In this document: one piece after another, positions 1-64,000 of the stretch
How the letters are laid out: every line of letters starts with the position of its first letter
How positions within the stretch are numbered: position 1 is the stretch's first letter
Assembly (NCBI RefSeq): GCF_000219625.1
Contig: NC_018215.1
Span: 930,001 to 994,000 of the forward strand
Length of the DNA: 64,000 nucleotides
Direction of reading: 5' to 3'
From: Zymoseptoria tritici IPO323
Lineage: Eukaryota; Ascomycota; Dothideomycetes; Mycosphaerellales; Mycosphaerellaceae
The notes under the pieces: generated by a model
The model's database searches: none
The model's input: only the letters and a program-made list of their open reading frames with translations
What the model was told of the DNA's origin: nothing
Made by a program: the position numbers and the translations under genes

Positions 1-1
1 C

Positions 2-3000
2 GTCGTTCGTAAGCCCTCTTCGCCTCCACCAGTCCCAACCGTTCGTCAGATCCGGGATGCCGCAAGAACGCACACCTACGACCGTGTCAAGCTCGTACAA
101 CTTGATCGCTTTATAGGAAAGAATGATCCCAACAAAGCACTCCTACAGGATGTGGGACTTTCGATCTGCGCCGTCAATCATCCCTCCGACTCGGACATCT
201 TCCCGCCTCCTGACTACCAGGGCACTGTAAGCCTGCGCTGCTGTCTGGTCAACCTCGCCACGGGCCCAGGAATCAAGGTCACAGTCAGAATCAACCGTGG
301 TGGCGCAGAAAGTATCGCCCAGTCCCACTACGCATCGGTCACCTTCTACTGCGGCGAGCTTTTCAATCCCGAGCGGCCAGGTGGTAACAAGAATTACCAC
401 GGCATCTTGCCAGACACTCTCGAGATTGAGCAAAACGACAACGGTTCGGAACCACAGACAATCATCTCTTTCGAGTCGGAAGGTGCCGTTGCTGCGAATG
501 TCAATCCTCCCACGGCGATCTTTGGCAGTCTTCTGGACCTGGCCGAGGACGAGAAATGCGGCATCGCCTGGCTCACTGGTCATGCTCAGCGCACTACTCG
601 AGCTCGGGTCAAGATCTTCTGTACTCGTCTGAACTACAAGCTCGACAAATTCGCGTCCGTATCGTCAGATCCTCTGTCGGACTTCATCAACTCGCTCGCG
701 GGCAACGCTCCGGAGGGGATACCAGAGCTGCGCTCTGCAAGAGAGAAGCACTTCTACCCGTACAAACGCTCCGGTATTACGCGAATCATGATCGAACGTT
801 CCTCCGCGCTCTTGCGAACAGTTATCGTCAACAAGAAGCCTGAGTTTCCGTTCATTGCCATGCCCAGATATGTCCGTTGCCCCGATTCGGATGCGGCCCA
901 GGTGATTTTCGCTTATGGCTTGATTAACGAACTTGAGGAGGTGAAGTTCGCATTCGAGTCGATCTCCCACGATGAGCACGTCTGTAGCGTCATACACGTA
1001 CCGGGATGTCAGAGCTACTCAGTCTTTGTGTGCCTGTAACTTGTTGCGCCGTCGACAATCAAGCTGAGCGACAACGAGCATATCGACTTTGCAATTCCAC
1101 TCGGCTCTATTGTCGCCGTGCAGATCGAGACTGGTGGTGATGCGAGTGCAGTCGAGGTTCACGGAGCCATCGTCAAGAACGAGCTAGGCATCATCAATAC
1201 CGATCTCATGGTTCTCGTGACTGGTAGCAACGCTTCCAGCTTGTTCAGAAGTGCCGACCACCACAATGCGAAAGTCAGCCAATACTGCTGTCACATCTCT
1301 CCACAGGTCAAGGAGACGGCTCTGATCACGCAGATCGATGCTGTACGTAACGCCTACGACCACTCTTCGAGAGGTAGCTTGGCATCCTCCCTTCATTGAA
1401 TGCTCATGTATGACGGCACATCAAGACCTCGTGATACGAGCAACCCCTGGCGCGAAGCAAGAAGTCTCTTCGAAGAGTACGCTTCCTCCTTCCCGTGGAG
1501 GCCCTCTCGAAGTCAGGCTATCGAAGGCTCCTACAAACTTCAGGCTCGCGCACAGATCGTCCTTGGTCCAAGCGGTTCCGGGAAGACAACAATGCAGGTG
1601 AAGAAAGGCTTGATCCTTACCCGTCTCCCGCACTACAAGGTCGTTTCCCTCAGCGAGAGCAATGCTGTCGCCGACGACACGCTGGACCAAATCCTCGAAG
1701 CAGGTCCCAAGACCAAGCAGCTGCCACTTCGGGCCTGCAGCCGTATGCTATAATTCACTCAAGATCATGATTCTGACGCTCGTGCGGTACGAATGCCAGG
1801 ATCCTTTCTGGAGCAAGATCTGGCGACATACGACTTCTTGGAAACCAAGACGGCCACTCGCAGTGCCAAACACTTCGACCGACAAGATTGCTCGATTCAG
1901 GCTCATTGCCTGAGATTGTTGCAATCGAAGACCGAGGTGTTTTGCACGATCGTGTATGGTAAAGATGACAACGGCAAACCAAGGGTTCACCGCGACTATC
2001 CCGACGCAATCGAAATGGTCAAGTACATAGAGGTTGCACAACACCCATCCAGCGGAATGGCATCTTTGGCATGTTCCTCTCGAACTATTGGTCCGACTCC
2101 AAGATCGCTCTTGCGAGGTACGCGAACGATAGCATCCGCGCGGCGGTGCTTCAAGATGCCCGGATCCTCATCACCACTAATCAGAATTGCGCTGACCGAG
2201 ACATCCGGAAATACTTCGCATCCTCCGCTGGTGACAAAGTGTTCATAGAGTCAGACGAGTGTTTTGCCGCCACGGAGCACTGCTCCCTAATCCCCATCGC
2301 CACGACTGCCTTTGCACGCAACATCGTTTCGATCGTGTACTACGGCAATGAAACACAGATGGGACCCATTCCGCTTAGAACAACCCGCTTGCTTGGCAAG
2401 GACGAGAAAAGATCCAACGAGTTCCATGCTCAGCTCCAGTGCTCGCTCGTTGAACGCATGATCAAGTCTGGCTTTCCAGTGCACCGTATCGACTACCAAG
2501 GCCGCTGTCATCCGATCTTGTTCGAGCCGGTGAGCTCGTACTACTTCCAAGGCAAAATCGACAGTCCGGACCCTAAGGACCAGCGCTTCGCACTCTCCGC
2601 GGAGTATCACAAGCAGTTACGTGCTGTACTCAAGCTGCCAATCGACAAGAAGCTGTCGGACGAGCAGGAGCGTATGGTCCACGTCAAAGTACGTGGCAAG
2701 CAGCCGTGCCAGAAAGTCGCAGGTGGATCTCGTGGCAACTATTCCAGCTTCCACTACATTGTCACGACAATGCTGCCGGCCTTCGACAAGATTCTTGGCG
2801 ACGACATGCACGACATGCTCCTCGTCGTCACTCCCTACGCCCGTCAAGCCGATATGTGGACCGAGTGGTGTTCCCAGCAGATCCGAGCCAAACTCCGCAC
2901 TCGTAAGCAGCTCCCTCGCATCACAACCGTCGACTCCTCCGAGACCGCCGAACATGTGATCGTAGACTTGGTCATCGACGGAGAGCATCGTAAACAACTT

Positions 3001-3489
3001 GGCCATCTCAAAGACAACAGGCAATTCCACAACCTCGCGACTCGAGCCAAGTCGACAATGTGGCAAATCATGTCGGATGACACTGGAGAAGAGCGCTACC
3101 TACCTTCCGTAAGGTCCAAGCCTGCTCCCACTTTCGTCGACGACAACGGCAATTTCGACAAGAGCAAGAAGGCGTTCTGGTTCTTCATCAACTGGTACAC
3201 CCGGCACAAATGCATCTGGCACTTGGACAATAACGAGTCGTTCGACTTTTTCAATGCTCCGCGCGATCTCATGTTGTCAGTGGAGCGGGATGCGCTTGAT
3301 CGATTCCAAGCTGTCAAGGAACAGGTTCCAACCGCTGTCAGCGAGCTCGTCCCTGGCGACCTCACTGCGGCACAGACCAAGCAGCTTCGCGGAATTGCGA
3401 TAGAGATTGCAGATGAGCAGTGGCAAGCCGAGCATCTGGGGGAGAAGTCAGCCTACGAGTTGTGGAAGGCCACGGTCATTAGGCCGTGA
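2..3489 (+). pseudogene. SF1 (UPF1/DNA2/NAM7-like) helicase gene, partial and broken
   Basis: The frame is open at the left edge, so the 5' end lies outside the window. Frame 2 is interrupted by stops at 1037-1039 (TAA) and 1397-1399 (TGA). The P-loop GPSGSGKTT is at 1565-1591. The stop at 1751-1753 may lie in an intron at 1743-1799 (GTATGC donor, CTGAC branch, CAG acceptor), whose removal keeps the frame. At about 2045-2060 the frame shifts to frame 1 without a visible splice site and runs to 3489. That part has helicase motifs in order: SDE near 2250 (motif II), GNETQMGP near 2350 (III), DYQGRCHP near 2495 (IV), VDSSETAEHVIVDLV near 2930 (V) and NLATRAKS near 3031 (VI). The family unwinds nucleic acid with ATP. 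At least two stops plus a frameshift argue for a pseudogene; further undetected introns could rescue part of it. Confidence 0.7.
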
Positions 3490-6400
3490 GTTGGTGAGCA
3501 GAGCAAGCCTTTCGCATGGCAATTACTGTCCGTAGCATGCTGATCATACACGGTGATCTGATCTGACAGCGGCTCAGGCTGAGTCAAGCGGCGTTGTGAC
3601 TTGTGGTGGTGTGTGCGGTCGATACTCTGCAAGAGGTCCTTTGCCGGCATGGCGTCTCTGGATAAACGCGATCATCTTATTGCTTCGCGTCCGGCGACTG
3701 CACGAGTCTTGCCGCTCGTGCGACGAAGGCGCTAGGGTAGGAGTTTCGCTCGTTTGGTGATGGCGGAGGGTCTCGAACGAGTGGGCGATGGAGTCTGTCT
3801 TGAGGAGAAGTCATCTCCGCCCCCAAGAAAGGAGGCGATATGGTTTGTTGGCAAAGGTTCCGTAGCGTATGCGAGTCGCGACAGCGCGTGCGTGCCCGGT
3901 TCGGAAACAAAAACGTGGCAGTCGGCTTAAAAACGCCACAGAGTCAACCGTTCCTCATCTCTTGCGCAGAAAGGAATTTGACACATGTGCGGATCTGACT
4001 CGACGTAGCTATAGCACTCCGCAGTGTATCGCCCCTATTCTGTCGACGGTCTGAACTGCTTCTTGGTTGGACGTTAAGTCGATGCGCGGTAAGATTGAGG
4101 TATGACGGTATTCGGACGTTGATGCTTGTCATCTTGTCCCGGCGTCTCAACAGGCACCAAGTGCGAAAGCTTACAGGCGAGTGCCATGCTAGGGTTCCCG
4201 GCGCTTTTCGCTTGGCCATTGCTCGCGGAGGAGAATCCGAATACCTCCCCTGGCGAATGCTTCACTAATCGACATCATCCGCGTAATCCGGAGGGTATCA
4301 TGTCCAATAATGACGGCTTGGCGATGAACCCGGAGAGTTTGTTCTTTGTCAGGGCAAATAATGCATTCCTTGTGGGCAATGGGGCCAAATGTTTGCAAGC
4401 CGAAGTGTTTCAGAAACAGCCGGCACACCGCGATTCGACACTTTTCCGTCCTTGCATCCCTTGATTTACCATCCTCGTGGCACTGGCGTGGAGGACCTGA
4501 CCGCCCCATGTGGTGCGACTCGAAACCTGCCCGCCGCTGTCACATTGTACACACGCCTTCTGTGCTTCCAGCGATTCTCACGCTCTTGAGGTCATGGTAA
4601 ATGACCTGCAAGCGAGCTCCAAGTGCGTCGCAAGAAGGATTCTGGTGAGTCTTCAGACCTGAATGGAGCTATTTTCGATGGCCCTCAACGCGGTTCATGG
4701 ACGCTGCATGCAGGCAGGAGAACGACTGCAGAGATCTGCAATGGGCAAGAAGCGAATCATGGACGAGTCCAGCTGGGCAAGCCATCCCTGGACCAGGACT
4801 CGAAGGGGCGATGTTCTGTGATGGGGCGGCTGGAGGTCGGCAAGATGGAGTTCTATTGCTGACAGGATTCATATCCCGGACGCGCGAGCAGAGACGACCC
4901 TCGAACGACGACGACGACCGACGGTGAAATATTAATGTCTGATAAGGCACGCCAATCCTTCACCTGTTCCTGGTTGGCCAAGCTCCGAAGTCAAGCACGC
5001 CACACCCAAGCGGGAGAGAAACGGTCCGCTTGTGATTTAGAGTTCGCATAAAAATCACAGATCCCATCCGTTTTGTAACCCATCCGGGGTGTGGCGCGGC
5101 GAACATGTGGTGAAATTTAATGTCCTTGTGAAAGAAGGCTCCTTTGGCTTGCCGTCGTGCGCCCCGTCGTCGTGTCTAGATAGTCGGAGAGGCGTTCGAT
5201 CTCTCGAATGCATTGAAAGTCTCACAGTCTCAGCCTCGTCATCGTCGCTTGAGCCTTGAATGCTGACGACTCCCGCGCTGGCGGAGACCAGGACCGGGAT
5301 ACAAATTTACCTGAGCGTTGGCGACCACCGCTGCGACTTGCAAGCCACCTGGTCTGGCCGAGCATGGATGCATTGAACGACGTACATCGTCATGTGCGTG
5401 TTGAGGAGACACGCCGGATGCTGTTTCTGGATGCACAGTGCTTGCATGTCGTATCCGCTCTCGCAGCACAAAGATATGCCATGGGCGTGTGGTGACGGAC
5501 GCGGTGATCTGTGAGGCGTGTGTTGTTCGCAGCGGACAGTTTCAGACCTCAAGAATGCAGATTTCGGTATTGGACCACAGTACTACACTACACAGCCACT
5601 ACATATGCATCGGTATCGTGGAGGCCAAGACCGGAGGTATCGCATGGTGACGCGGGAAATGGGCGTAGACGTATGCCGATGTGAGTCCTGCATAATCTTT
5701 CGAGGGCGTCGGATGCGGCAAATGCGTACGTGATAGAAATACAGTGGGAATCGAATGACTTCGGTATTTGGCAGGAAACCGGACGTCCAAGGTGCCGTTC
5801 GATGACCATTCCGCAATGGTTCCATCCCGTACCTACATCCATTTCCCAAATCTCCGAGCATTGTCGCAAGAACACTCGATATGTGTCGCAGCAATCGTGA
5901 TCCAGTAGTTGCAGCATTTGTGTGATCTCGTGGGAAGCACCTTCGCTTCCCTGGCATCGCCGCGTATACCTTATGTACCAGCACTGCCATTTGCAGTCCT
6001 CGCCAATGATCCAAATCCCTTGTGAGAGAGGAGAGTGCGGACTGCGGAAGTTGGAACCAGGACGGTGGTGCGTTTCTGCGCAATCCACCTGCCGCAGCGC
6101 TAGTGCACAGTGGTGTGCCTACAGTCTGAGCCTACCCAAACCTTGCTCGGAACGCCCGCTCGCCCACGCTTGCTGGCTTTGCTGTTTCTGGGCGCTGCCT
6201 TCGCCAACCTTCACTACCACCACCACCCAACATACTCCTCCTCCCTCTCTCCCGCGCTGCCACCAACTCCGTCGACATCGACACGGCCGCCGGTTGCATC
6301 TTGTTCTCGGTATTGTTCGCATACCACCACGCTCGTTACCGTTACCCCTTCGCCGCCTTGTCCGACCGGAGCATCCACGAGCCACAGCGACGCTCTCCGC

Positions 6401-6547
6401 AGGATTTTGTTGCGCTTTCTAGCCCGTGACGCGGCCGACACCCAAGCACCTTCGTACCGCTCGGCAACGCACCGACATCGATCTTCTACCTCCTCGATAC
6501 CGCCGGAACAGCACTGTTGCTGCTGCAGCAGGCGATAATACACCACC
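3490..6547. other. About 3 kb without a supportable gene
   Basis: Several frames stay open by chance in this GC-rich stretch, including two overlapping 166-codon minus-strand frames at 5583-6088, but none shows a domain, signal peptide or coherent splice structure. There is no sign of RIP here. It is probably intergenic DNA plus the promoter of the gene starting at 6548. Confidence 0.5.
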
Positions 6548-9173
6548 ATGCCTCCGTCCACGCCGCGGCTGCGCGTTCTCTCAGGTGCGTTCCGCCTTGC
6601 CTACCGCCAGCCATTGCTTGCCCCCAACGCCAATGCACATTGCGCCCGCGCACCTGCCACGATAGCAAAATGACGGACACGTTGATACAAGAGCACAAGC
6701 TGACAGACAACATCTAGTTGGCGGCAACGCGGTCTCTGCCTTTCTTTCCTGGCGCCTATCAGCAACACAGGCGTGCGATGTCACACTCGTGTGGAAGAAT
6801 GGCTTCGAGCAGGTCCACCAATACGGCATCTCCTTTCGGTATGCTGATAACATTGATTTTCCACCTGAAGACACCGCTGACATCTTTTTAGATCCGACAA
6901 GTTTGGCAATGAAAGGTTCAAGCCGCGACATGGTACGTCGTCCTGACTTGAGATACCTTCTTCGCCCTCCAAGCTGACATGTCAACAGTGGTGAGATCTC
7001 CTGAAGAGGCTGCCGGCGCCTCGCGAGCTTCCTTCGACTACGTTGTCCTCTGCGTCAAGGCCCTTCCCGATGTCTACGATCTGGCCTCGGTCATCGAGTC
7101 CGTTGTCACACCACAGCACACCTGCATCCTCGTCAACACCACACATACCATCGGCATCGAGTCGTATCTCGAGCAAAGATTTCCTACAAACGTGGTGTTA
7201 TCCCTGGTGTCGGGCGTACAAATCACACAGCTTGGACCGAGCGAGTTTGAGCACAAGGGATCCACGGATTTGTGGGTGGGCGCGGCAAACAAGAATCCGG
7301 CGATTCCGGTATCAATACAGAATGACATGGCCGAGGCGCTTTCAATGACACTCCGATCTGGCCAAGTGGACTGCGATGTGACGAGCAATGTTCGACAACA
7401 GCAGTATGAAAGAATGATAGGGTGAGCCACAACACTTCTTCCTCACTACTATTGGCACCTGCTAACTCACATCACAGACCTATTGCGTTCTATCCCTCCA
7501 GTGTACTATTCGAGACGCCGGTCCACGCGGAGCTCTTGGAAAAGGTCGGAGTTCGTGCTTTGATCACCGCCGTCATGGACGAGATTATCAGCATTGCAAA
7601 AGCACAAGGATGCGAATTTCCGTCCGACTTCCGGGAACAGACCATGGAGAAGATGATTCTGCCCTCAGAATCTAATAATATTATGTATCAGGACTTCATG
7701 GCGAGAAGGCCCATGGAAGTGGAGACATACTTGGGATCACCCATCAAGCTGGCACAGGAGATGGGCTTGCAAGTCCCTCGGATCGAGACACTTTACACCA
7801 TTCTTCACAACTTGAACATTGCCAACCAGAGCCGACCTCGGCCAACGGCGGAGGCTTCACCAGTCGCACAGCCGACACCAAGAATGTCCTCCCTCCCAGC
7901 GAACGACGGCGCTCGCGGACCACCGCCAATGAATGGCCACATGAACGGACAGCCACAGATGCGCAACGGCATGCGAGGAGGTATGCGTGCACCATCTTCA
8001 GCCGGCGGACCACCTCCACCTGGCATGCGACGTGGACCACCATCGATGAGCAACTTTCCTCCACGCATGAATGGCAATGGATACGGCCCACCTCGTGGAC
8101 ACCCGCAGCAGATGGCACGCCGCCCTTCGTTCGAAAACAACGACCTCGAGGAGTTCAGCCATCTCATGCTGTACGACAACCTGCCGGAAGGAGAGAATGG
8201 TGGGTACGACCCAGGACCAGGCTCGTCCGCCGGTGACCTAGGGATGAGGGAACGTGAGCTTGCTCTGCGTCAGAAAGAGCTGGCTTTGCGTGAGCGCGAA
8301 TATCACATGCGCCGTGGTGGCGGCCCAAGACAATCAATGGCACCACAGTCAGTGCGAGGCGGATACGACGACGATGATGATATGGATGGCGAGGAATTTT
8401 TCGATCCCATGGCGGCCGGGAATGTGCCAGGCGCCGTTGCGGACAACATTGACATGATGAGCGTCACATCCCGGCGAACTAGGAAGGCGCCGAGCGCGAG
8501 TCAACTTCGAACGAATCCAGAGATGGGAGGTCCTCCAGGCCAGAACGTGCGTCACGGCCGCAATCCATTGCCGATGAGACGACCTGGCAATAAACATCGA
8601 GCCAGCACCGCATTGATGAACGACATGCCAGCTTTGCGGGAAGAGCTGATGAACAATCCGCTCATGGGTTATTCGTCCGATCGCTATGGCAATGTCGATC
8701 GCATGAACATGGGCCACGAATCAAGAGCCAACTCACTGACCGCAGAACGGTTGAACGAGCTCGGAGGTCCACCCAATGGGTTTCCATCGCACATGGCCAG
8801 GCGTGGCAGCCAGTCGCCGGGCAACCCGCTCGGCCCAGGAACGGGCAGACCGGCCGGTCCACCAAATGGATATGGCGCACCAGGCCGTCCCAATGGTCGA
8901 CCAAGTCCGCCTGCGATGAGACAACCTGTTCCGAGGCACCCACCTGGCCACGGCAATGCAGTCGCGCCGCAGCACATTGAGCAGCAAACTGGGGTGAGCA
9001 CCCTCTACCCACCCAAAAGCGGTCCTCCCAATCAAGTGCGCAGTCTGACAGGTTCCGCGAGTGCCAGCGCGGGGAGTGGTGATAGCAATCGATCAGCACC
9101 CATCGACTCCGAACCTTCGGCACACAGCTCCAGCAGCAGTCTCGGACCCAGACCTCCCATCGGGGTGCGATAG
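6548..9173 (+). CDS. Ketopantoate reductase-like (ApbA/PanE) protein with long disordered C-terminus, Mug72-like
   Basis: Five exons: 6548-6584, 6718-6838, 6892-6932, 6989-7421 and 7478-9173. All four introns have GT..AG ends and the summed exons give an exact 775-codon frame. The start ACCACCATGCC is a good fungal context, and exon 1 joins exon 2 to make the dinucleotide-binding loop (VGGNAVSAFLSWRL, residues about 13-26). The ApbA/PanE C-terminal domain ends near residue 335, with a helix containing SNNIMYQDFMARRP. From about residue 340 the chain is Gly/Pro/Met/Asn-rich and low complexity, with a short charged helix near 464-490 (ELALRQKELALRERE). Bacterial PanE reduces ketopantoate with NADPH; the fungal long form resembles S. 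pombe Mug72, whose substrate I do not know. The tail roughly doubles the normal length of the family. Fold is confident; substrate is not. Confidence 0.88.
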
Positions 9174-10418
9174 AAGAGCACCGAGGACATGATGCGACTT
9201 GCATGGAGGCTGGGCTGAAGATGCAAGTGGCCAGCCAGGACATGTTCGAACAACACTCCGCACATTCAAGGCGTCATTCATCCCGACGATATCCTCCATC
9301 CTCATTCACATCTCCACGCGGAACGACCTCACCGCGCACGCTCACGACGAATGCTCCACACTCTCTTTCACGACACACGGGCGAACACGTTCGAGCAGAC
9401 GTACTATAGACGGCGATTCTTCTTCTTCGCAGCGAAAACTAATCGTACATATCGGGCATCTGGGACAACGGGCGCACAGATAGTCGACAAAATTAATACT
9501 AGCATTACGGCGTATGGATGCGAGGAGACTGGTCCGGTTGGCCGTGCCTCGCTGCAACGAAAGCATTCTTCTTTGTGGATGGGAGTTGAGAGAGATGTGG
9601 GCAAGACATGGTGACTGGCGTCTCGTGCAACGACCTCATGCGATTGGGAGCAATGCAATGGCACTTGCATATTGGCGGGTCGACGCGTTGGATCGAACAG
9701 CGAGGACGAGAGGTGCAGTGGCGCGTACAAGCAGTGTATCGGTACTGTCTGCATAGTGCTGCTCAACCTTCTGCGGTGAGACAAGACACAACATGTCGTC
9801 GTTTGTCGCGAATGGCCAGGGGTTTCTTCTTTTGTTGAGGTAAAAGGACAAGCGTGCATCTGGATTTTGCAAGGACGGAAGGAGAGAGCATGTGCCGACA
9901 GCAGAGAATAGCGTTACGTCGAAGATATACACGATTCAGCCTCTGAGTGCGTCTTTTCTATATCGATACCAAGCAGTCGTCTGGTCTCCTATTTTGATGG
10001 CATTCGTGTGGCCTCTTTTCCCGCTCGACTTTCACGTGAAGGCGGTGGGTTCGGCGAGCACTCCGCGTTTTGCACTCACCCTCTCACCTCGACTGGAATG
10101 CTGCCAATCCTGCTGCCGCTTCGTCGGCCCGGCAGACTTCCTGTCTATCTGCGTCGCATGCTTCTCCGAAGTAGTCCTCGCATGGCTGGAATACGGATGT
10201 GAACGGAAGACCTGCTGTGACGTCGACTGATCCGCTCCGTCATGCTCCAAACTTCCAAAGACGAGAAAGGTAATACAAACTACACTTTACCTGTCTTCCA
10301 TCCTTACGCTGTCATTAGGTACCACTCCTTCCCATTCACATCTTCAGCTGTACTGCGCGCGTTCCACCCTCCTACGCTCTCTCCATACCGCCCTCACATC
10401 CTTCGGAGCTTCACCATA
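9174..10418. other. Intergenic region between the reductase-like gene and the SHB17-like gene
   Basis: About 1.2 kb with no convincing coding region. It should hold the 3' UTR of the upstream gene and the promoter and 5' leader of the phosphatase. The phosphatase frame is open upstream to 10242, but family similarity starts only at the ATG at 10419. Confidence 0.5.
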
Positions 10419-11324
10419 ATGACCACACCCCGCGTCTTCATCGTCCGCCACGGCGAAACCGAATGGTCCCTCTCTGGCCGACACACCGGCACCTCCGACA
10501 TTCCCTTGACCTCCAATGGCGAGAAGCGAATCCACGCCACCGGCCGCGCGCTGGTGGGACCTGACCGTCTCATCGTGCCCTCGAACCTCGCACATATATA
10601 CGTCTCACCGCGGAAACGAGCGCAGCGGACCTTGGAGTTGCTCGGATTGGGATTGAAAGAGGAGGATTGTCCGTGGGAAAGGCACGGAGGGGTTGAAGAG
10701 GAGGGACAGGGCGAGAGAGGTCAAGTGAAGGCGAAGGTGGAGGTCACGGAGAGGATTGCGGAGTGGGATTATGGCGAGTATGAGGGTGTGACGAGTAAGG
10801 AGATTCAAAGGAAGAGGAGGGAAAAGGGCGAGAGGGAGTGGGATATATGGAGGGATGGGTGTCCGGGTGGAGAGTGAGTGGCACTACTGGTACTGGGAGA
10901 GGGCGAGGATGGGCAAGACTGACGGATGTGTAGGTCTCCACAACAAATCACGGAGCGACTGGATGCGTTGATCAAGGACATTCGAGAGCGATTCCACGCG
11001 CACGCGATTGGCAAACCGAAGGGCTCGGTCAAGGAGCCGTTCGATGTCTTGATCGTGGCGCATGGACATATCTTGAGAGCGTTTGCAGGGAGGTGGTATG
11101 TTCTCCTCGACGGGTTCCATTGGTCTCAACGTGGATGAAGATGTGCTGACCTGCAAGATAGGGTCGGAAAGGACATTGCAGAGAACCCGAGTCTGATTCT
11201 CGAAGCTGGAGGCGTTGGCACGCTGTCGTACGAACACCATAATCTCGACGAGCCGGCGATCTTATTGGGTGGAGCGTTCATGTCGGACATTGTCGAAAAC
11301 GCGGAGGAGCCCGGCAAATCATGA
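10419..11324 (+). CDS. SHB17: Histidine phosphatase, sedoheptulose-1,7-bisphosphatase (SHB17) type
   Basis: Three exons: 10419-10873, 10934-11095 and 11162-11324. The introns start GTGAGT and GTATGT and end TAG; the second has a GCTGAC branch site. The spliced frame is 259 residues. The phosphoglycerate-mutase fold is plain: the catalytic RHGETEWS is at residues 8-15, then GRHTGTSDIPLT, YVSPRKRAQRTLELL, the acid-containing EWDYGEYEG, DIWRDGCPGGE across the first splice, and the second histidine in VAHGHILRAFAGRW. This arrangement matches yeast SHB17, which removes the C1 phosphate of sedoheptulose 1,7-bisphosphate and feeds riboneogenesis. A lysine/glutamate-rich insertion near residues 85-110 is longer than I expect from yeast. 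The hAT transposon is inserted about 170 bp downstream of the stop codon. Confidence 0.92.
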
Positions 11325-11411
11325 AGGAGAGAGAGCAGATCGAGCATCAGATACCACAAGAAAACGCCGTTCGATTGATGTTTCACGCACAGTACTCAGC
11401 AGACAGACGCG

Positions 11412-11459
11412 GCAACGACTTCGTCCAGCAACGACATCGTCCAGCAACGACATCGTCGA
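11412..11459. repeat. 16-bp tandem repeat, three units
   Basis: Three near-identical units of GCAACGACATCGTCCA lie just downstream of the SHB17-like gene and 40 bp before the hAT element. The first unit has T for A at position 9. Confidence 0.7.
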
Positions 11460-11490
11460 GCATCCTCACATCTTTCAGCCATCGCATCCT

Positions 11491-11520
11491 CCAACAACCA
11501 GGGTGGTGAACAATCAATCG
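11491..11520 (+). repeat. Left TSD and terminal inverted repeat of the hAT element
   Basis: CCAACAAC at 11491-11498 is the left target-site duplication. The element starts CAGGGTGGTGAAC at 11499; bases 11499-11520 are the exact reverse complement of 36374-36395. From 11521 to about 11700 there are degenerate GATTGATTAAT/TAGATTAG motifs, typical of hAT subterminal repeats. Confidence 0.93.
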
Positions 11521-12500
11521 ACCCATCCCCGAAGGGGTTGGATTGATAGATTGACGCTATGGCCAGGATTGATTAATAGACTAATTTAATCACTATGGTG
11601 AGGATTGATTAATGCTATCGCATTAATTAATCCGGTAGATTGATAGATTAGTAATCGATTAGTAGATTAGTAATTAATCCGGTGGATTAAGGATGGATTA
11701 GCCGGTGTAAGGGCTAGCCTACTACAGGCACCGCCGGAGGCTAGCGCGCCGTAGGCGGAGCGATTTTAAAGGATTAGTTAATCGATATAGCTAAGGATTA
11801 GTTAATCCGAGTAGTTTAAGGGTGTTGTTAGCGTTAGTAAGGGTAGTATTGTTATAAAGGTATAGGTTAGGATTAATTCGAGGAATTCGAAGGAGTTATA
11901 AACCTAAGCGTAAACCCTAATTGCGGAGCCTTACGAATCCTACTATTTCTATTAGTCGGGGAGTAGCCGAAACGCGGGGACTCCGCGTATATACTAGCGC
12001 AGAGCCGCATATTAGCTCTAAACTAGTCCGCTCTAACATTATATACTTCTTAATACTAGATTTCTCTACTAAGAAATCTATATACTATAATTTATAAGGG
12101 CGCTTTACTAAGATCTCGAATAGCGCTTTCCTATAAAAAAAGAATAAGTATTATCGGGTATATAGTTATAGAGTTATCGAAGCTAGAAATATCGTAAGGT
12201 TTTAAGATTAAGAATTAGACTTTTAGCTATAGTAATCTCTCGATATTTAATAACTCAATAGCTATAATACTAACATTATTCTTAAAACTTACTATATCGA
12301 CATAATTTTTAATTTATATTTAAGCGTAGATCTCGCGCTTTCTAATAAACTACTCCTCGTTATATTAGTATATTAGGATTATATTTAAATAGTTACCGTA
12401 ATATATTAACGATGCTAGCGTCGGAGATGCTAAGCCGTACCGTTAAACTCTAATTCTCGAGCCTTATTCCTTATACTTTACTATTAACAACACTACTACT

Positions 12501-14280
12501 ATGTTACGCCCTCCTTTATCTTACGCGCTATTACTAAACGTATCGCCGTTCCTATAGTATATCCTCGACTCCGAAGCGGCCGATACCGAGAGCGCCCTTA
12601 CCGCGTCTATCGCTCCCTTAGAACTACCGATCCCTACCGAGTTTTAACGTACGAACGACTACCTTAGTTACATAGCTTAAGTACTAGCTACTATACCGAT
12701 CCGTAGCTATAAGGGCCTCGATCTTATACGGCCGTCGCTTTATAGCTTTACTATCGCTATATCTTCCCTTAATAAGGACTCCTAGGTATAGTAGTATAGC
12801 TATCGGCTTAATAAGATAGACAATAAGGGCAAGACGGTAGAGTAGTAGCTCTATAGGACTTACTATTAGAAGAGATCTAGTATACTACATAAGTATTAGA
12901 CGAGATCTTAGACGAGTAGTGCTAGTAATTATCTAAAGATAGTGTACTAGCTTAATAAACACGGAGTAATAATAGTAGAAGTACTATAATCCCTAAGGAA
13001 GCGTAAGGTAACAGACATGTTTAGACTACCTCTCGAGACTAACTATATTACTATTAGTCGTATTGTAGCTACGTTTAATGCTAGTTACTTTAAGGCTATA
13101 CTTCTTTAATAGATTATCTTCTGCTCGATCCCCTTCCGTAAGGTTAATAACCTTAAGTTTAGAGACATACTTATCTACCTTAATCTAATAGTTAAAAGAA
13201 CGCTACTAGATTATACGACTATAAGCCGGTAGCTACATAAGGCATATAGTAGTTTCCTCGGTGTTATAACTAAGCTGCTCGTAATAGCGCTTAGCCTTAT
13301 TTACTTCTTAATAGATATATAGACGTCCTCGAATAGTATTGCTCTTAATAGCCTTATAGCGCACTTTATTAATAACACTAGTAAGCTCTAGAACTTCGTC
13401 CTTAGCCTACCTATATACTATAGCTCTTATAGCGGCGTTAATATCGCTAAAACTACTATTGCAATTATATACTAATTCTCTATTCCTTACTACCGGATCG
13501 GCTACTTCTATAGTAACAAAATAAGCAACAACGATACGTACATAGCTACTCTTATAGCGGAGTTTAGCTATAGCTTCGACCCTATTAAAAGGAGACTACG
13601 CTACGTTAGTTATATCTTTAACCTTATTGCGAAGGCTTGTATAGTCGGTTATAAGGACGATAACGCTATAGAAGTAGAGCTTAATTAGGACGGTAAGAAG
13701 GCATTCGAGATGTTGCTAATATAGCGTAAGAAGGGCTCTGTTAGTAAGCTCTATAACATTATTATATACGTCCTTATCTCGCCGTAGCGTAAGGAGATCC
13801 TCGCTTATTTGTAGCTGCCCTCCGACGTAGATAACTACACTGTTATAAAGACGATATATAAGCTTATTCGCGACAACGACATACGCTAGAACAGCTTATA
13901 TGCTATAATCGAGCGTATAATTAAGCTACGTAATCCCCTTAATGTATTTGTACTACAGATCGTAAACAAGTAGTACTCGTACGAGGTTAGTAAACGTATA
14001 CTAAATATCGACACTTCTACTAACTCCTTCTTATAGACATCCTACAACTATAAGTATAGCTATAAGCCGGTTAATAAACGCCCTCTAAAGCGCTAGCGAC
14101 TAACGATCCTTAATAACCGCCTTACGTACGAGGATTAGTAGGTGTTAGTGTAATATATAAAGATCTTAAAGCCTCTCGCTTAGGCTACACTACGCCTTTA
14201 AGGACAGGTCGGTCGACATAGTTAGATTTAGCTAGTGTTGCTAACGCTTAAGAAGCTACTTAGTTACTTCGAGGACATAA
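12501..14280 (+). pseudogene. hAT transposase, N-terminal part (BED finger and DDE core), RIP-inactivated
   Basis: The frame starts at ATG 12501. A BED-type zinc finger is recognisable near 12780-12970: YSYRLNKIDNKGKTVE, two Cys-to-Tyr positions, then SNYLK and NKHGV. Further on are FRKVNNLKFRDILIYLNP near 13130 and the hAT core block LIDI-TSSNSIALNSLIAHF near 13310, then GVNIAKTTIAIIY. In-frame TAG stands at expected Trp and Gln positions, and the finger cysteines read as Tyr (TGC/TGT to TAC/TAT). The frame ends where Gypsy-1 inserted. Confidence 0.85.
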
Positions 14281-14658
14281 TGTGAGGATCCCCTCACGTG
14301 AGCGCAGTCTGGCCTCATCTCCCCTAAGCTGGGCCAACCTGGTTTCGAAGAACATAACAACGAGCTATCCTAGTTACGAAGAGCGCAACAGCGTACGGAT
14401 TAAGGCAGTCCGATCTAGCTTGCCTCTTAATGCCTAACGATAAGGATCGAAGGGCCACGAAGGGACAGACGATCCTGCTTATAACAAGAGAAGTAAAGGA
14501 TAGGGGAATAGAACCTAGCAGTAGCTATGTATATAGCGAAGAAGGCTCTCCTCCTCTATTCCCTCCTTTAACGAATCGAGTCGTTACATTCTAAAACCTA
14601 TTGTTCGATACTTCCCTACTTTAGTCTCTCCCTGCCTTATTACAAGGCAATCCTAACA
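14281..14658 (+). repeat. Gypsy-1 5' LTR
   Basis: 378 bp, same length as the 3' LTR. Differences from it are overwhelmingly CA versus TA or TG versus TA; for example CCCCTCACGTGAGCGCAG here reads CCCCTTACGTAAGCGTAG in the 3' copy. CGATTCG starts two bases after the LTR end (14661-14667), a possible primer-binding site shared with the other two families. Confidence 0.93.
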
Positions 14659-14689
14659 CGCGATTCGTTTAAACTTACGTACTACGGTA

Positions 14690-17600
14690 TCGAACCCCCG
14701 ATCGACATAGCACCTAAGGCTACTTGCAGACGCGAGGAATCTCCTTCCGACACCTCCGCTCGCTAGCAGGGTGCTATACTAGCCGCTAAGTCCGACGCGG
14801 ACGCCGCCGCCCGCTAGCTAAGCGCTACCTCTATCGCGGAAACTATAGACGATGCCGGAACGACCTAGGAAGGCACCGACTCGACTACCTAGGCTAACCT
14901 AGTTTAAGGGGACGTACTAACCCGTAAGAAACGGAACTAGGAAGCCTAGGCAGAATACGAATTCCTCGAACTCTAGCAAAAGATTAAGGAACTCCGGAGC
15001 GAACTAGCCTTATATAGCCTAATTACCCTAAGGAGGGAGAAACTTGCTAAACTCTTCGCAGAAACAGACTATTTCGACAAGAACAAGGACAGCCTCCCTA
15101 AGTCTAAGGAACTACCCGTATTCGAAGGGAAGACCTGTACCAATTACGAAGACTAGCTCCGCGCGGTAGAACGCAACTTCCGCAGATACTATAGATTCTC
15201 TAACCGGGAGGACCGGAAGGTCGACTACGCTACTAACTATATAGGCAAGCTCTAGCAAGACTACTAGGAGCGCTACGTAGATTAGCTCGACGGCTAGACT
15301 ACGCTAACCTAGACTATAATAAAAGGAGTTATGCTTAACTCTATAGGGACAGAGGCGGAACGCTGCGAGAAGGCCTACGAACAATTGCGGAAGGCCTCCT
15401 TCGGAGACCGCACCCCCGACTAGCTCCTCGAAGAGCTAAAGATCCTTTAGAAGGAGTTAGAAGAAGAGAACGAGGGGCGTAAGATCCTTAACTTTAAGGC
15501 CTCCTTACTATAGAACTACTACTCCCGCCTCTCTAACTACCTAGCTCCGGCTACTACGCTTATTAAGGCCTAAGAGAGGGTTAACAAAACCTACAGGATT
15601 ATCGAGGGTCAGAAGCAGGAGTTAAGGGACAACCCGGGCCGTAGAAGAGGCAAGGGCAACCGAAAGAGACGTAGAAGCAATAGTATCGACGACTAGGACT
15701 CTAAGAAGTCTAAGTCGGAGGACAGATCGGACTAGAGGGGCCTATCTAAGGCTACTTACTACGGTTGCTACTAGGTCGGGCATATTAAGCGCAATTGCCC
15801 TAACCCTTCCCTCTAGAAGGACTCGGAAAAAGAGGCGCCCCCTAAGTAGACGCTGCTGTCTTAGTAAGCTAGGTTCTCTATACTAAGGAGCAGCGCAGGA
15901 TAGCGGAGCCGGGTCGGCGCCGCTATAAGCGTAGGCGCCTTATCGAAGTTACGCTAACCTTAAATAGTCTAGGGAGGACCAGAACGGTCGCGGGACTAAT
16001 CGACAGCGGCGCGCAGGATAACTTCTATAACTCCTTGTTAGTAAAGGACATAGACTAGGTTATCTAGGAGCCGCCCGCTAGGGTCGCGTATAAGACGCTA
16101 AACGGGCAAAGCCTTTAGGTCCTTAGCGAAACGCGGAGCTTATATAAGGCCCGGGACGACTTAGGACGAATGTACGGATACGTCGACACCTTTAGAGTAG
16201 GGCGCATCTATAGCTATAAGGTCGTCTTAGAGATGCCTTAGCTCGAGAAATACAATCTAAACGTAGATTTTACCTTAAAAAGGGTTAACTAGAGAACAAA
16301 GCCCCGAAAACGACAGGCGATAGCTGTCGTTAGGCTAGAGAGGTTCTACAGGGAGTGCCTTAGCGAAGTAAACGCGGCACTTTATGTTATAACGATCTAG
16401 GACGCGTCGGAAGAAGCTAGTCCGGGTTAGGGGGGCGTTCCGAGTGCCTACTTTAACTTCGCGGATGTCTTCTCGGAGGAACTTGTAGGCGAGTTAGCTC
16501 CCTACAGTCTATATAATCTAAAGATCGAGCTAGTAGAAGGAGGAAAGGTCCCCTTTAGTCCGATATATGCCCTGTCCGAGGCAGAGATAGAGGCTATGCG
16601 GACCTAGCTACCCGAACACCTAAAGAACGGGTTTATTAGGCGGTCGACGTCGTCGGCTAGCGCTCTAGTCCTCTTCGTACGGAAGAAGGATAATACCCTC
16701 CGCCTGTGTGTCGACTACCGTAGTCTAAACGCGGTAATAGTTAAGAACAGGGGGGGTCTACCTCTTATTAGCGAGTCCCTCGACTAGCTAGCCGGTGCTA
16801 GGTACTTTACCAAGGTCGACCTGCGCTATGCGTACTATTAGGTGCGTATTAGGGAAGGCGACGAGTAGAAGACGGCATTCCGGACTAGGTACGGCTATTT
16901 TAAATATACAGTAATGCTATTCGGGCTTTGTAATGCCCCGGCAGTGTTCTAGAACTTTATTAATAGCGTCCTAGTAGGACTAGTTAATATCTTCTGCGTT
17001 ATATACCTTAACGACATCCTAATTTACTCTAGAACGCTTAAAGAGCACGAGGATTACGTCCGGCAGGTCTTAGAACGGCTGCGACGGCACAAGCTGTACG
17101 CTAACCTAGCTAAATGCGAGTTCTACAAAAGCTAGGTCGAATACCTAGGCTACGTAGTTACCTAGGATAGGCTGCGGATCGACCTAGAACGTATTAAATC
17201 GGTCTAGGAGTAGCTAGTCCCTACGTCTATCTATAACATAAGGGTCTTTATTAGTTTTGCTAACTACTACCGACGCTTTATTAAGGGCTTCTTGCGGCTA
17301 GCGGCCGCCCTAAACCGCTATACTAAAGGCAAGAAGGCGGCGAACTAGCGCCGAAGAGAGCGTGCTTATCTCGAATTAGACGACAGGGCGATCTAGTCCT
17401 TCTATAAGCTACGCCGCAAGTTCGCAGAAGAGCCCGTTCTGCGCTACTATAACCTAGAGCTCCCCTATTAGGTAGAGACCGACGTATTAGGGAAAGTAAT
17501 ATCGGGCATCCTATCCTAGCCTTATAACAAGGGGGGCAAACTGCAGTAGTTCCTGGTCGCCTACTTCTTAAGGAAGATAATTACGGCAGAAAGGAACTAC

Positions 17601-19463
17601 GGAACAGAAGATAGCGAGCTCCTTGCTATAGTAGACTCCTTTAAACACTTTAGGCACTACCTCGAGGGCGCCCGCTACTAAGTAGAGTTACTAACCGACT
17701 ATGCGAACCTTTAGACCCTTATAACGACGAAGACCCTCTTAAGGAGGCAAGTCAGATAGGCTAAATAGCTATCGCAGATCGATTTTAGGACTACGTATAG
17801 GCCGGGTAAGGCGAATAGCGCCGCCGACGCACTTAGTAGGAGACTAGACCTTATTAAGGAGTCGCATTCGGGCCGATAGGCTACTAAGGAGGAAGCAGAC
17901 GCTAGTATCCGCCTCTTCCGAAAGGTATTTGCACTGCCGATAGGGCAGGATAGCCTAGTCCGGTACGTTAGGGCAGCAGTAAGGACCCCGAACCTTCTAG
18001 AGCGGCTTAAGAAAGCCCTTAGTAAGGACCCTACCTATAAGAGGATAGTTTAGGAGAAGGCTGTCGCCGAGCCTGCTTTCTAGGCGGAGAAGTAGTCCCT
18101 AGAAGAGGGCGTTGCGTATATAAATAGCAAGGCATACGTGCTAGAAGGCGCTATAAGGCTCTAGCTACTCTAGGAATGCTACGACGACCCCCTCTCCGGA
18201 CATTTCGGCTTTGTAAGGACCCTAGAGTTGCTTTAGCATAGTTTCTACTAGCCTAGGATGCGGAAGTATGTTAAGGAGTTCGTAAGGACCTGCTAGGCAT
18301 ACGAAAGAGCGAAGCTACGAAAGCATAAACTGTACGGCCTGCTACACCCCGAACCCCCCTTGCTAACTCCCTAGGCCGACGTTACACTAGATTTTATTAC
18401 TAACCTCCCGCCGAGTAAGTTCCTAAGCTAGTCTTACGACTGCATACTAGTAGTAGTAGACCGCTGCACTAAGATAGTTTATTACGTACTATGCCGGAAA
18501 ACGATTACGTTAGCTAACCTCGCTAAACTTATAATAAGAGAGGTTATCCGCCTCTATAGCTAGCCGGCTACGATTACGTCCGACCGCGGGCTAATCTTTA
18601 CCTCTAAATTCTAGAGCACCTTCTGCTACTGCCTTAGGGTACGCCGGAAGCTAAGTACGGCGTTCTATCCGTAGACAGATAGTTAGACGGAAAGGTAGAA
18701 CCAGATACTAGAGCAGTATTTACGGACGTACTGTAACTATAAGTAGGACAACTAGGCCTCTCTGCTGTCGACGGCGGAATTCGCCTATAATAATAGTATA
18801 TATACGGCAACCGGGCTAACGCCGTTCCAAGTATATATAACGAGGGACCTACGAAGGTCCTACTAGCCTAGAATGCGCTAGAAAGATAGCGAGGCGCTAA
18901 AGGCTGTCTAACTCGCGGAGCAGATAATTACTAACTAGAAGAAGATGCGCGAAAGACTAGCTAAGACGAAGAAACAGATAGCTAAGTAGGCGAACAAGTA
19001 TAGGAAGGACGTCTCCTTTAACGTAGGTAACGAAGTCTACCTAAATACGAAGAATATTAAGTCTATGCGGCCGTTACCTAAGCTCGACTATAAGTATATC
19101 GGACTATATAAGGTTAAGGCAATAGTTAACTACGTAACATACACACTCGACCTCCCTAGCTCGCTAAGTATCTACCCTACCTTCTACGTCTTGCTCCTTA
19201 AGAAGTCTATCCTGGACTACTCTAGCCGCAAATAGGACAAAATAAAGCAGTACGACGTAGGGGACGGGGACGAATAGGAGGTAGAAGACATCTTAGATAA
19301 AAAAGAGGACGACCTACACAACTTTAGTTACCTAATTAAGTAGAAGGGCTTCGGGGAGCACGAGAACTCCTAGGAGCCTAGATATAATATAAGCCCGGCG
19401 GTAATAAGAGTATTCCGCTACAAGATAGGCTAGAAGGAGCTAAAAAGGCGTAGGAAGATATAA
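14690..19463 (+). pseudogene. Gypsy-1 gag-pol with chromodomain, RIP-inactivated
   Basis: Reading through TAG codons gives a continuous gag-pol. Gag spans about 14690-15850 and ends in a zinc knuckle (YYGCY-VGHIKRNC near 15760, first Cys now Tyr). The protease motif LIDSGAQDNF is near 15990. Reverse transcriptase includes [13 protein letters not shown] near 16700 and the catalytic box YLNDILIYS near 17000 (second motif residue Asp changed to Asn). RNase H and integrase follow (HFGFVRTLELL near 18200, LDFITNLPPSK, ITSDRGLIF). A C-terminal chromodomain is at about 19270-19430 (EVEDILDKK, then YLIK-KGFGEHENS-EP). Chromodomain integrases of this clade target marked chromatin. Dozens of TAG stops stand at Trp or Gln positions. 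The start of gag is not certain. Confidence 0.85.
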
Positions 19464-19819
19464 GAAAAATCCCGAGGGTTTCTAAGGGACTTAGACAAAA
19501 TTACTTAAATTTAAAAATTCGAAGGGCGGAATCGGCTTTATTCTAGTCTAATCTAGTCTAAGTTAACTAACTCTGCGCTATTTAACAACTATCTAGGCCC
19601 CGCTATAGTCTTAATATGCTATGTCGACGTTATCTGTTATACCCCTAGTCCCGGAAGACCTACGCCCGCTATTCTAGTCTAGAATAGCTTAATTAAAGTC
19701 GGAGTCGCCCTAGTTCGGGTCCTCTACTTTACTATAGTCCTTAGCAGTCGTCGGAAAGACTATCTTGCGCAACTATCTCTTCTTTAGAGCCTAGTCGCTT
19801 ATAACAATGCAGTTAAACA

Positions 19820-20034
19820 TGTCACATCTGCCTCCGCCGAATACCGACAATCGGCATCTAATCCCCTGCCTCAGCAGCATATGCACCCCTACTAGGGCCT
19901 TTTAAGCTCGTTTAAGCTAGATTGCGCCTGTAGTATAAGGATACGTAGAATCTCCTCCTTCCGAGAGAGTATCGAATCGAGTCTGTTCTAAAGTGATTTA
20001 TACTGCTACTCTATTCTTAACTGCACCTTTTACA
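19820..20034 (+). repeat. Gypsy-2 5' LTR
   Basis: 215 bp, TGT..ACA. Compared with the 3' copy, differences follow CA/TA and TG/TA exchanges (TGTCACATCTGCC here versus TGTTATATCTACC). CGATTCG starts two bases after its end, at 20037-20043. Confidence 0.92.
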
Positions 20035-20040
20035 TACGAT

Positions 20041-23000
20041 TCGATCTACCCTATAGTACGACGAATTACTTCCGAGATAGCTTCGTCTCGTCCCGGCCTA
20101 TTAGGGAGCAAGAGCACCCGTCGCCGTGCGAACGAACCCGCTAACGACCCGGAGACTATAGAAACCTCTACCTAGACTGCCGTTAGCGACGACGAAGACG
20201 CCGAAGGCGGGCCTAAAAACCTAGAAGAACCTATCGGGCACTAGGATGCCGCTAACGAGGGCGAAGAAGAACCAGAGAACCCTCTATAGGAAGAAGACAC
20301 CCTACCTAAGGGAGAAGAAGACGACATTAATAAACAAATCCGCAAGGAAGAGGCCGCTACCGCTAGACAGGAGCGCCTCCTCTAGCTTAGCCTTCTCTAA
20401 GCACGTAATAAGGCTATAAGGGACCGCATCGCCTAGGTATAGAACGGATCTATCCCTACTGTCCTGCCCGATGCCCTAGTTCGGCTATCTATCCCTAAGA
20501 ACGCGCTCCTAAAGGCCCGGAATCCCTACATCTTCGAGGGAAAGAACCGCGCCGACTAGGAATAGTAGCAGGAAGACATTAACCGAGCAATTAACCGGGC
20601 TAGCATAGCTACCGACGAAGAAAAGATAGAATTCGCTAAAGAATAGATAGCGAGACCCTAAAAGCAGCACTAGAAGCGCTACCTTCTCGACAAGGCACCT
20701 ATTCGGCTAATATAGAGCGATATGCAGCTCGTAATGCTAGATTCTATAGGTACAAAAGACGAACGTACTTAAAGAGCTATAGACAACATTAAAGAGGCTA
20801 AATAAGGCGACAGGACCCTAACCGGGCTAATAAACTACCTAAAAGAATAGTAAGATAAGATCGGTTGCACCGACATTCCTAGGATAATCTATAAATTTAA
20901 GGAAGCTCTTACCCCGGCAGTTAGAAACAGGCTCGAACAGGGCTAAGTTACCCTTACGACCCTCGTAGATGCGGAGGAACGAGCTAATATATCGTACCGA
21001 CAGATATAGGAATTTAACAAAAAGCGCTTAGTAAAGACTTCCGTCGACGAGACTAACAGAAGGCGCCTAAACAAAAACAACAAGCCCCCGAGTAGGCCGA
21101 GAAGGGCTAAAACCCCCCCGAAGGCGGCTAATAAGGAGAAGTTGGCTACCGCCTACTAGACATATAGCAAAGAGGGCCACCGGCGCTAGGAATGCCCTAA
21201 CAAGGACTAGTCGGGAAAAGGGAGAGCCCGCAGTAGATCTCCTCTAATCGCTGCGGGTTAAGTCTAGTACTTAGAGGCCTAAAGAAAGGCTGCCGAGCTA
21301 GGAGGAATCCCCCGAACTACAGGGGAAGGGCTAATACGCCTTAAAGTAGAGATGCAGGGTCCTAATAGGACTAAGACACTCCGAGCACTGCTCGATTGCG
21401 GAGCGCAAAGCAACTTTATAGACAACATAGTAGCTAAAGAGCTAGGCCTAAGCCCCGAGTTAGGGCAAACGGCCTAATACGTAGCACTAAACGGCTAGAG
21501 GATAGCTATTTAGGAAGAATGCCGCGTCCTGTTTAAAGTAACGGACACTTAAGGACACACAAGAGGATATGTAGAAACCTTTGCAGTCGGAAGAATCTAC
21601 GGGTTCTAACTAGTCCTCGGTATGCCCTAGCTAGAACGATAGAACCCGAGGGTAAACTTTATCCGCAAAAGCATTACCTAGAAGGGGACGAAAGGCAGAC
21701 AATAGAGGCCGGTCAGGCTCGTCTTACCTAAAGAGTTCTAGAAGGACGCTTCTAGCATCCCTTCGGGGCGCGTTTAGGCCCTTGCCGCTTAACGCACAGA
21801 CGACGCGCTAAAAGAACCGGAACTTCTAAGCGAATTCTCGGATTTCGCGGACGTTTTCGCAGAAGGAAACGAGTCCCTTCTCCCCGAGACAGGGCCGAAT
21901 AAGCTTAGTATCGACCTCGAAGAAGGCAAGGAGGCCCTGTACGGCCTATTATACAACCTCTCTATAACAGAACTAGAGACTCTGCGCAACTACCTCGCCG
22001 ACAGCCTAGAGAAGGGGTAGATCCGCCCCTCGACCTCCCTAGCGGGGGCAGGCATCCTCTTTGTAAAGAAAAAGGACGGTAGCCTACGTCTGTGCGTCGA
22101 CTACAGGGCCCTTAATGCCGTTACTATTAAGAATAGACACGCCCTGCCCCTCGTCTAGGAATCTCTGGACTAGTTAGCGCCGGCAAAGTTCTTTACAAAG
22201 CTAGATATACGAGACGCGTACTATCGCATCCGAATTAAGGAGAGTAACTAGTAGAAAACTACCTTTCGGACGAGGTATAGCTACTTTAAGTACACTATAG
22301 TCCCGTTTAGGCTAACTAATGCCCTAGCAGTGTTCTAAGGATACATAAACTACGCCCTCCGGGGCCTGCTAGACTACTATGTTATAGTATACCTCGACGA
22401 TATCTTAATATACTTACAAGACGCCGAAAGCTACAAGAAACACGTTAGGATAGTCCTCGAGAGACTTAGAAGACACCGACTCTTTGCTAAACTGTTAAAA
22501 TGCGAGTTCTTTAAGCGGCAAGTCGGCTACCTTAGGTTCGTAGTAACCCTAAAAGGGGTCGAAATAGAGGCAGAAAGGATCTAAGCTATCGCTAACTAGC
22601 CCCTTCCGGCCTTAGTTAGGGACATTCGCATCTTTATCGGATTTGCGAACTACTACTGCTAGTTTATTAAGGGATTCTCCCGCATAGCTAGCCTACTAAA
22701 CCGCTTGACAGAAAGAGGCCTAAATAGTGCTAAAGGAGGATACCGACAGAGAAAGGAGGAATTAGTTCCCCTCGAGCTCTTACCTAACGTAGTACAAGCA
22801 TTCTAGCAGTTAAAGACTAGGTTTATTAAAGCGCCTATCTTGCGGCATTTCGACCTAAAACTGCCTATCCGCGTCGCAATAGATGCCTCTAGGTTCGCTA
22901 TCGGGGCAGTACTATCCTAACCGCATAAAACAGAGGGCAAAATGCACTAGCACCCGGTAGCCTTCTTCTCTAGCAAGATAAACGCAGCCGAAAGGAACTA

Positions 23001-24976
23001 TAACACACACGATTAAGAGCTTCTCGCTATAGTCGAGGCCTTTAAGCACTAGAGACACTACGTTAAGGGCGCTTCGCACCAAATTAAGGTCTTAACAGAC
23101 TATTACAACCTAAAATGGTTTATAACAACTAAGCAACTGAGCCGAAGATAGGCAAGATAGGCAGAGCAGCTGTTAAACGTCGACTTCCGCATAACGTACA
23201 ACCCGGGGTCGCTTAATGCCGCCGCGGACGGAGTAAGCAGACGCCTAGACTTAGAAGATAGGGACTACTCGGGACGGTAGATTAACGAAAGCGACAGTGC
23301 TCCTGCATTAGACACCCTTCGGCACTAACTAGGTCTGTCTAAGGGAATAACGGCCGAATCTAGCCCTATTCGGTCTATAATAGCAGTTACAACCTACTAT
23401 CTACAGCTCGCTAGGACCTACTACAGCAAAACGTACATAATAGCGAGCACTCTAATAGAAGAATTATCAGACTCCCCGCTAATTAATATAATACGCGAAA
23501 GCCTAAAACATAACCCTATAGCATCGACAGTCGAACTAGCTATAAATAACCCGGATCTGCCGGAATAGACCTAAAGGTAGGCTATACAGGGCGAATTCCT
23601 CTTCTACGAACAGAAACTGTACGTGCCTGCGGGCCTAGTATGCCTAGCAGCTCTCCGCTAGTGCTATAACGATCCCCTGGCTAGCTACTTTAGTTTTAAA
23701 CGGACCCTAGAGCTGTTGCAACAGTCGTTCTACTGGCTAAACATAAGAAAATACGTTAAGGACTACGTAAACAGCTGCTAGACATGCGACAGGGCGAAGC
23801 TACGGCGATATAGCCTATATAGAGAACTCCACACGGAAGCTCTACTAAACGGGCCCTAGGAGGACCTAACATTAGATTTTATTACCGATCTGCCCCTAAG
23901 TACGTTTATAAGGCACACATACGACTTAATCCTCGTTGTTATAGACAGGTGGTCTAAAATAGCCTACTACATTCCCGTACGGAAGGACATTAACGCCGAA
24001 ACCCTCGCGGAGGTCTTCTTAAGAGAAATCTTCTGCCTTTACGGAACTCCTAAGTTAATTACGTCCGACAGAGGACTAATCCTTATATCTAAGTTCTGGA
24101 GCACGCTTTGCTACTACCTTAGGGTCCGAAGGGGCCTAAGCACTATATATTACCCCCAAACGGACGGTTAGACGGAACGTTAGAACCAAACGCTAGAGCA
24201 ATACCTACGAGTGTACTACAACTACGAACAGGACGACTAGGCACAAATGCTGTTAGTAGCCGAATTCTCTTACAACGATAGCGTTTATGCGACAACAGGG
24301 GTAATACTATTCTAAGCATGTAACGTTCGCGATCTAATTGCCGCTAGATAGCCCGACCTGCCCTAATTAGAGGGCAAAGCTCCTAGTGCGGCGGAAATAG
24401 CGCACAGAGTAATCGGCCTGCAGAAAACGCTATATAAAAGACTAGCTGCGTTACAGGAGAGACACGCACGATACTACAATGCTCGCAAAACAGCGAAAAC
24501 ATACAAGGTTGGCGACCGTATGTACCTCTCTACTTGGTATTTAAAGTCTATCCGGCCGTCGGAAAAGCTCGATTATAAGTATGTCGGCCTATATAGGATT
24601 AAGCGAGTCGTAAACGACGTCGCGTACACGCTAGAACTGCTAGAAACGATAAACATCCATCCTACATTCTACATCTCCCTGCTGGAGGAGGAAAAACCTG
24701 CCAAAATCACTAAATAGGCCTAGAATAGCCTAAAGGAGATCCGATTAGAGGAACCCGACATTTACGTAGTAGACAAGATCCTAAAGCGTAAGAAACAACA
24801 CGGCAGATGGATGTACAGGATCGCGTAGAAGGGCTGGCCCGCGTCTGAAAACACTTGGGAACCTGCGACTTACATTAGCCCTACTGCGATAAGAGCATTT
24901 AATAGAAGCACGGGAGGTACTAAGGGCGGTAGACTAGCACGATAGATATACAAACGCGTTATTAGTTACTATTAAG
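20041..24976 (+). pseudogene. Gypsy-2 gag-pol with chromodomain, RIP-inactivated
   Basis: Domains in order: gag with a damaged zinc knuckle (TYSKEGHRR-ECPNKD near 21160), protease LLDCGAQSNF near 21385, reverse transcriptase with [13 protein letters not shown] near 22090 and an intact YLDDILIYL near 22390, RNase H (VAIDASRFAIGAVLS near 22870, ELLAIVEAFKH, LTDYYNLKWF), integrase (LDFITDLPLS, LVVIDRWSKIAYY, ITSDRGLIL between about 23870 and 24090), GPY-like region in the open frame 24520-24714, and a chromodomain at about 24750-24910 (DIYVVDKILKRKK, then GWPASENTWEPATYISP). TAG or TAA replaces Trp and Gln in many places. The 5' end of gag is uncertain. Confidence 0.85.
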
Positions 24977-25297
24977 GCCCAAAAGACACTAGTTAACACT
25001 ACACTAACTCCTTAGTCCGGTTCTTAGTTACCTAAAAATTTTCTCTACCTTAGAAGAATTTTAATCTAATAAAATCCTAGGGGGGGAAATTAAGGGCCAA
25101 ACGGGCCCCTAAGGACGACATTATTACACAACGAGAGACAATCGAGCATAGTAAAGTTATTTTGATTCTATCTAATCTATAAGTCGCTAAGTCGCAGCAA
25201 AAAGAAACAACCCGGGCGTTACCGCGCCTATTAGTCCTAAAACGAGCCTAAAAAAGGCTAAAAGAGACAAAAGAAACACGAAAAAGCGCTTACATGC

Positions 25298-26161
25298 TTA
25301 TTCCTTAGGCTTAAGGTCCCTAGAGAGGTCGTACTCGGTCGGACGGAGCACTCCCTCTATAACGGAGGCCTTCGAGCCCTTCTTAGCGCCCGCACGGGTA
25401 TAGACAGTGTCTAGAGCGGCCGAAAGGGCCCGAACGCGATGCCTTAGGCGGTCCTCGGTAGATCCTTAGGCCAGAATAAGTCGCTTACGGGGGGTGTTAG
25501 GCACGTCTTTACCCTGTTAGGGTTAGTAGGGCACTTTTAGGCAAGAAGGGACCTAAATACTTACAAGCTCCCTCTTTCGCTTTATAGCCTCCTTAGCGAG
25601 CAACTTCTCGCGCTTTCCAAGCACAAGCGGTCCCGTCTAGTCGAATTCGGCCTTGCCTTAGTGCAGATAGAGGCCGTTAACACCGGTAAAGGAGTTAAAG
25701 CGCCTAAAAGGGGGTTAACGGAGCTAAACAGACCCGAACTAACTACACATACCCCTTAATGCGCACGTAGACCGCCTTGTAGGCCGAACAAGCCGCCGCA
25801 GCTATCGCTCCGGTACTATCGGCGGCAATAGCGGCCCTGCGGAGCTTATTAGCCCTCGTAATGTCGCCTTTAACTAGTTCCGGCATCTTTTGACTACATT
25901 AGCCCCCGAAAGCCCCCTTTTGACCCTATATGTATATACCTAGAAACAATCGCGGTTAGAGCAATTGTAACACTTTAGGTAATATTCTTCCTTATTATTA
26001 GTTGCCTACTTGTCCGGCGATTCGCGCGCAAAGAGGCAGAACTAGGCTAAATCGGCCTTGTTTAAGGGCTTGTTAAGGCAGTTAACGCACAGATTGCCCT
26101 TAAAGATACTATTAGCGGCGAATTGCTTGCGTTAGGTCGCGATAGAGGCGGGTTGCGTTAT
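25298..26161 (-). pseudogene. Gypsy-2 antisense cysteine-rich accessory gene, four exons
   Basis: Exons on the minus strand: 26161-25940, 25886-25753, 25703-25565 and 25513-25298. Introns: GTATAT..AAAAG with branch GCTAAT (53 nt), GTATGT..TTTTAG with branch GTTAAC (49 nt), GTAAGT..AACAG with branch ACTAACC (51 nt). The splices keep one frame of 237 codons ending in TAA at 25298-25300. Exon 1 has NLCVNCLNK, W/Q-FC, YLKCYNCSNRDCF; exon 3 has GVNGLYLH-GK; exon 4 has RKRLIL and EDRLRHRVRAL. The proposed start is ATA, which RIP would make from ATG, so the start is an inference. The first intron lies at the same place as in the Gypsy-1 and Gypsy-3 genes, and the length of 53 nt equals that of Gypsy-1. 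Function unknown; putative zinc-binding protein. Confidence 0.72.
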
Positions 26162-26497
26162 AATAGGCTCGTTCGGTCGCGGATAGGGTCGTTTGGTAAG
26201 AATAGCGGTTTTTCGATAAAATTCGAGGTCGTCCGGTAGAAAATAGGGCTAGAGGAGAACTAAACGCTACGTTAGCACTATACAGGCTACAAATGCCCCT
26301 TAGGGGGGCACTTTTGGACCTGTTTGGCTATCGGATAGGATTAAGTTACACTTACTAAGTCTGCACAAGGTTGTTAAAGAAGAGAAGAACTCGAGGGATC
26401 CGAGCCTAGGTTTTAAAGCCGCAGTAGACCCTAATTAAGGCCTTAGGCTATTAAACTTGGTAAACACCAAAAAGAATTTACTCGAGGTAAAACCGTT

Positions 26498-26531
26498 CAG
26501 AGCGCGACGCTCTGCGCAAGGAGGGGGGCTA
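26498..26531 (+). promoter_or_regulatory. Gypsy-2 hairpin and polypurine tract
   Basis: CAGAGCGCGACGCTCTG (26498-26514) folds into a perfect 7-bp stem with a CGA loop. It is followed directly by GCAAGGAGGGGGG, the polypurine tract that primes plus-strand synthesis, then by the 3' LTR at 26532. Confidence 0.75.
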
Positions 26532-26746
26532 TGTTATATCTACCTCCGCCGAATACCGACAATCGGCATCTGATCCCCTACCTTAGCGGCATATGCACCC
26601 CTACTAGGGCCTTTTAAGCTCGTTTGAGCCAGATTGCGCCTGTAGTATAAGGATACGTAGAATCTCCTCCTTCCGAGAGAGTATCGAATCGAGTCTGTTC
26701 TGAAGTGATTTATACTGCTACTCTATTCTTAACTGCACCTTTTACA
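26532..26746 (+). repeat. Gypsy-2 3' LTR
   Basis: 215 bp, same length as the 5' copy, ending TTTTACA, then the AAACA duplication. Confidence 0.92.
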
Positions 26747-27596
26747 AAACACCTCTAAGGCAGTGCTAACCGCGATTAGGCGATCCTCGGCCTCCTTAGT
26801 ACGCTTACGGTCCGACTTGCGGCCGCGTACGTCTATTAAGCGGCGCTTCTTGCTAGGGGTGCTACTAGACTGCTACAAAGAATGTTAGTAAGGGCTAGAT
26901 TAAGCTAGGGATAGTATATATAGCCTTCGCTAAGATCGCACTAGCCGAGCAGTCCCTCTTAGGCACCTTCTGTCTAGTATCCTCCTAGGTAGTAGTACTA
27001 GGGTGCTAGGAGAGACCGTCCTCGCTACGGAAACTGCTATCTAACTTCCTGTTTAACTATCCTAATTAGCTGCTAGTCTAGAACACGCTAGAAAGGGACA
27101 CTTACGCCTCTATAGAGCCTGTAAAATATAGAACACGATCTAGCAAGTCTTCCTTCTTAGCCTTAGACTAGGTAGTGCGGCCGTAGACGGTATCGATATC
27201 CTGCTTAATAGCTTTCTAGGCGGGCTCCTAGTCGACCGGCATCTAAGTAGGACAGTTAGCGATAGAACACGCTAGAATTAACTAAACCGACCTACCTAAA
27301 GATAGTCCGCATTCTTGCTAGTTAGGCATCCGGAACACTTAGCCAGGATATTACTGGGTAGGGGCTTCTCTGCCGCAATCTAGCAGATCTTAGACAGGTC
27401 CTAGCCCTCCTTAACGCTAGAGAGGCATAACGAGTACGGATTCTCGTTCTACCTACTAGCTCGGACTTTCTTGTAGTACTTGTCGCGAAGATAGTAGAGT
27501 GCGCCGGACATTATGCTAGTCTAGTCGCAATGTTAGCTAATCTGGCGCTAATCTAGACTGTTCTAGAGCTAGCTGCTAGTACTTACTTTTAGTAGG

Positions 27597-27925
27597 TGTT
27601 AGAGACACCTCGAGAGGGAATGTAGGCTTGCACCGAAAACAAATAGTTGTAGAATGTAACGAGTCGATTCGATAAGGAAGGGAATGGACAAGAGCGTCCC
27701 CCGAGGCTATATACCCGCCCTTCGTGTTGCTAAATGCGTCCCTCCGCCTAGACTAGGCACCGGTCGCAGTCTAACGTCCGCTCGGGGGCTATCGTACGCC
27801 CGTAAGGTTTGTCCCTCTACAGGATGTCCTAGTCTAGGCTAGATAAGATAGCACCGGTAATCTGCAGTGCTAGGATAGTCCAGGTTAGGACAGGTAGGGG
27901 GCGTTATCGTAAGGGTGTCCTTACA
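27597..27925 (-). repeat. Gypsy-3 3' LTR (left copy)
   Basis: 329 bp. It keeps TGTTAGAG at its outer end where the right copy reads TATTAGAG, a TG to TA change. Confidence 0.92.
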
Positions 27926-27962
27926 TTGCCCCCCTCCCCTCTCTGCAACTAACCTTAGTTGC
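27926..27962 (-). promoter_or_regulatory. Gypsy-3 polypurine tract and hairpin
   Basis: On the minus strand GAGGGGAGGGGGGCAA (27926-27941) abuts the LTR. GCAACTAACCTTAGTTGC (27945-27962) is a perfect 8-bp stem palindrome just upstream of it. Gypsy-1 has the same palindrome stems at 34559-34576. Confidence 0.78.
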
Positions 27963-28161
27963 GGTGGAAAATTCACAAGCTGTTAGCTGCTAGATGTCCT
28001 AATCTAGAAGGATTTGCGGGTCCGTAGCGTCGCTATATTAATTTAATTCTTCTTCTAAACTTTCTCTCTTCTTTACTAACTACTAAAAAGTAAGTAATCT
28101 AGGGTAGTGCTAGTATAGTCTAGTTTGGGTCTAGCAAGGCTAATATTAGCGCAGACATACT

Positions 28162-29063
28162 ATGTCTTCCGCCGCCGCGGCCCTCGTGCGCAACGATTAC
28201 GCTAAAAAGGTCCGCAACGGGGCTTTTAACTACAATCCGTGCTTTAATTGCATTAAAGACGTTAAGCTAAACAAAGACTTAACTAAACTGTGCTAGTTAG
28301 CGTTAGAGAAGCCCATTAAGGGCATTACTGCTAAGTGCGCCGGCTGTCTAGACGACAGAAATGCCGACTGCTTCTAGGTAGGATATTTCTAGACTGTTCT
28401 GGAGTCTTCTGGATCCAGGCTAACCCTAAATAGCTCCCTCCGGCCCGTAAGGACGAGTAGGACACTATTAATGCCTAGATTTAAGCAGAGTACGCTAATC
28501 CGGTAGTAAACGCGGACAATAGGAAGAAGTTAAGGAGCAAGGTGCTCCTGTTTGCTAGTTCGATTAAGTTGTATATGCCGTTCTGGCTTATTTTGGACTA
28601 GTATGCTAACAGTTGGCGCCTTAGGGAGCTTAGAAACAGCGTTCGCGGCCCGGAGGGTCTCACTTTGCACTAGGGTACCCGCGCGTAGGACACGACAGGT
28701 TAAAAGGTTAAGAAGCAGGACAAGTCGGCCGCTGCTTATATAGAGAAGGCCGTGAGTGTACCGTTCTAGCGCATTTTAGGCTATGCTAACGCCAGGATGT
28801 AGGAGCAGGCTGCTACCGGGACCCCGAGGGCTAAGAGAAGCCGCCTAATTAATCTAAAGGGCGCTATTACGGTCCAGTCGTTAACAGACAAGCTTAACAA
28901 GTACAAGACTGCCTTGCATCGCAATAGCAGGGCCCTAGAGAGGTTTAATTCGTACGCTAGGGGTACGGGAAAGACTAATAGGGAGGCGTTAAAGGCTTTA
29001 GTAAGCACTACGGCCGCTTAGGAGCGTAGAGAGGACGCTTCGGACAAGGATAGCGATAATTAA
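28162..29063 (+). pseudogene. Gypsy-3 antisense cysteine-rich accessory gene, two exons
   Basis: Exon 1 is 28162-28377 (72 codons, start ATG), the intron 28378-28433 (GTAGGA donor, GGCTAACC branch, AATAG acceptor), exon 2 28434-29063. The spliced frame is 281 codons plus stop, interrupted only by TAG/TAA where Trp or Gln is expected. Exon 1 carries NPCFNCIKD, DLTKLC, AKCAGCLDDRNADCF; exon 2 carries GPEGLTLH-GTRA and a basic RAKRSRLINLKG, then a probable helix KLNKYKTALHRNSRALERF. It lies between the left LTR and the end of pol, opposite in strand to pol. Exon 1 equals Gypsy-1 exon 1 in length and aligns along its whole span. No known domain name comes to mind; the CxxC pairs suggest zinc binding (inference). 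Confidence 0.75.
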
Positions 29064-29309
29064 GCCGGTTTAGTCTAGTTAGCTCTAGCAGTGTGCAGGG
29101 TATAACAGATAACGCTATTACGCAGAGTAATAAGGCCCTTTTAAGTTATAATAGCGTAGAATAGCTTAACGTAGGCCAGAATAGTCCAGAATAGAAAGCC
29201 TTAACGCCTAAATGAAATCCCTAGAATTATTAAAAATGTTAAAGTCTAATGTTATAAAGGAAAAAGGATTGAAAAATTGACTAAGGGGGTTAGCGTTTTT
29301 TCTAGAATT

Positions 29310-32300
29310 TACCGCGCGCAGTTGGTCCTTCCTAGCCTATTCTGCGCTAGTAGGCCCGCATTGCTGCCGGGCTAATGTTAACTGCTGCTTCCTAGGAGTT
29401 CTCGGACTAGTTGTAATCTTTCTACTTAATAAGGTACTCCCGATTGTTCAGTTCGTCTATACGTTCGGCTAGAATAGCCTCGACTTCGTATTCGTTGTCC
29501 TCTCCTGCGTCGTATCGCATTATCCTGTCCTGTTTGCGACTAAACTAGTCCGGGATAGATAGTTCTAGCAGAGAAACATAGAAGGTTAGATAGATCTTTA
29601 GTAAGTCTAGTAGATCGAGCATGTATGCGACGCGGTTAATAACCGCTTTTACCTTATAAGGTCTAATGTATTTGTAATCGAGCTTCGCCGAAGGTCTTAA
29701 TAATCTAATGTTGCGTATATTAAGGTAGACTTCATCTCCGACGTTAAAGGAGATGTCCTTCCTATGCTCGTTCGCCTACTTAGCTATTTGCTTCTTTGTT
29801 TTAGCCAGTCTAACCCGCAGTTTCTTCTAGTTGGAGATAACGCGGTCTGCAAGTTGTGCGGCGAACGGGGCTTCTCGTCCATTCTAGCGTAGTCTGGGCT
29901 AGTAGCACCGCCGAGGGTCCCGTGTCGTGTACGCCTAGAATAGCGTAACCCCTGTTGCGGAGTGTACGCTGTTATTATACGAGAATTCCGCAGTAGAGAG
30001 TAGGGAGGCCTAGTTGTCCTGTTCGTAGTTGCAGTATATACGAAGATACTGCTCTAGCGTCTGGTTTTGGCGCTCTATCTGCCCGTCCGTTTAAGGGTAG
30101 AACGCTGTGCTTAGTTTTCGGCGTATGCTAAGGCAGAAGCAGAACGTGCTCTAGAATTTTAAGGTTAGGATAGGCCCTCGATCCGACGTAATCGTAGCTA
30201 GTACGCTATAGAGTCGTACGACTTCCCTTATAAACACCTCTGCGAGCTCTGCTGCGGTAATCGTCTTCTTGCATAGCGCATAATAGACTATTTTAGTGCA
30301 TCTATCTACGATTACTAGGATTAAGTCGTAAGCCTAGCCTAGAAGCATGCTAGGTAGCAGGTCTGTTATAAAGTCTAGCGTTACATCCTCCTATAGTATA
30401 AGCGATAATAGCTCTACGTGTAGCAATCCGTAAGGTTTGTGCCGCCGTAGCTTTAACCTGCTGCACGCTTAACATATTCGTATGTAGTCCTTAACGTATT
30501 TCCTTATTTTAGGCTAGTAGAAGCTCCTTTGCAGAAGTTCGAGTGTTCGAGAGAAGCCGAAGTGCCCTGCTATAGGGTCGTCGTAGCATTCCTAAAGCAG
30601 TTAGAGTCTTATACTTCCTTTAGGTACGTAGGCCTTGCCGTCTATATACGCGACTCTATCTTCGTTAGTCTATCGATCTGCCTAGAAAGCAGGTTCCGCT
30701 TAGTCCTTCTCCTCGTTAATCCTGTTAAAGGTTAGATCTTTTAAGAGGGCGCGTTTTAGGCGCGTTTTCAGGTCTAGGGCGTCCTTTACTACCCCTACGT
30801 ACCTTACTAGTCTATTATAGTCTAGATGCGGTTGGAATGCCGTCTAGAAGAGCCGCAAGCTTGCAGACGACTCTTCGTCTATAGCCTACCGTCCAGAGTA
30901 GTCCTTATCCGTTAGGTCGGGCCTTCTACTTAGTATATCCGCCGCCCTATTAGCCTTGCCGGGTCTATAGATAGTCCTAAAGTCGATCTGCGATAACTAC
31001 TCGGCCTACCTAACCTACCGCCTGGACAAGGTCTTGGTCGTTATAAGAGTTTGTAGGTTTATATAATCCGTTAGTAGTTCGACCTAGTATCGAGCCCCCT
31101 CTAGGTATTATCTAAAGTGCTTAAAGGAGTCTACGACTACTAACAGCTTAGCGTCTTCCGTAACGTAGTTCCGTTCTGCCGCAATTATCTTTCGTAAGAA
31201 GTATAATACAGGGAACTACTACGTTTTGCCGTAGTCTTCGTATAGTTAGCTTAGGATGCCCGAGATTGCCTCGCCTAAGGCGTCGGTTTCTACCCTATAG
31301 GGCAGTTCTAGGTTAAAATAGCGTAGGATAGGGGCTTCCGAGAACTTTTTCCGCAATTCGTCGAAGGAAAGCATAGCTTGCTCGTCGAGCTCTAAGTATG
31401 CTCGTTCCTTCTTGCGTTAGTTTACTACCTTTTTCCCCTCCGTGTAGCGGTTAAGTGCCGTAGCGAGGCGTAAGAAGCCCTTAATAAAGCGCCTATAGTA
31501 GTTCGCGAAGCCGATAAAGACCCTAATGTTATATATTAACTAGGGAAGTAGCTACTCCTAGACCGATCTGACCTGCTCTAGGTCGATCTCTAGCCTATTA
31601 CGTATAATAACGTACCCGAGGTAGTCGACGCGGTCCTTATAGAAATCGTACTTAGATAAGTTAGCGTACAGCTTGTATTTCCGAAGGCGCTCTAGCACTT
31701 CCCGGACGTAGCCCTCGTGCTCCTCTACCGTTTTAGAGTATATAAGGATGTCGTCGAGGTAAACGACGCAGAACACGTCGATTAACCCTACTAGCACGCT
31801 ATTAATAAAGTTTTGGAACACCGCGGGGGCATTGTAGAGCCCGAAGGGTATTACGGTATATTCGAAATAGCCGTATCTGGTCCGGAAGGCTGTCTTCTAC
31901 TCGTCGCCTTCCCGGATACGGACACGGTAGTACGCGTAGCGGAGGTCTATCTTCGTAAAGTACCTAGCGCTAGCTAGCTAGTCTATTAACTCGGAAATTA
32001 AGGGAAGACCCCCCCTGTTCTTTACCGTAACCGCATTTAGGCCGCGGTAGTCGATATAGAGGCAGAGTATGTTATCCTTTTTCCTCGCGAAGAGGATTAG
32101 CGCGCCCGCCAAGGACGTCGAGCGGCGAATAAAGCTACTCTTTAGATGTTTAGGGAGCTACTTGCGTATCGTATCTATCTCCGCCTCCGATAGAGCGTAC
32201 ATAGGGCTAAACGGGACCTTTGCTCCTTTAACTAGGTCGATCCTAAGATCGTGCGGTCTATATAGTGCTAACTTGCTAGCTAACTCCTCCGAAAAGACGT

Positions 32301-34060
32301 CGGAGAAGTTAGAGTACGCTGTTAGGACGCTATTCTGGTCTAGTTCGAGTCTATCCTCGACCTCTTAGATCGACATAACGTAAAGAGCTGCCTCGACTTT
32401 ACTAAGACACTCCCGGTAGAACCTGTCCGGGGACACTACTGCTATTACTTGCTGCTTTCGAGGTTTCTGCCTCTAGAAGACCTTCTTTAGAGCGAAGTTA
32501 ATACCCGGGTTATACTTCTCGAGCTAGGGCATGCCGAGCACGACTTCGAAACTGTAGATGCGTCCTACCTTAAACGTATCTACGCACCCCTACGCCTTGC
32601 TAGAGGTGTCTATAGCCTTGTAGGAGTTTCTCGTTTCTTTAAAGACCTATAGGCTCTAGCTATTTAGAGTTAGGTACTTTGTCTAGGTAGATAGCTCGGA
32701 AACTGTCTACCCTATTTCCTTTACTAGTATAGAATCGTAGAAGTTGTCCTGGGCGCCGCTATTAATTAGGCCCCGGACCCTTCTAGACTCCCCTAGGCTG
32801 TTTAGCGTTAACTCGACGCTAATTAGGCGCCCTTGCTAGGCGCGGCGCTTTCCTAGCTTAGCCGAGCGCCGCTAGTCCTTATTATAGAGGACTTAGCCTA
32901 CCTAAGCAATAGCGTCTACTTAGGGGGCGTCTCTTTCCCCGAATCCTTCTACAGGTGCTAGTTAGTGCAGTCGTAGCGGATATGCCCGACCTGTTAGCAT
33001 CCGTAGTACGTAGCCTTAGAGGGGGCCTTCGGGTTCTGTTCGCTATTGCTAGTCCTTACCTTCTTACCGTCCGGAGTAGCAGAGCTGTCGCTAGGGCGCT
33101 TCTTCGCCTGCTTAGCGGTCCTTTTAGTAGCCTACCTCTTACGAGCCTCTTATTTAGAGCCCTCGTTAGCACGGTAGGCCTTCTTAGCCCTCTCCTCGGC
33201 GTCTACTAGGTTTAGTAGGGTAGTAGGGTAGTTCGAGAGGCGGTTGCGAAGGGTCTATAAAAGGGCGCTATAGAACCTAAGGATCTTCTTACTATCGTCC
33301 CTTTTATCGAGCTCCTTCTAGAGTGTCTTTAGCTCCTTAAGGAGTTCTTCCGGCGTGCGGTTACCTAGGGTAACCTTTTTTAGCTTCTCGTAGGCCTTCT
33401 CGCGCTGTTCGGTCTCTGTGCCTATCGAGTTAAGTATAACCTCCTTTATTATAGACTAGGTTAGCTTAGAATGGTCGTTAAGGCCGTCGACGTAGCGTTC
33501 CTAGTAGTCTTGCTAGAGCTTTCCTATATAGTCGGTAGCAAAGTCGACCTTGTAGTCTTCGCGTTTAGCAAATCCTTCGTATTGTCTAAAGGCTCTTTCG
33601 AGGGCTCGGACCTAGTTGTCGTAGCTCGTACGCGACTTGCCTTCGAAGACTAGTAGCTCCTTTAACTTAGGAAGGTTATCCCTCGTCTTAGTATGCTAGT
33701 TAGGTTTAGAGAAAAGATAGCGGAGGGTAGCCGTCCTTAGGTTCCCTTCTAGCGTAGGATAGTCTAGTTCGGAACGGAGTTCCTTAATCTTCTGCTAAAG
33801 GGTTAAGAACTCGAAGGTAGCGCGGGCGACTTCGTTGTCGTGCTCCTAGGTAGCCCTTTCTTCTAAGGTCTCTCCCGAGCTAGGCTAGTTAAGAAGGTTA
33901 ACATCCTATAGCTAACTAGCAGGCGTAGCCGATAGCTCTATAGAGGAAGCGCTCGCCTACTATCGGGCGGAGGTGTTAGGAAGGGAATCGTCCTAACGAC
34001 GGGTAACCTTTAGAGCTATGTCGGTAGTTTTCGGTATAGTTGTACGGTTGTTTTTAATCG
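29310..34060 (-). pseudogene. Gypsy-3 gag-pol with chromodomain, RIP-inactivated
   Basis: Minus-strand frame with TAG at Trp/Gln sites. The zinc knuckle (YYGC-QVGHIRYDC) is near 32975-33015. The reverse transcriptase is best preserved in the open segment 31558-31821, where VVYLDDILIYS keeps both catalytic Asp. Integrase lies at about 30050-30560 and the chromodomain at about 29370-29560 (REYLIK-KDYN-SENS-EAAVNISP). Gag occupies about 33050-34060 with an acidic and lysine-rich composition. The exact start was not determined. Confidence 0.82.
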
Positions 34061-34067
34061 AATCGAA

Positions 34068-34396
34068 TATTAGAGACACCTCGAGAGGGAATGTAGGCTT
34101 ACACCGAAAACAAATAGTTATAGAATGTAACGAGTCGATTCGATAAAGAAGGGAATAGACAAGAGCGTCCCCTAAGGCTATATACCCGCCCTTCGTGTTG
34201 CCAAATGCGTCCCTCCGCCTAGACCAGGCACCGGTCGTAGTCTAACGTCTGCTCGGGGGCTATTGTGCGCCTGTAAGGTTCGTCCCTCTACAGGATGTCC
34301 TAGTCTAGGCTAGATAAGATAGCACCGGTAATCTGTAGTGCCAGGATGGTCCAGGTTAGGACAGGTAGGGGGCGTCATCGTGAGGGTGTCCTTACA
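34068..34396 (-). repeat. Gypsy-3 5' LTR (right copy)
   Basis: 329 bp. Immediately inside, on the minus strand, CGATTCG begins two bases from the LTR edge (34065 down to 34059), the same spacing as in Gypsy-1 and Gypsy-2. Confidence 0.92.
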
Positions 34397-34558
34397 GTAG
34401 GTGTTTATAAGAAGAGAAGAATTCGAGGGCGAGAAAGAGTAGTATATGCGCGAGGGACCTACTTTTATTTCCTAATCGGGACACCGAGCAGCTGGCCTAG
34501 CAACGTTAGCAGTTAGTAAATTAAACCTGCAGCTGAACGCTGCTAAAGATTCGCGCAC

Positions 34559-34595
34559 GCAACTAAGGTTAGTTGCACCGGGGGGAGGGGGGCAA
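34559..34595 (+). promoter_or_regulatory. Gypsy-1 hairpin and polypurine tract
   Basis: GCAACTAAGGTTAGTTGC (34559-34576) is a perfect 8-bp stem palindrome. It is followed by ACCGGGGGGAGGGGGGCAA, the plus-strand primer tract, then the 3' LTR at 34596. Confidence 0.78.
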
Positions 34596-34973
34596 TGTAA
34601 GGATCCCCTTACGTAAGCGTAGTCTGGCCTTATCTCCCCTAAGCTAGGCCAACCTGGTTTCGAAGAACACAACAACGAGCTATCCTAGTTACGAAGAGCG
34701 TAATAGCGTACGGATTAAGGCAGTCCGATCTAGCTTGCCTCTTAATGCCTAACGATAAGGATCGAAGGGCTACGAAGGGACAGACGATCCCGCTTATAAC
34801 GAGAGAAGTAAAGGATAGGGGAATAGAACCTAGCAGTAGCTGTGTATATAGCGAAGGAGGCTCTCCTCCTCTATTCCCTCCTTTAACGAATCGAGTCGTT
34901 ACATTCTGAAACCTATTGTTCGATACTTCCCTACTTCAGTCTCTCCCTGCCTTATCACGAGGCAATCCTAACA
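34596..34973 (+). repeat. Gypsy-1 3' LTR
   Basis: 378 bp, pairs with 14281-14658. Followed by the CATAA duplication and then the rest of the hAT transposase. Confidence 0.93.
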
Positions 34974-34978
34974 CATAA

Positions 34979-35796
34979 AGCGGCTATATAGCGTCGACAA
35001 CGCTAAGGCGGTAATAGAGTAGTATTCTTATATACCTAAGCTAAACTAAGAGTTCTACTTCCGCTAGAATATTAACCTCGCGTAGAAGAAGCTAGATGCT
35101 TACTACACCCTTATAGACATAACACCTATCTACGTCGCGGTAGTAGTGCTTTATCTACGCTATAACATAGGCTAGCTTATAAAGAAGTAGAGTGCGAAGA
35201 AGGACTAGATCGTTAACGCGAAGGTAGAATTAAAGGCGTTATAGACTTACTACTCGTAGTAGCTAAGCAAGTTTAGTAACAACGTAGACGATAGTAGCGA
35301 CATTACACCCTCTTAATTAGCCTCGTAACTATAACGTACACGTAGTCTACGCTATTACCGAGTGCTCGATAAAGACGAGCCGGACGACTTCGATATAGGT
35401 AATAGTAGTAACGAGGTACGTACAAAGGAGAAACGACTAGCGGTAATAGTAGATAAGCAATAGTCGCTTTATACCGCTATAGAGTATAACTACTATGTCG
35501 GCAACGTATATGCGTAGTAGTAGAAGAAGCGCTTTAAATAGCCTTAATTAATAGCTATAGCGCTAGACGTGCTTACTACGCCGCCTATAAGTAACGAGCT
35601 AGAGCGGCTATTTAGTAAGACTAGCCTTATAGTTATAAGCTACCGCAACCGCCTTAAAGAAGATACTATATCGACAACCGCTTTACTATATAGCTAGACT
35701 CGTAAGGGCGTAATATTATAGTAAGACTTTAAGCCGGAGGTAATACTACTAGACGACGATAGCGACGGCGACGGCGACGGCGACATAGCCGAATAA
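34979..35796 (+). pseudogene. hAT transposase, C-terminal part with dimerisation domain
   Basis: The frame resumes after the Gypsy-1 duplication: KLDAYYTLIDITPIYVAAVVLHPRY near 35085-35160, then the hAT C-terminal dimerisation block at about 35560-35720 (ALDVLTTPPISNELERLFSKT, RNRLKEDTISTTALLYS-TRKGVI). It ends with an Asp/Gly run and TAA at 35794-35796. TAG marks former Trp and Gln. Confidence 0.85.
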
Positions 35797-35990
35797 ACGC
35801 TTATAACACCCTTACTAAGAGCCGCACTAACAACACCCTTACTAAGAGCCTTATAACACCCTTACTAAGAGCCGCACTAATAACACCCTTACTAACAACA
35901 CCCTTACTAACACCCTTACTAAGAGCCTTACTATAAGCCTTACTAAGAGCCGTACTAACAATACCTCTACTACCCTTACTACTATAAACA
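35755..35990. repeat. Short tandem repeats at the end of the hAT coding region
   Basis: GACGGC units near 35763-35783 encode the terminal Asp-Gly run. From about 35800 to 35985 a degenerate unit ACACCCTTACTAAGAGCC repeats about seven times, partly as shorter CCCTTACTAA units. Confidence 0.75.
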
Positions 35991-36373
35991 TTACCGGCTA
36001 AGTTATAAAAACTAAAGGAGTTTCTAGCCTTCTTATTAGCCGACTGTTTAATAGTAGATTCGTCGTTTCTAGCTCCTATGCGAGTCGTTTGCGCGAGTAA
36101 GAGATGTACGGCGGCGCGCTCGAATCTACCGCCGAGCGGTAGTAACGGAGGTCTCGAATCTATGTTGTATATAGCTATATCCTTTAATCTAGCTATATCC
36201 TTTAATCTATTAATCCACTACTAATCTACTAATCTATCTACTAACACTATTAATCTATTAATCCCCTTAATCTATTACTATAGCTAAGATTAATTAATTG
36301 TAACCCCTGCAATGCAGAGCGACAGCGAGGATTAATTAATAGATTAACCAATTCGATAGATTGGTCAATCGGC

Positions 36374-36403
36374 CGATTGATTGTTCACCACCCTGCCAAC
36401 AAC
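36374..36403 (-). repeat. Right terminal inverted repeat and TSD of the hAT element
   Basis: 36374-36395 is the exact reverse complement of the left end, followed by CCAACAAC at 36396-36403. Upstream (about 36170-36350) are arrays of CTTTAATCTA/ATTAATCTAT motifs, the right subterminal repeats. Confidence 0.93.
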
Positions 36404-36578
36404 GTCCGACCAACTCTCGCTCTCCCCTCTCTCGGCCACGTCTCTAGGACGATGGTGGCTGGTCCTGCCGTGGTTTCACGTTTTCGCAGAGCGCTTGCTT
36501 GTGTGCCGTAAACTGAGTCTTCTTATCCAAGTTGCAGGGCTTGCCCGTCAGGACGCATGGCGAATTCTGCAGAAGCCG

Positions 36579-36880
36579 TTAGCAGATTGCTTTCCCAATC
36601 ATGCATGCAGCGGCACATACGGCGGCGCAGCCCACGAGTTCCTTCTGGCTTCCTCCCGGAGTGAAGTTGCAGGCGCCGTGAGGATACAATCCCGGCTTCG
36701 CCTTCCCGGTGAAGGGGTCGACAGTCACTATCCCCTTCTCACAGATCTAAGTATCGTTTGTCGTCAGTGATAAGATTGGGACGAGAGAGGTGAGGGCAGC
36801 AGGAGGAATTGACTTACGCCATCGGCAAAGGCGGTCGAGACCATGGCAAGGACAACGGCAGTGAGCTGAGAGATCTGCAT
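36579..36880 (-). CDS. Small secreted cysteine-rich protein, effector candidate
   Basis: Two exons on the minus strand: 36880-36818 and 36746-36579, separated by a 71-nt intron with GTAAGT donor, CACTGAC branch and TTAG acceptor. The product is 76 residues. Residues 1-19 form a clear signal peptide (MQISQLTAVVLAMVSTAFA) with an AFA-type cleavage site. The mature part of about 57 residues has six Cys: one just after the splice (ICEKG), one in HGAC, and a C-terminal cluster GCAAVCAAACMIGKAIC. That even number suggests three disulfides. No family is recognised; size, signal and Cys density fit an apoplastic effector or an antimicrobial-type peptide. The coding region ends about 180 bp from the hAT element. 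Confidence 0.78.
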
Positions 36881-37944
36881 GATTCTACGTCGTATTCTTG
36901 GTGTTTCGTGGTTTGAGAAAGGAAGAAGGGATCGGCGGGTAAAAAGTGCAGATTGGCCGGTCCATATAGCCATGCTTACACCATGACCAACACAACAATC
37001 GTTCGATCGAAGGGAACTGGCGGGGAAATTCTTGCGACCCCTGGACCAAAAGCAAGAAGTAGTACCCACCCCATGAGTATTCCCGAGCCAATACGACCTC
37101 GCAATTCTGTCGATACCTGCCCGGAAACAGTGAAAAGGTTGTCGATTGAGTTTTTCGCGTAAGCACTGCTTCCTGCACGGTGCAGGTCTTTGGTAGCCTA
37201 GGATACAGAGCCCTTGTCGGCACTTTCGTCGATTGACCGCCTCGAAACCTCGGCGTGTCTTCGCAAGGATAGCAGAAAACCACGGCACGCACATCTTCCA
37301 CCAAGGCCAACCTGCCCGAGCTCAATCTCTTCGAACCAAGACTTCAAGACGGTCCAAAGAGATTGATTGAGACCCCTGCGGAAACTACTGCACCACTGAC
37401 TTACAAGGAGGCCAAACATAGTGCATGGGTGTAAGCATTGATTGTCACTGCTCGCGTACGAGGTACAGCCTCTCTCTCTTGAACCAGAGGCTTGTTTGTG
37501 CGTAAGACAGCCATGCCTTTTAGAGGCATGGTTTCCGGGAATATGCTGGAAAGCCTCCGACTGCCACTTGCCCCATTCCAGCTTCATACTTTCGTGAGCC
37601 ATCCGACGATGAGGTCAAGACTGTATTTTGCATATAAGGATCGCGCTTACGATGGAACAATCAATCGATTGCCCTCTTAATGCGGAGATGGAAGATTTCG
37701 CGGGCCTGAGTCGATTCGAGGTCATGGGACAGGTCCGGTGATCGGACTCAAGGAACGACAACTAACCCTTGCTCTGACAGACAAGGCTACCGTGTAAGGT
37801 CACAAGGTGTATGATCCAGAACCGGTGGCCATTTCAGTGTTGATAGTCGGTCACCAAATAAAGTCAGAAGTGCAAGTAAGACTGGCAAAAAATGCCAATC
37901 CTCTCGAAGGGAAGAGCATCGAAGATTAGTCTCCCTTTGAGAGA
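36881..37944. other. Intergenic region upstream of the small secreted protein gene
   Basis: No coding region supported. It should contain the promoter of the secreted protein gene (minus strand) and the 3' flank of the kinase pseudogene. No RIP signature is evident. Confidence 0.45.
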
Positions 37945-39239
37945 CTAGAAGTCGTCGATCGACTGAATCCACGGGTCTGACAACAACTGGTCAGTCGTCG
38001 GCCGAGTCGAAGGATCGTAATGTAGATACCTCCTTAGAAATGATAGCGCCTGCCTTGTCTCCAGAGGACTCGTCTCCTTTGGCCTTCGTTGCATAAACTC
38101 TTCTCCAGAGTGAATCCCATACGTGGCTTGTGCGGAGGATTGACCGGACCATCCTCGACGTTTGAACGGCCCTTACTTCATGTCTCCATCTAAACATCGT
38201 GATCCACGGCTCCATCGTGCGAATATCGAGGACGGTATTGGTCCGAGAGTGTTTGCAATCTGAAGGAGATGGTCGTCGTCGATCTGATCGTCGAGGTCGA
38301 TGGGGAGTGGGAACACGGAGAACAAATTGTCGCCGGTCAAGATCTCGAAAGCCAGGCAGCCAAAGCTCCACACGTCAATGTGATGGTCGAATGCACTCTT
38401 TAGGATGACCTCGGGAGCGCGTAATGCGATGGGAATGACGGTATCCTCGGGGAGCTCGCCGAATGGAAACGCTGCCATCGTCAGCTTTGCCTAATATGTG
38501 CATATAGGGCATGCATACCGGCTCCGAGATCTGCGAGCTTGATCTTGACCTCTACAGAGTGATCTGCAAATTCCGTGAGAGGACATTCTTTGTATTAAAC
38601 TTTAGGTCGACTAGCGTCCGAGGTCCTTTGATTCTTAACGGTCGCCGTGTCGTTCCTCGATTCAGGCGACATAATCTGCTTTCGGAGCTGCTTTGTGTCC
38701 ACCATCGCGAGGAGGTTGCCAGGATCTATATCGCAATACGCAATACGATGCTGGTAGTGCAGACCTAGCAATGACTGCTTGACAATGGTACGCTGTATCG
38801 TAGGGCATGAAGCGGCTTGAACTGGAGCGCACTCTGAACAGCGAGGTCATGTCCGGTCCCATGGGCTCGAAGACCAAGCAAGCGTGTTCACCATTTGAAT
38901 CGGCGTGCTGGAAACTGTCAAGCATGGGGTCCTTGATTGGCAACTCCAGGCTTGACTTGAGTAGGACTCCATGCATACGTAGCTCTCTGTCAAGTGGTCG
39001 CGAGTTGGAGCGGCAGACCCTGATGGCAGTGGACATTGCGGCTCTTGCCCATGGTTAGTCAAAGCAGAGGCAGCGTAGAATGGAAGAGCTCTCACCTGCG
39101 ATCCCAAGTCAGCCATACAGTGGCAAACGCTCCATGTCCCAGCTGCCGAACGACGATGTAGCGCCTGTGCAGCGTATCGCCCCAGTGAACTGGGTGCAGT
39201 CCTCCACTATGGGATTGCTCGATTCGTTCGGCATGGAGT
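37945..39239 (-). pseudogene. SRPK-like protein kinase, broken
   Basis: The minus-strand order fits an SR-protein-kinase-like fold: GLHPVHWGDTLHRRYIVV, then the glycine loop LGHGAFATVWL near 39140; an intron to about 39060; RVCRSNSRPLDRELRMHG near 39000; hinge CLVFEPMGPDM near 38860; a catalytic loop YCDIDPGNLL near 38730; KLADLGAG (DFG equivalent) near 38520; a 48-nt intron (GTATGC..GGCAG); RAPEVIL and DVWSFGCLAFEILTG at 38340-38420; and the end LRRYLHYDPSTRPT near 38020 with stop 37945-37947. Between hinge and catalytic loop the frame shifts near 38800, an in-frame TAA lies at 38173-38175, and no start codon fits upstream. The usual HGD of the loop is YCD. SRPKs phosphorylate Arg-Ser-rich splicing factors; this copy is probably dead. 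Confidence 0.72.
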
Positions 39240-39526
39240 GACAGTTACGAAGAGTCGTCCGTCATGTCGCAGAAACGCTTGGCTGAAAGGGCCGGCGATA
39301 TGGCTCAGCGGAATCTGCTTGCGGTCTGTTCTCTGTGATAGGAAATGGGATTGGGCCATCGCTGTGGTCTGGCATTCGGGCTTGCAGTGCGCTTCAAGTC
39401 AGGTGCCATGGTACGATAGCGCCCCGTTCGTGAGTTTCCCTCACTACGTCGATTTCGTGATTCTGGCCTTTGGCGATATCGCTATATATCAACACACCAC
39501 TATGCTGGTGTTACACTGTTGCCATG

Positions 39527-39557
<31 letters not shown>

Positions 39558-39721
39558 AGACGCTCTCGCACTACTATTAATCTTACCCCCTTACGCCCTT
39601 ACGCCCTTAGCGATATATACACTACTATCGATCTTACGCCCTTAGCGTATATACACACGAACTCGCCGCCGCCCTTACGCTATCTTACTACTAATCTTAC
39701 CGCGATCTCGCTATGCTACGC

Positions 39722-41180
39722 CTACCGCCGAATTACGACTACCTACGTAAGGAGATTAAGGTTCTTCTTTAAGTCTTAGGCCTAACCTATAACGCCGTCC
39801 GAGCATAGATAAAAGAGTAGAAGGGCGTAGATATATCGCATACTACGTTCGAGCGTATAATCGCTACTTAGGGGATTATAACGAGACTACGTAAAGCTAA
39901 TCTTAATGCCTATAATAAGGAGCGGCTAAGGGCTCGGATTAAGGAGCTGTTCTAGGAATTAGACAAGGACGATGCTACATACTATAAGATCCTTACTATT
40001 AATAGCTTTGCTCTCTTAAAGTAGTAGTTCGTAGAGCTAAGGAAGAGTATAGGATTGTATAGGAGGATTCTAAAGGATAACTAGCTATCCTATAATAAGA
40101 TTATTAAGAGCATGTTAGTCGGAGTAATTAAGGGTAGAGCGCTAGAAGATTACGGATACCGCAACCTCGTAAGGGAGATGCGGAACGAGTTTAAGCTAAT
40201 CGGAAGGTTCGTAATTTTAGCTATCTTAGTGCTTATCTTAGTGCTAACTGCTATATATAGGAACCAGATCTTTAAGATCGCCTATCGGATGAACTTAGCG
40301 CTATTCGATATACGCCGCATTAGTAAGCGAGTAAAGGTCCGCTCTTATCTTCTAAAGGCTAAGGGACTAAACTATATATAGTCGGTAGATGCCTATTGCA
40401 AGCTTAAACTCTTTAGCATTTAGATCTATTGCTGCATTAACGTGTATTTACAGAAGATTATATAGGCGTACGTTAGCACTATAGCTAAGACGAAGTTCTC
40501 GGTCTTTAGCTAGTATCTCGGTGCAGTAGATTAGCTCGGGTTTACTCTATAGGTAAGCCCTGTATCTATTAATCTCGGTAGACGTCTCGGTAGACGTCTC
40601 GGTAGACATCTCGGTATATAGGCTAACTTATATACACAGATCCTATAAGCTAACTATAGTGTAGAGACTCTAATAATAGCCGACGCCTACCTTTGCTTCC
40701 GTAAGAACTAAGAGGGCTATTAACTCTGTTTTAATAAAGCCTTTTAGTATACAACTAGCAAGGGTAATAACACTATTAAGCGTTTCTAGGGTCTTAGTAT
40801 ATTAGCAGCGTTTAACTAGTAGCGTAACCTCTTTATTAAGCTCCGCAACAACTGTCTATATAACGAGGATTAGCGGGCTAACCGTGTAGCCTTCCTCGCT
40901 ATATACGTGCTAATTATGCGATATATAGTTTGGCTATTCGTTAGCAGCTACAACTAACACTGCATTCGCAAGTACCCTAAGATTACTAGCTATATTACCG
41001 GTATTCCGAACACACTCTACGCATATCTAGAGTTAAAGGGGACCGAGAACTATAGTATCTATATTAATACTGCTTATCCTAAGATCCGACAAATAGTCCA
41101 AAATAAGGACGAATTCGGTGCGTATGCTATTAGCTAGGATCGCCGCTAAGATCTACCTAAGATCGTACATGCCGCGTTAC
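39722..41180 (+). pseudogene. DDE-integrase-like transposase of copy 1, RIP-inactivated
   Basis: Readable blocks: TTFERIIAT-GIITRLRKANLNAYNK near 39850, FALLK--FVELRKSIGLYRRIL near 40010, an open 89-codon stretch at 40112-40378 (NLVREMRNEFKLIGRF), then SVDAYCKLKLF near 40382 with the first catalytic Asp, QKII-AYVSTIAKTKFSVF, VETLIIADAYLCFRKN near 40660, and TSKGNNTIKRF-GL where the expected catalytic Glu (NTIERFW-like) reads Lys, a TG to TA consequence. This resembles fungal transposases annotated as integrase catalytic-core proteins; superfamily not assigned. A frame change near 40620-40640 may be an intron or indel. Confidence 0.65.
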
Positions 41181-41689
41181 ACTAGCGCTAATATACTAAT
41201 TAATTTATGTAGACCTTATATTATATCTTCCCCTAGCTACGATGCATTAGGTTAATTATACGCTTGTTAAAGGCGGCTTCCCTACTAAATTAGATAGTCG
41301 TAAGTAGGCTACTAATAGCGAGAAGCTCTATGTTATTGCATATCTCTACCTCCGCGCTATAGCCGCTGCTTACCTCGCCGCCGGTAGTAAGCTAGTAGAG
41401 TTTTAGAGGCCTGTATAGGGCGCTAGCCTATAGCTAAGAGATCGCATAAGGGAGGTATTTGTAGCGAATAGCTTCCCTCTATAAGATACAGAGTAGATTA
41501 TACTAAGATCGCGAGATAACAGGCCCTTAAATAAAAACTCTACTCTCTCGTACCCTCTATCGTCTGCACCCTTACCCTTTATTTTCTCTGTATCCTGCAC
41601 TATTTACACCTCTAACTACTTATACCTCTAACTATCTACCTCTAACTATCTATATACTCGAATAAATATCTAACAGCTCCGAACTATAG

Positions 41690-43533
41690 CTCCTAGACTA
41701 TTTACTAAGTTCTGCACTAACGGCGGGGCCCTTTACGATGTCGGACTTACCGAGAACTGTAGCAACTGCGGCTGCGACCCCCTAACGACCGAGATCGCTA
41801 CTAAGATTACTACGCCGGTAAGAGATATTAGCGCTTATAAGGGCTATAACGTCTTCTATTCCGGTTGTGCTAATACCGTCCGACAGAGCACTTCTAAGAA
41901 GCACACTCGCCCTACTAATGCCGGCACTCGCGCTCTATTGCTTAGGTATGCCGCTTAAGCTGGAGCCGCCGCTCTTGCTATAGCCGGCAATAGTATACTA
42001 CGATCTTCTAGTCCGGCTCTACCTCTAGCCTTAACTACTAAGCAGCAAGGTAATAAGCTACAAGAGCCTATCGTATAGGAGGTTAGCCTCGCGTATACTA
42101 TATATACGGTCGAAGTAGATACTATAACTACGGTATATACCTACACCCCTCGGAAGGAGCCCTTCGAGTAGACTAGCTAAGGCGTTATTACTAAGATAAA
42201 CTCTAATCTTAGTGCCCTCTCGGCGAACATAAGAAAGGGCTACCTGCTTAAATACCTCCTTAAGGAGAGTAAGTATGCTTGTAAGCGTATCGAACGCAAC
42301 GCCTACTACGACTGCTTCCTTATTATGAAATATAATAGCTTAAATTAGCCTATCCGGCCTAGCGATAAGAGCACTATATTGTAGGATCTCTACTGGATGC
42401 TAGCGCCCTTCTACCCTAATACTATAGTTAAGCTCGTTAAAGCTACTGTATATATTACGCTACTTATGAACGAACAGTATACCTGCAATCGCCGTAGAGG
42501 TTATCTTAATAAGATAGCTAAGAACAAGGCCTACTAGAAGTTTATAGGAAGCAGCAAATCCTAAAGACAAGCCGACCTTAATAAGAAGCGCGCTGCTAAG
42601 CTAGCTTACAAAGCGACTAAGGACGCTCTTAGAGCCGATCTTAATAAGGATCTTACTAAGACCGCCGCCGGCACCTCCGCCGGCACCTCCGCGGGCAAGG
42701 GGAAGGGCAAGGGCAAGGACACTAGCAATCTATAGAACGCTGCGTTTGCCGCAGCCCTTGCTCTTAAGACTAACGACGATAATCTTAGCGATGATCCTAA
42801 CGCTGATCTCGATGCCGCGATCGCTAAATCCCTAAAGGTTAAGGCCGAGCCTACTACCGGTCCCTCGAGGGCTAGTAAGCGAGCTACTAGTTCAGAGCTT
42901 CCGCAGCTATCCTTACTAGTAAGACATAACGACTCTATTATTATCCTTAACGACGTTAACGCCCCGTCTAGCTCGCACGATATAATAGCAGAGGCTAAGG
43001 CAGCTATTACTAGAAGAGAGAAGGAGAAGGCGGCCGAATCTAGCTTAGTAGCGCTACTACCGTCGCTACTACCGTCGCTACTACCGCCGCCGCTAGCACA
43101 GACGCTAGTTAAGGCAATAGCTATAGCATCTTTAACGTCCTCCGGAGCAGTTAATATAACAGCGACTCTACGATCTTCGTTAACTAAGCCGAAGAAGAAG
43201 AAGGATAGTATCTACGACCGTGTCCGTAAGCTATTAGCCGCTCTAAACCTTACGCTATTATAAGAGCGCTCTAAGATACCGAACATGCCTATTAAGTAGG
43301 AGCCGGAGGTAAAGATAGAGTTATCTATAGACGAGCCTATCGTCGGTAAGTCTACGGTCGACGAGCCTGCTGCTACCGCTGTAGAGGAGCATGTCGATAA
43401 GCCTATCGTTAATAAGCCTGTCGTTAATAAGCCGGTCGTTAATAAGTCGGTAGAGTAGGAGAGTAATAGACCGAGACGCAGTAGTAGGAAGAGGATTGCG
43501 TCGGAGAAGAAGAGGGCTAAGAGCGAATCTTAG
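41690..43533 (+). pseudogene. Accessory lysine/alanine-rich protein of the DDE transposon, copy 1
   Basis: A long frame with TAG/TAA interruptions. An N-terminal Cys-rich module reads LFTKFCTNGGALYDVGLTEN then CSNCGCDP near 41740-41780 and GYNVFYSGCANTVRQ near 41850. A middle region follows (NAYYDCFLIMKYNSL; WMLAPFYPNTIVKLVKA). Then come basic and low-complexity segments (NKKRAAKLAYKATKDALRADL; GKGKGKGKDT), a ubiquitin-interacting-motif-like helix DLDAAIAKSLKVKAEP near 42810, and a VNKPVVNKPVVNK repeat near 43400. The equivalent in copy 2 is on the minus strand, with an open N-terminal part at 53803-54252. The Cys module and tail do not match a family I know. Confidence 0.55.
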
Positions 43534-43679
43534 TATAATCTTAGTACGTTTCTCGGTGTAGTATATAGCAAGGGCAGTATATATAAAGGAAGCAGACACA
43601 ATAGAAGCATATATAGAGGAAACTTAGGTATTATTTAGCAGCTCGAGAGCCGATCTTACTGTATCTTAGTGCGTTTCTT

Positions 43680-44173
43680 ACCTATTTGCCCTCTAACTTC
43701 GCCAAACGCCGCTTAATCGCAGCATCCTTCTCCTCTAACGCCTCTCTTACTGTCGTTAATTCCTCCTAGTTCAGTTTATAGCTAGCTAGCAAGTCTATAT
43801 GCTGCTCTTTAAGGAGTTTAATCTTACCTACAAGTCCCTTAATCTTAGCGCTATAGCTACCTTTAAGGAGTTCGATCTTACTTAGTAGTGCCTTGCCCTT
43901 GTTCTCCAGCTCTAAATTCGCATCCGTTAACAGCTTAATATCTCCCTCTATTGCTGCTACCTTCGCTTCGAACTCTTCTATTATTTCTCTAAATAATATA
44001 CTACTAGCAGTATTAGGCTCTGCTCCCTTATTAACTAGCTTGCTAGCACCGCAGTTAGCCTTGCTACGGCTAAAGCAATATCCGCAAGTCGTCTTGTGCG
44101 TCACAATGTCCTTATATGCGCGACATACGTAGCCTACTCGCTTGTAGAGTCTGTACTCGGTAAACGCCGGCAA
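43680..44173 (-). pseudogene. Accessory coiled-coil protein of the DDE transposon, copy 1
   Basis: Open from the ATG at 44173 to 43766, then through one TAA to about 43680. The first 50 residues hold YVCRAYKDIVTHKTTCGYCF and KANCGASKL, with regularly placed Cys. The rest is a strongly heptadic coiled coil (FEAKVAAIEGDIKLLTDANL, LLSKIELLKG, IKGLVGKIKLLKEQHIDLL). It reads opposite to the transposase at the far end of the element. Copy 2 carries it as 46045-46379 plus 51988-52130, split by the LINE. Confidence 0.6.
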
Positions 44174-44888
44174 TCCTAAAACAGGATAATTAGCTAAGAT
44201 CGTACTAGGATATACTAAGATCTCCTAGATTAAACTTACCTTCGTCCGTCTCCTATACTCGACCTATATAATTATAGCGGTTAAGCGTCTGACGACCGCT
44301 TCGACGTATAGCGGCGTCTGCTAATTACGCTTTAGTAAGAGCTTCGGTCTATGCCTTAACGCTAATATACTACGGAGCGAACTAATCTATTATAGTCGGT
44401 ATGCGGAAGGCTTAGAGATCTATAGGTAGCGATAAGGTTACTAGCGGCGGTATTAGAGTTAGAGGGTCGCTATTAGACGGAGGATTATTAATATCTCGCA
44501 TTAGTATATCGTCGCGCTTAATCGGTAGGCCTTACGATTCGAGCCTAGCTTTTTTAACAGCTTCGCCTTATAGTATGTTCTAAGTAGTAAAGGCTATTAT
44601 ATTATAAGCGAGAGCGAGAGTAGTAGAGATTAGTAGTAGTAGTAGTAATGTTAGTATTCGAGAGAGAGAGAAACGACCGCGGAAGGGGATATTTAAACCT
44701 ACTAAACGCCCTTATTAGCATTATACGCACTTATATGTAATTGTTAGCTCTTAGCGTAATCTAAGTAACCGGCTAACAATAGGTAGTAATATATACAACA
44801 ATAGGAGCGTTTATTAAGGGAGTAAAGTCATTTGAGCCCTATACGTAACTATTAAAATCACGAAATCGACGTAGTAAGGGAAACTAAC

Positions 44889-45329
44889 GTATAGTACACC
44901 ATCGTACTCGGCGCAGTATGTCACTGGGCCCGACCGGAGTTCGCGTTAAGCTAAAGGGCCGCCGACGGTACAATTCCATCAACTGCTGCACCACAATTGT
45001 GACCACGTCGAAGCTGTTTCTTCGCATCTCGCACGGTCGGACTCCATGTCAAAGTTTGGAAACTTGAAGACAGGACCATATATACAGAGCGAAAGAATGC
45101 GATGCATGGGTCATCGGTCGGGAGAAGCTGAATTCCAGGTTGCGGATGCCTTTTCGAACCGATGAATTATGTGAACTCAGGCTTGAGACGTCCAAGTCCT
45201 TGGGCTTGTGGTTCCATGTCACGGAAGAATCTGAATGAGACCGAGTGTTTGACCCAAATACGTTGTCACTTGGAGGAGGTGGAGCAAGAGGAAGAGACCT
45301 GCAGGTGAGTATAGGATAGTATACCATAC
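44889..45329. other. Host spacer between the two inverted transposon copies
   Basis: About 440 bp of unmutated, non-repeat sequence. A 92-codon minus frame (45049-45327) has no recognisable feature and is probably chance. Nothing else seen. Confidence 0.5.
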
Positions 45330-47350
45330 GTTAGTTTCCCTTACTACGTCGATTTCGTGATTTTAATAGTCACGTGTAGGGCTTAAATAACTTCACTCCC
45401 TTAATAAACGCTCCTATTGTTGTATATATTACTACCTATTGTTAGCCGGTTACTAAGATTACGCTAAGAGCTAATAATTATATATAAGTGCGTATAATAC
45501 TAATAAAGGCGTTTAGTAGGTTTAAATATCCCCTTCCGCGGTCGTTTCTCTCTCTCTCGAACACTAACATTACTACTATTACTACTAATCTCTGCCGCTC
45601 TCGCTCTCGCTTATAATATAATAGCCTTTACTACTTAGAACATATTATAAGGCGAAGCTATTAAAAAAGCTAGGCTCGAATCGTAAGGCCTGCCGATCGA
45701 GCGCGACGATATACTAATATAAGATGTTAATAATCCTCCGTCTAATAGCGACCCTCTAACTCTAACACCGCCGTTAGTAACCTTATCGCTACCTATAGAT
45801 CTCTAAGCCTTCTATATGCCGACTATAATAGATTAGTTTGCTCCGTAGTATATTAGCGTTAAGGCATAGACCAAAGCTCTTACTAAGGCGCAATTAGTAG
45901 ACGCCGCTATACGTCGAAGCGGTCGTTAGACGCTTAACCGCTACAATTATATAGGTCGAGTGTAGGAGACGGACGAAGGTAAGTTTAAGCTAGGAGATCT
46001 CGGCGTTTCTTAGTATAATCCTAGCTAATTATCCTATTTTAGGAGTGCTAGCGTCTACCGAGTGCAGACTCTACAAGAAAGGAGGCTACATATGTCGCGC
46101 ATATAAGGACATTATAACGCATAAGACGACCTACGGATATTACTTTAGCTATAGTAAGGCTAACTACAGTACTAGCAAGCTATTAGATAGAGATTCTGCT
46201 ATTAAGGATGCTACTAGAGGTAGATAGTTTAGAGGAATAATAGAAAAACTCGAGGCGAAGGTAGTAATAATAGAGGGAGATATTAAGCTGTTAACGGATA
46301 CGAATTTAGAGCTAGAGAACAAGGGCAAGGCACTACTAAGTAAGATCGAACTCCTTAAAGGTAGCTATAGCGCTAAGATTAAGGGACTCGTAACATCGAC
46401 ATCCGCACTTCCATTGCACACCCAATATTAACCCGATTATCACCAAACACGCACTATTCGAAAGCCCTTATTAAGGCCGTTCTAACGAACCCGCATTTAC
46501 CCCGCTGCCCTTAAAACCTACGCCGCTATTAGAGTTTAAAGATTTACCTTATTGCCCCCTTTAGGGTGCAAATTTGGACCCTAAACTCCGGGATTTGGCC
46601 CCTACCTCCGAAACCTTATTCCGACCTTACCTCCCCTACACTCGAAATATTCCCTATTTAGGGCATTGCATAAGGAAGGTTTACAACCTGTACTATAACA
46701 CTTTAACACACTACAATACAACTAATACGCCGCCGATTCGGACGCCGTGTAGCCTGTTTAAAAGCCCTCGACGAGAGCTTTTATTCTAGCTATTAAACGC
46801 CTGATTTAGTCGAATTTTAAAAGAGCTAAAGGCTAAACAAGAGTAGTGTTCCTAGGATACACAAACATATATATACACTTAGTTCTCTCTATACTAGAGT
46901 TACCTGTTGTCCTACGCCGCCGAGAGAGGAAGCTAAAGGAGTAGTATAATTTAGTAAGGACGAATTTGCACCTCTAGGGATTAGAGTAGTAGTACTAGCT
47001 ATATAGCTAGATACTCTATATAGAGTATAGGCCTACCTTTCCTTAGAGACAAAGGTTATCCCAAACCTACTACAGCTACCCGTAGAACGCCTCTAAAGCC
47101 TACTATAAAGACGTACGTTGCTATAGGCTAGAGTACTTCCTAGAAGTAGAGGTATATTTATATATCTCTTCTCTCCTCTTTAAAGTATACCTTCTCCTAT
47201 ACTCCTACTTTATATAGTAGGGAGAAGAGTGCCCTAGTATCGCAAGTAGGCTAGGACCCGAACGCGATTAGAAATAGAGACGAACAAGTAGCCCTCTCGG
47301 CGTAAGACTACTAAGCCTCTTTTTAAATAACAAACAATAATAATAAGACA

Positions 47351-48530
47351 ATGTCTACCGAGACGGAAATAATAGACGCAAGTATAGCCCTTTAGACTCT
47401 AAAAGCTACGGCTAGAGGGAACGAGGAAGTTACGTTTAAGTCTCTTAAAACCCTGCCGTTGCTAAAGGAACTACTAAAAAGAACCGGCATTCCTTTCCTA
47501 CCTAGGAAAAGGCAAAACCCCTTCGAATTTAGTAGCTTCCCGACTCGTAGCCCTTTTCTCGGAAAGAGACAAACACTCTTTCGCATACCTACGAACAAGA
47601 AGATCTTATAAGCCCGATAGCTACTAGTCGAAGCGGTAGGGGATCTAGGCGGGATTCTAGAAGAACAAACCCGGGTTCTCGACCTTCTCGAAGTCTTTCG
47701 GCACTTTACCGAGCATATAGACTTTAAGATAACGTCCTAAATCCTCGCAAAGTAAGTCTCGAACCTAGAAACGACAACAAAGAAACTAGTAATATAAGCG
47801 AAGAAGCCTACTTTCGTAGACGTTATTAAGGGAGATAGCGGATCCGCTACCTCTACCTCTACCTCCTCGACAACAAAGATAATATAATAATAATAATAAT
47901 AATAACAATAGTAGACGACTATCTCCTAGAGGGCTAGCAAGCCGAAAGAATAAGCAGAACCGATGCCTCTTATCTTTATACTAAAGGATAAAGAGAAGGA
48001 ACTCGACTAGATCGCAACCCGAGACAAAATTAACGACGCTCTTAAAGGCGAAGACTAAGAGCTAGCTGTCCTTATAATAAAGAAATTAGTTTAGGGTAAT
48101 ATTGTCCTAAACTTTGTAATAGAGAAAGCCCGCTAACGAACGATCGATAGCCTTACTAAGGTTACCGATATCGTAGGCGAGGCACAGGTAATAGAGGACT
48201 CTCTCTAGCATAAGGTCGTAGTTTATAGCGTCTCGACCGCGAACTTTAATACGCCGACAGGCCTATAGGACATTTAACAAGAAATTAAGATCTTTAATAA
48301 AGGTCTTAAACTCGCAGGCACCCCGATTTAGCTAACAAACGAAGAGAGAAGAAGGACTCTTACTAGGGCGACAGTTCTAGTAGGTTTTGCTACCGAGGAG
48401 GAGGCAAAAAGGGCTATTTAAAACCGTCTATACGTAGGCGCGGATAGCCTAAGAGTCGAGAAGGCGAAGGATCGTATATAACAGAAAGGAAGGCCCCTAG
48501 AACGTTCTATATGTTAGAACACTCTCTACG
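47351..48530 (+). pseudogene. LINE ORF1 (gag-like), RIP-inactivated
   Basis: Starts ATG 47351 (MSTETEIIDASIAL). The frame is lysine- and serine-rich; the TAA run near 47885 is probably a former CAA/CAG polyglutamine tract. C-terminal part reads VLVGFATEEEAKRAI and RVEKAKDRI near 48370-48480, similar to the fold that precedes zinc knuckles in Tad ORF1. No zinc knuckle identified. Confidence 0.65.
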
Positions 48531-51500
48531 GATTTTCTACGTTAATCTTAACTAATCTATCGAGGCTATAGAGTCTACCTTAGACGTCGCGGTTAAGCAG
48601 AAAGCCGACCTTCTACTAGTCTAGGAACCGTAGACTATAGAAGACCCGATAATAGGCTATAAAGAGACAAGATCTATCGCACACCGGGATTATAACTAGC
48701 TATTCCTAACAACTACGGATTCGACGATCCGGCTAAGAACAATACTATATATTAGCATAAGACTTAACGTTAATATCTCTCCTATTTTATTAGACGATAG
48801 CGACATACTTTCCTTTGTTATTTTAGACAAGAAGGGTAATAAGATCTAGATAGTTAATCTCTATAATAAGAAGGACTTTCGGGATACCGAGAACCTATAA
48901 AACCGACGAACAATAGAGAGAAGCCTCTACTCTTTACGTAACACGTTCCTTCTAAATACTCTACTAGTAGGAGACTTTAACCTTAGATACCCGTCCTAGG
49001 ATCCGAGGGGAAAGGATACTACTAGTGCCCGCGAATTTATAGAGTAGATAGAAGACTAGGGCTTTACTCTATATAATACGATAGGTGTCGGGACCTTCTA
49101 TAGGCCGTACCTAAACGTAGAGTCGGTCCTAGACCTTACGTTTATAAGAGGATCCTTATCTACGAAAGAAATCGACTAGAGAACGATTCCGACAGGCTTA
49201 GACTATAAGGCTATATCTATAGACCTTATTAGCGCGTAAGATCGAGCCTAATAGAAGAAAGTAGTTCTAGATATAGCTTCCGCGGATTAGAAACTGTTTA
49301 TAGATCTCCTAATAAGTAAGGCGACGTCTATTAACTATACGAACTCCCTCGACGATATCGTAGACTCCTTTACCTCGTGTATTACCGAATCGATGCGGGG
49401 AGCAATCCTAGAGAAAGTAGTACACGCCTACGCAAAACCTTAGTAGAATAGAGAGCTACGTACGCTACGCCGTATAATGTCTAGAACATATAGACAGACC
49501 TTTACCTACGGACGTACGCCGACGCTAGACGAGAAAGAGGCGTATACGAAAGCGAGAAACGAGTACTTCTAAGCTATTAAAATAGCTAAGAAGAACTACT
49601 AGAACGCTTTCCTCGAAAAAGAAGACTCGAAATCTATCTTTAAAGCTATATCCTATACTAGGAATAGCAGCCGAAGACAGATACCTATAATAAATAACGA
49701 AGATTCTTTCGAAGGGAAATGTAAGGCCTTCTCCGAAGCCTTATTTCCGCGCCCTCCTGCCGAGGAACCTCTACCTAGCCGTTAGGAAGCGTATACAGCC
49801 GGGGATTAGGGCTAGACTACGCTAACCGAAGAGGAACTCGCTGCCGCCTATAGTACGAAGATAGTAAAAGGAAAAACGCCGGGCCTAGACGATATTACGC
49901 AAGCTATTATTAGTAAAGCGTACAGCGCTATTCCTATTACCTTTCTATGTATATATAGTAGGCTACTTAACGAAGGATACTACCCCCGATGCTGGAAAGT
50001 TGCGATAGGCGTAGTTCTAGCAAAGCCGGGAAAACTAGACTATTCGGTCCCTAAGGCCTACTAAGTTATCTCTCTCCTAAACTGTCTCGGTAAGATTAGC
50101 AAGAGAATACTCGCAAAACGCCTAGGGATTATCGCAGAGACGAAGCCCCTTCTATACGACTCGTAGTTAGGAGGGCGAAAGAAGAAATCGGCTATTAATA
50201 TAGTACTTCTCTTAACAAACGAAATCGAGGAGAATCGAAGAAAGAAAAAGAAGACTTCGGTTATCTTCCTTAATATAAGAGGAGCATACGACTACGTTAT
50301 AAAGAACCGACTGTTAAGAATAATAATCTAGTTAAAGCTTCCGCATAGCCTTATATATTAGGTTTAGTTGTTTATAAGTAATAGACGCCTACGAATAGCA
50401 TTCGACGGACAGATATAGGAATTTTAGGACGTAGAGATCGGCGTTCCGCAAGGTAGCCCGATGTCTCCTATCCTCTTTCTTATCTATACGCGCGACATAT
50501 TCTTCTCGCTATAAGGAGTTACTCCTAGTTCCTACGTCGACGATATTAAACTATCTACCTCGTCTACGTCCCTTAAGAAGAACTCTAAGGTACTAGAACG
50601 TAAGGCAAGAAGGCTAATAGACCTAAGAAAGAAGAACTTAATTACTTTTAACCTAGCAAAGACAGACCTAGTATACTTCTTAAAAGGGAAAGGGTCCGAT
50701 TGCCTAGTAATTCTTCTAAACGGCGATATTGTTTGCCCGGCAAAGAAAGCGATAAGATAGCTTAGGATTTAGCTAGACGCCGGTCTTACCTTTAAGGAGC
50801 ATATTATAATAAGATCGGCATAAGCATAAGCAGCATTCTATCGATTAGAAAGACTAGCAAATACCGAATACGGTCTATCTTCTATATCGTTAAGAAAGAT
50901 CTACCTAGCCTACGTTACTATAATAGTAGACTACGGGGCCCCGGTTTAGTAGCGGTCGAAAAAGAGTATAAAACCTCTAGTATCTCTATAAAGTAAAGCT
51001 TATAGAAAGATCCTAGGCGTTTTCCGTACTGCCCTAAACGTCCTGTCCGAAGTAGAGTTAAATCTCTTCCCCCCGGATCTACGCCTAGAGAGACAGTTAA
51101 TTTTATACTCTCTACGCGTAGCAAAGCTACCCGAAAACTACCCTATAAGACTCGCTATCTAAAGCGCGCCTTCGGATACGCGAGAAGTCCGATACGAAGA
51201 CTCGAAAGAGATACTTCCGCAAAAATAATAGAGAACATAGATATAACTACTCTGTTATCGACTCCGATAATACAAGTATTTCGTAGAATACGAGAGGGCT
51301 AACTACGCAAAAGACGATCTCTTTAGCATCTGGAAAACCTAATACGAAATAGTAAGATAACGGGAGATTAATAAGGTACCTAGGAATACAAATAGCTACC
51401 TTAGTCGATTTCTATAGAGCTCGCTAGGAAAACATAGAATAGGAGGAAGACGCGCTTTAACTAGCGCCTTCTATACTATCCTATTAGGACACGGATACCT

Positions 51501-51760
51501 AAAGTCCTATCTCTATCGCTTTAGACACGTAACGACGCTAGACTGCCCTTACGGACGACGAGAAATAGTAGAACACCTTGTATATAGCTGCCCTATCTAC
51601 AATATATTTAGGCTACTACCGCTACGACAAGTATAATCTTTACTAGAAATAGTAGAAGATAAGGAACTCCGGAAATACCTTACTACCTTTCTCTCGGATA
51701 TAAAGATTGCTTCTAGGTCCTAGCACCTAGTAAGAGGCGAAGACGAGACCGTCTAGCCTA
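48530..51760 (+). pseudogene. LINE ORF2: AP endonuclease and reverse transcriptase, RIP-inactivated
   Basis: Endonuclease blocks: LLLV-EP near 48610, TLLVGDFNLRYPS near 48960, VLDLTFIRGS near 49130. Reverse transcriptase: KGKTPGLDDIT near 49870, VISLLNCLGKISKRILAKRL near 50070, IEIGVPQGSPMSPILFLIY-type block near 50430-50490, catalytic SSYVDDIKLS near 50530. The C-terminus has a Cys/His motif, CPYGRREIVEHLVYSCPIY near 51545-51600. No RNase H seen. TAG/TAA interrupts throughout. Confidence 0.8.
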
Positions 51761-54700
51761 CACTCCTTTTACTTTTCCTTATTTGTCTTTCTTTAAAGTC
51801 CTTCGATACTAGCTTGCTACTATCCTAGGTACGGGTCTTTCCCTAAGGTTAAGAGATACGAGAGAACAACGATTGTACATAGATAGACTGCTATCGCGAG
51901 ACAGCCGTCCTACATAGTCATAGACTCCTATAGGACGTAAATGGAACAAACAAACAAACAAACAAACAAACAATAAGGGACTCGTAAGTAAGATTAAACT
52001 CCTTAAAGATTAGCAGATAGATTTATTAGCGAGCTATAAGCTAAACTAAGAGGAGTTAGTAATAACGAGAGAGGCGTTAGAGGAGAAAGATGCTACGATC
52101 GAGCGGCGTTTAGCGAAGTTAGAGGGCAAATAGGTAAGAAACGCGCTAAGACATAGTAAGATTCGCTCTCGAGCTACTAAATAATACCTAAGTTTCCTCT
52201 ATATATACTCCTTGTATGTCTGCTGCTATATACTACACTAAGAAACGCTATAAGATAATACTAAGATTCGCTCTTAGCCCTCTTCTTCTCCGACGCAATC
52301 CTCTTCCTGCTACTATGTCTCGGTCTATTGCTCTCCTACTCTACCGACTTATTAACGACTGGCTTATTAACGATAGGCTTATTAACGACAGGCTTATCGA
52401 TATGCTCCTCTATAGCGGCAGCGGCAGGCTCGTTAACCGTAGACTTACCGACGATAGGCTCGTCTATAGATAACTCTATCTTTACCTCCGGCTCCTACTT
52501 AATAGGCGTATTCGGTATCTTAGAGCGCTCTTATAATAGCGTAAGGTTTAGAGCGGCTAATAGCTTGCGGATATAGTCGTAGATGCTATCCTTCTTCTTC
52601 TTCGGCTTAGTTAACGAAGATCGTAGAGTCGCTGTCGTATTAACTGCTCCGGAGGACGTTAAAGATGCTATAGCTATTACCTTAACTAGCGTCTGTGCTA
52701 GCGGCGGCGGTAGTAGCGACGGTAGTAGCGCTACTAAGCTAGATTCGGCCGCCTTCTCCTTCTCTCTTCTAGCAACAGCTGCCTTAGCCTCTACTATTAT
52801 ATCTTGCGAGCTAGATAGGGCGTTAACGTCGTTAAGGATAATAATAGAGTCGTTATTTCTTACTAGTAAGGATAGCTAAGGAAGCTCTAAACTAGTAGCT
52901 CGCTTACTAGCCCTTAAGGGACCGGTAGTAGGCTCGACCTTAACCTTTAGGGATTTAGCGATCGCGGCATCGAGATTAGCGTTAGGATTATCGCTAAGAT
53001 TATCGTCGTTAGTCTTAATAGCAAGGGCTACGGCAAACGCAGCGTCCTATAGATTGTTAGTGTCCTTGCCCTTAGCCTTAGCCGCGGAGGTGCCGGCGGC
53101 GGTCTTAGTAAGATCCTTATTAAGATCGGCTCTAAGAGCGTCCTTAGTCGCCTTATAAGCTAGCTTAGTAGCGCGCTTCTTATTAAGGTCGGCTTATCTC
53201 TAGGACTTGCTACTTCCTATAAACTTCCGGTAGGCCTCGTTCTCGGCTATCTTATTAAGATAACCTCTACAGCGGTTGCGGGTGTACTGTTCGTTTATAA
53301 GCAGCGTAATATATATAGTAGCTTTAACGAGCTTAACTATAGTATTAGGGTAGAAGGGCGCTAGCATCCGGTAGAGATCCTACGATATAGTACTCTTGTC
53401 GCTAGGCCTAATAGGCTAATTTAAGCTGTTGTATTTTATAGTAAGGAAGCAGTCGTAGTAGGCGTTGCGTTCGACACGCTTACGAGCATGCTCGCTCTCC
53501 TTAAGGAGGTATTTAAGTAGGTAACCCTTCCTTAAGTTCGCTAAGAGGGCACTAAGATTAGAGTTTATCTCCGTAACAACGCCTTAGCTAGTCTACTCGA
53601 AGGGCTCCTTCCGAGGGCTGTAGGTATACACCGCCGTTATAGTATCTACCTTAGCCGTATATATAGTATACGCGAAGCTAACCTCCTATACGATAGGCTC
53701 TTACGGCTTGTTGCCTTACTTAGTAGTTAAGGCTAGAGGTAGAGCCGGACTAGAAGATCGTAGTATACTATTACCGGCTATAGCAAGAGCGGCGGCTCTA
53801 GCTTAAGCGGCATACTTAAGTAATAGAGCGCGAGTGCCGGCATTAGTAGGGCGAGTATGCTTCTTAGAGGTGCTCTGTCGAACAGTATTAGTACGACCGG
53901 AGTAGAAGACGTTATAGCCGTTGTGTACGCTAGTGCTAGGGTTTCTTACCGGCGCGGCCTCGATCTTAGTAGCAATCTCGGTCGTTAGGGGATCGCAGCC
54001 GTAGTTGCTACAGTTCTCGGTAAGTCCGATATTATAAAGGGCTCCGCCGTTAGTACAGAACTTAGTAAATAGTCTAGGAGCTATAGTTAAGCTGTTAAAT
54101 GTTTGTTCGAGTATGTAGATAGTTAGAGGTAGATAGTTAGAGGTGTAAATAGTGCAGGATATAGAGAAAACAGAGGGTAAGGGTACAGACGATAGAGGGT
54201 GCGAGAGAGCAGAGTTTTTATTTAAGGGCCTGTTATCTCGTAATCTTAGCATAATCTATACTATTTCTTATAGAGGGAAGCTATTCGCTACAAATACCTC
54301 CCTTATACGATCTCTTAGCTATAGGCTAGCGCCCTGTATAGGCCTCTAAAACTCTACTAGCTTACTACCGGTAGCGAGGTAAGTAGCGGCTATAGCGCGG
54401 AGGTAGAGATATATAATAATATAGAGCTTCTCGCTATTAGTAGCCTACTTACGGCTATCTAGTTTAGTAAGGAAGCCGCCGTTAACAAGCGTATAATTAA
54501 CCTAATACATTATAGCTAGTAGAAGATATAATATAAGGTCTGTATAAATAGATTAGCATATTAGCGCTAGTATAACGCGACATGCGCGATCTTAGGTAGA
54601 TCCTAGCGGCGATTCTAGCTAATAGTATACGCACCGAATTCGTCCTTGTTTTAGACTATTTGTTAAATCTTAGGATAAGCGGTATTAAGGTAGATGCTAT

Positions 54701-56345
54701 AGTTCTCGGTGCCCTTTAACTCTAGATAGGCGTATAGTATATTCGGAATACCGGTAACATAGCTAGTAATCTTAGGGTACTTGCGAATGCGGTGTCGGTT
54801 GTAGCTACTAACAAATAGCTAGACTATGTATCGCATAATTAGTACGTATATAGCGAGGAAGGCCATACGGTTAGCCCGCTAATCCTCGTTATATAGACGG
54901 TTGTTGCGGAGCTTAATAAAGAGGTTACGCTACTAGTTAAACGCCGCTAATGCACTAAGGCCCTAGAAACGCTTAATAGTGTTATTGCCCTTACTAGTTA
55001 TATACTAAAAGGCTTTGTTAAAACAGAGTTAATAGCCCTCTTAATTCTTATAGAAGCAAAGGTAAGCGTCGGCTATTATTAGAGTCTCTACGCTATAGTT
55101 AGCTCGCAGGATCTATGTATACAAGTTAGCCTGTACACCGAGATGTCTACCGAGACGTCTACCGAGATAAATAGATACAGGGCTTACCTATAGAGTAAAC
55201 CCGAGCTAATCTACTATACCGAGATACTAGCTAAAGACCGAGAACTTCGTCTTAGCTATAGTGCCGACGTACGCCTATATAATCTTCCGTAAATATACGT
55301 TAATGTAGTAATAGATCTAAATACCGAAGAGCTTAAGCTTGTAATAGGCATCTACCGACTATATATAGTTTAGTCCCTTAGCCTTTAGAAGATAAGAGCG
55401 GACCTTTACTCGCTTACTAATGCGGCGTACATCGAAAGGCGCTAAGTTTATCCGGTAGGCGATTTTAAAGATCTAGTTCCTATATATAGCGGTTAGTACT
55501 AGGATTAGCACTAAGATAGCTAGTATTACAAACCTTCTAATTAGCTTAAACTCGTTTCGCATCTTCCTTACGAGGTTGCGGTATCCGTAATCTTCTAGCG
55601 CTCTACCCTTAATTACTCCGACTAATACGCTCTTAATAATCTTATTATAGGATAGCTAGTTATCCTTTAGAATCCTCCTATATAATCCTATGCTCTTCCT
55701 TAGCTCTACGAACTACTACTTCGAGAGAGCAAAGCTATTAATAGTAAGGATCTTATAGTATATAGCATCGTCCTTATCTAATTCCTAGAATAGCTCCTTA
55801 ATCCGAGCCCTTAGCCGCTCCTTATTATAGGCACTAAGATTAGCTCTACATAGTCTTATTATAATCCCCTAAGTAGCGATTATATGCTCGAACGTAGTAT
55901 ACGATATATCTACGCCCTTCTACTCTTTTATCTATGCTCGGACGGCGTTGTAGGTTAGGCCTAAGACTTAAAGAAGAACCTTAATCTCCTTACGTAGGTA
56001 GTCGTAATTCGGCGGTAGGCGTAGTATAGTAAGATCGCGGTAAGATTAGTAGTAAGATAGCGTAAGGGCGGCGGCGAGTTCGTGTGTATATACGCTAAGG
56101 GCGTAAGATCGATAGTAGTGTATATATCGCTAAGGGCGTAAGGGCGTAAGGGCGTAAGATTAATAGTAGTGCGAGAGCGTCTTAGCGACGACGACGACGA
56201 CTATAGCAATAGTGTAACACTAGCATAGTAGTATGTTAATATACAGCGATACAGCGATATCGTCAAAGGCCAGAATCACGAAATCGAGGTAGTGAGGGAA
56301 ACTCACGAACGGGGCGCTATCATAGGTACGAAGCCATACAGTAGT

Positions 56346-56546
56346 ATATCGTGCCTCATAAAGTCCTTCGATACTAGCTTGCTACTATCCTAGGCACGGG
56401 TCTTTCCCTAAGGTTAAGAGATACGAGAGAACAACGATTGTACATAGATAGACTGCTGTCGCGAGACAGCCGTCCTACATAGTCATAGACTCCTACAGGA
56501 CGTAAATGGAACAAACAAACAAACAAACAAACAATATCGTGCCTCA
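56346..56546 (+). mobile_element. 5'-truncated copy of the same LINE with target-site duplication
   Basis: 56359-56533 (175 bp) matches the last 175 bp of the full-length LINE (about 51798-51973), including the CAAA tail. It is flanked by a 13-bp duplication ATATCGTGCCTCA at 56346-56358 and 56534-56546. It lies in host DNA 40 bp outside DDE-transposon copy 2, so the LINE family moved at least twice here. Confidence 0.9.
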
Positions 56547-56871
56547 GGCATCAACAAATATCAACTCAGATCTCATTGTCGAAGCACCTCGACCTCCATG
56601 CTCCTCCTCAAACTGCACGTTTCAAGCCACTGGGGTGCAACTTGTGCAGTGTAATAAACTGAGCGGGACTAAGCTACCTACGCAGGCAAAGACATAAGTC
56701 TATACCATCGGATGAAAGATCAGGCGAAGCCATATCTTATCTTCAACCACTCTTCGACTACACCTCATTCATCCTCTACCATCACAAAACAACAAGACAC
56801 AGTCTCCTACATTTTCCACCCTCTGATCCTTCAACAACCACTTCCTCCCTTCCACTTACCGCACGCCAACA
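56547..56871. other. Promoter region and 5' leader of the formamidase gene
   Basis: Non-coding host sequence with CT-rich stretches before the ATG at 56872; the context CCAACAATGTCC is a good start. Confidence 0.5.
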
Positions 56872-57876
56872 ATGTCCGGCCTCAACGGCCTCAACAAATC
56901 CTCCCCCTCCTCCATCATAATCGGCGCCTGCCAATCCCAACTCTTCCCCGTCCACACCCCCTCCCAACTCGCCTCCGCCGTCCAACACGTCGTCTCCCTC
57001 GTCTCAAAAGCCCGCCGCGCATACCCCCTCATGGACCTCATCGTCTTCCCCGAATACTGCATCCACGGCCTCAGCATGTCCACCTCCCCTTCCATCCTCT
57101 GCACCCTCGACGGACCCGAGGTCTTACAGTTCCAACAAGCCTGCATCGCCAACACCATCTGGGGTTGCTTCAGCATCATGGAACCCAACCCTTTACTCCC
57201 CTCCGCGCCGTGGAACACGGGCCTCGTCATCAATCCCGCGGGAGAGGTGGTGAATTACTACCGCAAACTCCATCCCTGGACGCCCGTCGAACCGTGGTAC
57301 CCGGGCAACCGAGGCGTTCCCGTCTTCACCGGCCCCAATGGCGTGAGAATGGCGCACGTCATCTGCCACGACGGACAGTTCCCCGAAGTGGCGCGGGAGT
57401 GCGCTTACCAAGGCGCGGAAGTCATGTTGCGCACGGCGGGGTATACCTCCCCGATCCAAGACTCCTGGGAGATTTCGAATCGTAGCAACGCGTTTAGTAA
57501 TCTCATGTGGACGGCGAGTGTATGTCTGAGTGGAAGCGATGGGACGTGGGATAGTATGGGCCAGGCGATGTTCGTGGGGCCCGAGGGGGATGTGCGGGTC
57601 CGGGGAAATGGCCGGGTGGATGAGATTTTCGCGTGTGAGGTGGACGCGCGGGAGGTGAGGGAGAAGAGGGAGGCGTGGGGGGTGGAGAATAATCTGTTTC
57701 AGTTGGGGCATCGCGGGTATGCGGCGGTGAAGGGCGGGGCGCGGGATTGTCCGTATACGTACATGCGGGACTTGGTCAAGGGGGAGTATAAGCAGGACGG
57801 CGAGGAGAGGGTGAAGATCAGGGATGGGACGGGGTGTGGGATCGCCGCGCCGGAGAGGGAGTATGAAGTTGATTGA
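56872..57876 (+). CDS. Formamidase (carbon-nitrogen hydrolase, AmiF/FmdA-like)
   Basis: Single exon, 334 residues. The nitrilase-superfamily triad is visible: Glu61 in FPEY, Lys132 in YYRKLHPW and Cys165 in VICHDG, with the neighbouring Asp167 typical of formamidases. Long family-specific blocks are kept: [57 protein letters not shown], and the C-terminal [20 protein letters not shown] followed by [11 protein letters not shown]. Length equals the usual 330-340. The enzyme hydrolyses formamide to formate and ammonia, in the cytosol, and serves nitrogen use or removal of formamide from cyanide detoxification. No intron is needed and no targeting signal is seen. A broader aliphatic amidase role is the alternative. 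Confidence 0.93.
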
Positions 57877-57956
57877 AAGTAATGATGATGATCATGATTC
57901 ACGAACTGGGTGGAAGCCCTCGTCGCTGCCTCTCCTCTTCCGTCAAGACGAATTGC

Positions 57957-59123
57957 TCACGCCTTGGTGATCTCAACCACAACCGGCCCAGCCAAGATTT
58001 GATCCTCGCTCAAATGCGTCGCATCCCCACAGTTGGACAGACGCAGATAGTTCAGACCGGCGACACCCTCCGGAATGGTAATGCTGTAGTCCATCCCATT
58101 GCCCATCCTCGTCAGTTCCGCGTTCACAGGCCCGCCTGCAGATGCAAACGACGCGAACAACGGCGCATTCGAGCCGGTGACTGGAGCGAGAACATACCCG
58201 GGCGTGGAGACGGTAATTTTCGACCCGACAGTCACTGGACCCGTGGACGTGAGGACGAGTTTGGGGTACGCACGCACCGGGAAGGTGGGGTTGTCGGACG
58301 GGCAAGAGACGATGAAGGGCGAGGCGAGGGTGAAGACTTCGTTGGGGGTGAGGGGAATTTCCTGGGGTTGCGGGAAGGGGAGTTGTTTGAGAGAGGAGCG
58401 GATGTAGGAGGAGTGCCGGGCTTCGATGGAGAGGACGGAGCCGGCGGCGAGGAGGTAGGCTTTTGAGGCGATTTGAGGGGCTGCGCCGAGGTAGGCCGAT
58501 GTGCCTGTGTGGATCGGAGGTTAGTGTGTGGCATGTGGGGAGCGTTAGGGCGGTGGGAGCGTACCGACGCCCTCGAGGATGGAGGCCGTGGCGACGAAGG
58601 ATTCCACGGAGGTGACGCCAAAGGCGTAGGTGCACTCTTTGACGGCTTGAACGCCTGCAGCTGTGATGCCGGCAGTGAGGAAGTTGACGTGGATGGTCTC
58701 GTCGGAGGAGATTTCTTGCAGGTAGCGGTAGAAGGTGGCGTCGAAGCCGGCGGCGGCGAATTGGGCTTGGGTGAACTGGAGAGGGGAGAAGAGTCAGCGG
58801 ACGATTGCTGGCGATGTTGTGCCTCTCGATGGATGACTTACGTTGGCGAGACCTTCGCGGTAGAATTTATCCTCGAGGTGTTCGAGCGTCAAAGCTGGCG
58901 GATGTCAGATTTGGAGAGGGTGGACTGTCTCGTGCAGTCACCGACCATAGTTGAGGATGTCGACTGGAGTATACGGTCAGCTTGTGTAGCAATGTCCTGT
59001 CATCATACTGTTCGCCTTACCATCATTGAACTGCGCAAGCGACTGTCTCTTCTCCAAGGCGCTCTTGAAAGGAACGGCCTGAGTGAGCCCAACGGCGGCC
59101 AACAGAAGGGCAACAGAAATCAT
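57957..59123 (-). CDS. Secreted ferritin-like domain protein (Rds1-type stress protein)
   Basis: Five exons on the minus strand: 59123-59021, 58963-58946, 58894-58842, 58775-58565 and 58504-57957; the frame closes exactly at 310 residues. Residues 1-16 are a signal peptide (MISVALLLAAVGLTQA), with a KR site at residues 25-26. The ferritin-like four-helix region covers about residues 42-190: LTLEHLEDKFYREGLANF, YRYLQEISSDETIHVNFL, SFVATASILEGVGTSAYLGA, SVLSIEARHSSYIRS, carrying the Glu/His ligand spacing of the family. The C-terminal 100 residues form a beta-rich domain. The family includes S. pombe Rds1 and desiccation-related proteins and is linked to stress; no enzymatic role is established. 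The small 18-nt exon 2 is unusual but supported by phase. Confidence 0.88.
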
Positions 59124-59426
59124 CTTGAAAGGACTGACTAAACGAGTGACTGTGGTGAGGCGAGTAACTGAGAATAGAAATACGACCAAGCTTTCTGGTG
59201 CTGAGGGGAAGACTTAGCTGTTGTGCTTGGATGCGACAAGAGCGCTGCTTTTGAAGAAAGTCGTTCTAGACCGCGTCCTGTCAACAAGCCGATATCGTGG
59301 GGAATTGGCACGAGCGTGGAATGAATCTGGAAGATCTAGATTGCCCAGGAATGCGCTCAAAATGTCGTGAATTTCGCAGAAGAATGCACAATCTATACTG
59401 TCATTACAAATTCTGGAACAAGTCGT

Positions 59427-60009
59427 TCAGTGATGCTCGACGTCAATCATGGTGTAGCGTCCGACCATCAATTCGCCGACGAAGAGTCCTGCCAGTGCTG
59501 ACATGAAGTATCCGACATTCAGCGTCATGACTGCCAGCATACTGTGAGAAGGTCAGCGTGGTTCAGGTTTACAATAAGCGGCATTCTCACAGAAAGTATC
59601 CAACAGCAGCCTGTAGCGTGAAGATACACGCTCGCGGCAGATCAGTGCTCAATCTCCACGGCGTGCCCTGCATCGCATGTCGAGTCCTCTGCACAACGCG
59701 CACTCTCTCGTTGATTCCTCGGGTGGTCAGAGTCGCCTCGTCGTTCTTCTCGGCGGGAGAATCTCTCTCTGCTTCGGGCTCGCCTGCCACCATCACGTAT
59801 CGTCGCTTGACGGCTTTGTCGTGCCAGGCGGCTTCCAGCTTGCCTCGGTAGGCCAAGAGCATTCTGCTGATGATGCCGAGGACGACGATGAAGATGCATG
59901 TGGCGGCGTAAGCTCCGGCGGTGGTCGGTGTCCAGGCGGAGGAGTAGAGTGGGGTGGAGTGGTCGGTGGTGAAGACCATGGACATGCTCATATGGCCCAT
60001 GCCGTCCAT
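59427..60009 (-). CDS. Ctr-family copper transporter
   Basis: Two exons on the minus strand: 60009-59591 and 59541-59427, with a 49-nt intron (GTGAGA..CACAG, branch GCTGAC). The product is 177 residues. The N-terminus MDGMGHMSMSM is a Met/His copper-capturing motif. Three membrane segments follow: residues about 31-52 (AYAATCIFIVVLGIISRMLL), about 130-150 (ACIFTLQAAVGYFL plus MLAVMTLNV), and the last with GYFMSALAGLFVGELM. The MLAVM of the second segment matches the pore MxxxM, and GYFMSALAG supplies the small-residue packing motif of the third. The protein ends in a His pair. A trimer would import Cu(I) at the plasma membrane or release it from the vacuole; which of the two is not decidable here. 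A basic and acidic cytosolic loop lies between segments 1 and 2. Confidence 0.92.
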
Positions 60010-60896
60010 TTTGAAGGTGTTGATGTTGTGTTATCGTGAGAGGAGCAAGGTAGTCGAAGCGAGGATGTTTCTATTAATTGCTCTTTCTCCCTCCATCCCC
60101 CGTCAACCTTCCTCTCCTGCCAAACCTTGTCGCGCCCGGGATGGCTTGGGCGTGGATACTTGCTCATCACGTGATATGATGAGTAATAAGCGATGTTGAT
60201 GTCGATTGGGCTTGAGGTGGGCTTCCACAACTTCGACTTCACTGCATCTCCTTCACAGCAATATAACGATGGCTTGTAGCATGGTATGCAGTGAGGTAGT
60301 TGCGAGCACGCAGTCGCCAGTGTTCCCGTCGGGGGAAGCTACGCTGTGAACCTGCTCGAGAGGTGGACACCGAGACCGACTATACCATAGGATCCGTCGA
60401 GGAGACGTTGCGACGACGATCATGTAGGTACAGTCGTCCATGCAGGTGGGTTTGTGTGAATTCCGGTCATGGAGAGACTGCAAGTACAATGTCGTCGACG
60501 ACGTTGGAGAAGCCGCGTCGAGTCCCGCATTGGTCTCGCGACTGCCTTCTCGATAGACCATGTGCATCAAGCAGGAACATCGGCGTCGACGTTCACCTAC
60601 TCCCACAGGTAAGCGATCGAGTTCAAGAACACCATACTGCACCGCACTCTGCAACGACGGAACACAGCCAACACCAACATGCCGAGCAAGCGTCGCCCAC
60701 ACCACCGCCGACTGTCCTGGCAGCCCGACCAAAACCCACTCACCATTCGCATCGGCAGCAGACGAAGTTCGCGAAAATACCACCAGATCCAAGTCGCCGG
60801 TGCGAAAGATGCTGGTCGCTTCGCTCGTCTCGTCGGTGATCAAGTGCGAGCTCATCCTAGAGACCCTCTCGTCATCTCCATTAATGGCTTTCAGCC
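60010..60896. other. Region between the divergent Ctr and CorA-like genes
   Basis: Several long frames overlap here on both strands (for example minus 60253-60918, 221 codons) without recognisable content. Part may be the unresolved 5' end of the CorA-like gene: CAG/GTAAGC at 60613-60621 is a good donor. Otherwise a shared promoter. Confidence 0.4.
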
Positions 60897-62199
60897 TTGG
60901 CTCGGCCATGTCATCCACTCTTGTATCGAGGACTACTGGTCGGACATCTCAGAGCTCGACCGTTCGGTACAATTTGGCAGTACAATGCAATTCCCGGAGA
61001 AGGCGAGCAAGCGTGGGAAGTGGATCCCTTGGACATTCATCGTGGAGTACGTGTGCTTCGAGAGCCTGTCCAGTATGCTTCTGACCTCTTCCACAGCCAC
61101 ATGAATGTACCTCAAGTCTACTACTGGTCCGTTGGTATGACACCTCCAAAATGGGAGGAACGAGACCCGACCATCGACAGCTTCCGTTTTCGTACTGGAG
61201 TCTGGTTCTGTGGCCGTGGAGCATGCGTGCTTGATCGAGAAGTTTCCGTGACCATCGTCTTCACCCTACCAAATGCCGTCAGCGAACACGTCGTCACAGA
61301 ACTCATGTTCGACTATCTCTGGCGTGATGAAGACTTTGATCAACCACGAGAGGACGAAGAAGGCATCTGCTGGACATTTTCAAGACTGTACTACCTCATC
61401 ACGGACTGGCAGAATATTTTGGGAGAGGTCCTGGCCAGACTAGGAGAGGCGGAAGCTAATAGTCATGGGCGACATCTTCCTGTCAAAACTCGCACGAGGC
61501 GTATGCACATGGAAGTGGATCGCATCTACGAAATGAAGAAGTTTCTCCGCTTCCACATGAGAGCGTTCAGCAAGCTGCAGAAATTGAAGCTCGATGTGCC
61601 GAAGGATGAGCAGCAAGACCCGTTGTGGGACGACATGGACGATGCGATTGAGGATCTTGAGCAGTTCGACTCCACGCTCGACGGGCTGAAAGATCGTGAG
61701 TCTGGACCCTTCGACATCCCGAGACATGCGCTGACCTCTTCCAGGCTTCAACAATCTCATCGAACTCGAATTCAACATCACCAACGCCGTCCAATCCGAA
61801 AACTCCGGCTTCCTCTCCGCGGTTGCAACCCTCTTCCTCCCAGTCTCCTTCCTCGCCTCCCTCTTCGGCATCACCACCATCACGTGGCCGGCCAGCTACT
61901 ACCTCTGGGCGGTCATTCCAGTGTTCCTCGTCAGCGTAGCTTTCACCACCATCTTCCCCTGGGCGAAAAGGAGGATGAATCAGATCTTGTATCCGAACGA
62001 AGATCGAAGATTGAGACTCAGACCGGATCAGTTCACGATGCTGGGCAATGAGTTGCCGGACAATGTCAACGCTGGCAATCTGGTCGGTCAGGGCAGGATT
62101 CGGACGGGTGGTTCGCGGTCGAGATCGTTGTCGAGAAGAAGGTCTTTGGGATTGAGCAGGTCGCGCTCGAGGATGAGGAGTGAGAAGAGTGGGTACTGA
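60897..62199 (+). CDS. CorA-like Mg2+/divalent cation transporter
   Basis: Two exons, 60897-61695 and 61745-62199, with a 49-nt intron (GTGAGT..CCAG, branch GCTGAC), give 417 residues. The soluble N-terminal part (YYWSVGMTPPKWEER, FRFRTGVWFCGRGACVLDRE) and the long helix (KKFLRFHMRAFSKLQKLKLD, LEQFDSTLDGLKDRFNNLIE) lead to two membrane segments: NSGFLSAVATLFLPVSFLASLFGITTITWP and YYLWAVIPVFLVSVAFTTIF. The loop has GIT where bacterial CorA has GMN, a common fungal variant, so Mg2+ selectivity is not certain. The tail is an Arg-Ser-rich segment (SRSRSLSRRRSLGLSRSRSR), a likely phosphorylation target. The first exon could begin further upstream; 60897 is the first ATG in frame after a stop. Confidence 0.78.
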
Positions 62200-63374
62200 T
62201 TCCATTCGTCGTATGTACGGATGATCACGATCTTCGATGTTCGTGAGAAAAGAGAGCGTGGATTCGTCTGATTGAAAGCATGAAAAGTCGGGCTATGAAG
62301 TACCCTCTTGGAGTGCGAAGCTCGAACGATGTTCACACTTTCAGTGTATAGATGGTCGTAGCACATACTACCGCCCACTCCAAGTCAAAGTGAGCTCGAA
62401 GACCTCAACGAAAGGCTGTGTCTGTACGGTACGGTAGTCTCTGCGGCTGAACCATTCCATGTCGACCTTTATTGCTAACTTGACCTTTTACCGGGCAGTC
62501 ATCCAGCCATTGAATCGCGTTTCGTAATGCTCCCCACTCCACCAACACAAAATTGCATCCGCCAAGGGCGGAGTCCAATACTTCCAAGCAACGACGGGCA
62601 TAATGTTGAGTGCTGTGAGAGGTGGCGAAGAGGGAGAGGGCTACATTGTGTTGCCGCGAGATGGATGTGTTTGGAGGGAGAGATGATGTCCGACGAACTT
62701 GTTGCCATCGTCGTACGAGCGAAGGTCCTACGCAGTACGATTAGCTATGTCGTGGCAAGCTTTTTGGACATCGGTATCAAATGCTGAGAGAAAGTGCATC
62801 GGTGTCTCGATCATCGATGACTGTCAATTGTCCAGTGACCAGTGACAAGCGACAAGTGACAAGCGACAAGTGAAAATCGACAAGTGACAGGCGACAAGTG
62901 ACAAGCCGCCAGCAGGTCGCGAATCGCCACATGCAGCATCGCGACACCCACCGAAGCGACGCTCCTTCCTGTTTGGGTGTCATCCATCCCGCATCCCACA
63001 CCACGCGGCCTCGGACACTTCGCCGCGGATAAAGTGCAGGAACGAGCTCCGCAAACGAGTGGGGTTCGTCTACGTACATGAGCTCGATCCTTCGACCCAG
63101 ACAAAGAGAACGACATTGACGTTTCGGAAGAAGACGTCGCTTCCTCATGGTCCTTTGCAAGATCAAAAGGTGTCTTTTCCATATAGTACAGAATTGTACC
63201 AACACCACCGCCATGCCGAAAAGTGGTTCCCTCCGTCTCTATCGTATCAAATTTCAAAGTCCCATGATTTTGCGCCGTCTAATGCCGCGCCATGCAAGAA
63301 AGGTGTGCTCAAAATTCCCAACGCCGGGAAATGTATTTAAATCCATCCACAACCCCATCTCGGTTGCCAACAAG
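62200..63374. other. Intergenic region with a minisatellite
   Basis: No supportable gene. It holds the 3' flanks of the converging CorA-like and desaturase genes and the repeat at 62826-62906. Confidence 0.5.
62826..62906. repeat. Minisatellite of GACAAGTGAC/GACAAGCGAC units
   Basis: About eight imperfect 7-14-bp units (GTGACAAGCGACAA and variants, one with GAAAATC, one with CAGGC) in direct array. Confidence 0.8.
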
Positions 63375-64000
63375 CTAGTGAAGTCCAGACTCGCCCGTCT
63401 TGGCCATGTGGTTCTGACAAGCCAGCATCATCTTCGCCTGATCCGTGACCTGCTGTAATTTGCTCAACACATCTTTGTTGCCGTCCAGGAATCCCAGAAT
63501 CAGGTATTCAATCTTCGTCTCCTCGCAGAAGTCTTTTACGAGCGCTTGTAGTCTGCGGAGGTTGTGACGTGGAACGCGCGGGAAGAGGTGGTGCACGGCT
63601 TGGAATTGTAGTCCGCCGTGGATGAAGTCCAACCACTCCGGACAGGCGACATCCATCGTCGTCCGCAACTGGCGTTGAGCGAACGCTTCACTTGGTCCCA
63701 GGTCGGAGGTGCTGGTTCCCCAGTGCGAAAGGGTGATCTGCACGTGCAGCGGCATGGTGATGAGGTGGCTGACGAGCAGGAACACGGCGCGGTACCACCA
63801 AGTTGGGATATTGCGGTAGAGCAGCACGTAGAAGTAGAGGGTGATGTAGCAGCAAATGGCGGCGATTTCGGTCGGGCGGGTCCAGGCTGCGCTGCCTTTC
63901 GTGATGGTGCGTCGGGAGATGAGGTGAGTCCAGGAGAGGAAGTAGAGGTTGAAGCGCGCGACGGCCATGATGGGATAGTAGGTGTACTTTTGGTATTGGA
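63375..64000 (-). CDS. Front-end fatty acid/sphingolipid desaturase, C-terminal part (cut by window edge)
   Basis: The frame is open to the right edge, so the N-terminus is missing. The first visible residues QYQKYTYYPIMAVARFNLYFLSW match the stretch after the second His box in fungal delta-8 sphingolipid and delta-6-type desaturases. Two membrane segments follow (AAICCYITLYFYVLLY and RAVFLLVSHLITMPLHVQITLSHW). The third metal box is QFQAVHHLFPRVPRHNLR, where the leading Gln is typical of cytochrome-b5-fusion front-end desaturases. Such enzymes insert a double bond using di-iron, oxygen and an N-terminal b5 domain in the ER. The b5 domain and the first two His boxes must lie beyond 64000. Delta-8 sphingolipid specificity is the likelier guess but cannot be fixed from this part. 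Confidence 0.87.
   Translation of the reverse strand, partial: QYQKYTYYPIMAVARFNLYFLSWTHLISRRTITKGSAAWTRPTEIAAICCYITLYFYVLLYRNIPTWWYRAVFLLVSHLITMPLHVQITLSHWGTSTSDLGPSEAFAQRQLRTTMDVACPEWLDFIHGGLQFQAVHHLFPRVPRHNLRRLQALVKDFCEETKIEYLILGFLDGNKDVLSKLQQVTDQAKMMLACQNHMAKTGESGLH

What the first reader, a model, noticed from the sequence alone, without database searches (positions are those of the whole stretch)
19689..29063. Three Gypsy families share a spliced cysteine-rich gene encoded antisense to pol
Between the end of pol and the 3' LTR, on the opposite strand, Gypsy-1 (27511 to 19689, split), Gypsy-2 (26161-25298) and Gypsy-3 (28162-29063) each carry a gene that reads through only RIP-type stops. 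Exon 1 is 72, about 74 and 72 codons long, with C-x2-C, C, K-C-x2-C and N-x-D-C in common (Tyr at RIP sites). A first intron follows the same codon in all three (53, 53 and 56 nt, with donor and branch sites). Downstream, a G-L-x-L-H motif and basic KRxRLI-type segments recur. Introns can survive in a retrotransposon only if they lie antisense to the genomic RNA, so the strand choice is coherent. I know of no described function; a regulator, nucleic-acid binder or anti-silencing factor would be speculation.
Basis: partly seen in the sequence, partly recalled or inferred. Interest (0 to 1): 0.88.

Follow-up and report, generated by a model that had tools for sequence, protein, structure and literature searches.

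The report
Spliced antisense gene in fungal retrotransposons
Three related families of jumping genes in a wheat-infecting fungus each carry, on the strand opposite to their own machinery, an old four-exon gene for a small cysteine-rich, basic protein, a structure rarely described in fungi that probably helps the element regulate itself.

Summary
Between pol and the 3' LTR, antisense to pol, three Gypsy families (G1, G2, G3) carry a homologous gene of 4 exons and 3 introns. Introns sit at matching codons with identical phase (72/0, 117/2, 160/0 in G1 and G3; 74/0, 118/2, 165/0 in G2). The spliced frame of 53 copies holds only TAG and TAA as internal stops. Spliced proteins align best in the gene frame: G1-G3 321, G2-G3 150, best other frame 136 and 81. 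Three partial database proteins of other Zymoseptoria tritici isolates are joined exactly at these introns. All 21 G1 elements found have the gene. The N-terminus has six cysteines in CxxC-C-CxxC-C order; the protein is basic. No Pfam match, no significant solved-structure match, an unusable predicted model. The kind is known: antisense genes at this place exist in Botrytis Boty (brtn) and plant Retand and Grande. New here are the conserved three-intron structure and the Cys6 protein. Function, probably a nuclear nucleic-acid-binding regulator, is inferred; no full-length stop-free copy or transcript was seen.

The parts
28162..28377 (+). G3 exon 1 (72 codons, six-Cys region)
   Evidence: frame shared with G1 and G2
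28378..28433 (+). G3 intron 1 (56 nt, GTAGGA...TAG, CTAAC), phase 0
   Evidence: GT-AG in 27 of 28 copies; same join in P0001
28434..28570 (+). G3 exon 2 (137 nt)
28571..28624 (+). G3 intron 2 (54 nt, GTATAT...TAG, CTAAC), phase 2
   Evidence: GT-AG in 22 of 28 copies; same join in P0001
28625..28751 (+). G3 exon 3 (127 nt, GLTLH motif)
28752..28802 (+). G3 intron 3 (51 nt, GTGAGT...TAG, CTAAC), phase 0
   Evidence: GT-AG in 28 of 28 copies
28803..29063 (+). G3 exon 4 with terminal TAA (KRSRLI basic segment)
25940..26161 (-). G2 exon 1 (74 codons, six-Cys region)
   Evidence: P0003
25887..25939 (-). G2 intron 1 (53 nt), phase 0
   Evidence: same join in P0003
25753..25886 (-). G2 exon 2 (134 nt)
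25704..25752 (-). G2 intron 2 (49 nt, GTATGT...TAG), phase 2
   Evidence: no CTRAY motif; same join in P0002 and P0003
25565..25703 (-). G2 exon 3 (GLYLH motif)
25514..25564 (-). G2 intron 3 (51 nt, GTAAGT...CAG, CTAAC), phase 0
   Evidence: same join in P0002
25298..25513 (-). G2 exon 4 with terminal TAA (RKRLI basic segment)
27296..27511 (-). G1 exon 1 (72 codons, six-Cys region)
27243..27295 (-). G1 intron 1 (53 nt), phase 0
   Evidence: GT-AG in 18 of 18 copies
27106..27242 (-). G1 exon 2 (137 nt)
27049..27105 (-). G1 intron 2 (57 nt), phase 2
   Evidence: GT-AG in 17 of 18 copies
26922..27048 (-). G1 exon 3 (127 nt)
26873..26921 (-). G1 intron 3 (49 nt), phase 0; donor reads AT in this copy
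   Evidence: GT-AG in 13 of 18 copies
26747..26872 (-). G1 exon 4, first part, cut by the G2 element
   Evidence: the G2 target duplication AAACA marks the cut
19689..19814 (-). G1 exon 4, second part, with terminal TAA
27597..27925 (-). 3' LTR of G3, upstream of its antisense gene; target duplication GTAGG
26532..26746 (+). 3' LTR of G2, upstream of its antisense gene
31561..31896 (-). G3 reverse transcriptase piece (YLDD), shows that pol is on -
22339..22581 (+). G2 reverse transcriptase piece (YLDD), shows that pol is on +
16953..17132 (+). G1 reverse transcriptase piece (YLND here), shows that pol is on +

Best explanation
It is a genuine accessory gene of a lineage of fungal Gypsy elements, inherited by at least three families, with four exons and three introns on the strand opposite to gag-pol, between pol and the 3' LTR. 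Shown: anatomy, homology, matching intron positions, presence in all G1 elements found, and partial database proteins of other isolates with the same joins. Inferred: it is transcribed from the DNA copy by a promoter just inside the 3' LTR, spliced in the nucleus like an ordinary gene, and its introns persist because the genomic RNA runs the other way. Also inferred: the roughly 240-residue product, a six-cysteine zinc-binding-like head followed by a basic tail with an NLS-like KRxRLI segment, enters the nucleus, binds nucleic acid and regulates the element's own expression, as antisense genes of retroviruses such as HBZ do.
For: Spliced protein similarity is highest in the gene frame for G1-G3 (321; best other frame 136) and G2-G3 (150; best other 81). 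Matching codon and phase of three introns. GT-AG in 145 of 159 intron cells; a CTRAY branch motif in 8 of 9 introns 9-17 nt from the acceptor. No TGA among 467 internal stops in 53 copies, while four of the other five frames in G1 and all five in G3 hold 1-10 sites with TGA. Transversions between families commonest at third positions in 3 of 3 pairs. Database proteins with the same joins. 21 of 21 G1 elements have the gene, 17 at 3446-3448 nt from the RT piece (paired by hand). The six cysteine columns are C, or Y as RIP gives, in all 53 copies. pI 8.9-10.6. A C/T tract 102 nt (G3), 105 nt (G1) and 228 nt (G2) upstream of the start.
Against: No transcript and no full-length stop-free copy was seen: P0001 and P0003 end just before sites where copies here have stops, and P0002 lacks exon 1. 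Function rests on composition and analogy: no Pfam match, no significant PDB match, AlphaFold mean pLDDT 45.6. G1-G2 similarity is no better in the gene frame than in another (59 and 59) and equals the best of 1000 shuffles. Third-position enrichment is modest (p<0.05 in 3 of 6 tests); 18 within-family non-RIP sites show none; introns are about as alike between families as exons in gapped alignments. Stop counts do not fix the strand: sites with a stop in every copy number, gene frame with its terminal stop against the complementary frame, 6 and 7 (G1), 5 and 3 (G2), 2 and 0 (G3).
Confidence: 0.5

Rival explanations
1. Real spliced antisense gene, but its product acts outside transcription control: a nucleic-acid chaperone, or a factor against host silencing (RNAi, methylation, RIP).
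For: The basic protein with paired CxxC motifs fits chaperone or RNA-binding roles as well. The families show many RIP-like transitions, so counter-defence would be useful to them.
Against: RIP in these copies also shows that any protection failed. No similarity to a described protein family was found.
Confidence: 0.25
2. A host gene captured once as genomic DNA and carried as a passenger, with no role for the element.
For: Introns are expected if DNA rather than mRNA was captured; introns are shared by all three families. Constraint is only weakly shown.
Against: Kept at the same site in three families and in 21 of 21 G1 elements. No single-copy host relative was found: the matches are copies of these families, except one marginal hit at E 0.036.
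Confidence: 0.12
3. The antisense transcript itself matters (antisense or double-stranded RNA regulation); the frame is incidental.
For: A review discusses this for plant elements (PMC7264820, passages). Intron and exon nucleotide identities are similar.
Against: Frame-specific protein similarity, absence of internal TGA, matching intron phase and the database proteins.
Confidence: 0.07
4. The coding strand is the pol strand (env-like ORF) and the antisense frame is its shadow.
For: The exactly complementary frame has as few sites with a stop in every copy: 7 (G1), 3 (G2), 0 (G3). Unspliced G1-G3 show similarity on that strand too (128, against 131 for the exon 2-3 frame).
Against: After splicing the complementary frames score 136 against 321 (G1-G3) and 56 against 150 (G2-G3). 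Splice signals with matching phase and the joins of database proteins are on the gene strand.
Confidence: 0.02

Closest known systems
brtn of Boty-like Gypsy elements (Botrytis cinerea; Sclerotinia according to PMC7264820; a BRTN-like Monilinia transcript according to PMC5987419)
   Same: Additional antisense gene between pol and the 3' LTR of a fungal Gypsy element.
   Different: Relatedness untested: the paper (Zhao 2011) and its sequence are not held. Whether brtn has introns or a Cys6 head is not known to me.
Antisense additional ORFs of plant Gypsy elements (Retand with TRP28, Grande gene23, RIRE2)
   Same: Same place and strand; conserved through families; regulatory or DNA-binding role proposed (PMC11963269, PMC7264820).
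   Different: Here three introns conserved in position and a Cys6 head, in a fungus; no comparison with TRP28 was run.
HBZ of HTLV-1 (animal retrovirus)
   Same: Antisense gene with spliced mRNA, under 3' LTR control (abstract starts of PMC10186651 and PMC6237760): what it may work like.
   Different: HBZ is a bZIP protein; no sequence relation is claimed; no transcript is shown here.
Zn2Cys6 fungal transcription factors
   Same: CxxC-C-CxxC-C order followed by a basic region.
   Different: Spacings are x13 and x14 or x21 rather than the short canonical ones (recalled), and there is no Pfam match.

Membership tests
Ty3/Gypsy (Metaviridae) LTR element with an antisense additional gene | Gene between pol and the 3' LTR, opposite strand | tested here: met
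   all three families
Ty3/Gypsy (Metaviridae) LTR element with an antisense additional gene | Present in most copies of the family | tested here: met
   21 of 21 G1 RT pieces of 92% or more identity pair with a gene copy; for G2 and G3 gene copies were counted (at least 40 each) but not paired with RT
Ty3/Gypsy (Metaviridae) LTR element with an antisense additional gene | Antisense transcription | not testable with these tools
   no RNA data at hand
BRTN | Sequence similarity to Botrytis BRTN | not testable with these tools
   Zhao 2011 not held; no BRTN sequence at hand
Retand TRP28 | TRP28 domain | not tested
   Pfam scans gave no family; whether TRP28 is among those models was not checked
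Zn2Cys6 (Zn_clus) DNA-binding domain | Match to the Pfam profile | tested here: not met
   0 families up to E 10 for 3 plus 3 proteins
Zn2Cys6 (Zn_clus) DNA-binding domain | C-x2-C-x6-C-x5..12-C-x2-C-x6..8-C spacing (recalled) | tested here: not met
   P0001 C27,30,44,59,62,70; P0003 C25,28,42,64,67,72
Zn2Cys6 (Zn_clus) DNA-binding domain | Two zinc ions bound by six cysteines | not testable with these tools
   structure model unusable, mean pLDDT 45.6
HBZ-like antisense regulator (works like, not member) | bZIP domain | tested here: not met
   no Pfam family

The most novel reading that the evidence does not exclude
A lineage of fungal Gypsy elements has evolved, independently of retroviruses, an HBZ-like system: a spliced antisense gene with conserved introns whose cysteine-cluster protein binds the element's own control region, perhaps the palindrome beside the polypurine tract between promoter and 3' LTR, and sets the balance of sense transcription. 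Splicing restricts the protein to antisense transcripts made from integrated DNA.
Probability: 0.2. Interest if true: 0.82.

Novelty: new variant of a known kind. Interest (0 to 1): 0.6.

Why it matters
Introns in the sense direction are erased from retrotransposons; here three have survived the split of three families because they lie antisense. That gives evidence of an antisense gene that RIP cannot blur, and a simple signature for finding others: introns at matching codons antisense between pol and the LTR. It also makes a testable case for self-regulation of LTR elements in fungi. The role of such genes, open since the plant examples, could be tested in a tractable fungus.

Tried and rejected
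The first protein search used a G3 reading with introns 2 and 3 still in it: 731 candidates, none scored. Searches with two spliced alignments found only three Z. tritici proteins, but only the 8000 candidates sharing most words were scored, so distant relatives may have been missed. IMG/VR: 14 pattern matches, none a relative. A first intron-1 acceptor for G2 (46 nt) and a first intron-2 acceptor for G1 (44 nt) broke the frame and were replaced by the 53- and 57-nt forms that keep it; this choice used the frame, so those two acceptors are less independent than the rest, though the G2 one agrees with P0003. Two stretches of G3 that read on in frame turned out to be introns 2 and 3, whose lengths are multiples of three. 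Diverged hits: L060, L061 and L062 are split or diverged G3 relatives; L063, L064 and L065 align to G2 with 289 of 360, 726 of 862 and 787 of 862 bases and mostly transitions, with 8, 20 and 7 transversions; I took them as older or more RIPped relatives and did not test whether L064 is a separate family. One search mixed copy orientations and is superseded; the frame label -0 of G1 is not the complementary frame, and one search replaces it; the G1 upstream stretch held 27 bases of the G3 LTR, and (uninterrupted copies) is used instead; one search counted palindromes twice, and recounts them. The fold was not searched because the model is too poor. Within-family codon statistics were useless. 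PMC13041039 held none of the five terms sought; PMC10711317 (passages) does not name LTR elements. Ten paper searches listed no title or abstract start that describes this gene in Zymoseptoria; the library lacks most subscription journals.
Full report
Setting. The window lies in a genome of 39,686,251 bases in 21 contigs. A G3 copy of its antisense protein is 96% identical to an annotated protein of Zymoseptoria tritici ST99CH_1A5, and a G2 copy is 92-94% identical to proteins of ST99CH_1E4, so I take the host as Z. tritici; the assembly size matches the reference isolate IPO323 from recall. Three Gypsy elements are nested. G1 is the host of the nest, with LTR repeats at 14279-14578 and 34594-34893. 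G2 (LTRs 19820-20034 and 26532-26746, 205 of 215 identical, duplication AAACA) and G3 (LTRs 27597-27925 and 34068-34396, 309 of 329 identical, duplication GTAGG) are inserted in it. Reverse transcriptase and integrase pieces, recognised by motifs from recall, are on + in G1 and G2 and on - in G3. In all three the gene is antisense to pol and lies between pol and the 3' LTR.

Gene structure. Exons and introns are listed under parts. The gene has three introns in each family, not one: codon 72 phase 0, codon 117 phase 2 and codon 160 phase 0 in G1 and G3, and 74/0, 118/2 and 165/0 in G2. Introns are 49-57 nt. GT-AG is kept in 48 of 54 (G1, 18 copies), 20 of 21 (G2, 7 copies) and 77 of 84 (G3, 28 copies) intron cells, together 145 of 159; the 14 departures read AT at the donor, as RIP gives. 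Eight of nine introns of the copies shown have a CTRAY motif 9-17 nt from the acceptor; G2 intron 2 has none. Copies counted are those of unchanged length: 28 of 30 fetched G3, 7 of 8 fetched G2, and 18 of 21 G1 (two dropped for length, and the interrupted window copy). At least 40 gene copies each of G2 and G3 exist in the genome, so these are samples.

Frame. Internal stops in the spliced frame are TAG or TAA only: 198 in 18 G1 copies, 45 in 7 G2 copies, 224 in 28 G3 copies. Three of 28 G3 copies end with TGA instead of TAA. Sites where every copy has a stop, terminal stop counted, number 6 (G1), 5 (G2) and 2 (G3) in the gene frame. In the other frames (+1, +2, -0, -1, -2) they number 11, 22, 7, 10, 20 for G1; 5, 15, 3, 10, 17 for G2; and 5, 7, 0, 4, 13 for G3. 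The exactly complementary frame (-0) is thus about as open as the gene frame in all three; stop counts do not decide the strand. This recount replaces, where the G1 frame labels were shifted.

Homology decides it. On unspliced DNA the best frame pair is gene frame with gene frame in each family pair: 170 (G1-G3), 103 (G2-G3) and 64 (G1-G2), with shuffle maxima of 60, 55 and 59 in 100 shuffles; for G1-G3 the exon 2-3 frame scores 131 and its complement 128. After splicing, G1-G3 reach 321 in the gene frame (82 of 237 identical, maximum of 1000 shuffles 73) and G2-G3 150 (maximum 66); the best other frames score 136 and 81. G1-G2 reach 59, equal to the best shuffle and to another frame pair, so their relatedness rests on G3 as the link and on the introns. 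Genome-wide, G3 exon 1 finds 21 G1 places and 7 G2 places (E 0.001-0.007), and a G2-type protein finds G3 exon 1 from E 1.4e-4. Given G1 DNA from the donor onward, similarity to G3 exon 2 starts at the predicted G1 acceptor (G3 was given from its own acceptor). Transversions between families are commonest at third positions in 3 of 3 pairs; against positions 1 and 2 the p values are 0.19 and 0.085 (G1-G3), 0.025 and 0.0011 (G2-G3), 0.015 and 0.10 (G1-G2). Results that do not help: within families change is nearly all transitions (592 to 3, 187 to 7, 1204 to 74); 18 sites with non-RIP differences show no third-position excess; introns are about as similar between families as exons in gapped alignments.

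Outside evidence. Of 8000 scored candidates in each of two profile searches, three proteins matched, all Z. tritici. P0001 (138 aa, G3-like) is joined at introns 1 and 2, P0003 (133 aa, G2-like) at introns 1 and 2, and P0002 (162 aa, G2-like, 6 member sequences) at introns 2 and 3, each exactly as in my models. All are partial: P0001 and P0003 end just before positions where copies here have stops, and P0002 starts at the first M of exon 2 and runs stop-free to the end. So long stop-free stretches exist in other isolates, but no full-length stop-free copy was seen. I do not know whether RNA supported those annotations.

Place in the element. The G1 gene has 21 copies, and the G1 RT piece 21 copies at 92-100% (40 of 70 candidates scored; the other 19 are 76-77% identical and include the window's G3 element). 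Paired by hand, each of the 21 RT pieces has a gene copy; 17 lie 3446-3448 nt apart, one 4378 nt, and three, among them the nested window copy, over 10 kb. No host paralog was found.

The protein. P0001 has exactly six cysteines, C-x2-C-x13-C-x14-C-x2-C-x7-C; P0003 has C-x2-C-x13-C-x21-C-x2-C-x4-C and one more further on. In all 53 copies these columns hold C, or Y as RIP gives. The pI is 8.9-10.6. All three families have a KRxRLI-like basic segment. No Pfam family at E up to 10; best PDB match E 0.15; AlphaFold mean pLDDT 45.6 with three sequences, so no fold was searched. The order of cysteines recalls Zn2Cys6 regulators, but spacing and profile do not fit: it is not filed there.

Upstream. 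Between LTR and start codon all three families have a C/T tract, 102 nt (G3, 29 of 30 copies within one base) and 105 nt (G1, 20 of 21) from the start, and 228 nt in G2 (8 of 8). This could belong to a promoter, in a place where antisense retroviral promoters also lie (PMC10186651, abstract start). Just inside the polypurine tract G1 and G3 share the palindrome GCAACTAA-CC-TTAGTTGC and G2 has CAGAGCG-TCG-CGCTCTG on the gene strand. It is perfect in 14 of 21 G1, 9 of 30 G3 and 3 of 8 G2 copies, and within two mismatches of these letters in 20, 26 and 8. The G2 one alone is not beyond chance in the window (23 of 100 shuffles had one with up to 2 mismatches). A role as binding site is speculation.

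Known relatives. [quoted passage not shown] 2011. That paper is not held; only its title was seen. PMC8365987 (passages) names brtn as the additional ORF of BcGypsy1; PMC5987419 (passage) a BRTN-like Monilinia transcript; PMC4227169 (passages) a Boty-like element with brtn and a chromodomain gag-pol. PMC11963269 (outline with abstract, Background, Discussion) reports antisense coding regions in all recent Retand elements, 97% of clusters with TRP28, probably DNA-binding. So the kind is known; conserved introns and the Cys6 head are the variant. Whether brtn is homologous remains open and could turn this into a new member of a known family.

Verdict. The gene is real (my estimate 0.95). The regulator function is the likeliest reading but inferred (0.5 for the whole statement).

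Noticed in passing
27945-27962; 34559-34576; 26498-26514: A short palindrome lies just inside the polypurine tract: GCAACTAA-NN-TTAGTTGC in G3 and G1 (2 in the window, 0.01 expected), and a different one in G2 (1 found, 0.26 expected). Perfect in 9 of 30 G3, 14 of 21 G1 and 3 of 8 G2 copies; within two mismatches in 26, 20 and 8.
   Followed up: partly
28060-28074; 26376-26389; G1 tract seen in uninterrupted copies: C/T-rich tract 102 nt (G3), 105 nt (G1) or 228 nt (G2) upstream of the antisense start, possibly a promoter element.
   Followed up: partly
L060 and L061 (G000:C2:1872800-1875600 and 1892900-1895300): Two complementary parts of a G3-type exon 1 about 20 kb apart, apparently one copy split by other insertions.
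   Followed up: partly
L065 and G000:C6:204712-205117: Two G2 antisense-gene copies on opposite strands about 13 kb apart with nearly the same match scores, perhaps an inverted duplication.
   Followed up: no
40000-56000: A second low-GC block (0.40-0.46) outside the nest, perhaps more RIPped repeats.
   Followed up: no
16431-17132 against 31637-32319; 27296-27511 against 28162-28377: G1 and G3 are 76-77% identical in DNA at the RT piece but 143 of 208 (69%) at antisense exon 1 and 70 of 132 (53%) at exon 2: the antisense gene seems to evolve faster.
   Followed up: no
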